This document shows, in pieces, positions 1 to 64,000 of a DNA stretch of 64,000 bases. The notes under the pieces were generated by a model. The model worked only from the letters and a program-made list of their open reading frames with translations. It was not told where the DNA came from and did not search any database. The DNA comes from a virus, in IMG/VR virus record IMGVR_UViG_3300043419_000459, positions 1 through 64,000 of that record; one strand, written 5' to 3'. The first letter of the stretch is position 1. Every line of letters starts with the position of its first letter. Position numbers and translations under genes: made by a program.

Positions 1-43
1 ATTCATTTTTTGTCGTAAAAAGGCAAAGTAATTGTGTATTCAT
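1..43 (-). CDS. 5' end of a further gene, cut by the window edge
   Basis: An ATG lies one base after the TAA stop of the preceding 689-residue gene (TAAAATG), and the frame stays open to the edge, giving MNTQLLCLFTTKNE. The tight spacing matches the rest of the operon, so a real start is likely. Fourteen residues are too few to assign a function. Confidence 0.5.
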   Translation of the reverse strand, partial: MNTQLLCLFTTKNE

Positions 44-44
44 T

Positions 45-2114
45 TTATGCTACTCCATTTTTTCTTTTGAAACATTCTATTGTATCCTTATCCCACTTAT
101 ATACCGTATTAAATCTACCAGTTGCGCCGGTTTTACTTCTTTGTCTTTTTTCACCAATACGAATTTTTTCACCTTTATCATTTAAGAAATATGCAATTCT
201 TACTGAACCTGTAATTTGATTTTCTTTTGATAACTGAAATTGTTCTGCAGTAGAACCGAATTTTTTAATGAAATCACTCATATTATTTGTGTTCATACAA
301 CTTGATATAATCTTATCGTTAATTACACCAACACCACACACAACTTCAAACAAACCAGGATATGCAAATACACCGTGTTTATCACCCATTGAGCCACCCA
401 TATGGAATTTTTCTATAAAGTTTTGAGCATCCAAATATGTTCCCAATCCCACTTTTGAACCATCTTCAAGTTTAACTGGAACAGTGTCGAGTTGTTTCAA
501 TAATTTTCTTTCAACTGCAACGGAACGTTTTCTAATATCATCAATCTTTTTAGCAACTAAATAATCCAATCCATAATGGTTTTTCAAATCATCTACAACT
601 CTTCTATCTCCACTTGATAATGATTCTGGGTCAGTTTGTGCAACTTTCATTAAGTTTGCTATACCAGCTGGTAGTTTACCATATTTTTTTTCTATTGCTG
701 CTATTCTTGCTTTACCACTATTTGATTTATTTAAATCCAAAGCAATTTTTGAAAGTTCTTTTGGATTTTTTTTAGATAAGGCTTTTGCAGGTTCGGCAAC
801 CACACTCTTTAATTCATTTTCAATTTTATTTAAAGTTGCGGTTTGTTTATCTATTACTTTTTTCAAATTTTCACCATCAGCGGGTTTCATTTTACCCTCT
901 TTAACCAATTTATCTATTTCAACTTTTTTATTTTGTCCTTCCTTTTGGAATGATGATTGTGCAACGATTGCATCAAATGAATCTTTATCCGATGTGAACT
1001 TAATCATTAAATCTCCTGTCTTTGAATTATATACAAATTGAGAAGTATCTGATGGGTTAGCTCCTCCGCCACCTTGTGCAACTAATTTCAATGCAACTTC
1101 TTTTGGTATTTCTTTTCCGTTTGGTGCAAATATTTTGTTGGATTGTCTAACCATATCCATTTGTTGTGCTTTACCACCTTCATCTCCAAAGAAACCATTA
1201 ACCGTACAATCTTCTTCTTTCCAACCATTATTTTTAATACCTTGCTTTATATTTCTAGCTTTAATTAATCCACCATTAGCGGCCATCATTAGTCTTGATA
1301 ATTGACCATCTGATAATTTGTCAAACTTACCTTTACCCGCTGCTCTAAAATCTCTTAATTGTTTTGCATTTACACTTGGGACTGATTTTTCTTGTCCTGC
1401 AATACCAGTCTTATCCGTTGCTTCTAATAGTGCACCACCTTTTAAGTTATCATATAAGTGTAAAACTGCTGATACTAAATCTGTTTTATCATTTTCCAAT
1501 GCCCACTCACATACATCACATGAACCATTTTCATTTAACATCGAACCGGCATTACCTGGAGCTGCGCCTGCATCGTCTTCACTTTCTGCTTTATGATATC
1601 CTTTTTTGTAGAACATTTGTCTACTTTGTCCTGCCTCTATACTAATTCTATCTATTTCTTTTTTAATCTCTTGTGGATTTTTACCTTTTTCTGCCTTAGC
1701 ATTTGCTTTCTTTTCGGCATCACTTACTTTAATATCTGCCGCAGGTGCTGTTTTTTGTGCACCAACTTTTACAGCCGGTTTTCCAGCTGCAGGTTTGTCG
1801 GTAGTTGGTAATTTACCACCATTTGCTTTTTTAGCTTTTTCTACTTCCGCAGGTGTTGGTTTATCGTGTTTTGTGGAATCAAAGTTTTTTACAACATATA
1901 CATTACCCGTTTTCTTATTCTTAACTACATCATCTTCGTTCAAATAAGAAAAATACACTCTTGCTCTCTGTGCCATTTCGTTGGCATCGGAAACACCATT
2001 CTCTTTTAAGATTTCTGTTAATTTTGTAACTTGTTCCTCCTTTGTTAAATCGATAATACCATGTTCTACACGATATTCCAATTCTTTAAGGATTTCTTGA
2101 AAATTTATTGACAT
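45..2114 (-). CDS. Large putative capsid-internal or virion protein, unknown function
   Basis: A 689-residue protein not recognised as a named family. The first residues (MSINFQEILKELEY) form a short amphipathic helix containing LKE, the LxE-type site cut by T4 gp21-class head proteases, so it may be targeted to the prohead and trimmed. Residues ~85-160 are a Lys/Ala/Pro-rich linker, and a CDVC pair lies near residue 200. The middle and C-terminal parts are mixed charged helices with a globular Cys-containing region (LFEVVCGVGVIND). It follows a smaller protein with a similar N-terminus by 8 bases. The internal-protein role is inferred from the N-terminus only. Confidence 0.75.
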   Translation of the reverse strand: MSINFQEILKELEYRVEHGIIDLTKEEQVTKLTEILKENGVSDANEMAQRARVYFSYLNEDDVVKNKKTGNVYVVKNFDSTKHDKPTPAEVEKAKKANGGKLPTTDKPAAGKPAVKVGAQKTAPAADIKVSDAEKKANAKAEKGKNPQEIKKEIDRISIEAGQSRQMFYKKGYHKAESEDDAGAAPGNAGSMLNENGSCDVCEWALENDKTDLVSAVLHLYDNLKGGALLEATDKTGIAGQEKSVPSVNAKQLRDFRAAGKGKFDKLSDGQLSRLMMAANGGLIKARNIKQGIKNNGWKEEDCTVNGFFGDEGGKAQQMDMVRQSNKIFAPNGKEIPKEVALKLVAQGGGGANPSDTSQFVYNSKTGDLMIKFTSDKDSFDAIVAQSSFQKEGQNKKVEIDKLVKEGKMKPADGENLKKVIDKQTATLNKIENELKSVVAEPAKALSKKNPKELSKIALDLNKSNSGKARIAAIEKKYGKLPAGIANLMKVAQTDPESLSSGDRRVVDDLKNHYGLDYLVAKKIDDIRKRSVAVERKLLKQLDTVPVKLEDGSKVGLGTYLDAQNFIEKFHMGGSMGDKHGVFAYPGLFEVVCGVGVINDKIISSCMNTNNMSDFIKKFGSTAEQFQLSKENQITGSVRIAYFLNDKGEKIRIGEKRQRSKTGATGRFNTVYKWDKDTIECFKRKNGVA

Positions 2115-2122
2115 CTTTTATA

Positions 2123-2545
2123 TTATTTATCTTTTTTTTCTAACTTCTTCGATTGAGTTTCCAATGGAGTCACTACTTTATCAAATTCTTTTTCAGCTGC
2201 TTTTAAATCTGCATCCATTTTTTTCTGTTTTTCCTTACTCGCTTTACTATAATTATCTTTGTACGATTTACGAAAAGCATTCAATTTACTTTGAGCAGCT
2301 AATTTTTGTTTATGGAGAGTATCTAATTGTTTTTTTATCTTTGGGTCTACTGAATCTTTTGATTTTTCTTTATCATCAAATACAGATGTTCCTTTAATTT
2401 TAGAGGCCTGGCCCGCAGTTGTAGTTTTACCTGCAATTTTTACTTTTGTCGTAGGTCTTAACTTATGATTTTTACTGTAAGTATCAAATGCTTTTTTTGA
2501 TGCAAAGTCGATTTCTTTTAATGGTATTAAATCTACTAATTTCAT
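2123..2545 (-). CDS. Small lysine-rich putative internal head protein
   Basis: A 140-residue, strongly basic, Lys/Ser/Ala-rich protein with helical repeats in its second half. Its N-terminus (MKLVDLIPLKEIDF) is nearly the same as that of the 83-residue protein in the head module (MAKLINLIPVKEIKK), although the two genes are 42 kb apart and otherwise unrelated. This looks like a capsid-targeting peptide with an LKE cleavage site. A basic protein carried into the head with DNA would fit. The gene has its own ATATTTAT element 34 bases before the ATG. Confidence 0.7.
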   Translation of the reverse strand: MKLVDLIPLKEIDFASKKAFDTYSKNHKLRPTTKVKIAGKTTTAGQASKIKGTSVFDDKEKSKDSVDPKIKKQLDTLHKQKLAAQSKLNAFRKSYKDNYSKASKEKQKKMDADLKAAEKEFDKVVTPLETQSKKLEKKDK

Positions 2546-2579
2546 TGTATAGTCTTTCGTTTAGATATAATTATATGAT

Positions 2580-2587
2580 ATAAATAT
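2580..2587 (-). promoter_or_regulatory. ATATTTAT element before the 140-residue gene
   Basis: The core ATATTTAT (coding strand) lies 34 bases before the ATG at 2545, in a 48-base non-coding gap. Confidence 0.45.
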
Positions 2588-2593
2588 AATTTT

Positions 2594-3868
2594 TTAATGT
2601 ATAACCTCTAAATTGTTATAATTCTCTCCTTCTTCGATTTTTACCGGAAAACCACCCTTCTCCATTATCTCTCCAATGTCGTTTAAAAGATTTTCTCTTT
2701 CAATTGGATGTGTGTCTATAAGAAAGGCATCATAAGTATAAAGTATCATTTTTGACATTTTCCCCTCCAAATACTCCAACACTTCCCCAATCTTCATATA
2801 ATTGATTTCAGTCTCTAAGGATTGTAATAAGTAGTTGAATACCTTTTGTTCGTTGGGAGTTTCGATTCTATCAAATGGTATTTCTCTTTTGTATAAGAGT
2901 GTCGTAAGTTTTCCCGAAATGACGAACCTTTGGTATAATCCCTTAATATATTCGTCTACCTTTTGAAAGAATGGAATCCCCCGAGCATTATCGTCTAATC
3001 CCCCATAAAGGTATGTAAAGGTTATTTTCTTTGCCGTCTCCACATCACACCCATAAAGATTTGCAAGGTGTTGGTGAGCCGTAGTCCCTTTTGGAAACTC
3101 ATACCCAACCATCTTTGCAATCAAACGAATGTGATATGACTCATAGTCAAATTGAATTAGGGTACCGTGTGGATGACGACTAATAAACATTTCTCTCGTT
3201 CCATCGGATTTCTTTAACGCAGAGTAATTGACATTAAGATGACGATTGGATGGCCTACCTGTAATAGTGTATGGATTGTACTGAGTGTAGACGATATCGT
3301 TTTTTCGCAGGTATTGCTCGTTGAAGTTAAAACTATCAATAAATTTTTCTCTAACGACTTTTACCCCAGCCCCTTCCAACCTTCCCAATATGGTGATTGC
3401 TGATGTATATTTTCTATACCATTCTTGTCTTTTACTGATATTTGGGATTGTCCTAAGTATTTCCAACCATTTCATTAAAGGTACACAATCATTCAACTCC
3501 TTAAAGTCGTTTCTATACCCCCTATAAACCGATTCTACGACCTCATTAAATATAAATGGTTTCCCATACTCTTCAAAGTAAACCCACTCATAATCCAATC
3601 CTTGTGTATTTAAATACCTATTGTCTAAAACTAACGTATTTACGTGCACTAATTTTGATATGTCGAATTTGTCTAATTTTTTTGCATCTATGTGATTGAA
3701 ATTCATAATACCATCTTCACCATTTGGTTGTCTAAAATATATAAAAGATAAACGACTACCCAATGGATGTGCTCTATGAGAACTCCACACAGGAATTATA
3801 AGGTCAATATTTACATTTCCACCCAAAAAAGAAAGTAGGGTAGACTTATCTTCAATTAGATTAATCAT
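2594..3868 (-). CDS. Miniature family-A DNA polymerase-like protein
   Basis: A 424-residue protein with the ordered signature of Pol I-type (family A) polymerases: TGR at 203-205 followed by NRHLNVN (the TGRxSSxxPNLQN motif), motif A around Asp241 (QFDYESYHIRLIA), motif B at ~280-289 (KKITFTYLYGG) and motif C around Asp380 (YTYDAFLID). Both catalytic Asp residues are present. The usual His-Asp-Glu of motif C reads Tyr-Asp-Ala, and the fingers between A and B are short. The first ~140 residues resemble a remnant 3'-5' exonuclease without a clear active site. T4-type phages normally replicate with a family-B enzyme encoded among replication genes, so both the family and the location among virion genes are unusual. 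Activity is not shown. Confidence 0.75.
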   Translation of the reverse strand: MINLIEDKSTLLSFLGGNVNIDLIIPVWSSHRAHPLGSRLSFIYFRQPNGEDGIMNFNHIDAKKLDKFDISKLVHVNTLVLDNRYLNTQGLDYEWVYFEEYGKPFIFNEVVESVYRGYRNDFKELNDCVPLMKWLEILRTIPNISKRQEWYRKYTSAITILGRLEGAGVKVVREKFIDSFNFNEQYLRKNDIVYTQYNPYTITGRPSNRHLNVNYSALKKSDGTREMFISRHPHGTLIQFDYESYHIRLIAKMVGYEFPKGTTAHQHLANLYGCDVETAKKITFTYLYGGLDDNARGIPFFQKVDEYIKGLYQRFVISGKLTTLLYKREIPFDRIETPNEQKVFNYLLQSLETEINYMKIGEVLEYLEGKMSKMILYTYDAFLIDTHPIERENLLNDIGEIMEKGGFPVKIEEGENYNNLEVIH

Positions 3869-3907
3869 ACCCTACTAATATACTAAAAATATTTTGATTT
3901 ACAAAAT

Positions 3908-4684
3908 TTATTCTCCCCAATGCTTTTCACGTAATTCGTAAATATCAATCGGTTCTCTCTTCATTTGGTTACCCGGTTTGAAATATGCTCCTTTCTTTAA
4001 ATAACCACCTAAGAAATTTCTTCTCATTCTTGTAGTATCTTTATTCGGGTCAGAACCATGTACAACGTGTGAGTGTAAAAGTGCAACTTGTCCTTTTTTC
4101 AAATGTCCTTCTACTTTACGGAAATCATGACCCTCTGGCATTACACAACTGATACCTCTCTCACTTCTCCAATTTGCAGTGTTTGTTGCTTTTCTTTCTT
4201 CATTATCTTCCATTGGTAAAACTGGTAATCTATGTGAACCTTCATAGTTCCATACTGCCCCATTTTCAGGGTCGTGATTATCTAATGCCAATGCAGTGTT
4301 AATAATTTCGTTGTGGCCACATCCTGTGTAGAATGCATTCTGATGTTGGTCTCTACCTAATTCACCTTTTGGTTTGAAATATGCCCAAGTTTGCATTCCC
4401 ACTATATCACCTTCCATAAGAAATTCCATTGCTTCAATCAATTTAGGATGTGCAAACAATGCTTCTAATTTAGAAGATAATTTGTGTGGATACATGAATG
4501 GTTCATATTCCTGCCATTTTTCAGGTTCAGCTGCATTTCTTTCCAAACGCAATCTATTTAATTCTTCATTAACTTCATCAACTTCTGATTCGGTAAGTAA
4601 TTCCAATACCGTCCAACCTCTATATCTCCAATCAAATGTCATTTGTTGGATTTCTTCGGCGGTAAGATGTTTAAATTTTGACAT
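3908..4684 (-). CDS. Phytanoyl-CoA dioxygenase (PhyH)-like Fe(II)/2-oxoglutarate oxygenase
   Basis: A 258-residue protein with the PhyH pattern: N-terminal helix and WRYRGWTVLE, a DQHQNAFYTG stretch where the first metal ligands belong, a central NHDPENGAVWNYEGSH segment typical of the family, and a distal HSHVVHGSDPN with a following Arg for the 2-oxoglutarate carboxylate (TRMRRN). The usual HxD of the iron triad is HQN here: Asp is replaced by Asn or lost. Family members hydroxylate small molecules or side chains. The substrate is unknown; modification of a virion component, sugar or metabolite is possible. The gene sits alone between the baseplate genes and the polymerase-like gene. Confidence 0.8.
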   Translation of the reverse strand: MSKFKHLTAEEIQQMTFDWRYRGWTVLELLTESEVDEVNEELNRLRLERNAAEPEKWQEYEPFMYPHKLSSKLEALFAHPKLIEAMEFLMEGDIVGMQTWAYFKPKGELGRDQHQNAFYTGCGHNEIINTALALDNHDPENGAVWNYEGSHRLPVLPMEDNEERKATNTANWRSERGISCVMPEGHDFRKVEGHLKKGQVALLHSHVVHGSDPNKDTTRMRRNFLGGYLKKGAYFKPGNQMKREPIDIYELREKHWGE

Positions 4685-4737
4685 AACTTTATTTTGTTTA
4701 TAATTAAATATATGATTTTATTTTTATTTTTCCAAAT

Positions 4738-5112
4738 TTATTTATAGAATTGTAATAAGTTTGGTAAATATAAACCTATGTTTTTAATTTTATCCGATGC
4801 TATTGAAATCGATGTACCATTTGATGCTACTACACCAATATCAGTTATAGTACCATTATTCGAATATACTGCCGATTTAGGGCCGGTGATTCTCCATCGT
4901 ATTTCTTCCAATGTCCAATATGGATTTTCTAATAACGAATTATATTCTTCCAAATCTATTTCAAAAACAAAAGAATTTGAATCATTTACTCTTTGTGTAA
5001 AATATCTATTTATAAATCCATTTTCGTAATCAATATCAATTGGAGATGGTACAATCGTTTTTGGAAAATCCAATGAATACAATTCTTTATTCTTTATTAA
5101 ATCTTTATACAT
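4738..5112 (-). CDS. Small putative baseplate/virion protein
   Basis: A 124-residue predicted beta-rich protein (FVFEIDLEEYNSLLENPYW, then RWRITGPKSAVYSNNGTITDIG). It starts one base after the hub-like gene ends, so the two are translationally coupled. No family was recognised; position in the baseplate block suggests a structural role. Confidence 0.65.
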   Translation of the reverse strand: MYKDLIKNKELYSLDFPKTIVPSPIDIDYENGFINRYFTQRVNDSNSFVFEIDLEEYNSLLENPYWTLEEIRWRITGPKSAVYSNNGTITDIGVVASNGTSISIASDKIKNIGLYLPNLLQFYK

Positions 5113-5113
5113 T

Positions 5114-7396
5114 TTATTCTGTTTTTAATAAATAACCAGCTTCAATTGTTGTTTTCCAACCACTCTCATCAATACCTTGTTTTACATTTAATATTTGAAA
5201 ATACCCATTTCTATTGTATATTTCCGGTATACCATCTATTTGAAAATATTCACCACAACTAAATCCGGCCATTCCGTCTATTTCTAATGTTATTTCCAAA
5301 TATGTCAATGCGGTAGAATTGGCAGGTGTTTTTGGTAGTAAATATAATTGAATTAACCCACTATCTTTATATATTAAATTTTGTATACCCTTTGCATTTT
5401 TAAATTTTACATATTTACTGGTTATAGATTCTTTTAATTTTTTAGTTTGTTCTTCATCGGATTTTTTCTTATCCTCTTCTTCTTTTTTCTTTTCGGCAGG
5501 AGATTGATTCTTTTTTTTATTTTCTTCCTTCTTTAATCCACCTTTTACTATGGTGACTTCCATATCGTTTACTGAAAAATATCCATCTGCGTTTTTTGCA
5601 TATGAGAGGTCAGCCGATATATAATTATCTATTTCTTTCGATGCATCCGTATTTGTTCCTTTGTTCCCTTTAGCAATTGCAAGTTGGGTTGAGTATAATG
5701 CTTGTGCTTGCATTAGTGTACTCATTTCCATATTAAAATTAAAATTTTTAACTATGGATTCTTTTGCACCTATTTTAAATCTATGTGTTGTTGGTTTTTC
5801 CGATGAAGATGTGGTTTTTGGTAATGGTTGAAAAATTTTTCTATCAATAATTTCCAAAGAAGTTTGCCCTTGTACATCTTCTTTTTTTTGTAATTCCAAA
5901 TTACACATCCCCAACATACAATTTTGTATAGTCGATAATACCGAATTTATTACATCTGCTATATTATTTGCATTATCAAATATTTCTATAAATCTATTAT
6001 AATTAAAAAATACATTTAATAAATTTCCTGTGTTTGATTTTACTGCAATTTCCGTATTATCGTTTGTATTTTTTATTTTTATATCATTTGTTTTTATACT
6101 TTCACCGGTACTAAAATTATAAATTTGAGAATCACTTAGATTAAAAGATTTTTCGTTTATTTTACCATCAATTCCAGGTTCATCATATGCTAATATAATT
6201 CTATTTTCCTTTCCACCATTAGCCAATCTCACTTCTGGTAATTTACCAGGAAATATAATAGATTCATCGGTTGATATTAGATTTGGATTTGAATTTACAG
6301 GAATTATTTTTTTTCCATCATATTCATAATTTACCGAAATTATTTCTGACAATGGATTTGTTAATTTTAAGTTATTTATTATTTCAATTATAACTTTCAT
6401 TGAAATATATGGTATTTTTGAAACTATGGTACTACTTTGTTTTTCATTTGTTATACCATAATTAAAGAATTCATTTTTCCAAATATTATCATCTTTAAAG
6501 ATATTTGTTTCAAAATCAGGTCTACCAAAGTCTGCTGCAATTTTTGAAATAAAGGATTTATAAGTTGTTATCTTTTTTTCATTTTTTTTCAATGTAAGGG
6601 CCGATTCTTTTGCAGATTTTAAAGCGGGCCATAATTGTAATTCATTTCCACTAGACACTTCTATACTTACTTCATATGTACCATCTTCGGTTGGTGAATA
6701 ATTGAAATTTGTTACTCTACCAACCATATAATCATATTCACCCTCAGTTTCTTTTAGTATTTTTTTATAACTATCTTTTTTAGTATTTTCTAAAAATAAA
6801 TCAGAATAATCTTTTTTATAAGTTTCAAAATTTTTCTTTGCAAATAAATTTTTATCTATTGTAACATTTTTGAAAGCGCCAGAAAATGCACCTTTTTTTG
6901 TAGAACTACTCCACCCGTATTCCAATACAACATTCATAGATGGTCTCAAAAAAAACAATTCAAACATTTCCAATTGTTTTAATGTAAATATTTTGACTTT
7001 AACTTGTGCCGTTTTTAAGGTATTGTTACCACCATCGGTGTCTATCTCTATACTTTCTATAATTGGTGTAGATACTCTTCTATTTTTTTCACCTTCTACC
7101 TTTATTTCTTTTCCGTTTAAATCGTAACCAACTATTGTTTCTCCCGATTGATATAATTTCGAAACATCTGTGGTATTTGTAATTACACATCCATAATATG
7201 TAGTTGCGTCTTTTCCGTATTCTTGATTTATAAATAAATTTTTAATTTCTTCAGTAGTCTTATTTTTTAAAACAACGGCACCACTAGACATTATTGCAAA
7301 AGGAGATAATGTAGTAATATAATTTCTATCCGATTCTCTTTCTTTTAATTTCTCTACTGTCCACTCTTCAAGTGGCTTTATAAATGGAAATGGCAT
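5114..7396 (-). CDS. Baseplate hub-like protein (gp27/gpD-type candidate)
   Basis: A 760-residue protein. Residues ~110-165 contain alternating strands and the segment LEMFELFFLRPSMNVVLEYGWSS, a pattern seen in hub proteins of contractile tails, followed by long beta-rich stretches. A Lys/Glu-rich linker (~residues 620-660) precedes a C-terminal domain with GEYFQIDGIPEIYNRNGYFQ and GWKTTIEAGYLL, typical of hub OB/barrel domains that end in a tail-tube-like strand. It lies directly downstream of the LysM-like gp53-type gene. The assignment rests on pattern and position; a T4 gp27 equivalent is the best guess. Confidence 0.6.
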   Translation of the reverse strand: MPFPFIKPLEEWTVEKLKERESDRNYITTLSPFAIMSSGAVVLKNKTTEEIKNLFINQEYGKDATTYYGCVITNTTDVSKLYQSGETIVGYDLNGKEIKVEGEKNRRVSTPIIESIEIDTDGGNNTLKTAQVKVKIFTLKQLEMFELFFLRPSMNVVLEYGWSSSTKKGAFSGAFKNVTIDKNLFAKKNFETYKKDYSDLFLENTKKDSYKKILKETEGEYDYMVGRVTNFNYSPTEDGTYEVSIEVSSGNELQLWPALKSAKESALTLKKNEKKITTYKSFISKIAADFGRPDFETNIFKDDNIWKNEFFNYGITNEKQSSTIVSKIPYISMKVIIEIINNLKLTNPLSEIISVNYEYDGKKIIPVNSNPNLISTDESIIFPGKLPEVRLANGGKENRIILAYDEPGIDGKINEKSFNLSDSQIYNFSTGESIKTNDIKIKNTNDNTEIAVKSNTGNLLNVFFNYNRFIEIFDNANNIADVINSVLSTIQNCMLGMCNLELQKKEDVQGQTSLEIIDRKIFQPLPKTTSSSEKPTTHRFKIGAKESIVKNFNFNMEMSTLMQAQALYSTQLAIAKGNKGTNTDASKEIDNYISADLSYAKNADGYFSVNDMEVTIVKGGLKKEENKKKNQSPAEKKKEEEDKKKSDEEQTKKLKESITSKYVKFKNAKGIQNLIYKDSGLIQLYLLPKTPANSTALTYLEITLEIDGMAGFSCGEYFQIDGIPEIYNRNGYFQILNVKQGIDESGWKTTIEAGYLLKTE

Positions 7397-7402
7397 AACC
7401 TA

Positions 7403-7705
7403 TTATTTATTTATTTTTTCAAAGTCATTCAAAATCTTTGATAAATTTGATGGTATTCTCATTTGAGTACCAGGTGTGATTGATAACGATGCATCATTTA
7501 AATTATTTGCAGTTGCTATTATCCACCAAAGTGTTTTATCATTATAGTATTTTGATGCAAGTATATCCAATCTATCACTTGATTCTGATATTATATATAA
7601 ATCGTCATCCGATGGTTTTATTTTCGGATAAATGATACTACTTAAATATTTTTTCTTTGTACCTTTGGTAGTAAATGTATTTGTATATTGATATCTGTTT
7701 GGCAT
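7403..7705 (-). CDS. LysM-like baseplate protein (gp53/gpX-type)
   Basis: A 100-residue protein whose core, SDRLDILASKYYNDKTLWWIIATANN followed by PGTQMRIP, is the LysM-like fold of small baseplate proteins that clamp the hub or tube initiator (T4 gp53 C-terminus, P2 gpX class). It overlaps the start of the upstream 480-residue gene's stop by one base and is followed by the hub-like gene, the usual neighbourhood of this family. Confidence 0.75.
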   Translation of the reverse strand: MPNRYQYTNTFTTKGTKKKYLSSIIYPKIKPSDDDLYIISESSDRLDILASKYYNDKTLWWIIATANNLNDASLSITPGTQMRIPSNLSKILNDFEKINK

Positions 7706-9147
7706 TATTTCTCTTTGGTTTCTTCAATTACAAATGGTGCTTTAATGTCACGATTTTTATTATACTGACTATTTGGTGTTTTGCCATCCGATTCATATGA
7801 TATCCCATCAAAATTATATTTGTATCTAGTAATACCACCTTTATCGGTTTCCGTTTTATGATTTTCTATGATTTTCATACTAATTGACACATCTATTACG
7901 GATGGATATAATGTAGTATCATTTTTTACACCAAAAATGGTTTGTAATGGGTCGCGACCATCTTGCCCACCATTTGGGTCTGCGGATGGCCATACCGTAT
8001 TATCTTCCACCGAAAACGATAAATTTTCTATATATCCATAAACATTTTTATACATATCACCGATTGTAAGATATACTAAATTTGGAGAAAATGCAAATTG
8101 TGATGTTTGTGTATCTCCACCATATTTCATTTCGGAAATTTCTTCATATGGAAATGCTAACGATTTAAGATAATTTATCTTTTTAATCATTACTCCCTTT
8201 TCTTTTACAGTGGTATAATGTAATTTTAAATTAAATTTTAAACTTCGTTCTACACCCTGATATCTATTTACTTTAAAAGGTGACCCTATATATCTAAAAT
8301 TTGTCCATTCCGTTTGAATGTCTTCACTTAAACCGGTAACAGAACCTGCAAATGGAATAGTGCTTGAGTTACCTTGTTTTCTAAATAATACCCAAACTTG
8401 ATTTGCTACTCTAAACTTTTCTATATCGGTTTCTAAACCAGTAATAGTATCATATTTTTCTACCGTATTAATATAAGAATTTCCCCCATCCCAACCTGCC
8501 TTTTCATCAGGACTCCTCAATTTTAATGTTTTCTTTATATCTCCGGTAATAAGTTCCACTGCTGGTGCTGGATATTTTGGAAGAGATGTTGTTGTAACTT
8601 CTTTATATTCACTAAATTTGTTGGTAGTTTGTAGTGGTTTTCCTCCTAATTCGGTTCTGTTAAACAAATCACCATACCCCTTTGCTGGTAGTTTCTTTTT
8701 TAACTCTTTTGCTAATTTTTTTATGGCAGCTGGGGAACCTACTTTATTTAAGGTTTGTTGTGCTATGTTTGTTGCAACTCCCGCAGGTGATGATGCTCCT
8801 TGCTTTATAGTTCCGATGATAGAATTTGGAGAAGGTGCTTCTTTTACAAAATATTTTCTACCCTCTTCAATTGAGTCTCTTAATAATGCGGTTGTAACTG
8901 CTGGTAAACTTATTGGTTTTCTAAAAAAAGCAGTTCCTTTAAATATTGTATCCGATGGTCTATTTGCCGAACCACCCAATGCACCACCTACTTGATTTCC
9001 AATTATATCTCCAATTTTATTTGGTGAAGATGTTATCAATGCAGCTGCTCTTGGTGGATTTATAAATCCCCTACTTTCTATTCGGATATTTTCTTTTCCG
9101 TATAGTTCCTTTTTTTGTGATTTGAATAAATCCTGTATTGTTGCCAT
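7705..9147 (-). CDS. Baseplate protein, possible tube initiator
   Basis: A 480-residue protein. Residues ~1-170 are flexible, rich in Ala, Gly and Pro; the C-terminal half is beta-rich, with SLKFNLKLHY, INYLKSLAFPYEE, NLVYLTIGDMYKNVYGYIENLSFSVED and VIDVSISMKIIE. This strand/helix order resembles tail-tube-like initiator proteins that carry a LysM partner (gp48/gp54 or Afp7 class), consistent with the LysM-like gene directly downstream and the tape-measure gene directly upstream. The precise T4 counterpart is uncertain. Confidence 0.6.
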   Translation of the reverse strand: MATIQDLFKSQKKELYGKENIRIESRGFINPPRAAALITSSPNKIGDIIGNQVGGALGGSANRPSDTIFKGTAFFRKPISLPAVTTALLRDSIEEGRKYFVKEAPSPNSIIGTIKQGASSPAGVATNIAQQTLNKVGSPAAIKKLAKELKKKLPAKGYGDLFNRTELGGKPLQTTNKFSEYKEVTTTSLPKYPAPAVELITGDIKKTLKLRSPDEKAGWDGGNSYINTVEKYDTITGLETDIEKFRVANQVWVLFRKQGNSSTIPFAGSVTGLSEDIQTEWTNFRYIGSPFKVNRYQGVERSLKFNLKLHYTTVKEKGVMIKKINYLKSLAFPYEEISEMKYGGDTQTSQFAFSPNLVYLTIGDMYKNVYGYIENLSFSVEDNTVWPSADPNGGQDGRDPLQTIFGVKNDTTLYPSVIDVSISMKIIENHKTETDKGGITRYKYNFDGISYESDGKTPNSQYNKNRDIKAPFVIEETKEK

Positions 9148-9169
9148 TTATGAATAGTAGTATTTAGTT

Positions 9170-9177
9170 ATAAATAT
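9170..9177 (-). promoter_or_regulatory. ATATTTAT element before the tube-initiator-like gene
   Basis: The core lies 22 bases before the ATG at 9147. The sequence after it, AACTAAATA, is also found after the element at 35262. Confidence 0.45.
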
Positions 9178-9191
9178 CTTTATTCTAAATA

Positions 9192-11882
9192 TTATGCAGT
9201 TCTTGCTACACCATAACTTCTACGAGCCTGATTTAATAACGATTGTTGTAATACTTTACCATTGATATTTACTTGTGTATCATTTGTAGTATTATCACTT
9301 ATTTGTTGTAAAAATTGAGCATTAATTCCTAATAATGCAATCATTTCATTTTGCAACTTTATACTATATTGAGATTCTGATAATAATTTAGTTTGCTTTT
9401 CAATTCCTTGTGTCAACTTTGTCTCTTGTAATTTTGCATTTGTATTTATTGCAGCTACATTAATTTCGGATGATGCTTTATTAACTTCAACTACCTTTGC
9501 AAATGGGTCTTTTTGACCAAACATAAATCCACCACCTTGTGTTTTATTTGCAACTGCACCTATGGGTTTAACACTTACACTTGCTGGCATTTTTACACCA
9601 ATACTCTGTGTTTTTGATTCTACTCCCGAAACATTTAAACTATTTTGATATTGACTACTTAATGCGGATATCATTTGTTCGGCCATTACTTCTTTTACAA
9701 ATTTATTTTGCAAATCTTTAATATCTTCTTCGGCCGCAAGTGTTGCTGCTTTTATTCTAAAAGATTGTTCTAATGCAAGGCCTTGAAGTCTCATTTGTTG
9801 TTCAACTCCCAACATTTGCAATCTTTCTTTTTGTTCAAATTCTAAACTTTCTTTTCTGAATTTTTGTTCCAATGCAAGTTTCGCTGCTTCATTTGCAATA
9901 TCTTGATTTAGTGCACCATTTGCTATGGCTGCGCCTGTTTTTTGTGCATTCTTTTCCGAAATAGTTCCCGCTACACTACCACCTTTGGATTGAGTTAAAT
10001 TCATCAATTCATTAATATCCATACCGGTAGCCTGTCCTAATGCCTGTTTTTGGAATGCATTCATTGAATTTATATCAACACCACCCAATGCCGTTTTTAA
10101 TGCAGATGCACCACCTGCCATATCTCCAGCCATCAATTTAGCTCTAACTTCCGATAGGTTTACATTCTTACCCAACATTGCAGACAAACTCATCTCAGCT
10201 TTGATACTATCTTTGTAGTTTAAAACCATAGAATCCGATGCTTTTGACATCGCACTCATAGATGTATTCATTTTTGCCAACAATACGGCTTGCGATGCAA
10301 ATTGTGAAGTTGTAAAGTTTGAATATTTAAATATTTCTTCCTGTGAGTCAGCCATTTGCTTAAATAACTGAGCTGGTGACATATCATTCAACTTTGCAAA
10401 TGCACCTACACCTGCTGCCATATTTGCACCAGTTTCTGCAGATGATTTATCCATCAAACGAAATGTATTACTCATTGATAATACATCATCTGCCGATGAT
10501 TTATATTGTGATGCAAGTCCAGCTGCTGCAGTTGCTAATTTAATTTGAGATGATAATCCAGTTGCCAATGAAATACCAACATTTTTTACAGTATCCAAAA
10601 CTGCTTCGGTTGATGAACCTATTGCCTGTAATGCTCTTTCTGAAACTGATATAGATGATTTAAATCTACCCATATCACTCGTAAACAATGCTTTTCTTCG
10701 AGCATTATTTGCATCTAATGTTTGTGATTCTTGGTTTTGTCTAAATTGGATTTGGTCTTTTAGTAAACTATTTTCGTAATTAATACCATCCTTTACTAAA
10801 CTCTGGTCATATTGTAAAGCATCATTTGCTAAACTTTTATTATATTCAAAATTATCTTCTGCGGCTTGTCTTTGTAATTTTCTTGGTAAACCATAGTTGA
10901 ATTCTGTGATTATATTTCTATATTCTTTAGAACCCTTCATTGCGTCTTTACCAGCTTCTTCCAAATTTCCACCGGTCAATGCGGCCATTCTTATAGCAGT
11001 TTTTGCAGCTCCTCCACTATTAAAGAAATTTGCAGCTGCCATAATTGCACCCGTTGCTAATCCAATAGGGCCTAAGAATCGTGCAACACCACCCAACATA
11101 CCAACCATACCTTTACCGGCCTGTCCTAACATACCGGCTGCACCTCTTTTGCTTTGTAAATTACCTACAACTTCACCTATACTACCGGCACCCTTTCCAC
11201 CTCTAAATTTTTTAGTTACACTTAGAAACTTATCCAATCCTTTACCAAATCCCGTATTAGACAACATTTCACCCGCTTCACCCATAGCTTGCATATCTTG
11301 TGCGGCCGCCTGTGCTGCCGGGCCCATCTTTTCTAATACTTCTAACTGTGCTTCTAATACTTTTTTTAAGTCTTTACCATCTTCCGTAGTAGTATCTATG
11401 GTCTTTATGAATGCTTTCTGTTCTTCTATTTGTTTTTGTATTATATCCTTAATTTCGTTGTTATTTTTCTTAACAGGAATTAATGAATCTAATATTTTTG
11501 TTACAGAATATACGGAATCTTTATATCCACCTGCTACTTTATATGTAGCGTCTTTTTGTTCGTTTGTTAAAGTTGTTGTTGTTTTTAGAATGGATGCTAT
11601 TCCATTCATTTGTATTTTGGTTGAGTTTAATATTTTACCAGTTTCTTTGTAAAAATTATTATTTTCACCAACTTTGCCGGCAATACTTTTTAAAACACCA
11701 TTATATTCTTTTGCATCATCAAGTTGGTCGGCCATCAACTTGGTCTGCGTCTTCATCTCTTTAGTAATCCTATCTAATGCTTTGAGTTTTTCCGCAACAT
11801 CATTAGCATCCGTTACAGACGCTTGATTTATTCTAGCATATTCTTGCTCTAATTTAGAAAGTGATTTTTTACTAGTAGCCAT
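9192..11882 (-). CDS. Tape-measure protein
   Basis: An 896-residue protein, mostly predicted alpha-helical and rich in Ala, Gln and Lys, with a hydrophobic segment around residues 258-290 (GGVARFLGPIGLATGAIMAA) of the kind that tape-measure proteins use for membrane passage during DNA ejection. Charged heptad-rich stretches (EQKFRKESLEFEQKERLQ; QNQESQTLDANNARRK) suggest long coiled coils. It is the longest gene of the tail block and lies between the tail assembly proteins and the baseplate genes, the standard position. At about 1.5 Angstrom per residue it implies a tail of roughly 130 nm. Confidence 0.85.
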   Translation of the reverse strand: MATSKKSLSKLEQEYARINQASVTDANDVAEKLKALDRITKEMKTQTKLMADQLDDAKEYNGVLKSIAGKVGENNNFYKETGKILNSTKIQMNGIASILKTTTTLTNEQKDATYKVAGGYKDSVYSVTKILDSLIPVKKNNNEIKDIIQKQIEEQKAFIKTIDTTTEDGKDLKKVLEAQLEVLEKMGPAAQAAAQDMQAMGEAGEMLSNTGFGKGLDKFLSVTKKFRGGKGAGSIGEVVGNLQSKRGAAGMLGQAGKGMVGMLGGVARFLGPIGLATGAIMAAANFFNSGGAAKTAIRMAALTGGNLEEAGKDAMKGSKEYRNIITEFNYGLPRKLQRQAAEDNFEYNKSLANDALQYDQSLVKDGINYENSLLKDQIQFRQNQESQTLDANNARRKALFTSDMGRFKSSISVSERALQAIGSSTEAVLDTVKNVGISLATGLSSQIKLATAAAGLASQYKSSADDVLSMSNTFRLMDKSSAETGANMAAGVGAFAKLNDMSPAQLFKQMADSQEEIFKYSNFTTSQFASQAVLLAKMNTSMSAMSKASDSMVLNYKDSIKAEMSLSAMLGKNVNLSEVRAKLMAGDMAGGASALKTALGGVDINSMNAFQKQALGQATGMDINELMNLTQSKGGSVAGTISEKNAQKTGAAIANGALNQDIANEAAKLALEQKFRKESLEFEQKERLQMLGVEQQMRLQGLALEQSFRIKAATLAAEEDIKDLQNKFVKEVMAEQMISALSSQYQNSLNVSGVESKTQSIGVKMPASVSVKPIGAVANKTQGGGFMFGQKDPFAKVVEVNKASSEINVAAINTNAKLQETKLTQGIEKQTKLLSESQYSIKLQNEMIALLGINAQFLQQISDNTTNDTQVNINGKVLQQSLLNQARRSYGVARTA

Positions 11883-11885
11883 TTA

Positions 11886-12140
11886 TTATGCTTTGTCGTA
11901 GTATTTATCTAAAAATGCATCAATTTCAGTTGTATCTAATCCTCTTTTTTGTAATACGGATTTTAATTTTAATTGACCTGATACAATTGAGTCATCCAAA
12001 TCTTTAAATGCTTTACTTAATTCAGGATTTGCATATTTAATTTTAGAAATAAATTTTTCTTCACTACCTTTAGTTTTAGCCTTAAAAAAAGTATCTAATA
12101 ATTTTTGAAATATATTTCTTTCGAATATTAATTTGGACAT
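11886..12140 (-). CDS. Small helical tail protein
   Basis: An 84-residue, predicted all-helical protein (FQKLLDTFFKAKTKGSEEKF; LKSVLQKRGLDTTEIDAFLDKYY). It ends 3 bases before the tape-measure gene and starts after the small gp51-like gene, with its own ATATTTAT element. Position suggests a tape-measure chaperone or tail assembly factor. No family was recognised. Confidence 0.65.
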   Translation of the reverse strand: MSKLIFERNIFQKLLDTFFKAKTKGSEEKFISKIKYANPELSKAFKDLDDSIVSGQLKLKSVLQKRGLDTTEIDAFLDKYYDKA

Positions 12141-12158
12141 GACTTTATAATCTTTTAT

Positions 12159-12166
12159 ATAAATAT
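12159..12166 (-). promoter_or_regulatory. ATATTTAT element before the 84-residue tail gene
   Basis: The core lies 18 bases before the ATG at 12140, in the 39-base gap after the stop of the preceding gene. Confidence 0.45.
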
Positions 12167-12179
12167 AAAATAAAATGGT

Positions 12180-12407
12180 TTATCTTCTTCTTGTAGATGA
12201 TGCTTTGGGTGAATTGGTTATTTTTTCCATAGCAGATGCCTCTGATTCTTTAGTGGATAACAACTCATTCCAATAAAATTCTCTTAATTTAACTGGCATA
12301 AAATAAACATCATGCCAATTGAATCCACCATTTGATGAATATACTAAATTAAATATTTTTTTGTGTAAATATTGAGAATAATTAGTCGGCAGGGTAAAAA
12401 AAGTCAA
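12180..12407 (-). CDS. Small tail assembly protein, TTG start or frameshift product
   Basis: A 75-codon open frame (NYSQYLHKKIFNLVYSSNG, DVYFMPVKLREFYWNEL) resembling the small protein that follows the gp26-like hub assembly protein in T4-like phages (gp51-like position). It overlaps the end of that gene by 26 bases in the +1 frame and has no ATG before residue 37. The only in-frame candidate start is TTG at 12407, with no spaced Shine-Dalgarno. The overlap contains GAC TTT TTT TAC, a run of seven T. A +1 slip there would fuse this frame to the upstream protein. Either a TTG start or programmed frameshifting is possible. Confidence 0.7.
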   Translation of the reverse strand: MTFFTLPTNYSQYLHKKIFNLVYSSNGGFNWHDVYFMPVKLREFYWNELLSTKESEASAMEKITNSPKASSTRRR

Positions 12408-13200
12408 TCCCTACTGGGACACTCAGCGCCTCCGTTTCGCCGGTAAATGGAGATGTATAATTAAATACTAAATCTATATTTGGAGATATTTGGTTTATAT
12501 ATTTTCTCAATGCTTTTGAATCGGCTGCTAATAATTGATTTGCAACAAAATTACTTATATATCCTAAATCTCTATTACCATTTACTTCGGTAATGATTCT
12601 CCTATAACGAGCTTGAATTTCGTTTCCTTGTTTAGATATTTTTTCACTTGCTTCCACATCTTTTGCAATAACCAATTCATCACTATGTGTCATTATTTTA
12701 AACTTAATAGGAGTATTTGTTTTTGGAAGAACAAATTCATATTCATTGTTTCTATTTAGTTTACTTTCATCTACTTCTTTTATAGAAAGTTTTGACATAT
12801 CAACAGTTACTTCTACCGGAGTATTTTCTGATGGGTCATTTACCGTTATGGTATATTCTGGGCCAAATGCTAATATTCTACTTGCAATTAATATTGCATT
12901 TTTATCACCAATGATTAAATCACCAATATTGATAGATGAATCAACTATAATGCTTTCTAATAATTTATCTAATTGAATTCCTTTTCTAATTAGATTAGTG
13001 GAAGTGAGAATATCTTCTTCTTTTGCAGTTAATAGTTTCACAGTAACTTCACCTTTTGATAATGGTGACGTTTCTGAGTAAACTAATCCTTTTGATGGTA
13101 AACTAATAACTTCGGTTGGAAATGGGTATGATTTTTGTCCTTGTTGTTGAAATCCACCTAAACCTCTAGTAACTTGTTGTTCTACATTTTGTTGTTCCAT
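12382..13200 (-). CDS. Baseplate hub assembly protein, gp26-like
   Basis: A 272-residue protein with the pattern of the T4-like hub assembly family: an N-terminal Gln-rich tail, then PTEVISLPSKGLVYSE, then the characteristic VKLLTAKEEDILTSTNLIRKG, then a beta-rich domain ending in GIDFFYPAD. It acts during baseplate assembly and lies upstream of the tape-measure gene as in cyanophages and other T4 relatives. The stop at 12382 overlaps the next frame; see that entry for possible recoding. Confidence 0.75.
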   Translation of the reverse strand: MEQQNVEQQVTRGLGGFQQQGQKSYPFPTEVISLPSKGLVYSETSPLSKGEVTVKLLTAKEEDILTSTNLIRKGIQLDKLLESIIVDSSINIGDLIIGDKNAILIASRILAFGPEYTITVNDPSENTPVEVTVDMSKLSIKEVDESKLNRNNEYEFVLPKTNTPIKFKIMTHSDELVIAKDVEASEKISKQGNEIQARYRRIITEVNGNRDLGYISNFVANQLLAADSKALRKYINQISPNIDLVFNYTSPFTGETEALSVPVGIDFFYPAD

Positions 13201-13249
13201 AATATAACTTTTGTCTTTATTATATATATTATGTTTTTCAAAAAATAAA

Positions 13250-13276
13250 AAAGGGATACTTTGTGGGTACCCCTTT
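13250..13276 (-). terminator. Rho-independent terminator after the tail-tube gene
   Basis: A 10-bp stem (coding strand AAAGGGGTAC / GTATCCCTTT, one G-T wobble) with a 7-base loop, followed by TTTTTTATTTT. It lies 20 bases after the tube stop and before the hub assembly gene. Confidence 0.85.
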
Positions 13277-13296
13277 GTTTTATAATTTTATTTAGA

Positions 13297-13785
13297 TTAG
13301 TATTCTAATATAGCGTAATCGTAAGATAAAGTCAATTCAATTGACAATGGGTCGTTTGATGCCCAATCCAATTCACCAAAGTTTGCTGAGTTGATAAATG
13401 CACCTTTTAAAGTCCATTGTTCTACTTTATCACCAACTGGCCCTAATAAAAAGAACGTAACATCTTTTTTATAGAAAGCAGCGTATCCATCTCTACCCGT
13501 TAATGACTCATGTGATTGTCTAACCCACTCCATAACTTGCTGTGCACCAGATGGTACAATTGGGTCATAAAGAGTGATAGTAACATCATCCCATGTAGAC
13601 TTTCCTTTAATCTTTCTCTTTACATTGATATGGTCTAATTCAACAACTTCCGATGTGAATGTAGGTCTATTCGCAGTTTTGATGATATATGATTCTATAC
13701 CATTTATTTCCATAATGAATCTATTACCTAACTTTGGTTCAAAATTCTTATAGAACATTTTATCAAACTCTAATATTTCTGGCAT
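13297..13785 (-). CDS. gp19: Tail tube protein, gp19-like
   Basis: A 162-residue protein matching the T4 gp19 family in length and pattern: NRFIMEINGIESYIIKTANRP, then VKRKIKGKSTWDDVTITLYDP, then VMEWVRQSHESLTGRDGYAAFYKKDV, then a closing beta-strand pair (PLSIELTLSYDYAILEY). It polymerises as hexamer rings inside the sheath. It follows the sheath gene and is followed by a strong terminator, fitting high, separate expression of sheath and tube. Confidence 0.93.
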   Translation of the reverse strand: MPEILEFDKMFYKNFEPKLGNRFIMEINGIESYIIKTANRPTFTSEVVELDHINVKRKIKGKSTWDDVTITLYDPIVPSGAQQVMEWVRQSHESLTGRDGYAAFYKKDVTFFLLGPVGDKVEQWTLKGAFINSANFGELDWASNDPLSIELTLSYDYAILEY

Positions 13786-13811
13786 TTTACTTTATTTTTT
13801 AATTCTTTTAT

Positions 13812-13819
13812 ATAAATAT
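13812..13819 (-). promoter_or_regulatory. ATATTTAT element before the tube gene
   Basis: AGATATTTATATAAAAG lies in the 46-base gap between sheath and tube, with the core 26 bases before the ATG at 13785. Confidence 0.5.
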
Positions 13820-13831
13820 CTGTTTTCTAAA

Positions 13832-16093
13832 TTATGCGTTAAATGCTGCTCCGGTTGGTAAGATGTTGAAATCAATTTGAATGAATTCAGCGGTCTTAGT
13901 TGGTTGTAAGTAGATAGCACCTTTCATAATGTTTCTATCAATTACATCAGGAGTATTATTTGAATCATCCATTACAACACGGAATGCGTACAAACCTTGT
14001 CTTTGTTGAATTGACTCTAAATAAGGGTTAACGATATTTAAGAATCTATTTCTTGTTTCAGAAGTATTTTGTTCAAATACTAAATATCTTGAAGTAGATG
14101 CGATATATTTTCTTACAGTTAACAACAATCTTCTCACATTGATTCTGTCTAATGCTGATGGTTTGTCTTGTAATGTTTTTTGTCCAAATACTACGATACC
14201 TTGTCCTGGGAATTGTACGATTGGGTTTACTTTACCTTCATATAATTCATCTTTTTCAGATTGAGTTAATCTATTCAATACACTAACTGCTCCTACCAAT
14301 CCACCTCTATTCAAACCTGCCGGTGCGAACCATTCTGCTGCTACTCTATCGTTTGCTGCGAATACACCTGGAAGTAATACTGATGGTGGAACTGTGATTA
14401 ATTTATTTGTATTAATATCGATTGTTTTAACCCAAGGATAATAAGTTGCTGCGTAGTTTGTGTCCAATTCACCTGCTTTAGTGATTGTTGTAGATAACGC
14501 TAAATCAGAATCACCCATTTCGGTAATGAAGAATGCGTCTGCTCTTTGTTCAACCATATCAACAATTGCAGTATGTATATATGAGTGGTCATTCTTCGTA
14601 ACACCAGGTGCTACAACCATATTGATATCAAATTCATCTGCATTTGATAAAGCGTTGATTGCTTTCATATATGCAATTGAACCGGATGCAGATGGTGATG
14701 ATAAATTAAATCCTTGTGTGTTTCCTGCAGAAATGTCTGAACCTTTGTAAATTGGAGTTGCTGGACTCATTCCGTCAAATCCATGTTGAAATGCTACAAC
14801 AAATTGTGCTCTAGAATCACCAACTACTAAATTATTTTGAGAAACCGTATCTAATCCAAATTCTGGATTAACTGCGTTTGATGCACCATTTGGAATCGGT
14901 CTCATATATAGTTTATTATCACTATTATTATCCAAATCTATACCAGGGAATAATGTTGAACCAGATTGTGCAACTGAACCAGTTGAGAATGATACAGGTG
15001 GTATCAATGATAACATTCCAGCTGAACCTGATACGATTGAATGATATGATTCGTGTCCGAATGGAACGGCTTGAACCGGTGCATTTACATTTAAATCTTT
15101 AATTCTAATATATTTTGAGTTATTAACCCAATCACCTGTTTCTGTTATTTTACCGAAAGAATCAATTGATAATTTTCTATCACCAATCACTCTACTAATA
15201 AAGTTTGGAGAATTAGGGTCTAAGTTTACGTTAGACCAAGTTTCTAATACAGTCTTTTTCTTATCAGTATCACCATATGCTCTAACAACTACCGTAAATG
15301 TTCCATAATCGGTACCATTTACACTACCAGCTGCTTTAATATTTGTAATACCAACTTTTATTTTTGTATTTGTAGAATTACCAACACCCAATGTTTCAAA
15401 TTGGAAAAGATTAAATCTTTGACCACTTATCAATTGTGATTCGATTATTGGAGTCTGTGCTTCTTGTGCATCCATTGTGAACGATTGGTTTCCTAATACA
15501 GATGCAGTTATTGAAACTCCACTTGCAAAATTTATAGCCGAACTATTTTTGAAGAATGCGTATGAATATGCCGTTTTAGCGCCAAATGGAGAAGTTCCAA
15601 ATACAGCTTCAATGTCATTTCCATCGGATGAATCTAAAGAAGCCGATATTGATAAACTTCCACTATCCGTTACTAATTTAAAAGTACCATCTCCTAAATC
15701 ATTTGCAGTGGTTGGTGTAGTTCCACCAAAACCAACATTATTATTGGTAGATGTATTAAATAAAATACCCAAACTAGCTGATACTGAACCCGATGTTGCT
15801 TTTAATAACAACGGTGCTACTTCGGTGTATCCACCAACTCCGGCTACTCTACAAATAGTTGCAGTTCCTGCTTCTCTTAAATAATTTTGTACTGCTAATG
15901 GGGTATAATATGTTCCATCAGCTGCTCCAAATAATTGTTCGAATTCAGCTTGTGAATTTACAATTGTTGGAACTACTGGTCCTTCATTGAAAGGGCCTAT
16001 GAATGCTGCACCTATTTCTGCTACACCTTGTTGTAAGAATGAAAGGTCGTTTTCTCTAGTGAAAACACCTGGTGATACCATTTTTTCTGCCAT
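13832..16093 (-). CDS. gp18: Contractile tail sheath protein, gp18-like
   Basis: A 753-residue protein. The N-terminus (VSPGVFTRENDLSFLQQGVAEIGAAFIGPFNEGP) and C-terminal core (LLTVRKYIASTSRYLVFEQN, then VDDSNNTPDVIDRNIMKGAIYLQP) are characteristic of T4-type sheath proteins. The middle ~350 residues are Ser/Thr/Gly-rich and probably form the surface insertion domains that vary between phages. The start at ATG 16093 gives the family's usual N-terminal arm. No Shine-Dalgarno precedes this highly expressed gene; A-rich sequence does. Confidence 0.93.
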   Translation of the reverse strand: MAEKMVSPGVFTRENDLSFLQQGVAEIGAAFIGPFNEGPVVPTIVNSQAEFEQLFGAADGTYYTPLAVQNYLREAGTATICRVAGVGGYTEVAPLLLKATSGSVSASLGILFNTSTNNNVGFGGTTPTTANDLGDGTFKLVTDSGSLSISASLDSSDGNDIEAVFGTSPFGAKTAYSYAFFKNSSAINFASGVSITASVLGNQSFTMDAQEAQTPIIESQLISGQRFNLFQFETLGVGNSTNTKIKVGITNIKAAGSVNGTDYGTFTVVVRAYGDTDKKKTVLETWSNVNLDPNSPNFISRVIGDRKLSIDSFGKITETGDWVNNSKYIRIKDLNVNAPVQAVPFGHESYHSIVSGSAGMLSLIPPVSFSTGSVAQSGSTLFPGIDLDNNSDNKLYMRPIPNGASNAVNPEFGLDTVSQNNLVVGDSRAQFVVAFQHGFDGMSPATPIYKGSDISAGNTQGFNLSSPSASGSIAYMKAINALSNADEFDINMVVAPGVTKNDHSYIHTAIVDMVEQRADAFFITEMGDSDLALSTTITKAGELDTNYAATYYPWVKTIDINTNKLITVPPSVLLPGVFAANDRVAAEWFAPAGLNRGGLVGAVSVLNRLTQSEKDELYEGKVNPIVQFPGQGIVVFGQKTLQDKPSALDRINVRRLLLTVRKYIASTSRYLVFEQNTSETRNRFLNIVNPYLESIQQRQGLYAFRVVMDDSNNTPDVIDRNIMKGAIYLQPTKTAEFIQIDFNILPTGAAFNA

Positions 16094-16129
16094 TTTATAT
16101 GCTTTAATTTAAATTTATTAATTCTCAAT

Positions 16130-16137
16130 ATAAATAT
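16130..16137 (-). promoter_or_regulatory. ATATTTAT element before the sheath gene
   Basis: TTATATTTATATTGAG with the core 36 bases before the ATG at 16093, in the 72-base gap after the Hint-LamG gene. Confidence 0.5.
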
Positions 16138-16165
16138 AATATTTCAACCCAAAACAACAATTATT

Positions 16166-17884
16166 TTATTTGTAGGTTGGTGAGAAATAGTTGTATATAT
16201 TTGTTATGTTTGTCGAATTTAATTGTGTGTTATAGAATAATACAGGTCCTAATTGTCCATTGAAATAATAGTTATTATCACCATACCCACCACCAACTTG
16301 AATTAAAGCAGATGTTGTGTAATCTTTTGAACCATTTGATACCGTTCCTCTTGATGTAGAATCCATATAAGCAACGTTTGTACCATTCAATGCTGCAGTA
16401 TAAGAAATCATATACCAAACGTTTGTAGATAGTGTAAATGTATTACTATTAAATTGTACAGATGTTCCATCATGTATGAAATAAGTACCACTACCATTTG
16501 AATTTAAATACAATGCAATTTCTCTTGTTCCACCACTATTTTGTTTACCAAAAATTTGATAATATCCATTTGCAGGATGTGATGTAAATCTAACCCAAGC
16601 TACAACCGAATATGCCGATGTATTGAATTGTGTATATCCACCATTTATGTTAGTCGTTCCATCTTTATACCAAAACTTATTTGATGATAATGACCAATAC
16701 TTTTCTTTTCTACTTGCTCCCGCATTATATGATGGATTACCACCACTTATTCCCGCTGCATTTGAAACACCTGCAGGTCTAACACCTGTATTGTATCCAC
16801 TTAAATCTAACCAATCCGCAGTATCTGTTCCACCAGTTGACAATGCTTTAGATGGGTCTAAATACATTCTTAAACCACTTGCAGGTATTGCTGGTTGTGT
16901 TGTTGTTCCTTTGTTGTGAGAAATTAAACCATTTGAAATATACACATCGGCATTTTCCACATTTACAGTTACAATTTCAACATCTTCTCTTACTATTTCT
17001 ATATCAACAACTTCAACTTCGGTTTCATCTTGCATTACCAATCTATCTCCAGGCAATATATCACCTACATTTTTGAATTTATATTTTCCAATCTCATTAT
17101 CCCAAACATATAATGGGTGAGTTTCGGTTGCTTTAATTAGACCATTATTAAGTGAGAAATATCCTTCTGCGAAATTAAAAGTCAAATCACTAACAGTTAC
17201 AATTTGTGCTGAACCTGATAATACTTCCGAATGATAAAATCTCCATTCAACTTCATCACTTTCCGGGTCTTGTGTTTCATCCGGTAGTCCTGCAGGTACC
17301 CAAGATTTAATTTGGTCACCAACATTCAAATCTTCAACATTTACCATTGTACCATTTGCCAATTCAATTTGTGTACCGAATAATAAACAAAAATCAGGTT
17401 CGTTAATAGTATTGTAAACATCTACTGCGTATAATACTTTTGTTGTTGCCGAACCATAGTTAGTAGCGTTTAGATTATATCCATCAGCATATGCCATAGT
17501 TAAAGTAGCCGATGCTTCCGAATATGTAGTCGTTCCTACTGCTGCCGGAGTTATTGGAAATATTGTTGGGCCATTTAATACAGTTCTACTACCTGTTGAA
17601 AAATTTGAATTATTAAAAGAACAAGTATAGTTATTATATTGTTGTTGTACTTTTGAATAAAACAAAGAACCCGTAGATGCAAACGTAAAATTTGCATTCT
17701 CAGTTGTACTTTCTACTATATATGTAAATGTAGGAGGTGTTACAGTAATCGAATCGGTTGCAAATCCTATCATAGAACTATTTGTAGCAGTTCCTGATAG
17801 TCCACCTAATGATACTTGTCCACTTCTTGCAGAACCACTAACGGCTCTAAATAAATTTCCTAATGATAAGTTTGTCCTTGGCAT
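16166..17884 (-). CDS. Tail fibre/adhesin with an internal Hint (intein-like) domain and LamG-like C-terminus
   Basis: A 572-residue protein with three parts. Residues 1-165 are beta-rich and Ser/Thr-rich. Residues 166-324 form a Hint domain: Cys166 (CLLFGTQIELANG), a TxxH block at Thr253-His256 (TETHPLYV), GDILPGDRLV at 274-283, and a terminal His323-Asn324 (ISNGLISHN). Residues ~325-572 resemble a concanavalin/LamG-like lectin domain (RMYLDPSKA, WYMISYTAALNGTN, GPVLFYNTQLNSTNI). The residue after Asn324 is Lys, not Cys/Ser/Thr, so clean splicing is unlikely; cleavage at Cys166, at Asn324, or both is possible. It lies next to a glycosyltransferase gene and just upstream of the sheath gene. 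Confidence 0.85.
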   Translation of the reverse strand: MPRTNLSLGNLFRAVSGSARSGQVSLGGLSGTATNSSMIGFATDSITVTPPTFTYIVESTTENANFTFASTGSLFYSKVQQQYNNYTCSFNNSNFSTGSRTVLNGPTIFPITPAAVGTTTYSEASATLTMAYADGYNLNATNYGSATTKVLYAVDVYNTINEPDFCLLFGTQIELANGTMVNVEDLNVGDQIKSWVPAGLPDETQDPESDEVEWRFYHSEVLSGSAQIVTVSDLTFNFAEGYFSLNNGLIKATETHPLYVWDNEIGKYKFKNVGDILPGDRLVMQDETEVEVVDIEIVREDVEIVTVNVENADVYISNGLISHNKGTTTQPAIPASGLRMYLDPSKALSTGGTDTADWLDLSGYNTGVRPAGVSNAAGISGGNPSYNAGASRKEKYWSLSSNKFWYKDGTTNINGGYTQFNTSAYSVVAWVRFTSHPANGYYQIFGKQNSGGTREIALYLNSNGSGTYFIHDGTSVQFNSNTFTLSTNVWYMISYTAALNGTNVAYMDSTSRGTVSNGSKDYTTSALIQVGGGYGDNNYYFNGQLGPVLFYNTQLNSTNITNIYNYFSPTYK

Positions 17885-17888
17885 ATTT

Positions 17889-18893
17889 TTATATATTATT
17901 CTCCCTATAAATATCTAAAAGTTTTTGTTTCCACACATCTTTGTTTCCAAAATATTGTATCATCCAATCTTTCAGTTTTTGAAACTCCGTTTTACGGGTT
18001 TCATAATCATCGTTACAAATCGTTTCGTAGGCTTGTTTAAATGTTTCCTTGTCAGTCGCTTTGTATTTATAATCAAGTGGTACGTGCCATCTTTCATGTA
18101 GTATTGGAAGTTTACCCCAATCCACTGCTTCAAAAATTCCGTATCCAAATGGTTCAAATTCAAAGCAAGAATGAGATATTCCCCAATCAAGTCCGTAGAA
18201 CTTTTCTTTATGTTTGTAATCAAATTTGTAAACTTTTGATTTTTCAAATTTGTATCCATATTTCTTTTTATAATATTTGTTGAATGTTTCTGAATTTGTG
18301 AAAATGTATCCACCCATTCCATCAATATATTCAACATTCTTTCTACCTTCTACTCTTGCTGCATATCCTATCTCCGTTGAGTTAGAAAGTTCTTTATTAT
18401 TTTTAAATTCATAATAATTTGGAATATGGTGTAAATTTTCTGTTTCATATGGAAAATGATACAACCCTACCCAAACTTTATTTTTAATTTTATTTATTAA
18501 CTGATTTTCATATTCCCAATTACCATACCAATGAAGGTATTCATCTTTACCCATCTGTGACAACATTGATACCTTTGTCAAATTATGAAATACGATTGAA
18601 TCGATTTTATCTAAATTATTATGTATGGCAGTTGTTGGAGTATAATGACCATGTAATATATGAATTTTTCTTGCACCTTTTAAAATTTCATCAATAACTA
18701 ACTCATTTGTTTCCCAAATGTGGTCAATATCAATTGGAAATTCTTCGTAATTATCTGGCTTCTTCCTATGGAAAAGAAGAAGTGGCTTAACTTCTAAGTT
18801 AGGAGCCACTTCTTTTATCCAATCAGTTACCCATATATCAGCACCGCTGTTGAACCAGGGTCCTCCAGCGGTGGTGTAGTATACATCATACAT
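17889..18893 (-). CDS. Glycosyltransferase, GT-B/GT4-like
   Basis: A 334-residue protein with a GT4-like C-terminal nucleotide-sugar half: EIGYAARVEGRKNVEYIDG, then CFEFEPFGYGIFEAVDWGKLPILHERW, the acidic E-x7-E pattern of retaining GT-B enzymes. The N-terminus (YYTTAGGPWFNSGADIWVTDW) is the acceptor-side Rossmann half. It lies between the YadA-like fibre gene (3-base gap) and the Hint-LamG fibre gene (4-base gap). Likely substrates are the neighbouring fibres; host surface glycans are the alternative. Confidence 0.8.
   Translation of the reverse strand: MYDVYYTTAGGPWFNSGADIWVTDWIKEVAPNLEVKPLLLFHRKKPDNYEEFPIDIDHIWETNELVIDEILKGARKIHILHGHYTPTTAIHNNLDKIDSIVFHNLTKVSMLSQMGKDEYLHWYGNWEYENQLINKIKNKVWVGLYHFPYETENLHHIPNYYEFKNNKELSNSTEIGYAARVEGRKNVEYIDGMGGYIFTNSETFNKYYKKKYGYKFEKSKVYKFDYKHKEKFYGLDWGISHSCFEFEPFGYGIFEAVDWGKLPILHERWHVPLDYKYKATDKETFKQAYETICNDDYETRKTEFQKLKDWMIQYFGNKDVWKQKLLDIYRENNI
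17907..17914 (-). promoter_or_regulatory. ATATTTAT element before the Hint-LamG gene
   Basis: AGATATTTATAGGGAG with the core 22 bases before the ATG at 17884. It falls within the last codons of the glycosyltransferase gene, so it is kept despite being in coding sequence. Confidence 0.45.
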
Positions 18894-18896
18894 TAA

Positions 18897-21770
18897 TTAT
18901 AAACCTTTTTGTTTCTTTAATTCTTCTACTTGTGCAGTTAAATTATCGATTTGGATTTGTTGCTCTTTAATACCTTCAATTAATAATGCTACTAATTTTT
19001 CGTATTTAACCGCCTTATATCCATTATCTCTTGTAGTTACGATTTGAGGTAATACTTCTTCAATTTCTTGTGCGATTACACCCACATCGTTTCCTTCATA
19101 TCCGTGTACATCTTTTAATTCTGCTTTCCAATCATAAGTGTTACCACTAATCTTTTTGATTTTTTCAATTGGATTTTCGATTGGAGTGATGTTCTCTTTA
19201 AAGTTTCTATCTGAAGAAGAGTATGCCACAACATCATTTGCTGCGTCAATTCTACCAGATGTTCCACTTGCTGCCATGCCAACACCAATCGAAGCAAATC
19301 TAACATCACTAGATGTAGCTACTGCCTGGCCGATTGAGATTGTTACTGCTCCGGTTGCTCCACTTACTGTTACACCCGTACCTGCAACGTTTGATGTTAC
19401 ACCGGCGTTACTTAAAGTTACTGAACTTCCCAAAGCAACTGCTCCACCACCACTCAGACCAGTTCCTGCAGTTACAGTTACTGATGAGTTAGTTAATTTA
19501 GCATTTGCAATTGAACCAGCTAACATATCATTTGTAACACCACCAGATGCGATAGAAAGTGTTCTAGTTGCACTTATATCACCACCACCTGTTAAACCAC
19601 TACCTGCTGAAATTGATACTGCGGTGTGGTCGATATGTCTGTTTGCAGAATATCCAGTTGTTGAATCGTGTGCTATTTGTGATGAACCAGAAACTACTGA
19701 ATCACCACCTGTATTTAGGTATCTAGCATCGAATGTTGTAGTTAATTGTGAAGAACCACTAATTACACCATCTGCATCCAACTTACTCTTAATAGTTGTG
19801 TTGATTGAAGATGTGAATGATTCCAAATTAGCCGTTTCAACTTCTAATGCCGATAATCTTGTTAATGCTGAACCACTAAATGTATTTAAATTACTTACCG
19901 AAATGTTTACACTTGCAGAAGTTGATTCTAAATTATTTAATCTACCAACACTTGCAGTATAGAATGATGCAAATGCATTATCGTTTGTAGTATCTACCGA
20001 ATTAATTAAGGTTACGATTTCTGCAAATGTATCCTTATCTGCGTCTGCTGCTAATAAGATTGCGTCTACTCTACCTTTTTCGGTTGTAATTCTACTATCT
20101 ACTGATGTTGAATAATCTGAGAATCCGGTTGTTGAACTCAATGTTATTTGAGATGAACCACTTACTACTGAGTCTCCTCCTACATTTAAATATCTATCAT
20201 CAAGTGAGCTTGTTAATTGAGAAGAACCAGAAATTACACCATTTGTTGCTGCAATTGCTCCAGTAATAGAAGTTGCGATTATTCTACCATTAACCGCCAA
20301 TGAACCGGTTACAGATGTTATTGCTAAAGATGATGTACCAAATGAACTATTACCATTTGCGATTATACCACTATCTAAACTCAATCCATTACCAACATTA
20401 GTTAATGTACCTACTACCGTTCCTGCTGCTCCAACGAATTTAATTGAACCGGTTGAAATAAATAAATCTCTCCAAAATTTAGTCGAACTACCCAAATCAA
20501 ATGCATTAGATACTGATGGTAAAATCGAACCACTCATTGTTAATGACCCAGATATTTGTATACCACCTGCCTCTGCTAAAAATAAATCACTTCTATTAGT
20601 ATCACTTGTACCATTACCTATTACAAATAAAGATGTTGTATTATCAACAACGTTAAATTTACCTACTACCGATTGACCAACTGCCGATGCCTTTGTTCCG
20701 ATGCCAGATGCATGTGAATAATGTGCTTCAGCCCAAGAACCACTACCTTCGGCGTGTGAACCTGTTCCTTGTGCAATTGTTCTACTACCTTCAGCATGAG
20801 CGTGTTGACCAGTTGCCATAGAATACCAACCTTCAGAGTGGGCACCTCTTGCATTTGTCATTGTAAATTCACCTTCAGCGTGTCCATATTCATCATAAAC
20901 ATCAGTGTGGTTACCTTCAGCGTGTCCGCCACGTGCATTTGCATATACTACCGTAGATTGTCCTTCAACGTGTCCTGCTATAGCTTCAACGTATGTAGCA
21001 TATCCTTCGGCGTGTGCATATTCTGCAGTTGCTGTTGCTCTAGTAAATCCACCTTCAGTGTGAGATGAAGAACCCGATGCACTCGTACTATCTCCTTCTG
21101 CGTGTGAATATTCTCCATGTGCATGCGTATTATGTCCTTCGGCATGAGATGCAACTCCAGTTGCTCTAGCACGAAGTCCTTCGGCATGAGATATTTGACC
21201 GGTTGCTACCAAATCTTCACCACCATTTCTTAATGAACCAGTGATTCTTAATGAACCAGTTACAGATGTTATTGCTAAAGATGATGTTCCAAATGAACTA
21301 TTACCATTTGCAATCAATCCTGAATCCAATACCATCCCATTAGCTGCATTAGATAATGTACCTACTACCGTTCCTGCTGCTCCAACAAATTTAATTGAAC
21401 CAGTTGAGATGTAAAGGTCTCTCCAGAAATAATCTTCAGAACCTAAATCAAATGCATTTGTTACTGAAGGTATAAGTGATGAACTTAAAGATGCAACTAC
21501 ATTAACAGTGTCGGATGTATTATCACCGATTGTTAATTTTCCACCTAAAGTTAAATTACCCGCAATATTTGCATTTCCTGTGATGTCTAAACCGGAACCT
21601 GAAATTGCTCCAAAGTTTCCTGTGCTTCCTGTTCCAGAAGCTCCTAATACGATGTCGCCGTTGGGGCCGCCGACTACTAATGTTCCCAATGTGGTGTTCA
21701 CATATGGTTCTCCGAATGCTAACGAACCTGATTGTTGTGCGGTTGTCCCACGTCTAAATTTAAGTCCCAT
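18897..21770 (-). CDS. Tail fibre with YadA-like head repeats and C-terminal S74 chaperone
   Basis: A 957-residue fibre. The N-terminus (MGLKFRRGTTAQQSGSLAFGE) is a short attachment module. Residues ~190-370 contain twelve 14-17-residue repeats of the SHAEG-x-x-T-x-A-x-G type, the hallmark of the left-handed beta-roll head of trimeric autotransporters such as YadA. Then come fibre modules with ATNGVISGSSQL. The last ~105 residues form an intramolecular chaperone (peptidase S74): Ser853-Asp and Lys858 (SDRNFKEN) fit the Ser/Lys self-cleavage pair, followed by [15 protein letters not shown] and a terminal coiled coil. The chaperone should trimerise the fibre and be released. Confidence 0.9.
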   Translation of the reverse strand: MGLKFRRGTTAQQSGSLAFGEPYVNTTLGTLVVGGPNGDIVLGASGTGSTGNFGAISGSGLDITGNANIAGNLTLGGKLTIGDNTSDTVNVVASLSSSLIPSVTNAFDLGSEDYFWRDLYISTGSIKFVGAAGTVVGTLSNAANGMVLDSGLIANGNSSFGTSSLAITSVTGSLRITGSLRNGGEDLVATGQISHAEGLRARATGVASHAEGHNTHAHGEYSHAEGDSTSASGSSSHTEGGFTRATATAEYAHAEGYATYVEAIAGHVEGQSTVVYANARGGHAEGNHTDVYDEYGHAEGEFTMTNARGAHSEGWYSMATGQHAHAEGSRTIAQGTGSHAEGSGSWAEAHYSHASGIGTKASAVGQSVVGKFNVVDNTTSLFVIGNGTSDTNRSDLFLAEAGGIQISGSLTMSGSILPSVSNAFDLGSSTKFWRDLFISTGSIKFVGAAGTVVGTLTNVGNGLSLDSGIIANGNSSFGTSSLAITSVTGSLAVNGRIIATSITGAIAATNGVISGSSQLTSSLDDRYLNVGGDSVVSGSSQITLSSTTGFSDYSTSVDSRITTEKGRVDAILLAADADKDTFAEIVTLINSVDTTNDNAFASFYTASVGRLNNLESTSASVNISVSNLNTFSGSALTRLSALEVETANLESFTSSINTTIKSKLDADGVISGSSQLTTTFDARYLNTGGDSVVSGSSQIAHDSTTGYSANRHIDHTAVSISAGSGLTGGGDISATRTLSIASGGVTNDMLAGSIANAKLTNSSVTVTAGTGLSGGGAVALGSSVTLSNAGVTSNVAGTGVTVSGATGAVTISIGQAVATSSDVRFASIGVGMAASGTSGRIDAANDVVAYSSSDRNFKENITPIENPIEKIKKISGNTYDWKAELKDVHGYEGNDVGVIAQEIEEVLPQIVTTRDNGYKAVKYEKLVALLIEGIKEQQIQIDNLTAQVEELKKQKGL

Positions 21771-21869
21771 TTAGTTTACCTTTTTTTTAGTACGTTTATA
21801 AAATATTTTATAATACAACTATAAATATAGAAAGGTTTAGTAAATGTTATGAATTTTAAAAATTATATT
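21771..21869. other. Non-coding gap with a palindrome and promoter-like element
   Basis: A 99-base gap between the 139-residue gene and the YadA-like fibre. It holds an ATATTTAT element (21821-21828) and an 18-bp perfect AT-only palindrome (21796-21813) between that element and the ATG. No open frame was seen. Confidence 0.5.
21821..21828 (-). promoter_or_regulatory. ATATTTAT element before the YadA-like fibre gene
   Basis: CTATATTTATAGTTG, with the core 50 bases before the ATG at 21770, leaving room for a leader that contains the AT palindrome and an AAGG four to eight bases before the start. Confidence 0.45.
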
Positions 21870-22289
21870 TTAACATTGAAAATCTCCCGCATATTCTATT
21901 ATATATCCTTGAGCATTATCAATTCTCCATGTAGCACCATTTATATATACATAGTCGTATCCTATTAATACATTGGGATATTGGTCTACATAAACATATG
22001 CACCTTCTGCAAAATCAAAGGGGCCGATGTTTGAATAAAATGTTCTATTGCCAATAGTTGCATCACCACAAACTTCACCGAATGTATTTCCTCTACCACA
22101 ACCAGTATATGTGTTAAATATAACTTGTCCTTGCCAAAATTCATCCATTGAAATGGGATTTGAACCGTCTACACCATATGAAACACCATATGCTGCAGCT
22201 GCATTTGTCATGGTAATTGTTTGTGAAGGTGGTAAACTTCTATCTAAATTGAAATCTCTAAATGATATTTCTCCGTATGGTAGTGCCAT
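21870..22289 (-). CDS. Small fibre-associated structural protein
   Basis: A 139-residue, beta-rich protein. Its N-terminal half follows the phage structural pattern GEISFRDFNLDRSLPPSQTI, an Ala-rich stretch, then ISMDEFW; the C-terminal half is Tyr/Gly-rich with four Cys. It lies between the BAHT-like glycosyltransferase gene and the YadA-like fibre gene. Probably a fibre cap, adaptor or adhesin tip; the exact role is unknown. Confidence 0.7.
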   Translation of the reverse strand: MALPYGEISFRDFNLDRSLPPSQTITMTNAAAAYGVSYGVDGSNPISMDEFWQGQVIFNTYTGCGRGNTFGEVCGDATIGNRTFYSNIGPFDFAEGAYVYVDQYPNVLIGYDYVYINGATWRIDNAQGYIIEYAGDFQC

Positions 22290-22306
22290 TTATAATGTTA
22301 TTTTAT

Positions 22307-22314
22307 ATAAATAT
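22307..22314 (-). promoter_or_regulatory. ATATTTAT element before the 139-residue gene
   Basis: TTATATTTATATAAAA with the core 17 bases before the ATG at 22289; a TTG lies 18 bases further upstream. Confidence 0.45.
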
Positions 22315-22336
22315 AACTTATAAATGATTTTTACAA

Positions 22337-23467
22337 TTATAAAAACTTTTCCAATTCTTTTATTACCATTTCTGATGTGATACGTTTGCTACATTCAAAT
22401 TCACGCTCAGTTCCTTTGTGTTCCGGACACCAATTCCAATCATTAATATCCAATTTATATCTATTAAAACATCCTTGACATACTTCATTGGGTGCAGTTA
22501 TTCTAATACAATCTTTCATTTCTGCCCATTCATATGAAAATCCACTAATTAATATGGTGGGGATATTTAAACTCCAACTTAACCAACTCAACCCGCTACC
22601 GATTCCAATAAATGCTTTGGATTTTAACATTTCATCCATAACTAATTCAATAGGGCCATTTGGGTGTTTTACTATACCATCTGGAAGTTTATTACCCATA
22701 TAGTTATCACCCTCTTTTGATAATAATTTTACATTATACCCTCTACCATTCAACCAATCTACTACATCTTGCCAGCCATTAGGGTTATTCCAAAATTTAG
22801 ATTGAGCGGTACCATGAATACCAATACATACTTGTTTTTTATAAGATGTGTATATATTTGGACGTATTTCTATATATTCTAATCCTAAAATATCAGAACA
22901 CATTTTTTGAAGTGTAACCTTTTTTGGGTCAGTTGGATTTTTAAATAAATTAATAGAGCTATTATCATTGTAAAATACACCTATACAATACATTGCATAT
23001 AAATCGGACACAATATCACCTGGTTTTATAAATTCTATATTAGCATAACCATCTAAAAATAATTCATTCATAAAAGTTGATACAATTAATTTACAATTAT
23101 GCTTTTTTCTAAATTCTTCTAAATACGGAAACCAAGCCAAAGTGTCACCCAATGATTTAGAATCCAATGCAATATAGACTTTTTTATTTTCCGCATTATA
23201 TGAATGTTCAAACCAAACGTTTTCATTTTCATATATTTTGATTTTCCAATTAATAAAATACTCTTTATTACATTTACACCAACAATTATTTTTAATATTT
23301 GTTGTATAAACAATATTGTCAGTATCGGTATCTATGAATTCAACTCTATATTGAGCTTCTTTGTTTCCTTTAATTTCTACAAAAGGGCCATTGACAAAGT
23401 GATAATAAACTTTGTTTTCTATATTTATTTTGTTATTTTTGTTTTTTATTAAATTATCATATATCAT
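22337..23467 (-). CDS. BAHT/TibC-like protein O-glycosyltransferase
   Basis: A 376-residue protein with the overall pattern of bacterial autotransporter heptosyltransferases (GT9-related, GT-B fold): an N-terminal beta domain (YHFVNGPFVEIKGNK), then KVYIALDSKSLGDTLAWFPYLEEF, GIHGTAQSKFWNNPNGWQDVV, GIGSGLSWLSWSL at 288-300, ILISGF, and a C-terminal four-Cys cluster at Cys330, Cys333 (CQGC), Cys347 (WNWCPEH) and Cys359 (FECSK), matching the iron-binding finger of TibC-type enzymes. Those enzymes transfer heptose from ADP-heptose to Ser residues of adhesin beta-helices. Here the gene overlaps a GT4-like gene by 11 bases and lies inside the fibre array, so fibres are the likely substrate. The donor sugar is inferred. 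Confidence 0.82.
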   Translation of the reverse strand: MIYDNLIKNKNNKINIENKVYYHFVNGPFVEIKGNKEAQYRVEFIDTDTDNIVYTTNIKNNCWCKCNKEYFINWKIKIYENENVWFEHSYNAENKKVYIALDSKSLGDTLAWFPYLEEFRKKHNCKLIVSTFMNELFLDGYANIEFIKPGDIVSDLYAMYCIGVFYNDNSSINLFKNPTDPKKVTLQKMCSDILGLEYIEIRPNIYTSYKKQVCIGIHGTAQSKFWNNPNGWQDVVDWLNGRGYNVKLLSKEGDNYMGNKLPDGIVKHPNGPIELVMDEMLKSKAFIGIGSGLSWLSWSLNIPTILISGFSYEWAEMKDCIRITAPNEVCQGCFNRYKLDINDWNWCPEHKGTEREFECSKRITSEMVIKELEKFL

Positions 23468-24413
23468 TTAATTCAGGATTAAGTTTTTCTATTATAATTT
23501 GTTTAGTTGATTTTAAATCATCATCAATATAAGTTACCAAATCATTATCATCATATGTATTTAAATAAGTGTGTAGTTTCCTGAATATAGATGGTAATTT
23601 ATAACTCAATGCTTCTTTAATTGATAATGGATTTAATTCTAATTTAGAACTAAAATAAAACATATCACATGCTACGTAGAAAGTATCCACATCATCACGT
23701 TCTCCCCATATCACACAATTTTCAGGCTTATCATTCATTAATGGTTTCCAATAATCTTCAAAATTTATAGCTTGGTTACCAACAAAGTGGAATTTAATTT
23801 TATACTTTTCAAATTGTCTTGCTATTGCAAATACTTCACTTTGATTTTTACCCGGTGTAAACAATCCTACATTTAGTACATGCTTCCAAATTGGGTCTAA
23901 TTCTAATTCAACTTGTGCAACTTCCTTATCAAATGTATATTCTTCGATTGGATATTCCCATAACATAGTTTCAACACCAGTACCAATGAATTGTTGCCTA
24001 CTCCATTCAGATACCAAAACATATCTATCGGGTTGATAAATTATTTCATGTGGATTTGTAAATGAACTATGTGTAGTTACTACTATAAAGTAATTTCTAT
24101 TTTTTGTAAAAATTTGGTCTAAAATAAAAGGAGCTAAATGAAATTCTGGTATTTCCTGAAAATGTATGATGTCAGGGTTAGCTTGATTTATTACACTTAG
24201 TATTTCCGATTTATCATCTCCCAATGTATAAACCTTTACTATTGATTTTATTCTATTTTTTTGAACTACATATGTATCCCCACCACTATTATTTATTTCA
24301 ACAACTTCTATTTCAAAATCATTGATAAAGTGTTTTATTTGTTTGTATGTATATTGAGGTTGTCCACCAGTAGAAAGATGTGGACACACATAAAGTAACT
24401 TTTTTTTTCTCAT
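23457..24413 (-). CDS. Glycosyltransferase, GT4-like
   Basis: A 318-residue GT-B protein: N-terminal LLYVCPHLSTGGQPQYTYKQIKHF with the Gly-Gly loop of GT4 enzymes, HVLNVGLFTPGKNQSEVFAI at the domain junction, and the C-terminal donor-binding stretch FYFSSKLELNPLSIKEALSYKLPSIF. It overlaps the BAHT-like gene, which implies coupled translation and a shared pathway, perhaps extending the first sugar. Slightly short for the family but complete. Confidence 0.85.
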   Translation of the reverse strand: MRKKKLLYVCPHLSTGGQPQYTYKQIKHFINDFEIEVVEINNSGGDTYVVQKNRIKSIVKVYTLGDDKSEILSVINQANPDIIHFQEIPEFHLAPFILDQIFTKNRNYFIVVTTHSSFTNPHEIIYQPDRYVLVSEWSRQQFIGTGVETMLWEYPIEEYTFDKEVAQVELELDPIWKHVLNVGLFTPGKNQSEVFAIARQFEKYKIKFHFVGNQAINFEDYWKPLMNDKPENCVIWGERDDVDTFYVACDMFYFSSKLELNPLSIKEALSYKLPSIFRKLHTYLNTYDDNDLVTYIDDDLKSTKQIIIEKLNPELNDI

Positions 24414-24439
24414 ATTGTAACAAACATACTAAATATATC

Positions 24440-27370
24440 TTACTTTTCCAAATTTTCTACTCTATTTAATAATTCTTTTATAGATTCAATTAAAAGTGGA
24501 ACTATTTTTTCATATCTAACAGTCAAATAATTTTCACCTGATTTTGAATTATTATTTTCATCTCTATCAAATGGTGCAAATGCAACTGCTTCAGGTAATA
24601 CTTCTTCAATTTCTTGCGCAATTACTCCGACTTGTTTAGAATAATCGTTATATCCAAATTCCTCTGCTAATTCGTTTTGAGTATAGAATACACCATTTAT
24701 TTTTTGTAATTTAGATAATGCATCTGATATCTTTTCTATATCCTTTTTTAATCTCCTATCTGAATAGTATGCTGTGATGTTTCCGGTAGCTACGATTTCA
24801 CCAGCATTAGTAGTTGCTGCTGTTCCAACACCCAATGAATTTACTTGTGCATTTGAATTGGTGGTAAATCCACCATTTACTCCACTGGTTCCGCTGACAC
24901 CACTTGTTCCATTGCTACCTGGTGCACCATTAACACCACTTGTTCCATTGCTACCTGGTGCACCATTAACACCACTTGTTCCATTACTACCTGGTGCACC
25001 ATTAACACCACTTGTGCCACTTGTACCATTTCCACCATTAACGCCACTTGTTCCATTTCCTCCGTTAACTCCGGATGTGCCACTTGTTCCATTTCCTCCG
25101 TTAACTCCACTCGTACCATTAACACCACTTGTACCGCTTGTACCATTTCCACCATTAACTCCTGATGTTCCATTCGTACCCGGTGAACCATTAACTCCCG
25201 ATGTGCCACTAACTCCACTTGTACCTGGTGCACCATTAATTCCTGATGTACCATTTACACCGCTTGTGCCACTAACTCCACTAGTGCCGTTTAATCCGTT
25301 TATTCCACTTGTACCACTAACACCACTTGTGCCATTAACTCCATCAACTCCACTTGTACCATTTACTCCCGATGTGCCACTTGTACCATTAACTCCTGAT
25401 GTGCCACTCGTGCCACTAACTCCACTTGTACCATTTACACCGCTTGTTCCATTTACTCCGCTTGTACCGTTTACACCGCTTGTGCCATTTACACCGCTGG
25501 TGCCACTTGTACCACTAACTCCACTTGTACCATCCACACCACTTGTGCCACTAACTCCACTTGTACCATGTGTGCCACTTCCTCCACTTGTGCCACTCGT
25601 GCCACTAACTCCACTTGTACCATTTACACCATTATGACCACTTGTACCACTAACGCCGGATGTGCCACTTGTACCCGATTGACCAGTTAAATCTAAATTA
25701 CTTCTTGTTTTTACATTACCACTTGCATCTGCTACTAATATATTTGTTTCAGTCGTACCTTCTGAAATAATTACCGATAAACTACCTGATAATTGAAGTG
25801 AACCTGTGAACGAATGTGTGTCGTTTCCAAAATCACCATGTCTAGTTGAACCGCTAGTAAATAATATACTTGATGTTTGGTTAACGGTTGTCAAATTTGT
25901 AACAGTTAAATTTGTAATAGTTGTATTATTCAATTGTGCCGAAGAACTTATAATTCCGGCCGGTATTGAAGAAATGTCTGTATATACAATTTGTGATGAA
26001 CCTGATACTAATGTATGGGTTGCCGAAGCTACTTCCTCTTTACCTTCAAACGTAGTTAATAAACTATCATTGTAATCTGCAAATCCTGGTATTTCAAAAA
26101 CCGAACCAGCTGCGGTTGTTACATTTATTTGCCAGTTTGATATATTCTCTGTTGGGCCTGCACCTTCTTCAATTGATGTTACATTAACTTCAATATAACC
26201 GGTGGTATCATCATACGATATAACAATAGCTCTCATAAATCGTGTACCATCGTCTTCAACACCTATAATTGCTAATTGACCAGGTGTCCATTGTAATCCG
26301 GTTTCTATTTCAAATGTTTTAAGACCCACTGATATATCATTTATTGTAGTTGATGTAGTTGCAAATCTATCACTAACTCCATCTATACCACTAGTGCCAC
26401 TTGTACCACTCGTGCCATCTATTGCACTCGTACCACTTGTGCCACTCGTACCACTCGTTCCATCGACACCACTTGTGCCACTCGTGCCACTAACTCCACT
26501 TGTACCATTTACACCACTTGTTCCGTTTACTCCCGATGTGCCATTTACACCACTCGTTCCGTTTACTCCCGATGTACCACTTGTTCCACTTTCTCCACTA
26601 GTGCCACTTTCTCCACTCGTGCCACTAACTCCACTTGTACCATCGACACCACTTGTGCCACTTGTACCATCGACACCGCTTGTGCCACTTGTACCATCTA
26701 CTCCACTCGTTCCATTTACTCCACTTGTGCCATCAATACCACTCGTGCCACTTGTACCACTCGTGCCATCTATTGCAGACGTGCCACTCGTTCCACTAGT
26801 GCCACTTTCTCCACTCGTTCCACTAGTGCCACTTTCTCCACTAGTGCCACTTGTACCATCTATTGCGGATGTACCACTCGTTCCACTAACTCCCGATGTG
26901 CCATTAACTCCCGATGTGCCACTTGTTCCACTAACTCCACTTGTACCACTTTCTCCTTGTGGGCCTGCAACTGTGTTATATCCTAATTGTTTTGTTGTAG
27001 TATTATAAGTTACAACTGTTGTATTTGAATCGGTTGGTAATGTTGCTATTTTAACATCACCTTTTATGTCAACACTTCCGGTAAATTGATGTATATCGTC
27101 ATCCGTATCTCCAAACTTTGTAGAACCAGAAGTAAATGCCGCAGATGCCGTTACATATGTTACATGAAATTCGTTTGCAGTTATTATACCGGTTACATTT
27201 ACCGAACCATTTATTGTTTGATTTCCCGTAAATGTGTTAGAACCGGTTGTGGCCATACTGATTTCAGCTGCACCATTACCTACAACTAATGTGTTTTTGT
27301 CTGTATTGAATTCCAACTGACCTTGTGTAGTTACCGGTGTTTGTGTACTATTTAATATTAATGTTGCCAT
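24440..27370 (-). CDS. Collagen-like tail fibre with C-terminal S74 chaperone
   Basis: A 976-residue fibre. Residues ~1-135 are an attachment module ([22 protein letters not shown]) plus a fibre module. Two long collagen-like Gly-X-Y regions follow (~140-335 and ~590-835), built mainly from GTS, GVN, GVS, GVD and GAP triplets, separated by a globular beta-rich domain with VSGSSQIV and ISSSAQL motifs. The last 107 residues are an S74 chaperone: Ser870-Asp and Lys875 (SDRRLKK), then [15 protein letters not shown] and a terminal coiled coil. The T/S-rich triplets contain almost no Pro or charged residues and offer hundreds of Ser/Thr sites for O-glycosylation. The gene lies next to two glycosyltransferase genes. 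Confidence 0.9.
24870..25690 (-). repeat. Collagen-like coding repeat, block 2
   Basis: Tandem 9-base units and their multiples (coding GTS, GVN, GAP and related triplets), with 45-60-base higher-order repeats such as the recurring [12 protein letters not shown] unit present three times near 24920-25010. The opposite strand gives spurious long open frames of Pro-Leu-Val repeats. Confidence 0.85.
26385..26955 (-). repeat. Collagen-like coding repeat, block 1
   Basis: Near-identical 9- and 18-base units coding for Gly-Thr-Ser, Gly-Val-Asp, Gly-Glu-Ser and Ala-Ile-Asp-Gly-Thr-Ser segments. The repeats are close enough in sequence to allow slippage or recombination with block 2. Confidence 0.85.
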
Positions 27371-27390
27371 TTACTTATATTATATTTCTT

Positions 27391-27398
27391 ATAAATAT
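27391..27398 (-). promoter_or_regulatory. ATATTTAT element before the collagen-like fibre gene
   Basis: TGATATTTATAAG with the core 20 bases before the ATG at 27370, inside the 31-base gap after the previous gene's stop. Confidence 0.45.
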
Positions 27399-27401
27399 CA
27401 A

Positions 27402-28232
27402 TTATATTCCAAAATCTAAATCTACTATTTCTGCAACTGCACATGCTACAAATAATTCTGCAAATGAACGTGGTGGGATGTTATTTCCATCCACATCATT
27501 TAATTGTGCAGTTGATAAATCTACTACCATTCCAGTCAATCCGGAACCATCACCAACGAAACTTATTGCCGTAACACTTCCACTTACATTAACTGAACCT
27601 GTAAATGTGTGAGTATCATCGGATGAATTACCGAAATTAGAACTACCACTTTCAAAAAGGACAGATGATGAAATTACAGAAATATTAAATTGTCTTGCAT
27701 TAACTGCTCCCAAAACTGTTAAGTCCGATGTTACACCCAAAGAACCACTTATTACACTAATACCATGATTAACGGTAAGTGTATCGTTTACTTGTAATGA
27801 ACCAAATGAACCAGTTAAAGTTGCTCTTAAAGAACCACTAATAGTTTGATTTCCTACAAATGTATTTGAACCCGTAGTTGCTGCATCCGTTGGGTTTACT
27901 GCCGCAAGTATTCTACTATCAAAACTTGCACTATCCGTAAAATATGATTGAGTAAATGAATTTAGTGGATTTAATATCGATATTATTTGTGAAGAACCAC
28001 TAACTACACCATTGGTTGCTGCAATAGAACCACTAAACGAATCCGCTATAATAGAACCTGTAATTACTGCATTTGTTGTTACAATAGTTTGAATCGATTC
28101 AACCGAACCTGATTTTTTAAAGTAAATTTTACCATCGTAGGTATTTACCGCTAATTCTCCTAAGTCTAATGAACCCGTACCAGGTACCTTTCCTGATAAC
28201 GCAGAACGTTTCAGTTGAACAATTGATGCCAT
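27402..28232 (-). CDS. Tail fibre paralogue
   Basis: A 276-residue fibre protein. Its first 45 residues (QLKRSALSGKVPGTGSLDLGE, NTYDGKIYFKKSG) match those of the next upstream gene (LKRSGVAGSVPTTASLQVGE), a shared attachment module known from phage fibres. The rest consists of modules shared across the array: SIAATNGVVSGSSQI, TGSNTFVGNQTISGSL, HTFTGSVNVSGSV. It ends with a short acidic tail containing Cys, without a chaperone or receptor-binding domain. Confidence 0.8.
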   Translation of the reverse strand: MASIVQLKRSALSGKVPGTGSLDLGELAVNTYDGKIYFKKSGSVESIQTIVTTNAVITGSIIADSFSGSIAATNGVVSGSSQIISILNPLNSFTQSYFTDSASFDSRILAAVNPTDAATTGSNTFVGNQTISGSLRATLTGSFGSLQVNDTLTVNHGISVISGSLGVTSDLTVLGAVNARQFNISVISSSVLFESGSSNFGNSSDDTHTFTGSVNVSGSVTAISFVGDGSGLTGMVVDLSTAQLNDVDGNNIPPRSFAELFVACAVAEIVDLDFGI

Positions 28233-28264
28233 GTGGCCTTTTATTTAAGTTATTTAACAACAAA

Positions 28265-28280
28265 TGTAGTATATACTACA
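28265..28280. promoter_or_regulatory. 16-bp perfect palindrome, possible operator
   Basis: TGTAGTATATACTACA, a perfect inverted repeat in the 116-base gap upstream of the 276-residue fibre gene, between an ATATTTAT element and the ATG. Overlapping it on the coding strand is TACATTTG, which fits the Bacteroidota -7 consensus TAnnTTTG. Its size and symmetry suit a dimeric regulator; no regulator is encoded in the window. Confidence 0.4.
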
Positions 28281-28283
28281 AAC

Positions 28284-28291
28284 ATAAATAT
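28284..28291 (-). promoter_or_regulatory. ATATTTAT element before the 276-residue fibre gene
   Basis: ATATATTTATGTTTG directly after a terminator; the core is 51 bases before the ATG at 28232. Confidence 0.45.
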
Positions 28292-28304
28292 ATTATAAAA
28301 AGAA

Positions 28305-28326
28305 AAACCCCTACTATGAGGGGTTT
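28305..28326 (-). terminator. Rho-independent terminator after the 186-residue fibre gene
   Basis: An 8-bp perfect stem (AAACCCCT / AGGGGTTT) with a 6-base loop, followed on the coding strand by TTCTTTTT. It lies 23 bases after the stop at 28349. Confidence 0.85.
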
Positions 28327-28348
28327 CTATTATAATTTTTTATGAATA

Positions 28349-28909
28349 TTAAAATTCTCCTGAATCTGGGCCAAATGATGCTGAAAGTTCTAATTGATAT
28401 AATCTACCATGAACCGAACCACTAAATGCTAATACATCACCAATTCCGTATAATGAACCACTAAATCCTTGTGCAGTTGTAATAGTTGCAATAGTTACAT
28501 CATTATATCTGAAATCTATTTGGTTTTCAGTTGTTGCAACTTTGTATAGAGAACCACTACCTTGAATGTATCCTATTGTTCCTGCAAATGGTTCCGAATT
28601 AAAATCGAAATCATCCGGTCTCATCGATGCAGTTACCCCTGTAATTCCTGCACCATCACCTACTAAGTAAGATGCCGATACTATCGATGCACTAACTGCT
28701 CCAGTAAGACTAATTGAACCCGTTACTTTCGCCCCAGCTACTACGAATTCTACTACCTCATCGGTTGAACCAGACTTGTGTAAGAACGCTTTACCATCAT
28801 AGGTATTTAACGCTATTTCACCTACCTGCAGCGATGCCGTTGTAGGAACCGAACCGGCTACACCTGAACGTTTCAGTAAAATCGATGATGTTGGATTATT
28901 TGTTGCCAT
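28349..28909 (-). CDS. Short tail fibre paralogue
   Basis: A 186-residue protein with the shared attachment module (LKRSGVAGSVPTTASLQVGE, then NTYDGKAFLHKSG) followed by a GDGAGITGV motif and beta-rich fibre sequence ending in ELSASFGPDSGEF. It may be a short fibre or an adaptor for longer ones. A strong terminator follows. Confidence 0.8.
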   Translation of the reverse strand: MATNNPTSSILLKRSGVAGSVPTTASLQVGEIALNTYDGKAFLHKSGSTDEVVEFVVAGAKVTGSISLTGAVSASIVSASYLVGDGAGITGVTASMRPDDFDFNSEPFAGTIGYIQGSGSLYKVATTENQIDFRYNDVTIATITTAQGFSGSLYGIGDVLAFSGSVHGRLYQLELSASFGPDSGEF

Positions 28910-28936
28910 ATATTTCTATTTATTCTTTATTTATTA

Positions 28937-31900
28937 TTAATATGTTCCTCCGTCTATTATTGATATTCTTGTCTCAATTGATGAACTAAATGTAGTAAAT
29001 CCAGTAGTTGCAGTTATATCAATTTGTGATGAACCACTTACAACCGTTTCAACATCTAACTTAGTTTTGATTGTAGTATCAATTGAAGAAGTGAATGAAT
29101 TTAAACTTCCAGTTGATATTTCCAATAATCCCAATCTACTATCTTGTACCGCTTGTGATGCTGAGAATGATACATTTATTGAAGAACTTAATGATGTTAA
29201 ACTTGCCGCACTTGCACTAAATGAAGTTGCTACCGATGAACTGAAATCTCCAGTTACACTTGCAACACTTGCAGATAATTGAGTTATACTTGCATTACTT
29301 GCACTAAATTCTAATAAAATATTATCATTGTAATCACTATATCCAGCTAAATCTACAATATTGATTTGTGATGCTCCACTTACAACATTTTCAGCGTCTA
29401 ATTTAGTTTTAATAGTAGTGTTAATCGAAGAAGTAAATGAATTTAAACTTCCAGATGTAATTTCTAATAAATCTAATCTACCATTTTGTGTAGTTTGAGA
29501 AGTTGCGAATGAAGAACTCAATAATAATTGAGATGCTGCACTTGCACTAAACGATGTTGCCACCGAAGAACTAAAATCTCCTGTTACACTTGCTACACTT
29601 GCAGATAATTGATTTAAATTATATGCCGATTGTGAGAATGAAGTTGCTACCGATGAACTAAATTGACCAGTTACACTTGATACACTTGCAGATAATGCGT
29701 CTACACTTGCTACACTTGCACTAAAATTAGTTGCGATTGAAGAACTGAATGATGTGTATCCGGTTGTATCAGAAATTGTAATCTGAGACGAACCACTTAC
29801 TACACCATCACCACCTGCTAAAAGAACTTTACTTTCAGCTCCAGCTGCTCCCGCCTTCCAGTAATCATTTGTTGAATCCCAAAGTAAAGAGCCACTTACC
29901 GTATTAGGTGCAGTTGGGTCTTTAACTAATAATCCACCATTTGCTGCTCCTGTACCATTTAATTCAATAATGTTATCACCTAATTGAATTGTATTAGATT
30001 CTACCGATGTAGTTGTACCTTTAACAACTAAGTCGCCAATTACCACTACATTAGAACCAGTAAATTCAAATGCTGTTTTTAATGAAGCCGAATAAGTATT
30101 TAATGCTGCTACCGAAGTATTTAAACTTGCAGTTGTACCATTTATGTTAAATATTGAAGTATTTAAACTTGCACTTGTACTATTCAAATTACTTACTGAA
30201 GTATTTAAACTTGCAGTTGCTGAGTTAATATTGAATATTGAAACATCTACACTTGCAGATTTTAATTCTAAATTATCCAATCTAACATCTGCAGATTCTG
30301 TAAATGAGTTGATATTGAATAATGAAGTATTTACACTTGCAGAAGTTGATTCTAAATTACTTAACTTAACATTTGCGGATTGTGTAAATACATTTATATT
30401 AGATACCGATGTATTAACACTTGCAGAAGTTGATTCTAAATTACTTAATCTAACATTTGCAGATTGTGTAAATGTATTTTGATTTGCGTCTGCGATTGCT
30501 GCTGCACTTGCTGATGCTATCAAACTTCCACTTACGATTGCTATTTCACTAAATCTTTCGTTTGCAGATGCAGTAAATGCGTTTAATGCGTTTGTAGAAG
30601 TATTAGAAGATGTATAAGAATTTAATGCTGCAATTGATACATTTACACTTGCAGATGTAGATTCTAAATTTGTAAATCTAGTTAAAGATGAACCACTAAA
30701 TGTATTTAAGTTACTTATTGAAACATCTTGTGCGTCGTTTGTAGTCTTAGCAGTTGATGCTGAAACGATTAATGAACCACTTACAACTCCAATTTCTGTT
30801 AATCTAGTTAAAACTGACGAACTGAATGAATTTATATTAGAAACTGAAATATTAACACTTGCAGAAGTAGATTCTAAGTTTGTTAATCTAACATCTTGTG
30901 TGTCGTTTGTTGTTTTTGCAGTCGATGCTGATGCTATCAATGAACCACTTACAACTCCAATTTCAGTTAATCTTGTTTCAACTGAACCGGTATAAGTTGC
31001 TAATGTAGAATCTTTTGTTAATTGTGAACCACTAAATGTATTTAAGTTAGAAATACTTACATCTTGTGAATCATTTGTTGTTTTTGCAGCTGATGCTGAA
31101 GAAATCAACGAACCACTTACTACACCAATCTCTGTAAATCTTTCGTTTGCAGATGCGGTGAATGCGTTTAATGCAGTTGTAGATGTGTTTGAAGAAGTAT
31201 ATGAGTTTAAAGCTGCAATTGATGCGTTTACACTTGCAGAAGTTGTATTTAAATTACTTACCGATGTGTTTAAACTTGCACTTGTTGCTTCTAAACTTGA
31301 TAATCTTTGAGCTTGAGAACCACTATCAGTTGATAATGCGTTTAATCTTGCGTCAACCGATGTACTGAATGCTGTTACATTTCCAATTCCTACGATAGAA
31401 CCACTAATTACACCACTACCATTAACATAGATTGAAGAACCATTTGTTAAGTTTAATGATGAACTATTAGTTAAGTTCATATTAGAATCATTAACTGCTA
31501 CTGCCCCACCAAAGTTGGTAGAACCACTTACATTAACTGAACCACTTATGGTTTGAGTACCATAAAATACATTCGAACCGGTAGTTGCGTATGAACCACT
31601 CTTTGAGTTTAAGTTATCTAATGATAATTGTTGTGACGCAGATGAACTATTTAATGCTGCGATTGATACATTTACACTTGCAGATGTAGATTCTAAGTTA
31701 GATAATCTAGTTAAAGAAGAACCACTAAATGTGTTTAATGCATCAATACTAACTTGTTGAGATGCAGATGAACTATTTAGCGCTGCTACTGAAGTATTTA
31801 AACTTGCAGTTGTACTATTTAAATTACTTAACGAAGTGTTTACACTTGCACTAAATGTATTTAAGTTTGTTATTGAAACGTCTTGTGAATCATTTGTTGT

Positions 31901-33811
31901 TTTAGCAGCTGATGCTGAACTAATCAATGAACCACTTACTACACCTATTTGAGTCAATCTTGTTTCAACACTTCCAGTATAAGTTGCTAAATCTGAATTT
32001 TGAGTTAATTGAGATGCTGTAAATGAGTTTAAGTTTGTTATAGAAACTCCTACACCACTACCAACATTTGCAACCACTGCTGCAATCGATGCTGAAATTG
32101 AACCACTAAAATCACCATATCCAGTTGTATCTGAGATTGTGATTTGAGATGAACCACTTACTACACCATTTGTTGCTGCAATCGAACCTATGAATGATGT
32201 TGCGGTTACTGAACCAGTTACGATTATACCACCAGCTACTGAAATTTTACTATTATCAGTCGCTTGTGTTATGATTGAATCACCAATATGGTCTTCACCT
32301 GTTGCAACCATAATCTTTCCAGGAGTCAAAGTCAATTCCTCACCCAATGAACCAGTGTTTTTAGGGCCGGCTATTAATATTGCTGAGTTATACCCTTCTC
32401 CACTACCAGATGGATGTTGATACAACCAGTGATTATTTAATGAATCCCAGAATAATGAACCACTTGCTCCTGCTCCTGAACCACTATCTGCAACCGAAAT
32501 GCCACCAAATCTAACTGCAGGTGTTGCTGTATTTAATACAATTGTATTTTGTCCGATATCTAAAGCAGATGCAGTTACATTAAATAAAGATGATGAACCA
32601 TATACTACTAAGTCTTGTGTAATATACATTGAACCTGTAATTACCTGAGTGCCGTAGAATATGTTTGAACCACTTAATAATGCATAAGAACCACTATTTG
32701 CATTTAAATTTGCAATTGCTACCGATGCAGCTGATGCTGAACTTATTAAAGAACCCGTAATAGTTGCTAATGCAGTATTTTGAGTTAATTGTGAACCACT
32801 AAATGAGTTTAAGTTTGTTATTGAAACATCTTGTGAGTCATTTGTAGTTTTTGCAGCTGATGCCGAACTAATCAATGAACCTGTGATAGTTGCTAAATCG
32901 CTATTTTGGGTTAATTGAGAAGATGTAAATGAATTTATGTTTGTAACTGAAGTATTTAAACTTGCAGTCGTTGAGTTTAAGTTAGAAACTGATGTATTTA
33001 CGCTCGCACTAAATGATTCTAATGAAGAAATTCTTTGGCTTTGAGTTGTAAATGTTTGTGCAACGGAAGCACTGAAATCACCAGTTACTGATGCAACTGA
33101 TGCAGATAATGCTGTTACACTTGCTGCACTTGCACTAAATGAAGTTGCTACCGATGCAGATAACGAAGTCACTCTTGCATCACTTGCTGAGAATGAGGTT
33201 GCTACTGAAGAACTAAAATCACCAGTTACTGATGCAACCGATGCAGATAATGCAGTTAAATTTGCTGCACTTGCACTAAATGAAGTTGCCACTGAAGAAC
33301 TAAAATCACCCGTTACACTTGCAACAGATGCTGATAAAGCAACTACACTAGCATTACTTGCAGAAAATGAAGTTGCTACCGAAGAACTAAAATCACCAGT
33401 TACAGACGCAACTGATGCAGATAATGCTGTTATACTTGCATTACTTGCTGAGAAAGATGTTACAACTGATGAACTGAAGTTGGTAATGTTACCCGTTAAA
33501 TCAGGTATTTCATTTGCACCTTCTCCTAACAAATATAAGGTAGAACTACCACTTGCATAGTAAGGAACACCTTTTACTAATCCGTTATAGGTTCCTGCAG
33601 GAAATACATTTGGTGCATTATTACCAACTAAAAATCTATTTACTGCTTGTATCGAACCACTTTCTACGGCTGCAAACACCATACCCGAACCATTCGATGC
33701 GGTAATGTTTGAGGAACCTGATACGATTATTAATTCACCTTTTTGAAATGATGAGGTTGCTGCCGAAAGGGCTTCTAAACTACCACGTCTGTGTCTAATG
33801 ATTTGTGCCAT
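28937..33811 (-). CDS. Giant coiled-coil tail fibre
   Basis: A 1624-residue protein, the longest in the window. The N-terminus (MAQIIRHRRGSLEALSAATSS) is a variant attachment module. The rest alternates long repetitive segments of ~27-residue Ser/Ala/Thr-rich units (SVTGDFSSSVATSFSAS and SNLNSTTASLNTSVSN types, hydrophobic at heptad-like spacing, probably trimeric coiled coils) with small globular modules (LDIGQNTIVLNTATPAVRFGG; NTIQLGDNIIELNGTGAANGG) and the VSGSSQITI connector. No chaperone or enzymatic domain was found. It looks like a long side fibre shaft. The high Ser/Thr content makes it another potential glycosylation substrate. Confidence 0.85.
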   Translation of the reverse strand: MAQIIRHRRGSLEALSAATSSFQKGELIIVSGSSNITASNGSGMVFAAVESGSIQAVNRFLVGNNAPNVFPAGTYNGLVKGVPYYASGSSTLYLLGEGANEIPDLTGNITNFSSSVVTSFSASNASITALSASVASVTGDFSSSVATSFSASNASVVALSASVASVTGDFSSSVATSFSASAANLTALSASVASVTGDFSSSVATSFSASDARVTSLSASVATSFSASAASVTALSASVASVTGDFSASVAQTFTTQSQRISSLESFSASVNTSVSNLNSTTASLNTSVTNINSFTSSQLTQNSDLATITGSLISSASAAKTTNDSQDVSITNLNSFSGSQLTQNTALATITGSLISSASAASVAIANLNANSGSYALLSGSNIFYGTQVITGSMYITQDLVVYGSSSLFNVTASALDIGQNTIVLNTATPAVRFGGISVADSGSGAGASGSLFWDSLNNHWLYQHPSGSGEGYNSAILIAGPKNTGSLGEELTLTPGKIMVATGEDHIGDSIITQATDNSKISVAGGIIVTGSVTATSFIGSIAATNGVVSGSSQITISDTTGYGDFSGSISASIAAVVANVGSGVGVSITNLNSFTASQLTQNSDLATYTGSVETRLTQIGVVSGSLISSASAAKTTNDSQDVSITNLNTFSASVNTSLSNLNSTTASLNTSVAALNSSSASQQVSIDALNTFSGSSLTRLSNLESTSASVNVSIAALNSSSASQQLSLDNLNSKSGSYATTGSNVFYGTQTISGSVNVSGSTNFGGAVAVNDSNMNLTNSSSLNLTNGSSIYVNGSGVISGSIVGIGNVTAFSTSVDARLNALSTDSGSQAQRLSSLEATSASLNTSVSNLNTTSASVNASIAALNSYTSSNTSTTALNAFTASANERFTEIGVVSGSLISSASAAKTTNDSQDVSISNLNTFSGSQLTKDSTLATYTGSVETRLTEIGVVSGSLIASASTAKTTNDTQDVRLTNLESTSASVNISVSNINSFSSSVLTRLTEIGVVSGSLIVSASTAKTTNDAQDVSISNLNTFSGSSLTRFTNLESTSASVNVSIAALNSYTSSNTSTNALNAFTASANERFSEIAIVSGSLIASASAAAIADANQNTFTQSANVRLSNLESTSASVNTSVSNINVFTQSANVKLSNLESTSASVNTSLFNINSFTESADVRLDNLELKSASVDVSIFNINSATASLNTSVSNLNSTSASLNTSIFNINGTTASLNTSVAALNTYSASLKTAFEFTGSNVVVIGDLVVKGTTTSVESNTIQLGDNIIELNGTGAANGGLLVKDPTAPNTVSGSLLWDSTNDYWKAGAAGAESKVLLAGGDGVVSGSSQITISDTTGYTSFSSSIATNFSASVASVDALSASVSSVTGQFSSSVATSFSQSAYNLNQLSASVASVTGDFSSSVATSFSASAASQLLLSSSFATSQTTQNGRLDLLEITSGSLNSFTSSINTTIKTKLDAENVVSGASQINIVDLAGYSDYNDNILLEFSASNASITQLSASVASVTGDFSSSVATSFSASAASLTSLSSSINVSFSASQAVQDSRLGLLEISTGSLNSFTSSIDTTIKTKLDVETVVSGSSQIDITATTGFTTFSSSIETRISIIDGGTY
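28990..33480 (-). repeat. Internal coding repeats of the giant fibre
   Basis: Many imperfect 60-90-base direct repeats coding for the SASVASVTGDFSSSVATSFSA unit (clusters near 29150-29720 and 33050-33430) and the NLESTSASVN unit (30130-31900). These are likely sites of unequal recombination and assembly errors. Confidence 0.8.
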
Positions 33812-33848
33812 ATTTTAATGTTATTCTCTTAATTAAGGTTATTCGGTA

Positions 33849-33856
33849 ATAAATAT
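33849..33856 (-). promoter_or_regulatory. ATATTTAT element before the giant fibre gene
   Basis: TCATATTTATTACCG with the core 37 bases before the ATG at 33811; the 95-base gap holds no open frame. Confidence 0.45.
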
Positions 33857-33906
33857 GAGTTTTATTATGAAATCCCTGATTTTATTCTATTAATATTTTT
33901 TTATTT

Positions 33907-34758
33907 TTAAAACTCACCCATATCAATCATATTTGAGTTTGGTTGATTATTTGTCGACGGGTCTGGCGGTGGTGGAACCGATGCAGTTGTTGGATTTCCG
34001 TCTAAATACAATTGTGCCGGAACCGTAGTATCTACGTCTCCGTCAAGCCAATTACCATTTGGTAAACCGGTTGCATTTACTATTGCTACTGCTCCACTTA
34101 CAATTAATGAGTAAGAATCCGAATCCACCGGTGCAATTGTAATACCCTTCAATGTTGCTCCTGTTAATTGTGCAGAAGAACTAATTACACCAACTGCATT
34201 TATCTTATTCAATATTGTAGTATCAATTGAACTACTAAATCCTGTAAATCTTGCATCAATACCACTAATTGACGTATTGATTGAAGAACTTAAATTGTTT
34301 ATAGTTGTATTTGTTGAAGAACTAATTGAGTAAATAGTTGAATAAGAACTGCTAAATTGCGTTGCAACCGATGCGCTAAAGTCACCAGTAGTTGCTTGAA
34401 CCGATTGACTTAATTGTGATATTAAATATTGACTTGCACTATCTGTATTTGCAATTGAGGAACTTAATGTATTCAATGAAGCAGTTGTAACATATGTATT
34501 TGACAAAATTGAAATTGATTGTGAAATAGATGCACTTATTATTGATGCTTCCAAATCACTACTCATTGTGACATCCAATTGAACAACAAATCCGTCATAA
34601 TTAGATGCTTCAACCAAATCAACTTGTGCCGATGAAGAAAACAAACCGGCACCATCTATTATTTGATATACGGCACCACTAAAGTCAGAACCAACTTCGG
34701 CTGATGTTTGTAGCTGTGAACCACTTTCAATTTGTTTTAATCTAATTAAATTTGCCAT
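33907..34758 (-). CDS. Coiled-coil fibre protein
   Basis: A 283-residue protein. The N-terminus (MANLIRLKQIESGSQLQTSAEVGSDFSGA) is followed by a predicted coiled coil of Ser/Ile-rich heptads (SISQSISILSNTYVTTASLN; STNTTINNLSSSINTSIS), then a small beta domain and a Pro-rich acidic tail (ASVPPPPDPSTNNQ). It shares the GVISSSAQL connector with other fibres. It lies 12 bases downstream of a fibre-tip-like gene. Confidence 0.75.
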   Translation of the reverse strand: MANLIRLKQIESGSQLQTSAEVGSDFSGAVYQIIDGAGLFSSSAQVDLVEASNYDGFVVQLDVTMSSDLEASIISASISQSISILSNTYVTTASLNTLSSSIANTDSASQYLISQLSQSVQATTGDFSASVATQFSSSYSTIYSISSSTNTTINNLSSSINTSISGIDARFTGFSSSIDTTILNKINAVGVISSSAQLTGATLKGITIAPVDSDSYSLIVSGAVAIVNATGLPNGNWLDGDVDTTVPAQLYLDGNPTTASVPPPPDPSTNNQPNSNMIDMGEF

Positions 34759-34770
34759 TACTTATTGATA

Positions 34771-35241
34771 TTATGCACCAAATGTTAAAGAAATTGGGTC
34801 AGCATAAACATATGGTGCATTTGATTCTTTAGTTTGAGTTGCAACGGATAATTTTACTCTAAAAATCCAATATGTGCTAATAGGTAACATTTCAAATCCA
34901 CCAATTGAACCAACTGTATTAAAAATTGCAGTATCTCCATTTTGATTAAGTGTAAGTGTTCCACCTGCATCTACCAATTGTTGAAAATCGTTAAAATAAT
35001 CGGCACCTGTCGCATCTAGTGGGTTAAAATAAATGTAATCGGTTCCACTACTTGCATTTGGATTAAATGTTTCAATATTTGGTATACCTTCTACTATGAA
35101 TATTGTATTACCATTATTTTCAGGTGGGCCTGCATTTATATTACCTTCATCACTATAAAAGAACCATTCTCCTACTCCTGGTATATTATCATTTAGAGTA
35201 TTTTTAGTTATTGTGAATCCGTTTGAAAATTCTATTCCCAT
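34771..35241 (-). CDS. Small fibre/tip protein sharing an N-terminus with its neighbour
   Basis: A 156-residue, beta-rich protein. The first 14 residues (MGIEFSNGFTITKN) are nearly identical to those of the next gene upstream (MGIEFTNGFSITKN); the remainder differs. This fits a common docking peptide attached to different heads. The C-terminal domain is unrecognised. Confidence 0.7.
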   Translation of the reverse strand: MGIEFSNGFTITKNTLNDNIPGVGEWFFYSDEGNINAGPPENNGNTIFIVEGIPNIETFNPNASSGTDYIYFNPLDATGADYFNDFQQLVDAGGTLTLNQNGDTAIFNTVGSIGGFEMLPISTYWIFRVKLSVATQTKESNAPYVYADPISLTFGA

Positions 35242-35261
35242 ATTAATGCTTTTATTTAGTT

Positions 35262-35269
35262 ATAAATAT
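35262..35269 (-). promoter_or_regulatory. ATATTTAT element before the 156-residue gene
   Basis: GAATATTTATAACTAAATA with the core 20 bases before the ATG at 35241; the 3' flank equals that at 9170. Confidence 0.45.
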
Positions 35270-35278
35270 TCTTTATTA

Positions 35279-36007
35279 TTATAATCCGTATGTCGATTTT
35301 ATTTCGTTAAAATTTGTTGTTACTTCCGATGGTGACAATGCTTTATTATAAACTCTCATTTGATAAAATACAGGTTGGTTTGCAGAAATACTACTGTTTA
35401 ATTTATCTGTTGCACCCATTCCTACATTTGTGTGTCTTGCACCAAAAAGAAATTCAGACGTTGCATACCCACCAGTTGGGTCATTAGTAGTTGCTGTTGC
35501 AAATTGACTACCATTTAAATATAAAATTTTACTTGTACCATTTATTACAAATATCCAATGTCTTATTGCATTTGAAGCAGTTATAGTTACATTTGTGGTA
35601 TTTGATGTAGGTGAACCCCAAATCATTGAAGTAGATGTTCCCATATATGCAAAATATCCTTTACTAAAACTATATGCCTCATTACCCCAAATAGTTGCCC
35701 AATGTGATGTAGTATTGAATGATGCTACAATTTCAATGGTTGAAGTATTACTACCAATATTATATGGAACGCTAATATACGCATCTCCTCCAAATGATGA
35801 GTTTAATAATTTTATACCACCACCATTATTAGAAACATATGATGTACTTCCATATAAAGTTGCATTTCTACCATTACCACTCACATCTGTCCAAGTTGTT
35901 CCGGAAGATGGTGCGGTTTGTAAATAAAATTGCAATCCGGAAACTGGTGCTGGTGTTGAATTATTATTTTTCGTTATACTAAATCCGTTTGTGAATTCTA
36001 TTCCCAT
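35279..36007 (-). CDS. LamG/concanavalin-like fibre tip
   Basis: A 242-residue protein: docking peptide MGIEFTNGFSITKN, then a lectin-like jelly roll with GLQFYLQ, WTDVSGNGRNATLYG, STIEIVASFNTT, HWIFVINGTSKILYLNGSQ and FYQMRVYNKALSPSEV, the strand order of LamG/Laminin_G_3 domains. These often bind carbohydrate, so a host-surface recognition role is plausible. The C-terminal half of the Hint fibre at 16166-17884 has a similar fold. Confidence 0.8.
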   Translation of the reverse strand: MGIEFTNGFSITKNNNSTPAPVSGLQFYLQTAPSSGTTWTDVSGNGRNATLYGSTSYVSNNGGGIKLLNSSFGGDAYISVPYNIGSNTSTIEIVASFNTTSHWATIWGNEAYSFSKGYFAYMGTSTSMIWGSPTSNTTNVTITASNAIRHWIFVINGTSKILYLNGSQFATATTNDPTGGYATSEFLFGARHTNVGMGATDKLNSSISANQPVFYQMRVYNKALSPSEVTTNFNEIKSTYGL

Positions 36008-36008
36008 A

Positions 36009-36494
36009 TTATTTAAATTTACCTATAACATAAATATCATCTATCGTTACAGAATCAAAATCTATATATTCATTATTCAAAGTTACAACAACATTGTTTT
36101 CAATTTCTTTTATTGAATAATCTCCTGGTATTTGCAATCCATAAACTAATACATCAAAGTTATCAGGATTTGCTCCTTCCGTTCCATAATCTAAAGATGA
36201 ACTATAAATTATTAAACTACCAAATCCACTATTATCAAATGAATCAATTCCTTTTTGAATCATTCTTGCACTATTTTGTAATATTTCTTGATAAAAATTA
36301 GATATTTTTGTTTTATTATTTACTAATTTTATAGGATTTGGATTTGAACGAACTTTAGATTGAAATTTTGTATTATTTGGAATTTCTATATTTTGTAAAC
36401 TTCCGGTCAAATCATTATTACTAAGATTATTAATATTAACCTTTGGAACAACTTTATTTAGTTTTCTAGAATTTGAATTGAATCTATTAAGCAT
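36009..36494 (-). CDS. Unknown virion protein of the neck/fibre junction
   Basis: A 161-residue protein with an Asn/Lys-rich N-terminal arm and a beta-rich C-terminus (GSLIIYSSSLDYG; VVTLNNEYIDFDSVTIDDIYVIGKF). It overlaps the previous gene by 8 bases and ends one base before the LamG-like gene. The C-terminus looks like a small beta-sandwich that could connect fibres to the virion. No family recognised. Confidence 0.65.
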   Translation of the reverse strand: MLNRFNSNSRKLNKVVPKVNINNLSNNDLTGSLQNIEIPNNTKFQSKVRSNPNPIKLVNNKTKISNFYQEILQNSARMIQKGIDSFDNSGFGSLIIYSSSLDYGTEGANPDNFDVLVYGLQIPGDYSIKEIENNVVVTLNNEYIDFDSVTIDDIYVIGKFK

Positions 36495-36816
36495 ATTGTT
36501 CTATATCTCCTTTTATTTCTATAAAATCATCACTATCCAAATTGTATTCAAATCTACTTTTAATAAACTTTACCAATAAACCATTCGGGCCTTCTTCGAC
36601 TATATAGTCTCTTGCACTTATACTTTGTGTGTTTATATACAAATGTATTCTATCTTGTTGCGTTCTATATTCAATTTCTCTTAATATATCCTTAAACCTC
36701 CACCCATTTGCTTCATAAATCCAATAAGTTGAGTCCGTTAAATTTTTTGCAACTAAATTAGTATGACCATTATTTCTACTAATGGTTTTTGTCATATCAA
36801 GTAAACTCCTTTTCAT
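36487..36816 (-). CDS. Unknown small virion protein
   Basis: A 109-residue protein (STYWIYEANGWRFKDILREIEYRTQ; ISARDYIVEEGPNGLLVKFIKSRFEYNLDSDDFIEI) that starts in an ATAATG overlap with the gp15-like stop. Mixed alpha/beta. Its position directly after gp15 suggests a tail-completion or connector role. ATG at 36816 is used, though an internal Met8 is possible. Confidence 0.65.
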   Translation of the reverse strand: MKRSLLDMTKTISRNNGHTNLVAKNLTDSTYWIYEANGWRFKDILREIEYRTQQDRIHLYINTQSISARDYIVEEGPNGLLVKFIKSRFEYNLDSDDFIEIKGDIEQYA

Positions 36817-37931
36817 TATAGTTCTATAAATTTACCCGTTATTACAATTTCATCACCAGAATTCACAGGTGCACTAAATAATCCTGTATTAAAATCAATA
36901 GTTAATCCATTATTTTCATACGATGTAGTAAAATGTGTATATTGATAATATCTTACACCATTTATATAAACTTTTATATCGTATGTGTTATCAACTATAA
37001 ATAATCCAGATGATACGACAGATACTAATTGTGCAGGTGTTTTTATTAACTTTATTCCTGTAAATGTTATAGTATCATTTGTTGTTGGATTTTGTGATTT
37101 ACTATTATTTAAAGATAAGAAATCAATTAAATCTTTATTGTCATAATATGGAGATGGTGTTGTTAACATTCCTTCCAATCTACCATTTCCGGTTACATCT
37201 ACTTCGGTTGCAACTACAACTCTCTTTGTTGACATTGATTTTTTAATTGTATTCTCTCCGTCAAATTTTTCAGGAAGTAAATATGCTTTAACCGATAAAC
37301 TAAATTCAATTCTATTTATTCTTTCCGTTCCTTCACCAACTTCATTTATTATATTAAAATCACTTAAACTTGTTCTAAATTTAAATTTTTCTTTATCACC
37401 CCAATATGAAGATGTATATTGTAATTGTTCTATTACTGCATTTAATTGTTCGGTATAACTTGTCCAAACCATACAATCGTAATTCAATTCCACATATTCC
37501 GGCATTTGAATTTTGTATATTTCGTATTTTGGTTTAATGTTTCCACCTAGTGCGCTGAATCTATCGTATCTATTATCTTTTGAATATTTTGTAATACCCG
37601 AATAAGATACATGTCGATTTAACATTGGCATGGTCTCATCTTTTGTAATAGATGTTCTTCGTATCATCATTATCGGTAATTGTATTTTACCCTTTGAATC
37701 TCTAAATACACCTTCTCTACGAGAACCATTCCATCTTTCTGAATTGCCATATACCACAGGAATTTTTAATGCAGTTCCATTATCATCCAAAGTGGGTAAT
37801 GCAGTATCTTCCAAATATGACATCATAGCATAGTCGATATCAAACAAAGAAATACTTTGTTTTAAATCTCCTTTTGTAGATTTTATTTCGTTTGCTCTAT
37901 TATTATTTTGTCTTAGTGGATTTGTAGACAT
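36816..37931 (-). CDS. gp15: Tail sheath stabiliser, gp15-like
   Basis: A 371-residue protein. Segments align in order with T4 gp15: LKIPVVYGNSERW (compare IRVPITYASKEHF), QLPIMMIRRTSI, then PEYVELNYDCMVWTSYTEQLNAVIEQL (compare a PIKMIYELSIFTRYEDDM-type stretch), then INRIEFSLSVKAYLLPE. It is longer than T4's 272 residues because of a C-terminal beta-rich extension (~260-371). gp15 caps the finished tail for head joining. The gp13-gp14-gp15 order is preserved here. Confidence 0.82.
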   Translation of the reverse strand: MSTNPLRQNNNRANEIKSTKGDLKQSISLFDIDYAMMSYLEDTALPTLDDNGTALKIPVVYGNSERWNGSRREGVFRDSKGKIQLPIMMIRRTSITKDETMPMLNRHVSYSGITKYSKDNRYDRFSALGGNIKPKYEIYKIQMPEYVELNYDCMVWTSYTEQLNAVIEQLQYTSSYWGDKEKFKFRTSLSDFNIINEVGEGTERINRIEFSLSVKAYLLPEKFDGENTIKKSMSTKRVVVATEVDVTGNGRLEGMLTTPSPYYDNKDLIDFLSLNNSKSQNPTTNDTITFTGIKLIKTPAQLVSVVSSGLFIVDNTYDIKVYINGVRYYQYTHFTTSYENNGLTIDFNTGLFSAPVNSGDEIVITGKFIEL

Positions 37932-37932
37932 A

Positions 37933-38400
37933 TTATTTTATTCTTTCTTCTATGTTTAAATTAGATTTACTTACCATAAATGTAGAACATACGATACTCC
38001 AATTTCTATCACTATTTTCACCAGGTAAACCACCCACAAATTGAATTTCATTTGTATTATCTATTTCATAATAAGAGTTATCAAAATAGATTACATCACC
38101 AATTTCCGGATATATATTTCGTTCTTCACACAATAATCTATCAAATTTGAAAGTTATATTTTGTGTATTATCAGGACCAAATCCTTCATATTGAACATTT
38201 TCTGGCTCTTTATCTATCAATACAAATAATTCAACACCGGGATACCAAGTTTTGTTAGTGGATTCACCATAAATATTTACTTTGGTTTCATTTAAATTTA
38301 CTTTAAATAATACGCAAGTATTTTCGATTACTTTGTCTACTAATTCTCTTGCAATACTTCTGAAGAGTTGCAAGTCTCTCCCTAACATAAACTTTGGCAT
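37933..38400 (-). CDS. gp14: Neck protein, gp14-like
   Basis: A 155-residue protein, shorter than T4 gp14. It carries an N-terminal helix (FRSIARELVDKVIENTCVLFKV) and the beta segment IYPEIGDVIYFDNSYYEIDN typical of this neck family. It sits between the gp13-like and gp15-like genes with 1-base gaps, as in T4. Confidence 0.78.
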   Translation of the reverse strand: MPKFMLGRDLQLFRSIARELVDKVIENTCVLFKVNLNETKVNIYGESTNKTWYPGVELFVLIDKEPENVQYEGFGPDNTQNITFKFDRLLCEERNIYPEIGDVIYFDNSYYEIDNTNEIQFVGGLPGENSDRNWSIVCSTFMVSKSNLNIEERIK

Positions 38401-38401
38401 A

Positions 38402-39613
38402 TTATCCTACATATATTTTAAGTGGAACTTTTCTTAGCATTTCTTGTTGGTGAGTTGATTCATGTGCTTTATTTTCCATCACCTTTATTCTACTCATCTC
38501 TTCCAAGTTTTCCCTCAATTGCGTAATAAGTGCGTCTTTCTCTACTTGTGCTTCTGCTCTCAATGCCCCACCATCCAAAGTCACCTCACCATCTGGAATT
38601 GGAATTGAATTATATTTTTCTCTAATTGCACCCAATAATTCTTTTGCAAGTGCAAGGGTGTATTTTCTAATCCATTGTTTACCTACTTCATTTATATTTG
38701 AATATTGAATAAAATCGTATGGAATGTCGGAATAGTCGGAAAGTGAATCGGATTGAACGGTTTGAGAATCGTGTTCAAATTCATCTCTATTCATATATTC
38801 AAAATATACCTTCTTAAACGTACTGTCTGTTGGAACTGGAAATATTTCCAATTTATTATCTACGATATTAAATGTATGTGCCGATTTTCTGATGTGGTCA
38901 TTGAATTCAATCTGTTGCATTCTCAATACATCTTCATAAAGTGGCATCATTAAGAATTGTGCTGCAGGTGAATAGTTACCAAATCCCAATTCGGAAATTA
39001 AATTTAAAGTTCCCTGTGCACCAACTGAATACGGGTCAAAGAATCTTGTAATAGCGGGTATTGCTTCGTGATATACTCTTGTTACATCAATTGTTGATGT
39101 TGCATAGTCTAATGAAGATGATATTGTATTTCCGGTTTTAACATCAATTCCCTGATTTATTAAATCGTATATTTGAACCGATGCCGTCAAATTAACATAT
39201 GCTTTTTTAATTGCAGTAGAACCACCGACACCTGCCAAAGTTCCATATTGTTGAGACATACGAACAGTTGTTGGTAAAAATGAACCATCTACAAGCGTTT
39301 GTGAATAGTTTGCAACTTTACCTTTTGGTTGTCCTCTGAGGATATCTAAATTATTTCTAAGATTGAATTGGTTAACTTGTGCAGAATATTCTGATACCGA
39401 TTCTTCAAAACATGCCCAAATTTGTTGATTATCTAATTCAATATTAACAATGGGATATCCCAATCTTTTTGCTACCCAAACTGAAGTTTTAGGTGCGTCA
39501 TTTTTAAAATCAACATCATTATCATATATTCCAAATGGAGTTGCGGTTGCCGTTACTACCGAAGATGAAAATTCTGCTGCCGTTGCACCTGACCAATATG
39601 TATTTACAGACAT
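38402..39613 (-). CDS. gp13: Neck protein, gp13-like
   Basis: A 403-residue protein. The segment VWVAKRLGYPIVNIELDNQQIWACFEESVSEY near residue 45 is the recognisable signature of gp13 homologues in T4-like phages. Helical connector segments follow (QFLMMPLYEDVLRMQQIEF; WIRKYTLALAKELLGAIREKY). It closes the portal vertex after packaging and begins the neck gene run. Confidence 0.85.
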   Translation of the reverse strand: MSVNTYWSGATAAEFSSSVVTATATPFGIYDNDVDFKNDAPKTSVWVAKRLGYPIVNIELDNQQIWACFEESVSEYSAQVNQFNLRNNLDILRGQPKGKVANYSQTLVDGSFLPTTVRMSQQYGTLAGVGGSTAIKKAYVNLTASVQIYDLINQGIDVKTGNTISSSLDYATSTIDVTRVYHEAIPAITRFFDPYSVGAQGTLNLISELGFGNYSPAAQFLMMPLYEDVLRMQQIEFNDHIRKSAHTFNIVDNKLEIFPVPTDSTFKKVYFEYMNRDEFEHDSQTVQSDSLSDYSDIPYDFIQYSNINEVGKQWIRKYTLALAKELLGAIREKYNSIPIPDGEVTLDGGALRAEAQVEKDALITQLRENLEEMSRIKVMENKAHESTHQQEMLRKVPLKIYVG

Positions 39614-39639
39614 TACTTAAAGTTTATAGTTTTACTACT

Positions 39640-39647
39640 ATAAATAT
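39640..39647 (-). promoter_or_regulatory. ATATTTAT element before gp13
   Basis: TTATATTTATAGTAG with the core 26 bases before the ATG at 39613, in the 52-base gap after the upstream fibre gene. Confidence 0.45.
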
Positions 39648-39665
39648 AAGAATAAAAAAAGAATC

Positions 39666-40889
39666 TTATCTAACTTGGTTTATTGTTACAATGATAGATG
39701 GTGATGCAGGAATATTTCCTGTTGCTGCAATATATTCATAAGTTGTATCACTCCTTTGTGATTGATATGCTATTTCAAAATAATCACCCACATTTGTCGT
39801 AGATTCCCATAAATTTAATGCTACTACTTTTTTAGTGTTTGAAGGAATTGTAACATATGTTGCACTATTTGGTATATTCACACCATTTCTTTTTAACCAA
39901 ACTGCTAAATCGGCGGATTGTGAACCTTGAACTATTTGAATACTAAATTGAATATTATATAAAGCAGGTCTATCACAAACTATATGAGAACCACTTTGAA
40001 TTGTAATTGCATTTACACCCAAAGTGTTATTAAATGTAAATGAACCACTTTGATTTGCACTTCCACTTTGAGTTTGTGTTGAATAAAATCCACCAGCTGC
40101 AAAAATAGCTGGTAATGCTGATGCATATGTTGTATGAAATAACTCACCCGTTGTTTGGTCATATGATACTAATGCTGAACCCGTATTTTGATAAAATAAA
40201 CTACTACTTTCAATATAAAATGCTCCACTAATTTTATTTGTTCCTCTGAATGTAGTTGAACCACTTACATCTAATGTTCCACTCATTATAGTATTTCCTA
40301 ATAAAATATTGTTTCCGATTTGAGTTGTTGAACCACTTACTAAAAATGAACCCGTAATAGTTTGATTTCCTATGAATGTATTAGAACCGGTTGTTGCAAA
40401 ATCTCCGTAGTTTTTAATTTGTGCAGATGAACTTAGAATACTTCTACCAGTTGTTTCGTAACTACCACTAACAAAACCAAATGCAGTTATTTGTGCAGAT
40501 GAACTTACTACACCATTAGTTGCATTTATTTGTCCATTGATACCACCAATTACATTAAGTGAACCGGTAATATAAACCGAACCAGTAAATGTGTGAGTAT
40601 CTCCTTCATCTAATCCAAAATTAGTAGATGCAGTAAAGTGATTTACCGATGATGTTGTTACTATGAATTGATTTGCAATAATATCACCATCAATATTTAA
40701 ATTTCCAAATATAATTTGCCCACCATCAAATATGTTTGAACCAGTTGTTGCAAATTGTCCCGCCGATATATATCCCATCATACCATCCTCCTGCTTTATA
40801 ACAACTTCATCAGTAGATTCTAATGTATAAATTTTTGTATATTCTTTTGCAGTTTCTTCTCTATGATATTGTTTTTCCGGATATGCCAT
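39666..40889 (-). CDS. Neck or head fibre with C1q-like C-terminal domain, at the T4 wac position
   Basis: A 407-residue fibre. The N-terminus (AYPEKQYHREETAKEYTKIYTLESTDEV) differs from the tail-fibre modules, so it probably docks elsewhere. The middle contains shared connectors ([32 protein letters not shown]), and residues ~275-407 resemble a C1q/TNF-like jelly roll (LYNIQFSIQIVQG; YVTIPSNTKKVVALNLWE; GDYFEIAYQSQRS). It lies between the capsid gene and gp13, where T4 carries the fibritin gene wac just before gp13, so a whisker or head-fibre role is likely. Confidence 0.75.
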   Translation of the reverse strand: MAYPEKQYHREETAKEYTKIYTLESTDEVVIKQEDGMMGYISAGQFATTGSNIFDGGQIIFGNLNIDGDIIANQFIVTTSSVNHFTASTNFGLDEGDTHTFTGSVYITGSLNVIGGINGQINATNGVVSSSAQITAFGFVSGSYETTGRSILSSSAQIKNYGDFATTGSNTFIGNQTITGSFLVSGSTTQIGNNILLGNTIMSGTLDVSGSTTFRGTNKISGAFYIESSSLFYQNTGSALVSYDQTTGELFHTTYASALPAIFAAGGFYSTQTQSGSANQSGSFTFNNTLGVNAITIQSGSHIVCDRPALYNIQFSIQIVQGSQSADLAVWLKRNGVNIPNSATYVTIPSNTKKVVALNLWESTTNVGDYFEIAYQSQRSDTTYEYIAATGNIPASPSIIVTINQVR

Positions 40890-40904
40890 TTGATGTAATT
40901 TCTA

Positions 40905-40912
40905 ATAAATAT
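40905..40912 (-). promoter_or_regulatory. ATATTTAT element before the neck-fibre gene
   Basis: GTATATTTATTAGAAA with the core 15 bases before the ATG at 40889, immediately after the capsid terminator. Confidence 0.45.
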
Positions 40913-40920
40913 ACAAAATA

Positions 40921-40952
40921 AAAAAGGGAAAGTATTTCTACTTTCCCTTTTT
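40921..40952 (-). terminator. Strong terminator after the major capsid gene
   Basis: A 14-bp perfect stem (AAAAAGGGAAAGTA / TACTTTCCCTTTTT) with a 4-base loop, then TATTTTGTAT. It lies 40 bases after the capsid stop and would insulate capsid expression from the neck genes. Confidence 0.9.
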
Positions 40953-40992
40953 CTATATTTTTAGTTTTTAACTACTAAAATCTACTCAAAGA

Positions 40993-42606
40993 TTATAAAG
41001 TGTTTAAACCATCAACGATAATCTTACCGTAGAACTCTGGTCTTACGATTTTCTTAGCGTATCTAGTCATAACACCTCTTCTTGGAGTGAAGTTAGTTGG
41101 GTCATAAACTAATGGAGTCATAATCAATGGTACATATGGTGCGTAAACTGCTCCTGTTTCGAAGAAGTTAGAACCTTTGAAGCCCATTAAGATAACGTTC
41201 TCTGTCATATATGGGTTTTTATAAACGTCATATCTGTTAGAGATTGAACCGATGTTAGTTACACCTGCTGCAAAAGATAAAGCGTCTTTACCTGGGTTAG
41301 CAGAGAAACCATTCATTGATTCTAAAATAGTTGCAACGTTTGGAGATACTACTACGAAGTTAGCACCACCTCTCATTGTTAACTGATGAATCTTGTTAGA
41401 AACTTTTTGTAATTTAATACCCAAAGTTTGATACCAAGTACTCTTTGTATAAGCTGATGCTGCCGCTGCTGATGAATCAATTGAGAATCCGTTTCCGTTC
41501 CAATCGTATCCTACTTTAGAAGACCAGTATTCAGTTGTGAAAGCATTTTGTTGTAACATTTCTAAGATTTCTAAGTCGATTTCTAAAGAGATGTACTCAG
41601 ACAACATTTGAGTTAACTCAGCTTCAGCGTCTACACTATGGTATGCGTTTAAGTCTTGAGCTAATTCTGGAGTCCAAATTGCTTTTAATTTTCTTGTCTT
41701 AGCAACAATTGGTTCAGATTTCAATTCTAATTCGATTTCTGGAATTGCTAAGTCAGAACCTCTATCTTCAAAATCACCTCTTGAGATATCAGTTGGTTGT
41801 GCGTGGTATGCTAAAGATACACCAACATTCGCTAAGTTTGATAAACCTGTTGCAGCTACTACGAACTCAACATTTGAACCATTCTTAGTTGTGTATTGAG
41901 GGAAATATCCAGTTACAGAACCAGTCAATAAAGTTGGTTCGAAAGCTCTTACACCATTGAAATCAGCGTCAGCTGGTAATGCAACTACAACTTTCTTCAA
42001 AGTGTTACCTGCAAAAGATGCAGAAACTGAACCTGAAGATAAATCGTAATCAATATCTGCTAAAGATGCAGAAGCAAAAGTTGCAGTAATTGCTGCAGTT
42101 TTGTTATTGATTGTGTATCCAAATCTACCTGCACCATATAAACCACCTTCTGCTACTTGAGTAGAACCTAATTTGTTACCTGCTGGAGATAAAGAATCTT
42201 TACCAAATTCACCACCATTACCGAATAATGAATTGTTTTGGAAAGACGGATTACCTGCTACATCGGTACCATATTTAAAGTCCATATAGAAGATAAGACC
42301 TGAAGGTAGGTTCATTGGTTGTACAGAAACGAATTCTTTAGAAGCAATGCTTCCGAATACTCTTCTTACCAATGGTAACGCTACACCAGCCCACTCTTCA
42401 GAACCTGCAGATGTACCTGTTCTTGTAGCTTCATCTAATAATTGTTTTGCTTGGTTTTCTAACATTACTGCCATACCATGCTTTGCTGTTTCAGAACCTG
42501 CGTTCTCTAACAAGCCTGTTTTTTCCCACTTAGCTTTCAAACCTCTTGTTTGCTCAAGCATTACTGATTGAGGGTTTGCGCCAGTCATAATTTGTTTTAA
42601 GTCCAT
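40993..42606 (-). CDS. gp23: Major capsid protein, gp23-like
   Basis: A 537-residue protein with the gp23 pattern: an N-terminal helical prodomain (GLKAKWEKTGLLENAG, AVMLENQAKQLLDE) with LxE-type sites suited to head-protease trimming near residue ~65, then LPLVRRVFGSIASKEFVSVQPM, GLIFYMDFKYG, and the HK97-like body ending MTRYAKKIVRPEFYGKIIVDGLNTL. It follows the scaffold gene by 23 bases and is followed by the strongest terminator in the window. It has no Shine-Dalgarno (AAATTCATTAAAAATG), which is striking for such a highly made protein. Confidence 0.95.
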   Translation of the reverse strand: MDLKQIMTGANPQSVMLEQTRGLKAKWEKTGLLENAGSETAKHGMAVMLENQAKQLLDEATRTGTSAGSEEWAGVALPLVRRVFGSIASKEFVSVQPMNLPSGLIFYMDFKYGTDVAGNPSFQNNSLFGNGGEFGKDSLSPAGNKLGSTQVAEGGLYGAGRFGYTINNKTAAITATFASASLADIDYDLSSGSVSASFAGNTLKKVVVALPADADFNGVRAFEPTLLTGSVTGYFPQYTTKNGSNVEFVVAATGLSNLANVGVSLAYHAQPTDISRGDFEDRGSDLAIPEIELELKSEPIVAKTRKLKAIWTPELAQDLNAYHSVDAEAELTQMLSEYISLEIDLEILEMLQQNAFTTEYWSSKVGYDWNGNGFSIDSSAAAASAYTKSTWYQTLGIKLQKVSNKIHQLTMRGGANFVVVSPNVATILESMNGFSANPGKDALSFAAGVTNIGSISNRYDVYKNPYMTENVILMGFKGSNFFETGAVYAPYVPLIMTPLVYDPTNFTPRRGVMTRYAKKIVRPEFYGKIIVDGLNTL

Positions 42607-42629
42607 TTTTAATGAATTTATTTGTTAAT

Positions 42630-43841
42630 TTATTTAATAATACCTGCTAATTTCTTAAATCTGTCGGAGAAATTTGTAGATTCAGCAATTACTTGCTTAG
42701 CTGCTGCAGGCTTAGTTGATTTTGTTACTTTGCTTGCAATACCTTCAGAAATAGATTTTTTAGTAGATTTGTTAGATGTGTATTTGAAATTCTCTGCTAA
42801 TGTAGAGTATACCAATTTCACTTCTCTAACTGAATTTGTTCTATCTAAAGTTTCAATCACTTTCACTTTTTGTTCGTTAGTCATGTTGTGTGCTCTAAAT
42901 AATTTGTTTGCGAATAATAACTTAGCGTTTAATAAGTTTACTTCGTTGATAGTTTTTTGAAGAGATTTGATAGTTTTGTAAGCTTCGTTAAGTTCTTTTT
43001 CTTTTTCTTCCTTATCTTCTTCTTCTTTAACTACATCTTCATCATCTTTCATGTCCTTTTCCATTTCACGAAGAATTTCTTCTAAGTCGATTACATCGTC
43101 TTTTTTCTCATCATCAGCTTCTTCGTTAGTAGCTTCTTTTTCCTTATCGGTTTCGTCAGCTTCTTCGTTTTTAGCTTCTTTTTCATCATCACCATCTTCA
43201 GCTTCATACATAGATGATTCTTCTTCGTCAGAATCTTCACCTTCTAATTGAGCTTCTAATTCTCTGATGATTGCTTCTAAGTCCATATCATCTTTCGACT
43301 CTTCGTCATCAGAATCCATATCCATAGAATCTTCAGAATCCATATCCATGTCATCCATGTCCATTTCTTCGTCATCTCCCATTTCTTCTTCAGAATCTTC
43401 TCCTTCTAATTCTGCCAATCTAGCTTTCAATTCTGCAATTTCTGCATCTTTGTCATCTTTTTTGTCAGCAAAAGGATTTTCTTCTTCAGAAATGTCTGCT
43501 ACTTTCTTATAGTCAGTACCAGCTTGTTCAGGTTTACCACTATCTTGCTTTACACCAACTGATAAATCAGTCATTGCATCTAAGTTTGGTTGTGCACCTG
43601 GAGTCTCAGCGTATCCTGCGTCTACTTTAGACCCGATACCTGTTGAATCTAACTCTTCATTTTTCATTTCATCATCTTTAACTTCTTGTTCTTCTGCTTC
43701 TGCTCTCATTTTTTGAGACAAAATAGATTGAAGTCTAGGAGTGAAAGCTTCTTCAAGAGCGATTTTTGCGTTTGCTAAAGCTGTTTCTTTAACTGCTTTG
43801 GCATCAGCGATTGCTTCTTTCAATAATTTTGAATTTGCCAT
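42630..43841 (-). CDS. gp22: Prohead scaffold/core protein, gp22-like
   Basis: A 403-residue, highly acidic protein. Residues ~110-270 are dominated by Asp/Glu and Met with DMDMDSE-type repeats; the flanks are helical coiled coils (NEAYKTIKSLQKTINEVNLLNAKLLFANKLF). It begins MANSKLLKEAIADAK with an LKE site. Acidity, position immediately before the capsid gene, and helical C-terminus all fit the T4 gp22 core, degraded by the protease during maturation. Its ATG is preceded by AAGGA at a 6-base spacing, one of the best Shine-Dalgarno sequences in the window. Confidence 0.85.
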   Translation of the reverse strand: MANSKLLKEAIADAKAVKETALANAKIALEEAFTPRLQSILSQKMRAEAEEQEVKDDEMKNEELDSTGIGSKVDAGYAETPGAQPNLDAMTDLSVGVKQDSGKPEQAGTDYKKVADISEEENPFADKKDDKDAEIAELKARLAELEGEDSEEEMGDDEEMDMDDMDMDSEDSMDMDSDDEESKDDMDLEAIIRELEAQLEGEDSDEEESSMYEAEDGDDEKEAKNEEADETDKEKEATNEEADDEKKDDVIDLEEILREMEKDMKDDEDVVKEEEDKEEKEKELNEAYKTIKSLQKTINEVNLLNAKLLFANKLFRAHNMTNEQKVKVIETLDRTNSVREVKLVYSTLAENFKYTSNKSTKKSISEGIASKVTKSTKPAAAKQVIAESTNFSDRFKKLAGIIK

Positions 43842-44025
43842 CTTTTTTCCTTAAATTTTGTTGTGAAGTTATTCTTGTAGGGAACTCCAATGTAATTATG
43901 TTGATTGTTCGGTCACACCTTATAGAGAAGGGTATTCATTAATCAACTATGTCTTATAATCTCATAATAAAAATGAGATATTTGATAATATATATCTAAA
44001 TTTTTTAGAAAACTAAAGAAAACTA
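43842..44025. other. Leader region between bS21 and the scaffold gene
   Basis: A 184-base non-coding gap, the longest in the window. It contains an AT-rich hairpin (43959-43979, stem ATCTCAT/ATGAGAT) without a T-run, a larger inverted repeat (43900-43947, GTTGATT...AATCAAC) enclosing a CCTT/AAGG mini-stem, and AAGGA six bases before the scaffold ATG. No exact ATATTTAT element; a degenerate AGATATATATTATC lies at its upstream end. No credible open frame was seen. Confidence 0.6.
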
Positions 44026-44202
44026 CTAAAATAGTTTGTTTTTTCTTATAGTTTCTTCTTTTTGTAAACGTTTTCTTACCGAAGGCTTAGTAAAATTTTT
44101 TCTATCCCTAAGTTCTTCTATTTGTTTTGTGGCCTGAACTTTCTTTTTATATTCCTTTAATGCCCACTCTATGTTTCCGTTTTTAACACTAACTATTAAC
44201 AT
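44026..44202 (-). CDS. rpsU: Ribosomal protein bS21 (30S subunit)
   Basis: A 58-residue protein: MLIVSVKNGNIEWALKEYKK, a middle KVQATKQIEELRDRKNF, then the diagnostic TKPSVRKRLQKEE and a basic tail. The spacing of the beta-like start, the [IL]-x-x-ALK-x-[YF]-K-[KR]-K helix, ELR-x-R-x-x-[FY]-x-KPS-x-[RK] and the basic end all match bS21. The protein would replace or supplement host bS21 beside the 16S rRNA 3' end, where in Bacteroidota it helps bury the anti-Shine-Dalgarno. ATG at 44202 lies 4 bases after the upstream stop, so it is cotranscribed with the DUF5856 gene. Confidence 0.9.
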   Translation of the reverse strand: MLIVSVKNGNIEWALKEYKKKVQATKQIEELRDRKNFTKPSVRKRLQKEETIRKNKLF

Positions 44203-44206
44203 TCTT

Positions 44207-44578
44207 CTATTGTAAATTAACCAATTTGTATTTTGTTGAGTATAGTAAAGTTACAATCGTATCTATATCGTTTTGTAACCAACTCATTTGTAATTTTTCT
44301 TCTTGTCTTAATTTTGTAACTGCTACAATCAATTTATCAAAATATGCAATTACATTTTTAATATCATTATTTGTATCCAAACCACTAACAGGTTGTAATT
44401 TAATTAAACCATATTGTCCTTGATATGCTTCAACTAATCCGTCCAATATTCCACCAATTGAATCGTAATAATTTCCCAATGCCAAATGTGCAGATAGTGC
44501 ACCTATACCTTTAACTCCTAAATGAAATGAATGCGCCTGCGTTCTACTATGTAATAATAATGATGCTAATTGTTCCAT
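44207..44578 (-). CDS. Ferritin-like four-helix protein (DUF5856-type)
   Basis: A 123-residue, predicted all-helical protein. The pattern LLHSRTQAHSFHLGVKG, then AHLALGNYYDSIGGILDGLVEAYQGQYG resembles DUF5856 of T4-like phages, which looks like a Dps/ferritin-type four-helix bundle with possible His/Glu/Asp metal ligands (His10, His16, His19, Asp39, Glu51 region). The role is unknown; metal binding or DNA protection in the head is a guess from fold resemblance. Confidence 0.7.
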   Translation of the reverse strand: MEQLASLLLHSRTQAHSFHLGVKGIGALSAHLALGNYYDSIGGILDGLVEAYQGQYGLIKLQPVSGLDTNNDIKNVIAYFDKLIVAVTKLRQEEKLQMSWLQNDIDTIVTLLYSTKYKLVNLQ

Positions 44579-45007
44579 TTATTTGCAAGTTTTACATTCT
44601 TGTAATCCCAATCTTTGTTTCATTACTTCTTCGGATAAATCCGCTATCTCAAAGTATCTACCCAATACGTGACCCATATCTTCATAAAGTGCTTCCAATC
44701 TTTGTTGTTGAGATTGAGCTTCTACTGCTTCTTTTTCGAATGCGGTTTGTAATTTCTTTAACTCACTCATATTTCTTTTAATAGTCACTCTATCAAACCA
44801 ATCACCACCTTCTCTCAAAGTATATTCTTGTGCAGCGTCTGCGATTCCACCCAATGTTTCTGCGATTTGCATAATATCGGATTTTCTACTCATACCTTCT
44901 CTATGTTGGTTATAAGTTGAAATAATTTCTAAAAAGTGTTTTTTCAATTCCGTTGGTAATTGTTCAAACTCTTCGGTTTCTTTTAATAAATCTCTTAACT
45001 TTAACAT
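44579..45007 (-). CDS. Helical head-module protein with possible capsid-targeting N-terminus
   Basis: A 142-residue helical protein beginning MLKLRDLLKETEEFEQ, with an LKE site like other suspected internal proteins. The C-terminal half is a long coiled coil (NMSELKKLQTAFEKEAVEA; QRLEALYEDMGHVLGRYFEIADL) ending in CKTCK. Its stop touches the next ATG directly. Function unknown. Confidence 0.7.
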   Translation of the reverse strand: MLKLRDLLKETEEFEQLPTELKKHFLEIISTYNQHREGMSRKSDIMQIAETLGGIADAAQEYTLREGGDWFDRVTIKRNMSELKKLQTAFEKEAVEAQSQQQRLEALYEDMGHVLGRYFEIADLSEEVMKQRLGLQECKTCK

Positions 45008-45010
45008 ATA

Positions 45011-45262
45011 CTATCTCTTTACGATTTTATTCTTTTTTAATTTTTGAACTGCAATTGATAATTCTTGTGGTGTCATTCCCAATGCATCTACTAATTTTGC
45101 AATCACCAATTGTTCTTTTTTTCTGGATAAGTTATATGATTTAATAACTTGCAATGCTCTATCTAAAAATCTTTCAACTTTAGCCGGTATTGCAGTATCC
45201 ATATCTTCTATGGATTCTTTTTTTATTTCTTTAACAGGTATCAAATTTATTAACTTTGCCAT
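45011..45262 (-). CDS. Small putative internal head protein
   Basis: An 83-residue, basic, helical protein. The N-terminus MAKLINLIPVKEIKKES matches that of the 140-residue protein at 2123-2545 over LxxLIPxKEI. Residues ~45-83 look like a small helical (winged-helix-like) domain: LVIAKLVDALGMTPQELSIAVQKLKK. A DNA-binding internal protein is possible. Confidence 0.7.
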   Translation of the reverse strand: MAKLINLIPVKEIKKESIEDMDTAIPAKVERFLDRALQVIKSYNLSRKKEQLVIAKLVDALGMTPQELSIAVQKLKKNKIVKR

Positions 45263-45275
45263 TTTATTTTATTTT

Positions 45276-46130
45276 TTATACTCCACAAGGGTCAACTGAG
45301 ATTATTTCACCTCTACTACCACTTACTTCAAATTTAATTGAACCATCTCCATCTAATCTATACCAACCATCGATTGCAGGATTCCATGCATCTGAATTTT
45401 GATATAATCTATTACCAACTTCTATTGCCGAACCACTTGCAATATATCGGTCTACTGTATAGTTACTAGCACATATATTAGTTTGAAGTAGTTCGTATGC
45501 TACGTTTATCATAGTATGATTACCATTTGTAATATCAAAACTCCAATTTCTTGAATTAAGTACAAAAAGTGAATCTCTTCCTATTTCGCCGGGTGTCGAA
45601 TTAGTTCCACCATGAATTTCTACATATCCATCTTCCACACTACCACTAGCTAATTCTAAAAGAATGTTATCAACTGTGGTTTGAGTAAAAGCACAATTGG
45701 AAACTATTACTTCATTTCCATCAAATCCTATTGGTTGTGTTCTAGATATTATTAATTCGGTTAATTGGGTATTACCACTAAAATCAATTGTAGTTAATAA
45801 AGGTAAGTTAGTTATATCTACCGAACCTGTTAAATTGCAATCATCAAAATCTATAAATTCCAACGATGTACAATCTGATAAATCAGGGAATCCTGCTGAA
45901 AAATTACTATCACTAACACGAAGTGTTTGTAATGAGGTACATCCACTTACATTAATAGATGTTAAACTATCGGTACCAGTTCCGGGTATATCGTTACGGT
46001 CTACATCAATAAGAGTAAGTGATGACATTCCAGAAAAATCAACAGATGTTAAACTATTGTAATCTGCTTGAAAACTTTGTATATTTGTTAGGTTTTGTAA
46101 ACCTGTAAATGAAGTTATTGTTGCTCCCAT
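45276..46130 (-). CDS. Leucine-rich-repeat protein in the head module
   Basis: A 284-residue protein. Residues ~1-160 contain about six LRR units of the BspA/short type (LTNIQSFQADYNSLTSVDFSG; LTSINVSGCTSLQTLRVSDS; SLEFIDFDDCNLTGSV; LPLLTTIDFSGNTQLTEL). The C-terminal ~120 residues are beta-rich (GYVEIHGGTNSTPGEIG; WNPAIDGWYRLDGDG). LRR proteins bind other proteins or glycans. Together with the PKD-like protein 13 bases upstream it may decorate the capsid, comparable in role to T4 Hoc. Inference from location. Confidence 0.8.
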   Translation of the reverse strand: MGATITSFTGLQNLTNIQSFQADYNSLTSVDFSGMSSLTLIDVDRNDIPGTGTDSLTSINVSGCTSLQTLRVSDSNFSAGFPDLSDCTSLEFIDFDDCNLTGSVDITNLPLLTTIDFSGNTQLTELIISRTQPIGFDGNEVIVSNCAFTQTTVDNILLELASGSVEDGYVEIHGGTNSTPGEIGRDSLFVLNSRNWSFDITNGNHTMINVAYELLQTNICASNYTVDRYIASGSAIEVGNRLYQNSDAWNPAIDGWYRLDGDGSIKFEVSGSRGEIISVDPCGV

Positions 46131-46142
46131 AATATTTTATTT

Positions 46143-46619
46143 TTAATCGTCGCCGTTGAATTCTAAATAGGTTACTAAACTTATATCATCGAAACATAAT
46201 CTAACCGTATATTCTGTATCTGTATCTGGATAATTGTGATTTATTTCAACTTGGTTTACACCATCTACTTCACCAGTTTCAGTTTCACCATCACCCCAAA
46301 CTATTGTGTAGTTAGTTGGTGCAGATGTGTTAATCCAAAATGTACAATCATTTCCATCGGTTGTGTTGTTTACAAATTCAATACAACCGGATGGTAATTC
46401 ACTTTGTTCTTGTTGGATAATTCCCCCACCACCATTACTTGCTGCTACTGCCATAGCTTCAGCCTGTGTCCTAGCTGCTTCTTGTATTAAATGTATTGCA
46501 ATTCTTTGTTCTGCAATTTCATTTAGATATATTCTATATTGTCTTTCAACCTCATATTGTGGGACTTTATTCATTTCTGGCAAAGTAGAAAACTGATGCC
46601 AACTCATTTCATTAACCAT
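46143..46619 (-). CDS. PKD/Ig-like domain protein, possible capsid decoration
   Basis: A 158-residue protein. Residues 1-70 are helical (EVERQYRIYLNEIAEQRIAIHLIQEAARTQAEAMAVAA), then a Gly linker and a PKD-like beta-sandwich: TFWINTSAPTNYTIVWGDGETETGEV, then INHNYPDTDTEYTVRLCFDD, with the WGDG turn and the NHNYPDT strand characteristic of PKD folds. Ig/PKD domains are common on phage capsid surfaces. It follows the head protease by 7 bases. Confidence 0.75.
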   Translation of the reverse strand: MVNEMSWHQFSTLPEMNKVPQYEVERQYRIYLNEIAEQRIAIHLIQEAARTQAEAMAVAASNGGGGIIQQEQSELPSGCIEFVNNTTDGNDCTFWINTSAPTNYTIVWGDGETETGEVDGVNQVEINHNYPDTDTEYTVRLCFDDISLVTYLEFNGDD

Positions 46620-46626
46620 CTCTATA

Positions 46627-47217
46627 TTAGTTTAATTCTATTATAATTTCTCTCATTAAATCTTGTGACTTACACCACTTACCACATTCCTCTGCTACTT
46701 TTGCCCATTGTTTTGATTCGTTCATAGGAGCCATAAATGCACCATGTGTTGATGGGTTGGATACAAAGTCCCAACCAACCAATTCGAAGTCTTCCTGAAC
46801 CATTAATGTACCATCATTGAGTTCTTTTACTGAACCCAATCCTCTACTACTAATACCCAAACGAATATTGTTTTTCAATAATTCTTTTAATATATTTCCA
46901 GATGGAGTTGAAAGTATTTCTACCACACCACATACATCATCCCCTTCCCAATAGATTTCTCTAATGTTATGAGATACATTTTTTAAATTGATTACGGGAG
47001 AATCTGGATGGTCTAACTCACCAAGAGCTCTTCTTTCCTTAATAAGTTGTTCGTATTTCTTACACTCTCTTTCTAAGATTTCTTTTGGATATCTTCTATG
47101 ATTTTGATTTGGAGCACCTGCTCTTTGTAGGATTCCCTTAACTAAATAAGTTCCGTTTTCTTCTTGTTGAAGTTTTGCTTCAAACAGATGGGTTTCTATT
47201 AATAATCCTTTATTCAT
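46627..47217 (-). CDS. gp21: Prohead maturation protease, gp21-like
   Basis: A 196-residue serine protease of the T4 gp21 class. Visible are NHRRYPKEILERE, the catalytic His region GELDHPDSP (His70), and GISSRGLGS (Ser123/Ser124), followed by FELVGWDFVSNPSTHGAFM. It activates inside the prohead, cuts scaffold, capsid and internal proteins at (L/I)xE sites, and destroys itself. AAGGA nine bases before the ATG provides a plausible Shine-Dalgarno. The position between portal and scaffold matches T4. Confidence 0.93.
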   Translation of the reverse strand: MNKGLLIETHLFEAKLQQEENGTYLVKGILQRAGAPNQNHRRYPKEILERECKKYEQLIKERRALGELDHPDSPVINLKNVSHNIREIYWEGDDVCGVVEILSTPSGNILKELLKNNIRLGISSRGLGSVKELNDGTLMVQEDFELVGWDFVSNPSTHGAFMAPMNESKQWAKVAEECGKWCKSQDLMREIIIELN

Positions 47218-47600
47218 TATTTTAAATCCTTTTTAACTTTTTCAATTGCCGAACCACTCATTGGTGTCCAAGATTTGATAAGTATGGTCTTTAATTGATT
47301 TTTCAATTCAGTTTCATCTAGCTCACCATTTGTACTATCCACCATTTTAATTATCTGCGTCTTAATATACCCCATATTAACAATATCCTCTGCGGTATTA
47401 TTGTCAATTCCTTTTTTCGGGTCAATCATTTTAGATATATCTTCAATTACATTTTTATTATCTGCAATCGAATCTAAAATACTTTTAACCTGTTTTTTAT
47501 AATTTGGTTTTCCTTGGAAATATTTCATTCCTTTTTGTGCCAAATCTACGATATAATAAAAGATAATCTTACCAATGAGTATAGAACCAATTGTGGTCAT
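47217..47600 (-). CDS. Small membrane-anchored protein
   Basis: About 127 residues from ATG at 47600 (MTTIGSILIGKIIFYYIVDLA); a TTG three codons upstream is less likely. One N-terminal transmembrane segment is followed by a soluble, charged helical domain (KKQVKSILDSIADNKNVIEDISKMIDPKKG). It overlaps the protease start by one base. Holin-like topology is conceivable but a single segment with a long cytoplasmic domain is not diagnostic. Confidence 0.65.
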   Translation of the reverse strand: MTTIGSILIGKIIFYYIVDLAQKGMKYFQGKPNYKKQVKSILDSIADNKNVIEDISKMIDPKKGIDNNTAEDIVNMGYIKTQIIKMVDSTNGELDETELKNQLKTILIKSWTPMSGSAIEKVKKDLK

Positions 47601-47623
47601 TACACCCAATATAAGATTCTCAT

Positions 47624-47932
47624 CTACTTTTTTTTTTCTTCGTTTTTAGCTCTTAATGCTGCTAAATCGGAACCTTCTATTTCACCATCCTTATCGACAT
47701 CAATTTTCTTTTGGCCGGCAGTTAGTTCTGCTTCGTTATATCCCCTCAATCTACCTTCTGATTTTGCTTTCGATGCTTTATCTACCGCATTAAAAAATGC
47801 TTTCTTTTCATCATCAGACATATCTCCCAATGATTTACCGGTTTTATCTAACATATGTTTAAACAATTGTTGATAATCATTTTCTTCTTTTACAACTTGT
47901 CTAATAAGTTCTTTTAATTCTGTATGTTTCAT
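47624..47932 (-). CDS. EF-hand-like small protein with possible capsid-targeting N-terminus
   Basis: A 102-residue protein. The N-terminus (MKHTELKELIRQVVKEEN) is of the ELIRQVV-[KR]-E class recurring at the start of T4-like virion proteins. The C-terminus carries a calcium-binding-like loop, DVDKDGEIEGSD, with acidic residues at positions 1, 3, 5, 7, 9 and 12. Preceded by GYNEAELTAGQKK. Probably virion-associated; function unknown. Confidence 0.7.
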   Translation of the reverse strand: MKHTELKELIRQVVKEENDYQQLFKHMLDKTGKSLGDMSDDEKKAFFNAVDKASKAKSEGRLRGYNEAELTAGQKKIDVDKDGEIEGSDLAALRAKNEEKKK

Positions 47933-48528
47933 TATTCTGATATTTGTCTGATTTTTTGGTCTAATTTAATTAGTCTTTCTTTTATACTATAAATATGACC
48001 ATTTGTCCTTTTCCAATAAGATTTATTATCAACACCACTTTCATTTTTTATTTTACCATACCAATTAAGAAATCTTTCCATTTCTTTCAATTGTTTGTTG
48101 ATATTGGATATACCTCTACCAATTTTAGCCTGTGCGGTTGATTCCTCATTTTTCAAATCCAACCAACGATTTTCACTTACTACACTATATCCCGTTAAAT
48201 CAGCTTGTCTTTTACCTTTTTTCTTTTCGTTTTCAGGTTTACCAAATGCAGCTGGTGTGTTGTATCCTTGTACATTTCCGGTTACATTCATTTCATCAAT
48301 CATTTTTTCTCTAACAATTTGACGAATTTTCTCTTTAAGTTGTTTAATTTGTTCTTCCTTTTTATCAGGTAATCCTTTATGAGAAGTAGATGCAAAATCT
48401 TTAACATCTTTGTCAGACATATCCGCTGCTACTTTTGCAACTTCCGGTGATGGGTTTTCCATATCACCTTTTTGAGCGGCGTGAACCATACCCATAAATC
48501 TTTGTTGTGCTTTTGATACTGCTGGCAT
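47932..48528 (-). CDS. DUF3008-containing head-module protein
   Basis: A 198-residue protein. Residues 1-55 match the DUF3008 pattern (SKAQQRFMGMVHAAQKGDM, then SPEVAKVAADMSDKDVKDFA, then HKGLP). Then a helical ELIRQ-type stretch (QIKQLKEKIRQIVREKMIDEM), a NVTGNVQGYNTPAAFG motif common in phage structural proteins, and a C-terminal helical domain. Its start and the next gene share overlapping codons. Function unknown. Confidence 0.75.
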   Translation of the reverse strand: MPAVSKAQQRFMGMVHAAQKGDMENPSPEVAKVAADMSDKDVKDFASTSHKGLPDKKEEQIKQLKEKIRQIVREKMIDEMNVTGNVQGYNTPAAFGKPENEKKKGKRQADLTGYSVVSENRWLDLKNEESTAQAKIGRGISNINKQLKEMERFLNWYGKIKNESGVDNKSYWKRTNGHIYSIKERLIKLDQKIRQISE

Positions 48529-48539
48529 TTTAGATAAAT

Positions 48540-48767
48540 TTAAGCTAATACATAAACAGAACCACCATTAGTTACTGAAATACTTTTAACATAGCAAGGA
48601 AATACTTCTCCCGCTGCTAAATGTGCTAATGAAATCGTTGTATTACCTTCCAATGTAATTGTACCAGTCACACCATTTACAGGTAAAACACCCCAAACTC
48701 TATCTATTAAAGAGGCAGAGCCAGATGTTACTAATTTTGCGTTATATGCTCTATAATTTGCACTCAT
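48540..48767 (-). CDS. Small beta-rich protein, possible decoration
   Basis: A 75-residue protein of short strands (AYNAKLVTSGSASLIDRVWGVL; GTITLEGNTTISLAHLAAGEVFPCYVKSISVTNGG). Lacks charged residues and resembles a small beta-barrel or spike. Located 3 bases after the 290-residue gene. Decoration or cap role is inferred from size and composition only. Confidence 0.6.
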   Translation of the reverse strand: MSANYRAYNAKLVTSGSASLIDRVWGVLPVNGVTGTITLEGNTTISLAHLAAGEVFPCYVKSISVTNGGSVYVLA

Positions 48768-48771
48768 AATT

Positions 48772-49644
48772 TTATTTTTTTATCGATTCTTTTAACTCTT
48801 TTAACAACTCATATGTCATCATCATTGCTGATAAGTGTTGTTCTTTGATTTTTTTAACCGATTTTATTTTTTTAATATTTGAAATCGTTTCTGCTAATTT
48901 AATTTTAGTTACCTTATCGTTAATGTTAGAACCAACTTCTTTTAATGAATTTACTAATTTGGTTACTTCTTCATTAACATATTGATTTAATTTACCAGTA
49001 TTATTGATATTGTTAATATATTCTCTCAATAATCCTTTTTGGTCTTCAGTTAAATTTTTGTATTTAGTATTAAAAGATTCTACTAATAATTTGTATGATA
49101 CTGCTCTTAAATCTTCATCTTGCTTTCTATATTCTTCTAAAACCGCATCTTTTACTTTTACTTCTTTATTTTGAATAGAAGAATTGATAATATTTTCGGC
49201 AATAGTGAATCTAGACGATACTATATCAGTTGGGTCAAATTGTTCATTAGATGTAACCGTTTCAAATATCTTATAGATAGATGCAAGAGTTTTGTAATTT
49301 GATATTGGAGATTTAATAAACTCATCTAAATTGTAAGTTTCCTTAATTTCTTTAATAAGATTATACTTTTCTTTTGTAAGTTTTTTCTCATCAATTTTTT
49401 TACGAGCTTCTAATATCGTATTGATAAATTGTTCAGCTTTTGATTCCGAATTATATTTTTCGTTAATCAAATATTGATATAACTTTAATTCTTTAGATAA
49501 CTCTTTTTTAGAGTTAAAATGTTCTTTTAAAATCTTTTCCGCAATTGATTTGTTAGCAGACATGATTTCGGAAGTAATTTGTCTTACTAATAATTCAAAT
49601 ATAAATCCAGTATTTTTAAACTTCGAATGTTTTATTTTTTTCAT
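48772..49644 (-). CDS. Helical head protein between portal and protease
   Basis: A 290-residue, Lys/Glu-rich helical protein. Starts at ATG 49644 (MKKIKHSKFKNTGFIFELLVRQ); a TTG one codon earlier is ignored. The N-terminal motif KFKNTGFIFELLVRQITSEI recurs in T4-like phages at this location. Position corresponds to gp67/gp68 prohead core genes of T4, though similarity to them is not visible. Confidence 0.7.
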   Translation of the reverse strand: MKKIKHSKFKNTGFIFELLVRQITSEIMSANKSIAEKILKEHFNSKKELSKELKLYQYLINEKYNSESKAEQFINTILEARKKIDEKKLTKEKYNLIKEIKETYNLDEFIKSPISNYKTLASIYKIFETVTSNEQFDPTDIVSSRFTIAENIINSSIQNKEVKVKDAVLEEYRKQDEDLRAVSYKLLVESFNTKYKNLTEDQKGLLREYINNINNTGKLNQYVNEEVTKLVNSLKEVGSNINDKVTKIKLAETISNIKKIKSVKKIKEQHLSAMMMTYELLKELKESIKK

Positions 49645-49666
49645 CAATTTGTCTAATTTGTCAGAT

Positions 49667-49674
49667 ATAAATAT
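49667..49674 (-). promoter_or_regulatory. ATATTTAT element after the portal gene
   Basis: ACATATTTATATCTG with the core 22 bases before the ATG at 49644. Confidence 0.45.
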
Positions 49675-49691
49675 GTTTTTATATTACTTTA

Positions 49692-51437
49692 TTACTCTTT
49701 TGTTAAATCTTCGGTTAAAATAGTCTTTTTATTACCATTCATATCTTTAAATATTTCTAAATATGAATTTTTTCTTGGTTTATATTTTACCGAACCTTCT
49801 TTTGCCTTTAAAGTTTTAATACCCAATGGGTCTCTACCCTCTGGGTGGTCATCTTTACCATATCTAACAGGGTCTTTTGGTCTACCTACATTGCCATCTT
49901 CTTCCAATTCCGTTTTTAATCTATTTAATTCTTCTTCTACATTTGTGGGGCCGTCTGTTCCGGTTTCTTTTGCAGGGTCAACACCTTGTGTTTCAATTGA
50001 TGTTAAACGGAATTGTTGTTTTGTATCATCTAATACTGCAAGTGTTAATTCATCTTGCTCATCTTTCGCCATTTTCATTACCGTCTCATACATCCATTCT
50101 TTAGAAAACATTTTTGTTTGTTGCATTTGTTGAATCAATGCTACTTTTGAAGTATACAATTCAACTTGCTCTTGCTCATATATTTTAGATGGAATGGTCA
50201 ATTCTATTGTAAAATTAGTTAAATTATCATCATCTATACCTTGTGCGTATAAATGAACAATTGCAATTTTAGTTAATTCCGAAATTAAAACTCTTTGAAT
50301 TCTTTCAATTGTTTTTGCAAATCTAACATCCATTGAAGCAAGAGTTGCTTTACCATTCGTTTCTTCTTCATATCCTAAATATGCTTTTGGAATTTTTAAA
50401 GCTGACATCAATTTACCCTTTAAGTAGTTAATATCATCAATCATATTATATTCCAATCCCTTTAAGGTATCAATTGAAGTACCATTATCATTACCACGTA
50501 CAGGCATATAGTAATCTTCAATTAAATTTTGTACATTATACTTTAAATTATATTCACCGGTTCTCTCATCAACGAAAGGAACTTTTTTCGATGCGTTGAT
50601 AATTTTCTGCATGTAATTGTCTACCTCATTTGGTGGAATATTGCCTACATCAATTTTAAATATTCTTTTTTCAGGAGCTCTCATTACTCTATGAATCAAC
50701 ATAGCATCCTCCATCAACATTAATTGTTTCCAAACTCGTCTCGCACCTTCAATCATAGATTTACCATATGGTAAAAAGTTTGAATCCGAATTTAAACGAA
50801 AATGCGCCATTTCATAGTTTTCAAATTCTTTTTTTGGACTCTGACCATATCCACCTAATGGGTTTTGATATGGTGCGTATATAAACTTAACTCTTTGTGG
50901 GTTTTCTGGGTCAAATCCCTCTACTCTGTTAACTTCATATGTAGACAGTGCCATCACATTAACAATACCAATTTTTTCTGCCATTTCCAATTGTAAAAAG
51001 AAATCACCATATTTTACTAAATTTCTTGTCCAAGGCCATAAGTTAAATTCAATGTTCATTATATCATAGAACAAATTTTCTAATATTTGTTTTACATTGT
51101 CATCCGGATGATGAATTTTTAAAACATTTCCTTGTTCATTTCTGGCAGTACATTCGTCTGCATATACATCCAATGCCGATGATAATATGGGGTCAGTATC
51201 CATTGAATCGTAGTCTCTAAACAAGTCAATTCTAACTTGTTGATATGCCATCGATGATTCCAATTGACCAGTTCCGTAGTTTGTTACTTTTAACTTTAAA
51301 AATCTATCAACTAAATTTGTTGTCATATTTTGATACTCATCTGTATCAATAACTTTAACACCACTCTCTGTTTTACGAACAATGGTATTAGTTGAAAATA
51401 ATTTTTGTAACCTACTAAATACTGATTTATCTGCCAT
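49692..51437 (-). CDS. gp20: Portal protein, gp20-like
   Basis: A 581-residue protein with gp20 hallmarks: DYDSMDTDPILSSALDVYADEC, the conserved GARRVWKQLMLMEDAMLIHRVMRAPEKR stretch, YMPVRGNDNGTSIDTL, and LMSALKIPKAYLGYEEE. It forms the dodecameric DNA entry ring. The C-terminus is charged and disordered. Located between the Cys-rich gene and the prohead proteins, as in T4-like genomes. Confidence 0.95.
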   Translation of the reverse strand: MADKSVFSRLQKLFSTNTIVRKTESGVKVIDTDEYQNMTTNLVDRFLKLKVTNYGTGQLESSMAYQQVRIDLFRDYDSMDTDPILSSALDVYADECTARNEQGNVLKIHHPDDNVKQILENLFYDIMNIEFNLWPWTRNLVKYGDFFLQLEMAEKIGIVNVMALSTYEVNRVEGFDPENPQRVKFIYAPYQNPLGGYGQSPKKEFENYEMAHFRLNSDSNFLPYGKSMIEGARRVWKQLMLMEDAMLIHRVMRAPEKRIFKIDVGNIPPNEVDNYMQKIINASKKVPFVDERTGEYNLKYNVQNLIEDYYMPVRGNDNGTSIDTLKGLEYNMIDDINYLKGKLMSALKIPKAYLGYEEETNGKATLASMDVRFAKTIERIQRVLISELTKIAIVHLYAQGIDDDNLTNFTIELTIPSKIYEQEQVELYTSKVALIQQMQQTKMFSKEWMYETVMKMAKDEQDELTLAVLDDTKQQFRLTSIETQGVDPAKETGTDGPTNVEEELNRLKTELEEDGNVGRPKDPVRYGKDDHPEGRDPLGIKTLKAKEGSVKYKPRKNSYLEIFKDMNGNKKTILTEDLTKE

Positions 51438-51492
51438 TTTTGTATAATTCTATTTTTCTAAATATAAGGAAAATATTTGGTTTTTCCAAATT

Positions 51493-52536
51493 TTACCACT
51501 TTCTACAACTCCAATATCTTGCCTTATGTCTTGGTCCTGGATTATCACAGTTATGTCTTGCTCTAAAATTTCTTCTTCTACCAGGATTATTTTTTTTAAT
51601 TTTTACTCCCTTTTGGCCAAAGTTTACTTTTACAACATTACCAGATGGATTTTTTACATATACTTTGAATTTCTTAACATCACCGGCCATTGGTTTACCT
51701 AACTTAACATCTCTTCCTTGATATTCTGCTTCATGCATACAAGGACAAGTTACTTCATTTAAATCTTTTGCGTATGCTCTCATAAAAGAAATAAAATCTT
51801 CCATATCCTCATCTTCTACATCATATTCTTCGGGTTCAACTAGCCCATAATTTATGTCATCATCACTATCAATATCTTCATTTATAGGAACACAATTTGG
51901 TACCATCTTACCATTTTTCATTTTACCACCAACTTCTTTATATCCATCCCAACATTCGTGTAATGCATTTAGTTCTCCTAAACTTTCATTGCAAGTTTTC
52001 CAACCACCACCCTTTCCTTTATAATTTTTTGCTGCCCATCCATTTGCATAAGCTGATGGATAAACATCAAATTTTCTTTTTGCAGCTGCTTTTGATGCCG
52101 CCCACTTACCCGGGTCTGTCGGACAATTCTTTTCTAAAAATAAATTTAGTTTTTCTTCTATCTTCATAGTTTCATTTTTTTTCTTTCCTTGACAATGTGC
52201 TTTTTGAGAGAAACCTTTTGGATTATTACAATCTATACTATTTTTATATTTTTCACTCCACTCTTCGTTTTTTGGTTTAGTAGAAACATATATCGGTGTT
52301 TTACCTTGTCCACTACTACTTTTACCACCCCTACCAGCATCATTTTGTGCAGCTCTCTTTCTACGAGTTGCACTCTCTTTTTCTTTTTTACTCATTCCGG
52401 CAGCTTTTGCAGCAGGAACACATTTTGCATAACCTTTTTTTTCTCCCGAAGTTCCACATGGTGGGTGTTTACCATCGACCTTTTTGCCAATGTTTACCCA
52501 TTTTTCTTTAAACCATTTATTTAAATCTTCGTTCAT
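51493..52536 (-). CDS. Cys-rich modular protein (DUF5872-like N-terminus)
   Basis: A 347-residue protein of several short modules separated by linkers. Residues 1-62 (DLNKWFKEKWVNIGKK, HPPCGTSGEKKGYAKCVPAAKAAG) match the DUF5872 pattern. Then SIDCNNPKGFSQKAHCQGK, then NCPTDPGKWAASKAAAKRKFD and AYANGWAAKNYKGKGGGWK, then LHECWDGYKEVGG...NCVP, and a C-terminal RRRNFRARHNCDNPGPRHK ending SCRKW. The paired Cys suggest small zinc- or disulfide-stabilised folds. Each module occurs in phage virion proteins; function is unknown. Located between terminase and portal. Confidence 0.75.
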   Translation of the reverse strand: MNEDLNKWFKEKWVNIGKKVDGKHPPCGTSGEKKGYAKCVPAAKAAGMSKKEKESATRRKRAAQNDAGRGGKSSSGQGKTPIYVSTKPKNEEWSEKYKNSIDCNNPKGFSQKAHCQGKKKNETMKIEEKLNLFLEKNCPTDPGKWAASKAAAKRKFDVYPSAYANGWAAKNYKGKGGGWKTCNESLGELNALHECWDGYKEVGGKMKNGKMVPNCVPINEDIDSDDDINYGLVEPEEYDVEDEDMEDFISFMRAYAKDLNEVTCPCMHEAEYQGRDVKLGKPMAGDVKKFKVYVKNPSGNVVKVNFGQKGVKIKKNNPGRRRNFRARHNCDNPGPRHKARYWSCRKW

Positions 52537-52554
52537 CTATAAGAGTTTCAACAT

Positions 52555-52562
52555 ATAAATAT
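52555..52562 (-). promoter_or_regulatory. ATATTTAT element before the Cys-rich gene
   Basis: TTATATTTATATGTTG with the core 18 bases before the ATG at 52536; a TTG lies about 19 bases upstream of the TATATTTAT. Confidence 0.45.
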
Positions 52563-52569
52563 AAAAAAA

Positions 52570-54177
52570 TTATTTAAGTAACCAAGTTAAGTTTTCAGTT
52601 TGACCTCTACCTAAATCCATCTCATATGGGTTTTTGGATAAATGACCAGTTGAGATAATTCCCTCATACTTATTTATCTGTGCTGAGTTTAGCATACTTT
52701 TTGTCAAATCTATTCCTTCTTGCTTTAACCTCAACGCAGTATTACGAACCCAAAGTCCAATGCCCAATGCCATAATAAGGTCATCATTATATCCCTTCAT
52801 TGCTTCTGCTCTACCACTCTGCCAAATAAATGTAAACATCTCATCTATTAATCTACTTGAACGAATTAGAATATCTTTGTCATTTATATATGTATCTAAT
52901 GCTGAAATGATTAGGGGGCGAGTTTTACTGGTTGTTGAAAATCCCGCAACCATTTGTTTTTCGTCTCTATAATATTTGTTAGACATTTGTCTTTCGGTAT
53001 CAATATATTTCAAATCATTACTCATATAAAATAGATTTTGATATCCTCTATTAATGATTTGTTGAATACATGCCCAACCCACATTTGAGTTCTCCACTAC
53101 TAAAAGTGCATTATTATATTCCGTTGCCAATGCAGTTAAGAAGTTTCCAAAATCTTTTGTGTCAATTTTACCTCTATATTCCGCAACTTGTGAACTATCT
53201 TCGATGTCTATCACTTGTGCAGTAGAATAGTCGGCTCCGTCTCCACGTGCAACGTCCGCACAAACCATATATGCTCTATTATAATTTGGATGTTCCCATA
53301 CCCAAAGATTGTTATCAAATCCTCTTTTTTGAACGGGTTCCATTACATATGTATCTTTATACCAAGTCAATAGTGCGGGTTCAAATACAGTATCACCTGA
53401 ACCAACGAAGTCACAATCACATTCTTGTGCTGCACCTTTAACTCCTAAAATTCTTGTTTGTTCATCTCTCCAGGCCTGGTTTCTTTCTGGGTGAACCGTC
53501 CAATGTAGATTGATACAATTAAATCCATTCTGCCCACTCTCACCATCTACCCACATTTTATGAAACCAGTTACCGATACCATTTGGTGTAGATAATACGA
53601 TTGCAGCACCACCCGTTGATAATGTAGATTGTGCCGATAACCAAATTTCATCGATATCTCTAATGAATGCGGCCTCATCCACAACTAACAATGATAAGGC
53701 TTCCGAACGACCAGCGTCGGGAGAACTTGCAATTGCTTTTACTTGCGAACCATTCTTCAATTTAAGGGAAAGTTTATTATCTTCTGCAGCTGCAGTTCCA
53801 CCATCTCTTAACCAAATAGGAAGTAAGTCGTGCATTACTCTTACCTTCTCTACCAGATTCTTTGCTACGGTCACTTTCGTTGCGATTACCAACGCATTAA
53901 AGTCCTGATTGAATATCATCTTCCATAAAATAAATCCTGCAGATAAGGTCGATAGACCCAATTGACGAGATTTAAGAATGATGTTAAAACGATTTTCTTT
54001 AAAATCCGTTAAACAATCTTCCTGAAAAGGATAAAGGTGAAAGGGTATTTTTCCTCTCACCGGATGCTGAATGACACAATACTTTTTCATAAAGTAGATT
54101 GGGTCTAACGCACACTTGCGATATTCTTCAGCGATTATCTCTTTTAAGGTTTTCTTAGGTTGCCCTTGAACTCCCAT
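52570..54177 (-). CDS. terL: Terminase large subunit, gp17-like
   Basis: A 535-residue packaging motor: Walker A-type loop KSRQLGLST (69-77), Walker B LLVVDEAAF (163-171; Asp167, Glu168), coupling motif LSTPNG (195-200), then the RNase H-fold nuclease with CADVARGDGADYS (~311), VVENSNVGW and GYNDDLIMALGI, the three acidic patches that cut concatemers. It overlaps the upstream stop as TAATG. Length and motif order match T4 gp17 minus its C-terminal tail. Confidence 0.95.
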   Translation of the reverse strand: MGVQGQPKKTLKEIIAEEYRKCALDPIYFMKKYCVIQHPVRGKIPFHLYPFQEDCLTDFKENRFNIILKSRQLGLSTLSAGFILWKMIFNQDFNALVIATKVTVAKNLVEKVRVMHDLLPIWLRDGGTAAAEDNKLSLKLKNGSQVKAIASSPDAGRSEALSLLVVDEAAFIRDIDEIWLSAQSTLSTGGAAIVLSTPNGIGNWFHKMWVDGESGQNGFNCINLHWTVHPERNQAWRDEQTRILGVKGAAQECDCDFVGSGDTVFEPALLTWYKDTYVMEPVQKRGFDNNLWVWEHPNYNRAYMVCADVARGDGADYSTAQVIDIEDSSQVAEYRGKIDTKDFGNFLTALATEYNNALLVVENSNVGWACIQQIINRGYQNLFYMSNDLKYIDTERQMSNKYYRDEKQMVAGFSTTSKTRPLIISALDTYINDKDILIRSSRLIDEMFTFIWQSGRAEAMKGYNDDLIMALGIGLWVRNTALRLKQEGIDLTKSMLNSAQINKYEGIISTGHLSKNPYEMDLGRGQTENLTWLLK

Positions 54178-54824
54178 TATTTTTTGAATTTAATCTTCCA
54201 ATAAACACCACCACCTATGTATGGAGATAATGTTCCATTGGTTCCATCGGATACTCTATTAGAAACACCAACACCTAAATTATAGATTTTGTCTTTTTTT
54301 GTTTTTATAAGCAATCCCGCACCTACATTTGAAACCACATCTGCCTTATTAAATCCACCAGTCAAACCATAATATACTTGTGTTTTTGGTAATTCTTTAA
54401 CAATCATAGTTTCTTTAATAGTTCTTTGTTTAACATTTGCATTAAAAGTTCTACCCAATATTTTATTTTGTGTAATTGTATCCAAAAGAGCAATGGTTCC
54501 TAATGAATCGGGTAAAACCAATGTATCTTTATATAATACTTTTGAATAATAATCTTTTAGTAAAGCCTGTGTATCTACTATTGTAGGGATTACAACTTGC
54601 TTTTCAACTATCGTTTCGTGATAAATGTCTTGACCCTTTTTGGTTATTACTTTTGTTTTTACAACATCAATAGTATCGATATCGTGTTTAATAACTTCAT
54701 ATGCCTTACCTTCTATATAAACTTTTTTACCAGGCATAACTCCACCCGGATTAAACCATTCTAATAATATAAAAATGATTAATGCAACAATTGCAATGTT
54801 TTTTAAATTTAATAATTTTTTCAT
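54177..54824 (-). CDS. Membrane-anchored protein with beta-rich C-terminus
   Basis: A 215-residue protein with an N-terminal signal-anchor (NLKNIAIVALIIFILLEWF), a helical/linker middle, and a C-terminal ~70 residues of alternating strands (TQVYYGLTGGFNKADVV, NVGAGLLIKTKKDKIYNLGVGV, LSPYIGGGVYWKIKF) reminiscent of outer-membrane beta-barrel pieces. Overlaps the terminase start. Candidate spanin-like or envelope protein; not assignable from sequence alone. Confidence 0.65.
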   Translation of the reverse strand: MKKLLNLKNIAIVALIIFILLEWFNPGGVMPGKKVYIEGKAYEVIKHDIDTIDVVKTKVITKKGQDIYHETIVEKQVVIPTIVDTQALLKDYYSKVLYKDTLVLPDSLGTIALLDTITQNKILGRTFNANVKQRTIKETMIVKELPKTQVYYGLTGGFNKADVVSNVGAGLLIKTKKDKIYNLGVGVSNRVSDGTNGTLSPYIGGGVYWKIKFKK

Positions 54825-54829
54825 AATTT

Positions 54830-55498
54830 TTATTTTTTAACTAATTCTGGATGATTTAATTCAACGAATTTTTCTTCTAATAACCTTTTTCTTTCTATTA
54901 ATAATTCAATGGCGTTATATGCACCATCAATATCTTTTTGTAAATCTTTTTTTACTTTTTCAACATCTACATCCCATGTCCATTTTTCTACTTTGCCATC
55001 TTCGGTAACCATTTCTATTTGTTGTTTAACACCTCTCAAAGCTTCTTCCAATTGTGATTTTAAATCTCTAACATAATCCAATTTATTTCTAGTTACTTTA
55101 TAATCTTCATAAAAAGCAAAAGTTCCATCATCTCGTAATCTTTGTTCCATTTTTCTCAAACAAGTTACACACAAGCCGGTTTTACTGATTATTTTTTTAT
55201 CTGCGTAACTATATTCTTTTGTGTCACATTGGTCATCTTTACATGTAGTTAGTTTTTTTAAATATTCTCTAACATCATCCATTTGAGTAACTTTGGATTT
55301 GAATCCCTTAAATTGCTCCCACTCTTGTCCATCACTATCTACCCATTTTTCTCCAACTTCTCTTTTTCGTTCACTCTCTTTTTCATAACCAAACACTCTT
55401 TGTGTATTGTCTTGTCTACCAAATACAGTGTCTATAATTAATTTTCGAGATTTATGCATCCCTTTACTTTTCTCATCCCAACTTTTTCTTTTTGCCAT
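54830..55498 (-). CDS. Possible small terminase (gp16-like) or packaging accessory, zinc-binding
   Basis: A 222-residue protein. Residues ~85-135 carry paired Cys (TTCKDDQCDTK and GLCVTCLRKM) suitable for a zinc site; the C-terminal ~100 residues are coiled-coil helices (YVRDLKSQLEEALRGVKQQIEM; YNAIELLIERKRLLEEKF). It lies two genes upstream of terL, near the expected place of a small terminase, and its coiled coil fits oligomerisation. Zinc-dependent DNA binding is an alternative. The gp16 call is positional. Confidence 0.55.
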   Translation of the reverse strand: MAKRKSWDEKSKGMHKSRKLIIDTVFGRQDNTQRVFGYEKESERKREVGEKWVDSDGQEWEQFKGFKSKVTQMDDVREYLKKLTTCKDDQCDTKEYSYADKKIISKTGLCVTCLRKMEQRLRDDGTFAFYEDYKVTRNKLDYVRDLKSQLEEALRGVKQQIEMVTEDGKVEKWTWDVDVEKVKKDLQKDIDGAYNAIELLIERKRLLEEKFVELNHPELVKK

Positions 55499-55544
55499 AT
55501 TTCTATACTTTTATAACCAATTGTTTATACTATATATATCAAAA

Positions 55545-58500
55545 TTATTCATAAAAAATACCCAATATTTGATTTAAGGGTGCAAATGAACCGGTTAGTT
55601 TATATGTTTTTCCATTATAAAAAAACACCAATCCTTCGGTTGCAACTATTTTATCTATACCACCCAACGTATTTAATCTAGATAGTTCTTGTTTTAATTT
55701 TTGAATTTTAGATGTGTCTCCACCATTTCTAACTTGTGATGCAACTGAATTTAATTTTTCTTTCATAGACCTAATTGCTTTATCAGGATGAATAGTTAAT
55801 ACTGAACTTACAAATTCTAAAACATCTGCACCTACTCCCAAAAATAATTCTTCAAATGGTCTAATATTGTCTTTTTGTTGCTTTATAACATTTATTTTAT
55901 CTTGTGTAATTGCCCATTTTTGTAAGTCCGGATTTGAAATAGTATTTAATCTAAATGTTTTATCTCCAAATGCCCATCTTCTAATCAATGATTCTTTTGT
56001 AAGTTTGTCAACTTTTATTGGACTATTTGATGTAATCCACCAATCCCACCAACTTTGATGATAATCCGCAACATTATCGGAATCTTTTAATCCAAATTCA
56101 CTCTGTAATCTATTTAACTTAGATAGATATTTACCTTGCTTAGAACTTAAATTATCATTTTTAGGTATACTTGTAATCGGAGGGCCTTGTATTGTGTATT
56201 TGGATTGAATATCTGCATTTACTTGTTTAATCATTCCTGCTAATATATTTTCAGCACCATCCACCTGCCCCACTGCAACACCGCTTTCGTTATACTGAAT
56301 ACAATTATGAAAAACCAATAAAGCCTGACCATATGGAATTACATTTACTGATGTTGGCCATATTACTTCAATATTCATAAAATTTTTACCTTCTCCAAAA
56401 ATCTTTTCTCTTTGTTTTTGAGATAAAGATGATATTGCTGCTGATAAATCTTTCATTGCGTAGTTGTATGCATCTGTTAATCCACCTCTTCCGGCAAATT
56501 TAGATGCAACACCTTCAATTCCCAATGCATTTGCTCCTGCATTTTGTAAGTGTCCTTTGTTTCTTGCCGCAATTAATCTACCATTTTTCCAACTTATTGC
56601 TAAAGCTTGTCCATCTGTTTTTTCTCTAACTACTCCCAGTTCTCCATTAAGTGCTTTTGTAATTATATTTTTTAAATCACCAAAAGTCAAATCCATATCA
56701 TCAAATGGATGAGACATATGTCCGTATGCACCACCTTCTAATAATAAATTTTCATTTAAGTTGGGTTGAATATTTAACTCCTTTTCCATTTGGGTTATTT
56801 CATCATACCCCATATTACGAAGTGCTCTTGCAACTGCGTTTGGATTTGCTGGCATATTTGCTCTACCAAAAAGATATACATTTATTCTTTTTCTAAAGGT
56901 TGCATTTCTATATAATTTTATGATATTCATAAAATGGACATCTTTATTACCCATTTCATCTATTTTTCTAAATGTAGTTGCCTGTTTACCATTTATAGTT
57001 GGCATCCCATAAGAGTCTTTTCCAATGTCTTTAATCGTAACTTTTTTGTTTTTAAATTTACCCATTAAAACTTCATCACCTTTATCAACATCAACACTAA
57101 CATCTTCATTATAAATTTGTTTGTTGATTCTACCATACTCCCTCATTAAGATTCCCGCAACAGCATGTGCTTGGTTTTCAATTGGAGAACCATCTGCACC
57201 ATCTTTCATTGGGTTTCTAACCAATCCCATCTCATCTTGTTTCCTATGAACCATCTCATGTGCAATAGTTCTTAAAATATCCGCAGTCAATCTATTTTCC
57301 GTTGCTACATATATTTCTTTTGTAATTGGGTCAAATCCACCTAATGAAGATTTTACATTACCATATTCTTTACCAGCTACTAAACTTATCTTTGGATTTT
57401 CTTTTAATTTTAATCTTTTGGTTGCAAATTCTACAAAGTGTTGAATTGATTGTTGTTTTGATTCGGAAATATTTTCTTTTATCAAATCCGCTGCATCACT
57501 CTTTGGTTTATTCTTTTTATAACTTTCTATTGATTTGAGAAGTTGTTCGTCTGATAATTTATAGGTTTTCATCTTTTCGATTACTTTTCCAATAAATTTA
57601 GAAGCAAATTTACTATTATTATTTGGCTCATTTCCTTCTTTAAGAATCTCTAATAAACCCAATGTTGCAGTTGATAAACCTGCACCAACTCCTGCAGCTT
57701 GTCCTGCACCCATTCCCATTGCTTCAAGAGATGCATGTTTTGCAATATCTTTAGCAAGATGAACGCCGAATCCGGCTGCTCCGTGTGTAAACGCACCGGC
57801 TCCACCGGCTGCTGCGGCTGCTCCGACACTAGATGCACCTGCCCCCGCTGCAGCCGCTTTAATTGCTCCAACACCTGCACCACCCAATGCCATAGAACCC
57901 AATATTAATCCCATATCAATTGCAAAATGGGTCATATCTTTTTTTTGTTTTTTGCTTTCTTTCCAAGAAGCTTCAAACAATTGTTTTTCTTCATCTGATG
58001 CGTATTGTGATACTTTTGGTCTATGTTCTCCCACCTTATTACCAGTTGGTTTACCATGTGAATCTACTTCATCGGTTTCAACATATTCGTATTCTGGATT
58101 ACCACCACGACCAACTTCTGCAAATTCACTCCAATGTCTACGTTTTCCATCTTTATCTTTTACACTACCAATTTTACCAGTAGTTGCAATTGATGTCAAA
58201 CCATCCATAGTTCCTCCAACCATTTCTTTTTTATGTACGAACCAATTTTTTAAACCTTTGCCGAAGTTTTTAACACCATTAACTACATTGTCAATCATAC
58301 CCTTTCTTTCGGGTGATTGAGGATTATTATGGGAATCTATGATATCATTATCTTCCGGAGACATTTCTTTTCTAGCTTTGTCTAATGCCTCTTTAGTTTG
58401 TGCAATTTTTTTATCTTCAGGGGACATTTCTGCAGATGATTTTAATTCTGTTCCGCTCAATTTTTGTTCCGGTGGTATTTGTTGTGTTTCCTCTCCGGAT

Positions 58501-59531
58501 TTATTTTGTGTAGATTTTCCTTTTGCAGTATCTATTTTACCCTGTGTGGTTGCTCCTTTATTAACTGGTTGACCAGGTTGAGATGGTTTGGGTTCATTTA
58601 CAGGTGCATCCGATGGGCCCTTTGCCATCTTTTTTTGTTTTTCTGCTTCCGCTTCTGCGGGTGTCAATGCTCTTATATCATCACCATCCGATTTATGAGT
58701 TGCTGGTTGGTCTTTGCTTTTTGCATAATATCCACCACCCAAATGTACCAACCCCATCTTTTTTGCATTAGATTCTTCTGCAAAATATTGTTTAGTAAAT
58801 TCTTGAAATAATTCTTCCGTAACTACTTGATTTAACAATTCTGCAATTGGGTCATATGGGTTTAATTCATATGCACTAACCAATTCCGTTACCGAACCGC
58901 TTGGTGCACCATTTATGTATCCTCCAGGTAAATTCAATCCAACTCCTATTCCTCCTGGAAATCCTTCATTTAATTTGGTTGTTATCATTTTGAAAATATC
59001 TTTATCGAATTTTGGATATGCTTTAAGAAAGAACTTTTTAGCTTTTTCTTTATCATTACTTCCCAGTCCATTTCTTACATCGGTACCACTAATTGGATTT
59101 GCTTCTGCAGGGATTGGATATGTATAACCAATTTCATCATAACCATATCCGGCTTTACCTCTATATGGTTTGAAATATTTACCTTGTAATCTCGATGCAT
59201 CCTTTTCACCTACTGCAGCAATATATGCAATAGTTTGGCCATCATATTGTTTTAATATTTCAACAGGTCTATATGGATTGTTTACTTTTACAAATTTAGA
59301 AGAAGGAACTCCAAACATTTTGGTTGCAATTTCTTTCTTTTCTTTAAATGAAAAAGGAGACTTATCGGATGATGTATCGTTTGATGTTGCAATATAAACA
59401 TTTGCAGAACCAAATTTATCTACTAATCTTTGATATGCATCGTGGTGTCCTCTATGGAATGGTTGAAATCTACCAGCGTATACAACAACTTCACCTTCTA
59501 TAATTGGTTTATTTACTTCGTTTAAATTCAT
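55545..59531 (-). CDS. Multidomain nucleotidyltransferase / zinc-peptidase / ligase-like virion protein
   Basis: A 1328-residue protein with three recognisable domains. Residues ~12-165: HxGH-type nucleotidyltransferase (NMN/FMN/cytidylyltransferase superfamily) with GRFQPFHRGHH (His26, His29) and ISGTDVRN (147-154). Residues ~540-630: Ala/Gly-rich hydrophobic stretch, possibly membrane-active. Residues ~690-800: zinc-metallopeptidase motif His758-Glu-Met-Val-His762 with Glu ligand candidates in SPIENQAHA downstream. Residues ~940-1328: a ligase/RNA-ligase-type adenylation domain with Lys971-Thr-Asp-Gly (motif I), FMNIEVIW (III-like), EGLVFFY (IV, Glu1299) and YKLTG (V, Lys1311). Linkers are Pro/Lys/Gln-rich. 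It sits between packaging genes and a sugar cassette. Size, linkers and location suggest a virion-carried protein delivered on infection. Confidence 0.8.
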   Translation of the reverse strand: MNLNEVNKPIIEGEVVVYAGRFQPFHRGHHDAYQRLVDKFGSANVYIATSNDTSSDKSPFSFKEKKEIATKMFGVPSSKFVKVNNPYRPVEILKQYDGQTIAYIAAVGEKDASRLQGKYFKPYRGKAGYGYDEIGYTYPIPAEANPISGTDVRNGLGSNDKEKAKKFFLKAYPKFDKDIFKMITTKLNEGFPGGIGVGLNLPGGYINGAPSGSVTELVSAYELNPYDPIAELLNQVVTEELFQEFTKQYFAEESNAKKMGLVHLGGGYYAKSKDQPATHKSDGDDIRALTPAEAEAEKQKKMAKGPSDAPVNEPKPSQPGQPVNKGATTQGKIDTAKGKSTQNKSGEETQQIPPEQKLSGTELKSSAEMSPEDKKIAQTKEALDKARKEMSPEDNDIIDSHNNPQSPERKGMIDNVVNGVKNFGKGLKNWFVHKKEMVGGTMDGLTSIATTGKIGSVKDKDGKRRHWSEFAEVGRGGNPEYEYVETDEVDSHGKPTGNKVGEHRPKVSQYASDEEKQLFEASWKESKKQKKDMTHFAIDMGLILGSMALGGAGVGAIKAAAAGAGASSVGAAAAAGGAGAFTHGAAGFGVHLAKDIAKHASLEAMGMGAGQAAGVGAGLSTATLGLLEILKEGNEPNNNSKFASKFIGKVIEKMKTYKLSDEQLLKSIESYKKNKPKSDAADLIKENISESKQQSIQHFVEFATKRLKLKENPKISLVAGKEYGNVKSSLGGFDPITKEIYVATENRLTADILRTIAHEMVHRKQDEMGLVRNPMKDGADGSPIENQAHAVAGILMREYGRINKQIYNEDVSVDVDKGDEVLMGKFKNKKVTIKDIGKDSYGMPTINGKQATTFRKIDEMGNKDVHFMNIIKLYRNATFRKRINVYLFGRANMPANPNAVARALRNMGYDEITQMEKELNIQPNLNENLLLEGGAYGHMSHPFDDMDLTFGDLKNIITKALNGELGVVREKTDGQALAISWKNGRLIAARNKGHLQNAGANALGIEGVASKFAGRGGLTDAYNYAMKDLSAAISSLSQKQREKIFGEGKNFMNIEVIWPTSVNVIPYGQALLVFHNCIQYNESGVAVGQVDGAENILAGMIKQVNADIQSKYTIQGPPITSIPKNDNLSSKQGKYLSKLNRLQSEFGLKDSDNVADYHQSWWDWWITSNSPIKVDKLTKESLIRRWAFGDKTFRLNTISNPDLQKWAITQDKINVIKQQKDNIRPFEELFLGVGADVLEFVSSVLTIHPDKAIRSMKEKLNSVASQVRNGGDTSKIQKLKQELSRLNTLGGIDKIVATEGLVFFYNGKTYKLTGSFAPLNQILGIFYE

Positions 59532-59535
59532 ATGT

Positions 59536-59543
59536 ATAAATAT
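59536..59543 (-). promoter_or_regulatory. ATATTTAT element directly before the 1328-residue gene
   Basis: AGATATTTATACATATG, with only 4 bases between core and ATG. If this is a promoter, the message is leaderless or nearly so. Confidence 0.4.
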
Positions 59544-59544
59544 C

Positions 59545-60966
59545 TTAAATTAAACTCTTTTTACTATCTGAGAGGAAATTTAGGATTATTGTCATTTCTT
59601 TATTCGTAAAATCATTATTCCAACTATTTACGGCGTATTCTAAAAACAAATTTTGATTATATATACATATATCTTTAACATCATTTAAAAATTGGTCTTT
59701 TTCTTCTTTAGATTTTTTTGAAAATTTTTCAATTTCAATTTTAATCATTTCTAATCGTTTCATATCATCCAATTCCATATCATAACTTTCGTCAATATAT
59801 GGATGAAAGGTTTTATATCCAAATCTTTCTCTAATATGTTTTAATGATTTTGAAGGGCCTGCCAATATAAATGGTTGACAATGTCCAACTGGTTTCCATA
59901 TTTTTTCTGACAAATATCCGCTTGGAAAATTTACATCTTCTTGAAAGAAAACGGATTCGGTAACTATACTGACATATGTGTTTAAATATATGTCTTTATT
60001 TTCAAATCCAAATCCTGCAATTTTTGTTAAATCTTCTATGTCTAATAATGAAGAAGTTTCTGTAATTAATTTCAAAAACTCCTCATCATTATCATACATT
60101 AAAAATTCATTTTTATTTAATTGATATGAAAATTTATTGTCCCATGAAACTAAACTATTTTCAAATCCTAATTTCTTTAATTGACTTAATAAAAGTAATC
60201 TATGTAATTTCCAATGTCTATTTAGTAATAAAAAATCTTTTCTTTCGTTTCCAATACTTTGTAGAAATTCTTCGGATGTTACTATCGATGTTGGTTTTTG
60301 CTTCACTATACCAAATTGTGGTTCATATGAATCTTCACCCCAATATGAAAAATTTGGATTATTTATTGTATTATAAAATTCTTGAGCTTTACCAATCATA
60401 TTATAACTATAATCAATTACTTTATAATTTGCTCCTAATTTTTCTAAATTTTCTTTTAACTTAAAATCTGCAAATACAAAATAAACTTTTTCGTCATCTA
60501 TATTATTTTCTCTTGTAAATTTTATTAGTTTTTCAAAATTTTCAACTCTAAATGCAGTACCACCATCTATAACATAATTAATAAGTAATTTTCCATTTCC
60601 ACTAACTATCTCATCTAATGCAACTTTTGAAATATTTTCTAAAGAAAATTCATTATAAAAATTATCATTTCCAAAAAAATTTTCTAAACTTGCAAATGGT
60701 TCTATCGGATAAAACCATTCATAATTTATATTATTCTTTCTATCTTCCTTTATTTCATAAATTGATTTTTTATGAACAAAGTTATTATACATATTACTAT
60801 TATATAATACCCAACTATTATTCCATCTTTTTGCAAAATATTCCAATGAATCGGAAAAAAAGAAATCAGAAGCTTGATGTATTGTACTTAAAAATTTTGG
60901 ATTCATGCAATTGGGTTGTTCACCATTATATGTCATTACATCATATCCAAATATTACTTTTCTCAT
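59545..60966 (-). CDS. Glycosyltransferase, exostosin/GT10-like
   Basis: A 473-residue protein. The C-terminal third has YVSIVTESVFFQEDVN, SEKIWKPVGHCQPFILAGPSK and RFGYKTFHPYIDESYD, the pattern of GT-B enzymes of exostosin or fucosyltransferase type. The N-terminus contains FFFSDSLEYFAKRWNNSWVLY. Its ATG is adjacent to the stop of the 41-residue protein (TAAATG). It joins the epimerase and SGNH-like genes in one transcription unit, probably for virion or host-surface glycan modification. Confidence 0.7.
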   Translation of the reverse strand: MRKVIFGYDVMTYNGEQPNCMNPKFLSTIHQASDFFFSDSLEYFAKRWNNSWVLYNSNMYNNFVHKKSIYEIKEDRKNNINYEWFYPIEPFASLENFFGNDNFYNEFSLENISKVALDEIVSGNGKLLINYVIDGGTAFRVENFEKLIKFTRENNIDDEKVYFVFADFKLKENLEKLGANYKVIDYSYNMIGKAQEFYNTINNPNFSYWGEDSYEPQFGIVKQKPTSIVTSEEFLQSIGNERKDFLLLNRHWKLHRLLLLSQLKKLGFENSLVSWDNKFSYQLNKNEFLMYDNDEEFLKLITETSSLLDIEDLTKIAGFGFENKDIYLNTYVSIVTESVFFQEDVNFPSGYLSEKIWKPVGHCQPFILAGPSKSLKHIRERFGYKTFHPYIDESYDMELDDMKRLEMIKIEIEKFSKKSKEEKDQFLNDVKDICIYNQNLFLEYAVNSWNNDFTNKEMTIILNFLSDSKKSLI

Positions 60967-61092
60967 TTAAAAATTTTTATATATAAACGGGTCTCTTTTT
61001 TTAAGTTCTTCTAACTTTTTTTTGAGTTTTTTTTTCATTCTATAATTTTCGTACCATTTTACAAAAATAGAAATGATTGGTAATTTTTTCAT
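60967..61092 (-). CDS. 41-residue basic protein
   Basis: ATG at 61092 is 5 bases after the preceding stop and the TAA is immediately followed by the ATG of the glycosyltransferase. The product (MKKLPIISIFVKWYENYRMK, then a Lys/Leu/Glu helix and RDPFIYKNF) has a short hydrophobic stretch and a coiled-coil-like basic helix. Spacing strongly suggests a real translated frame; function unknown. Confidence 0.65.
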   Translation of the reverse strand: MKKLPIISIFVKWYENYRMKKKLKKKLEELKKRDPFIYKNF

Positions 61093-61097
61093 AATAA

Positions 61098-61640
61098 TTA
61101 ATTTTTATAATACAATTCAGGCCATTCAACTATAATATGAACACCACCTTCATTATATGCATTGGTGTATACATCATAAATATCTTCTGATTTTTTTAAT
61201 TCCCACACTTTTGTAAATTGTAATATAGATTTGAATTCTTTAGTATAGTCGTTTCTATGTTGAATTCCTGGGTCTAATGGGTCTCTACTACCAACACCAA
61301 CTCTTATAATCACATTGACTTTTTTATCAGTCATATGTTCAAATTTATCCAAATGATTAATTAATTGATTTGCAGCTGAGACTAAAAAGTCCCATCTTGG
61401 GTAAAATGAAATTACACTCTTACCCATCATTGCCAATCCCAAACTCATTCCCATTTGTGTTTCTTCCATAACAGGAACTTCAATCATTTTTTCCTTTGGT
61501 ACATTTGTTAAAGTTGTACTCATTGGATTTCCCGCATAAACTATTTGTTGGCCAATAAAGATTGTATCTTCTTTTTCAGCAAGAAATGTCATTGCTTTAG
61601 TTAGTTCATCTTTATATGGTGACATTTGTGGTGTACTCAT
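61098..61640 (-). CDS. Stand-alone transketolase-like pyrimidine-binding domain
   Basis: A 180-residue protein equal to the Pyr domain of TPP enzymes of the pyruvate dehydrogenase E1-beta/transketolase type: FIGQQIVYAGNPMSTTL, then VPVMEETQMGMSLGLAMMG with the conserved catalytic-type Glu, YPRWDFLVSAANQLINHLDKF, and RVGVGSRDPLDPGIQHRND. It lacks the PP and C-terminal domains, so a partner outside the window or a host subunit would be needed. Similar split pairs occur in bacterial surface-sugar loci. It overlaps the epimerase stop. Confidence 0.75.
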   Translation of the reverse strand: MSTPQMSPYKDELTKAMTFLAEKEDTIFIGQQIVYAGNPMSTTLTNVPKEKMIEVPVMEETQMGMSLGLAMMGKSVISFYPRWDFLVSAANQLINHLDKFEHMTDKKVNVIIRVGVGSRDPLDPGIQHRNDYTKEFKSILQFTKVWELKKSEDIYDVYTNAYNEGGVHIIVEWPELYYKN

Positions 61641-62632
61641 TATGGTCTTGAATTTGGATTATATAAATGTTTATTTGCTTTATACCACTCAATTGTTTCT
61701 TTAAGAGCTTCTTTTAAATTTCTCTTTGGTTTCCATCCTAAATCATTAATCTTTTTAGAAGATAATAATCTAATAGGAATCATTGGTGCTTTATTATTCA
61801 CATATTCGATTGGATTTGTATTGTTATCCAATTCTTTAATCGTTGCAAGTGTTTCGTTTACTGTAAACCCTTCACCATAACACACATTAAAGATGTCATA
61901 TGTATCATTATTTTCTGCTACAAATATAAACCCATCAGCCATATCTTCAACGTGTAGTAAATCTCTTACTTCCGTACCATCACCCCAAACTGGGATTGGA
62001 TTTAAACCATCTGCTACTTTACGAATATTTGCAGGGGTAACATGACATTTTTCAAAATCAAATTTATCATTAGGGCCGAATGCGTTTGAAGGTCTAACAA
62101 TTAAACACTGCATTGGATTGTGAATTTGATTAGAGAAAAAATCACATAACATTTCACCATATCTCTTCATGCCACCAACTGCTTTATAAACTGGTAACAT
62201 TGGGGTAGCATGAACATTAATATCTTCGGTACAAAACTCACTTCCCATATCAGGATAAGTTGTATTAGATGATATGAATAAAAACTTTCTAACTTTGTTT
62301 TTCCAACTTTGTTCCATTAAGTTTACATTCATTTCCACATTTGGAGTAACGTGTAATAGTGGATTAAATTTGGTATCCAATGCATTTGATGTATTAGCTG
62401 CACAATGAAATACAACGTCTACATCTTTACTAATTAATTCACAAAACTCTGCGGTTTGTAAATCACCTTTAATATGTTCTACTTCCGATGTTCCTTCAAA
62501 ATCGTTTCTTAAATCTCTACTAAATGATGTTGAACGTAAATTTCTATATCCTTTTTCGTATAGTAATCTTAATAAATGTGAACCGATAAATCCACTTGCA
62601 CCTGTAACTAAAATTTTGTCTGTTTTTTTCAT
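61640..62632 (-). CDS. NAD-dependent epimerase/dehydratase (extended SDR)
   Basis: A 330-residue protein from ATG at 62632 (MKKTDKILVTGASGFIGSHLL); a TTG eight codons upstream gives no extra conserved sequence. It has the GxSGFIGSH nucleotide loop, HCAANTSN, FISSNTTYPD, LIVRPSNAFGPNDKF and VWGDGTEVRDLLHVEDMAD. The canonical Tyr-x3-Lys is not evident: the region reads YKAVGGMKRYGE, a pattern seen in a GDP-fucose-synthase-like subgroup. Substrate is probably a nucleotide sugar. It ends overlapping the Pyr-domain start. Confidence 0.85.
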   Translation of the reverse strand: MKKTDKILVTGASGFIGSHLLRLLYEKGYRNLRSTSFSRDLRNDFEGTSEVEHIKGDLQTAEFCELISKDVDVVFHCAANTSNALDTKFNPLLHVTPNVEMNVNLMEQSWKNKVRKFLFISSNTTYPDMGSEFCTEDINVHATPMLPVYKAVGGMKRYGEMLCDFFSNQIHNPMQCLIVRPSNAFGPNDKFDFEKCHVTPANIRKVADGLNPIPVWGDGTEVRDLLHVEDMADGFIFVAENNDTYDIFNVCYGEGFTVNETLATIKELDNNTNPIEYVNNKAPMIPIRLLSSKKINDLGWKPKRNLKEALKETIEWYKANKHLYNPNSRP

Positions 62633-62637
62633 ATAAT

Positions 62638-63675
62638 TTATTTTAAAATATCCCAATTAAATACCACATCTTCAACAAATTTTTTGGTTAATATGGATGA
62701 TGTGTGACCATACCAACTTCTTTCTAAATATTTCTTTTGTTCATCTAAATTCATACCATTCATTTCTCTCCATAATACTTTTGGTAAATCACCTTGCATA
62801 TTATAGTCAAAATTTCTAATACTCCATTCAATTAAACCACCAAACAAATGTAATGAATTTTCTTCAAAATACCAAAAATATTTTTTAAAATCAATTTGGT
62901 CTGCATATGATTTAACATACGAATTATCAAATTCTAATTCTTTTTGTTCCCACGTATCACAAATATCTTTATTTTCTATAATACATTCGTATATTGATTT
63001 TTCTTTTGAGGTATGATAATATGGTGGTGTTTTTCCTTCACTCAAATATTTTTTACTAAAATTATTACTCATATTGAAGAACTTAATTTTAGTTATACCA
63101 TTTACTTCTAAAAAATTTAAAAGCATTGTAATATATTCAAACCATTCAAAGTATCTCTCTGTATAAGTCATTACACCATCTAACCATTGAAATACTACTG
63201 GGTCTACATTGATTGGATTGTTTGTTGGATTATATCCACCGGTTAGGTGAAAGTATCCATGTTCATATGGTGAAGTCTTATCTTTACCCGTAATTAAATA
63301 ATCGGTAGTGTGAGCCCAGCTTTCGTTGTTTCTTTCGTATCTAATTTTTGGATTTATTGGATGATATTTTTCAGGTGTAATAAAAAAAGAATTTCTTATT
63401 AATGTTGTAAATTGTGCAATAACAATTATATCATCCGGAGATACACCACTTTTCAATAAATCATTTACTTTATATATTATAGAACGAACAATACTTTTAT
63501 TATCATGTGTTATTGCACCATAATTATGCAAAGTATGAGTATCTTTTAGATATTCTTGTAACCAATTTGCCCAAGTCCAATCTTCAACTGGGTCGTTTTC
63601 CCATCTTCTTTCATCACCAACATTAATTCTAAAATTATTGGTGAATGAACATCCAGATACTACTATGTGTTTCAT
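62638..63675 (-). CDS. SGNH/GDSL-like hydrolase candidate
   Basis: A 345-residue protein starting MKHIVVSGCSFTNNF, with the G-x-S-x-T nucleophile block of SGNH esterases. Later helices and an SLHLFGGLIEWS segment could provide the catalytic His. It is longer than the family core, with many aromatic residues. In sugar loci such enzymes add or remove acetyl groups. The function is tentative because the Asn and Gly blocks are not clear. Confidence 0.55.
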   Translation of the reverse strand: MKHIVVSGCSFTNNFRINVGDERRWENDPVEDWTWANWLQEYLKDTHTLHNYGAITHDNKSIVRSIIYKVNDLLKSGVSPDDIIVIAQFTTLIRNSFFITPEKYHPINPKIRYERNNESWAHTTDYLITGKDKTSPYEHGYFHLTGGYNPTNNPINVDPVVFQWLDGVMTYTERYFEWFEYITMLLNFLEVNGITKIKFFNMSNNFSKKYLSEGKTPPYYHTSKEKSIYECIIENKDICDTWEQKELEFDNSYVKSYADQIDFKKYFWYFEENSLHLFGGLIEWSIRNFDYNMQGDLPKVLWREMNGMNLDEQKKYLERSWYGHTSSILTKKFVEDVVFNWDILK

Positions 63676-64000
63676 TTAAATTAATTTTTTTAATTTTTTT
63701 ATTGATTTTAATTTTTCTTCTTCTATTTGCATCTGAATTTTTATTTCTTCCTTCAATGCTTCCAATCTTTTTGTATCTTCTTCAATTTGCTTTTGTAGTT
63801 CTTTTTCTTTCTCTTTTCTGATTTTTTGTATCTTACTTTCTATGTCTGTTCTATTTTCTTCTATAATTTTATTATTAGTATATTCAATATCCTTTTCAAT
63901 TTCCATTTTTAATTTATGCAAATTGTTTCTATAATTTTTTAATTGTATTTCAAATACACTATTATATTTTAATTCTTTTATTTTTTCATATAAAAAATCA
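63676..64000 (-). CDS. Coiled-coil C-terminal part of a gene continuing past the window
   Basis: The frame is open to the right edge (visible sequence begins FLYEKIKELKYNSVFEIQ), so the TTG at 63921 is not needed as a start. At least 108 codons of Glu/Lys-rich heptads (EIEKDIEYTNNKIIEENR; IQKIRKEKEKELQKQIEED). The 5' part outside the window carries any catalytic domain. It ends directly before the SGNH-like gene. Confidence 0.7.
   Translation of the reverse strand, partial: DFLYEKIKELKYNSVFEIQLKNYRNNLHKLKMEIEKDIEYTNNKIIEENRTDIESKIQKIRKEKEKELQKQIEEDTKRLEALKEEIKIQMQIEEEKLKSIKKLKKLI

Follow-up and report, generated by a model that had tools for sequence, protein, structure and literature searches.

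T4 replication is the textbook example of a one-polymerase replisome. The presence of a small family-A DNA polymerase gene in a T4-like phage raises the question of what such a protein does there. The gene, which we call mini-PolA, lies near one end of the window (the 64,000-nucleotide stretch of DNA analysed here), and the initial annotation, made from the sequence alone, had suggested a repair, translesion or specialised polymerase, a replacement for the replicase, or a protein packaged into the phage head.

Fold and active site

The mini-PolA open reading frame (Table 1) begins with ATG and is a real gene. Its 424-residue product matched Pfam DNA_pol_A (PF00476; E 8.6e-9, 35.2 bits, above the gathering cut-off of 34.3) and PHROG_17 'DNA polymerase' (E 1e-11); PF00476 was the only Pfam match, a family-B polymerase domain being absent from the protein, and a profile search of the PDB gave a weak match, on Pol I. 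An AlphaFold2 model built from 31 window and IMG/VR sequences (pLDDT 90.8, pTM 0.89) had the Klenow structure 1kfd as its best PDB match (E 1.8e-16, TM 0.70 by query length). The predicted structure thus contains the palm/fingers fold of Pol A, and its superposition on the Pol A palm holds at the level of the fold. The motifs recognised by the initial annotation were all recovered (TGR at residues 203-205, motif A at 241-248, motif B at 276-289 and Tyr-Asp-Ala of motif C at 379-381). On sequence and model together, mini-PolA is a small family-A polymerase, predicted to synthesise DNA.

Table 1. Features of the mini-PolA locus, in window coordinates.
Feature	Position	Strand	Evidence
mini-PolA gene, 424 aa	2594..3868	-	ORF, Pfam, PHROG, AF2 model, PDB match
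Motif C Tyr-Asp-Ala (residues 379-381; D380 catalytic)	2726..2734	-	YDA 232/232
N345...Q349 (N845/Q849 of E. coli Pol I)	2822..2836	-	Q 232/232, N 225/232
Motif B (residues 276-289; K280, F284 kept; Val at R754 position)	3002..3043	-	Alignment
Motif A DYESYHIR (residues 241-248; D241 catalytic, H246 at Glu710 steric-gate position)	3125..3148	-	D and H 232/232
TGRPSN motif (residues 203-208; R205 = R668 of E. coli Pol I)	3245..3262	-	T203, R205, P206, N208 invariant, n=232
N-terminal ~140 aa, shrunken 3'-5' exonuclease-like domain (putative) without D-x-E metal site	3449..3868	-	30-sequence alignment, separate model, Foldseek
Bacteroidetes-type promoter TTTG-N19-TATATTAG, directly upstream of mini-PolA	3875..3905	-	Pattern match
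PhyH-type dioxygenase gene, inserted upstream of mini-PolA	3908..4684	-	Pfam PhyH E 6.1e-15
124-aa syntenic gene	4738..5112	-	Synteny
760-aa syntenic gene	5114..7396	-	Synteny; Pfam/PHROG: no match
LysM baseplate wedge protein (gp53-like)	7403..7705	-	PHROG_7145 baseplate wedge E 1.7e-14
TATTTATA copies, examples	9169-9176, 13811-13818, 27390-27397	read on -	Motif

Conservation of the active site was counted over 232 complete homologues. In all of them D241, D380, K280, R205, F284 and Q349 are invariant, corresponding to D705, D882, K758, R668, F762 and Q849 of E. coli Pol I. Three canonical features are replaced: Glu710 of motif A is His in 232/232; Arg754 of motif B is mostly Tyr, with Ile, Leu or Val in a minority (Val in the window protein); and His-Asp-Glu of motif C is Tyr-Asp-Ala throughout (232/232). 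The initial annotation had noted the last of these but overlooked the His at the steric-gate Glu position and the loss of the motif B Arg. In our alignment, both Glu and Arg are kept in the PolAs of E. coli, T7, CRP-738, BM15 and Aeneas and in the full-length PolA of Flavobacterium phage immuto, while some of the other phage PolAs likewise deviate at the end of motif C, having Ser or Gln there. A biochemical parallel for motif C comes from PolA of Thermus phage Tt72, a phage family-A enzyme which in its wild-type form carries a non-acidic residue, Ser, after the second catalytic Asp and is active, although, unlike mini-PolA, it retains Glu at the gate and its exonuclease is active; its Glu710-to-Ala gate mutant was reduced to 35% activity, and its Asp mutants to 4% (PMC9324360). 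By analogy, Tt72 PolA shows that a phage enzyme of this kind can tolerate the Glu710-to-Ala change, and likewise a non-acidic residue following the second Asp. Because of the Ser or Gln found elsewhere and the activity of the Tt72 enzyme, we regard Tyr-Asp-Ala as a mild change, and the His gate together with the lost Arg as the real peculiarity of mini-PolA.

Although Klenow is the best match among solved structures, sharing the palm, the catalytic Asp pair and the equivalents of Lys758, Phe762, Arg668 and Gln849, it is longer (605 aa versus 424), differs at all of Glu710, Arg754, His881 and Glu883, and has a functional 3'-5' exonuclease. When modelled separately, the N-terminal domain of mini-PolA (residues 1-140) is compact (pLDDT 86.9), and its Foldseek matches, weak throughout (best E 1.4e-3), are nearly all to DEDD 3'-5' exonuclease domains, including those of EXD2, Nibbler, WRN, RNase D and Klenow. 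The catalytic D-x-E residues that mark proofreading PolAs of the Klenow/T7 type are absent from an alignment of 30 mini-PolA sequences. We infer from these weak matches that the N-terminus may be a shrunken, inactive proofreading domain.

Distribution and coexistence with a replicase

A tblastn search of 50,697 phage records placed the family only in immuto (four records), Microcystis phage Mel-JY01 and the jumbo contig LR756508; the other matches were more distant, and most of them carry ordinary PolA annotations. At least 589 loci in IMG/VR encode mini-PolA, whereas matches in bacterial and archaeal genomes were limited to two metagenome-assembled contigs; with the jumbo protein as query, no close relatives were found in IMG/VR. 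The carriers appear to be a large group of T4-related phages, most of them uncultured. In the phylogeny with phage Pol A families that the initial annotation had called for, mini-PolAs formed one clade (100/100) apart from the full-length immuto PolA, T7, E. coli and three other phage PolAs, with long branches that limit what can be said of the family's origin. Median dN/dS values of 0.15, 0.08 and 0.12 in three mini-PolA clades point to purifying selection, with the polymerase part more constrained than the N-terminus. One marine homologue (locus L519) has an in-frame TAA in the mini-polymerase gene.

In the open papers searched we found no description of this family, of its status as a second polymerase or of its active site, though single annotations already exist. 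The immuto member (QQO91919, 441 aa), which shares its family, gene neighbourhood and active-site signature with the window protein but is 32% identical to it over the matched part, is called 'DNA polymerase family A' in its own record; the other polymerase of that genome is a 778-aa PolA rather than gp43. The Mel-JY01 protein WWT39333, in contrast, is annotated merely as hypothetical, although it is an orthologue by synteny (28.8% identity) in a genome that also encodes gp43. Two further observations concern these genomes: in immuto, with its two PolAs, the region 30000-50000 (L368) contains 7-deazaguanine DNA modification genes including DpdA, and the Mel-JY01 gene at 25363-26403 (L005), labelled 'DNA polymerase I TIGR00593', is similar to the relatives' 5' nucleases rather than to a polymerase.

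Large relatives were searched for a second polymerase with PF00136 and PF00476, as the initial annotation had proposed for the rest of the genome. By our count, a full-size or split second polymerase was present in 22/22 related contigs reaching the expected site. It was a family-B polymerase (PolB) of the T4 gp43 type in the window clade (G001-G005, 5/5), in the Mel clade (W01 and G015-G019, 6/6), in marine relatives (G021, G024 and G025, 3/3) and in the jumbo record W03, and a separate PolA of ~780 aa in all seven records of the immuto clade. By our reading of contig coordinates, on which the assessments of contig ends also rest, PolB lies ~11-25 kb downstream of the mini-PolA gene (~17-22 kb in the window clade) and the full PolA of the immuto clade ~38-56 kb downstream. 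The six relatives in which a second polymerase was not found (G000, G006, G013, G020, G029 and G030) each end at or before the usual distance of their clade, the borderline cases being G006 (18 kb available), G030 (~16 kb) and G029 (~12 kb). Ten PolBs that were checked have intact exonuclease and polymerase motifs (D-I-E, DLTSLYPS and DTDS); in G017, G021 and W03 the PolB is in pieces or shortened frames. At L089/L090 (LR756508), L268/L269 and L522, in three relatives, the family-B polymerase gene is in separate pieces or interrupted, which may reflect a split gene or an intein. The cultured Far-T4 phage RM378 was considered as a precedent for a split PolA and discarded, since PF00476 does not match in it and the protein annotated there as 'DNA polymerase' corresponds to an exonuclease piece of a PolB.

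These results bear directly on the suggestion that mini-PolA has replaced the gp43 replicase in the window phage. No PolB was found in the 101-kb record from which the window is taken, its other 37 kb included, but this record is a fragment in which the mini-PolA gene sits only 2.6 kb from the contig end, which accounts for the missing second polymerase: the replicase would be expected far beyond that point, and in the large relative that is closest (93% identity, 118 kb) an intact gp43 lies ~17.6 kb downstream of mini-PolA. We therefore consider replacement exceedingly improbable. The surveyed genomes indicate instead that mini-PolA is not a lone oddity but a second polymerase, conserved in phages that also have a separate replicase, in line with the broader class of repair, translesion or specialised enzymes named at the outset.

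Gene neighbourhood and promoters

The initial annotation had described mini-PolA as lying among virion genes, which is accurate for one side only. Three clades share a one-strand order of LysM baseplate protein, one to several syntenic genes, mini-PolA, SSB, UvsX, 5' nuclease and DnaB, and the synteny to SSB-UvsX-5' nuclease-DnaB holds in them at 27-34% identity; in the window phage this module is off the contig, and its position is taken from the relatives. Loci anchored on neighbouring genes and with enough flank contain mini-PolA in 6/6 and 48/48 cases, and RecA-anchored loci with enough flank in 20/23, the remaining three having it further away; RecA-anchored marine contigs have it in 8/8, including the three where the flank had missed the gene. 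On the baseplate side, the 760-aa gene is probably a baseplate or tail gene, judging from its position, and in many but not all window-clade loci a PhyH-type gene, which has a host-type promoter of its own in 38/42 copies, stands between the baseplate genes and mini-PolA. On the other side, two genes of no clear family, 45-2114 (689 aa) and 2123-2545 (140 aa), separate mini-PolA from the expected SSB; by eye, the N-terminus of the 689-aa protein resembles a 358-aa protein at the equivalent place in LR756508. At locus L004, a 1047-aa ORF (4223-7366) looks, from motifs read by eye, like a fusion of an SbcD-like nuclease and an SbcC-like ATPase, parts that correspond to gp47 and gp46 of T4.

TTTG is the -33 element of flavobacterial sigma-A promoters. 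Their -7 consensus is TAnnTTTG (PMC9723704). A promoter of this Bacteroidetes type stands upstream of 50/52 window-clade copies of mini-PolA, against 1.5 expected from shuffles, and the strict pattern upstream of 15/51 Mel-clade (1.7 expected) and 4/55 immuto-clade copies (1.0 expected). In the immuto clade, a terminator-like hairpin followed by a T run separates mini-PolA from the upstream genes, and most copies have TATATT behind it (both by eye). That several Mel-clade copies have Bacteroidetes-type promoters is odd for a phage assigned to Microcystis; speculatively, the true host may be an associated Bacteroidetes bacterium.

A different element marks other genes of the window phage. TATTTATA occurs upstream of 14/52 window genes (1 expected from shuffles), and 15 of its 17 copies on the coding strand lie no more than 60 bp upstream of minus-strand gene starts (binomial P ~3e-18). 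From this pattern it is probably the late promoter of the phage, distinct from the T4 late promoter TATAAATA in its usual sense; the latter was tried in coding sense and set aside, with only 3 minus-strand copies, the enriched element reading TATTTATA instead. The motif is found upstream of the gene at 7705-9147 in 39/51 sequences, while its longer form, ATATTTATA, was found in 0/159 regions upstream of mini-PolA. With a promoter of its own, no late motif upstream and replication genes next, mini-PolA is most likely not a virion gene but the head of a replication/recombination operon. Packaging into the head and injection with the DNA would fit the border with the baseplate module and the late-type motif often seen upstream of the neighbours 2123-2545 and 45-2114, but we hold it to be very unlikely given the host-type promoter, the absence of the late motif, the immuto-clade terminator-like hairpin and T run, and the replication genes that follow.

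Possible functions of mini-PolA

Coexistence with two unrelated replicases argues that mini-PolA has a separate job, and its place in a module with SSB, UvsX, 5' nuclease and DnaB suggests that it fills gaps during primer removal and recombination repair. With moderate confidence, we favour a phage-specific, non-proofreading accessory polymerase that most likely fills short gaps and is probably co-expressed with the replication module. On this reading, a broad group of T4-related phages carries mini-PolA alongside the replicase, and the gene would probably be expressed from its host-type promoter with SSB, UvsX, the 5' nuclease and the DnaB helicase; the 5' nuclease would remove RNA primers or damaged flaps and mini-PolA would fill the short gaps, as well as those arising in UvsX-dependent recombination and repair. 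Polymerase and 5' nuclease would then be encoded by two genes of a single module, in effect a 'split DNA polymerase I'. The sequences show the fold, the catalytic Asp pair, the altered active site, the coexistence with a replicase, the synteny and the purifying selection; that the protein polymerises, on which substrate, and that it is paired with the 5' nuclease we infer. There are points against this: Glu710 and Arg754, which all the other family-A polymerases compared retain, are both lost, and the pairing is suggested by proximity, with several genes between. For primer removal, moreover, T4 makes do with its 5' nuclease and gp43, and it is not obvious why a second polymerase would be required.

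The main rival, which we consider possible though unlikely, is a translesion or damage-tolerance polymerase that takes over from a stalled replicase to copy past lesions or past modified bases of the phage's own DNA. The exonuclease remnant without D-x-E, the changed residues at positions contacting sugar and triphosphate, the neighbouring UvsX and the 7-deazaguanine modification genes of immuto would all suit such a role; on the other hand, F762 and the overall palm are conventional, lesion bypass is a prediction, and the modification genes were examined in a single genome. The loss of Glu710 and Arg754 and the compact size could also suggest a non-catalytic architectural or regulatory replisome subunit that retains the fold. 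This seems quite improbable to us, as both catalytic Asp and the equivalents of Lys758, Phe762, Arg668 and Gln849 are invariant (n=232) over very deep divergence, and the polymerase part is more strongly constrained than the N-terminus. A further idea, which we put forward as a tentative and rather doubtful one, is that the rebuilt nucleotide gate, with His for Glu710 and mostly Tyr for Arg754, would accept ribonucleotides or non-standard nucleotides, for example in a primer-extending or rNTP-using gap filler of a T4-type replisome.

The nearest idea that we found is the split minimal Pol III that group 2.2 jumbo phages encode beside gp43 (PMC7824862). There, too, a second polymerase of reduced form accompanies a family-B replicase, but it belongs to an unrelated polymerase family and is encoded in two pieces. 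The RTasPolA proteins of DRT defence systems are small PolAs of ~475 aa, and the immuto member matches the palm part of their PADLOC model (6e-7); the window protein, however, gave no match to it, and no reverse transcriptase was noticed adjoining mini-PolA.

If mini-PolA is active, two polymerases operate in a large uncultivated branch of the T4-related phages, and the small one is retained even where an unrelated replicase took the place of gp43. Activity would also mean that the Glu710/Arg754 pair, kept in all other PolAs compared, is replaceable, which may be of use in enzyme engineering.
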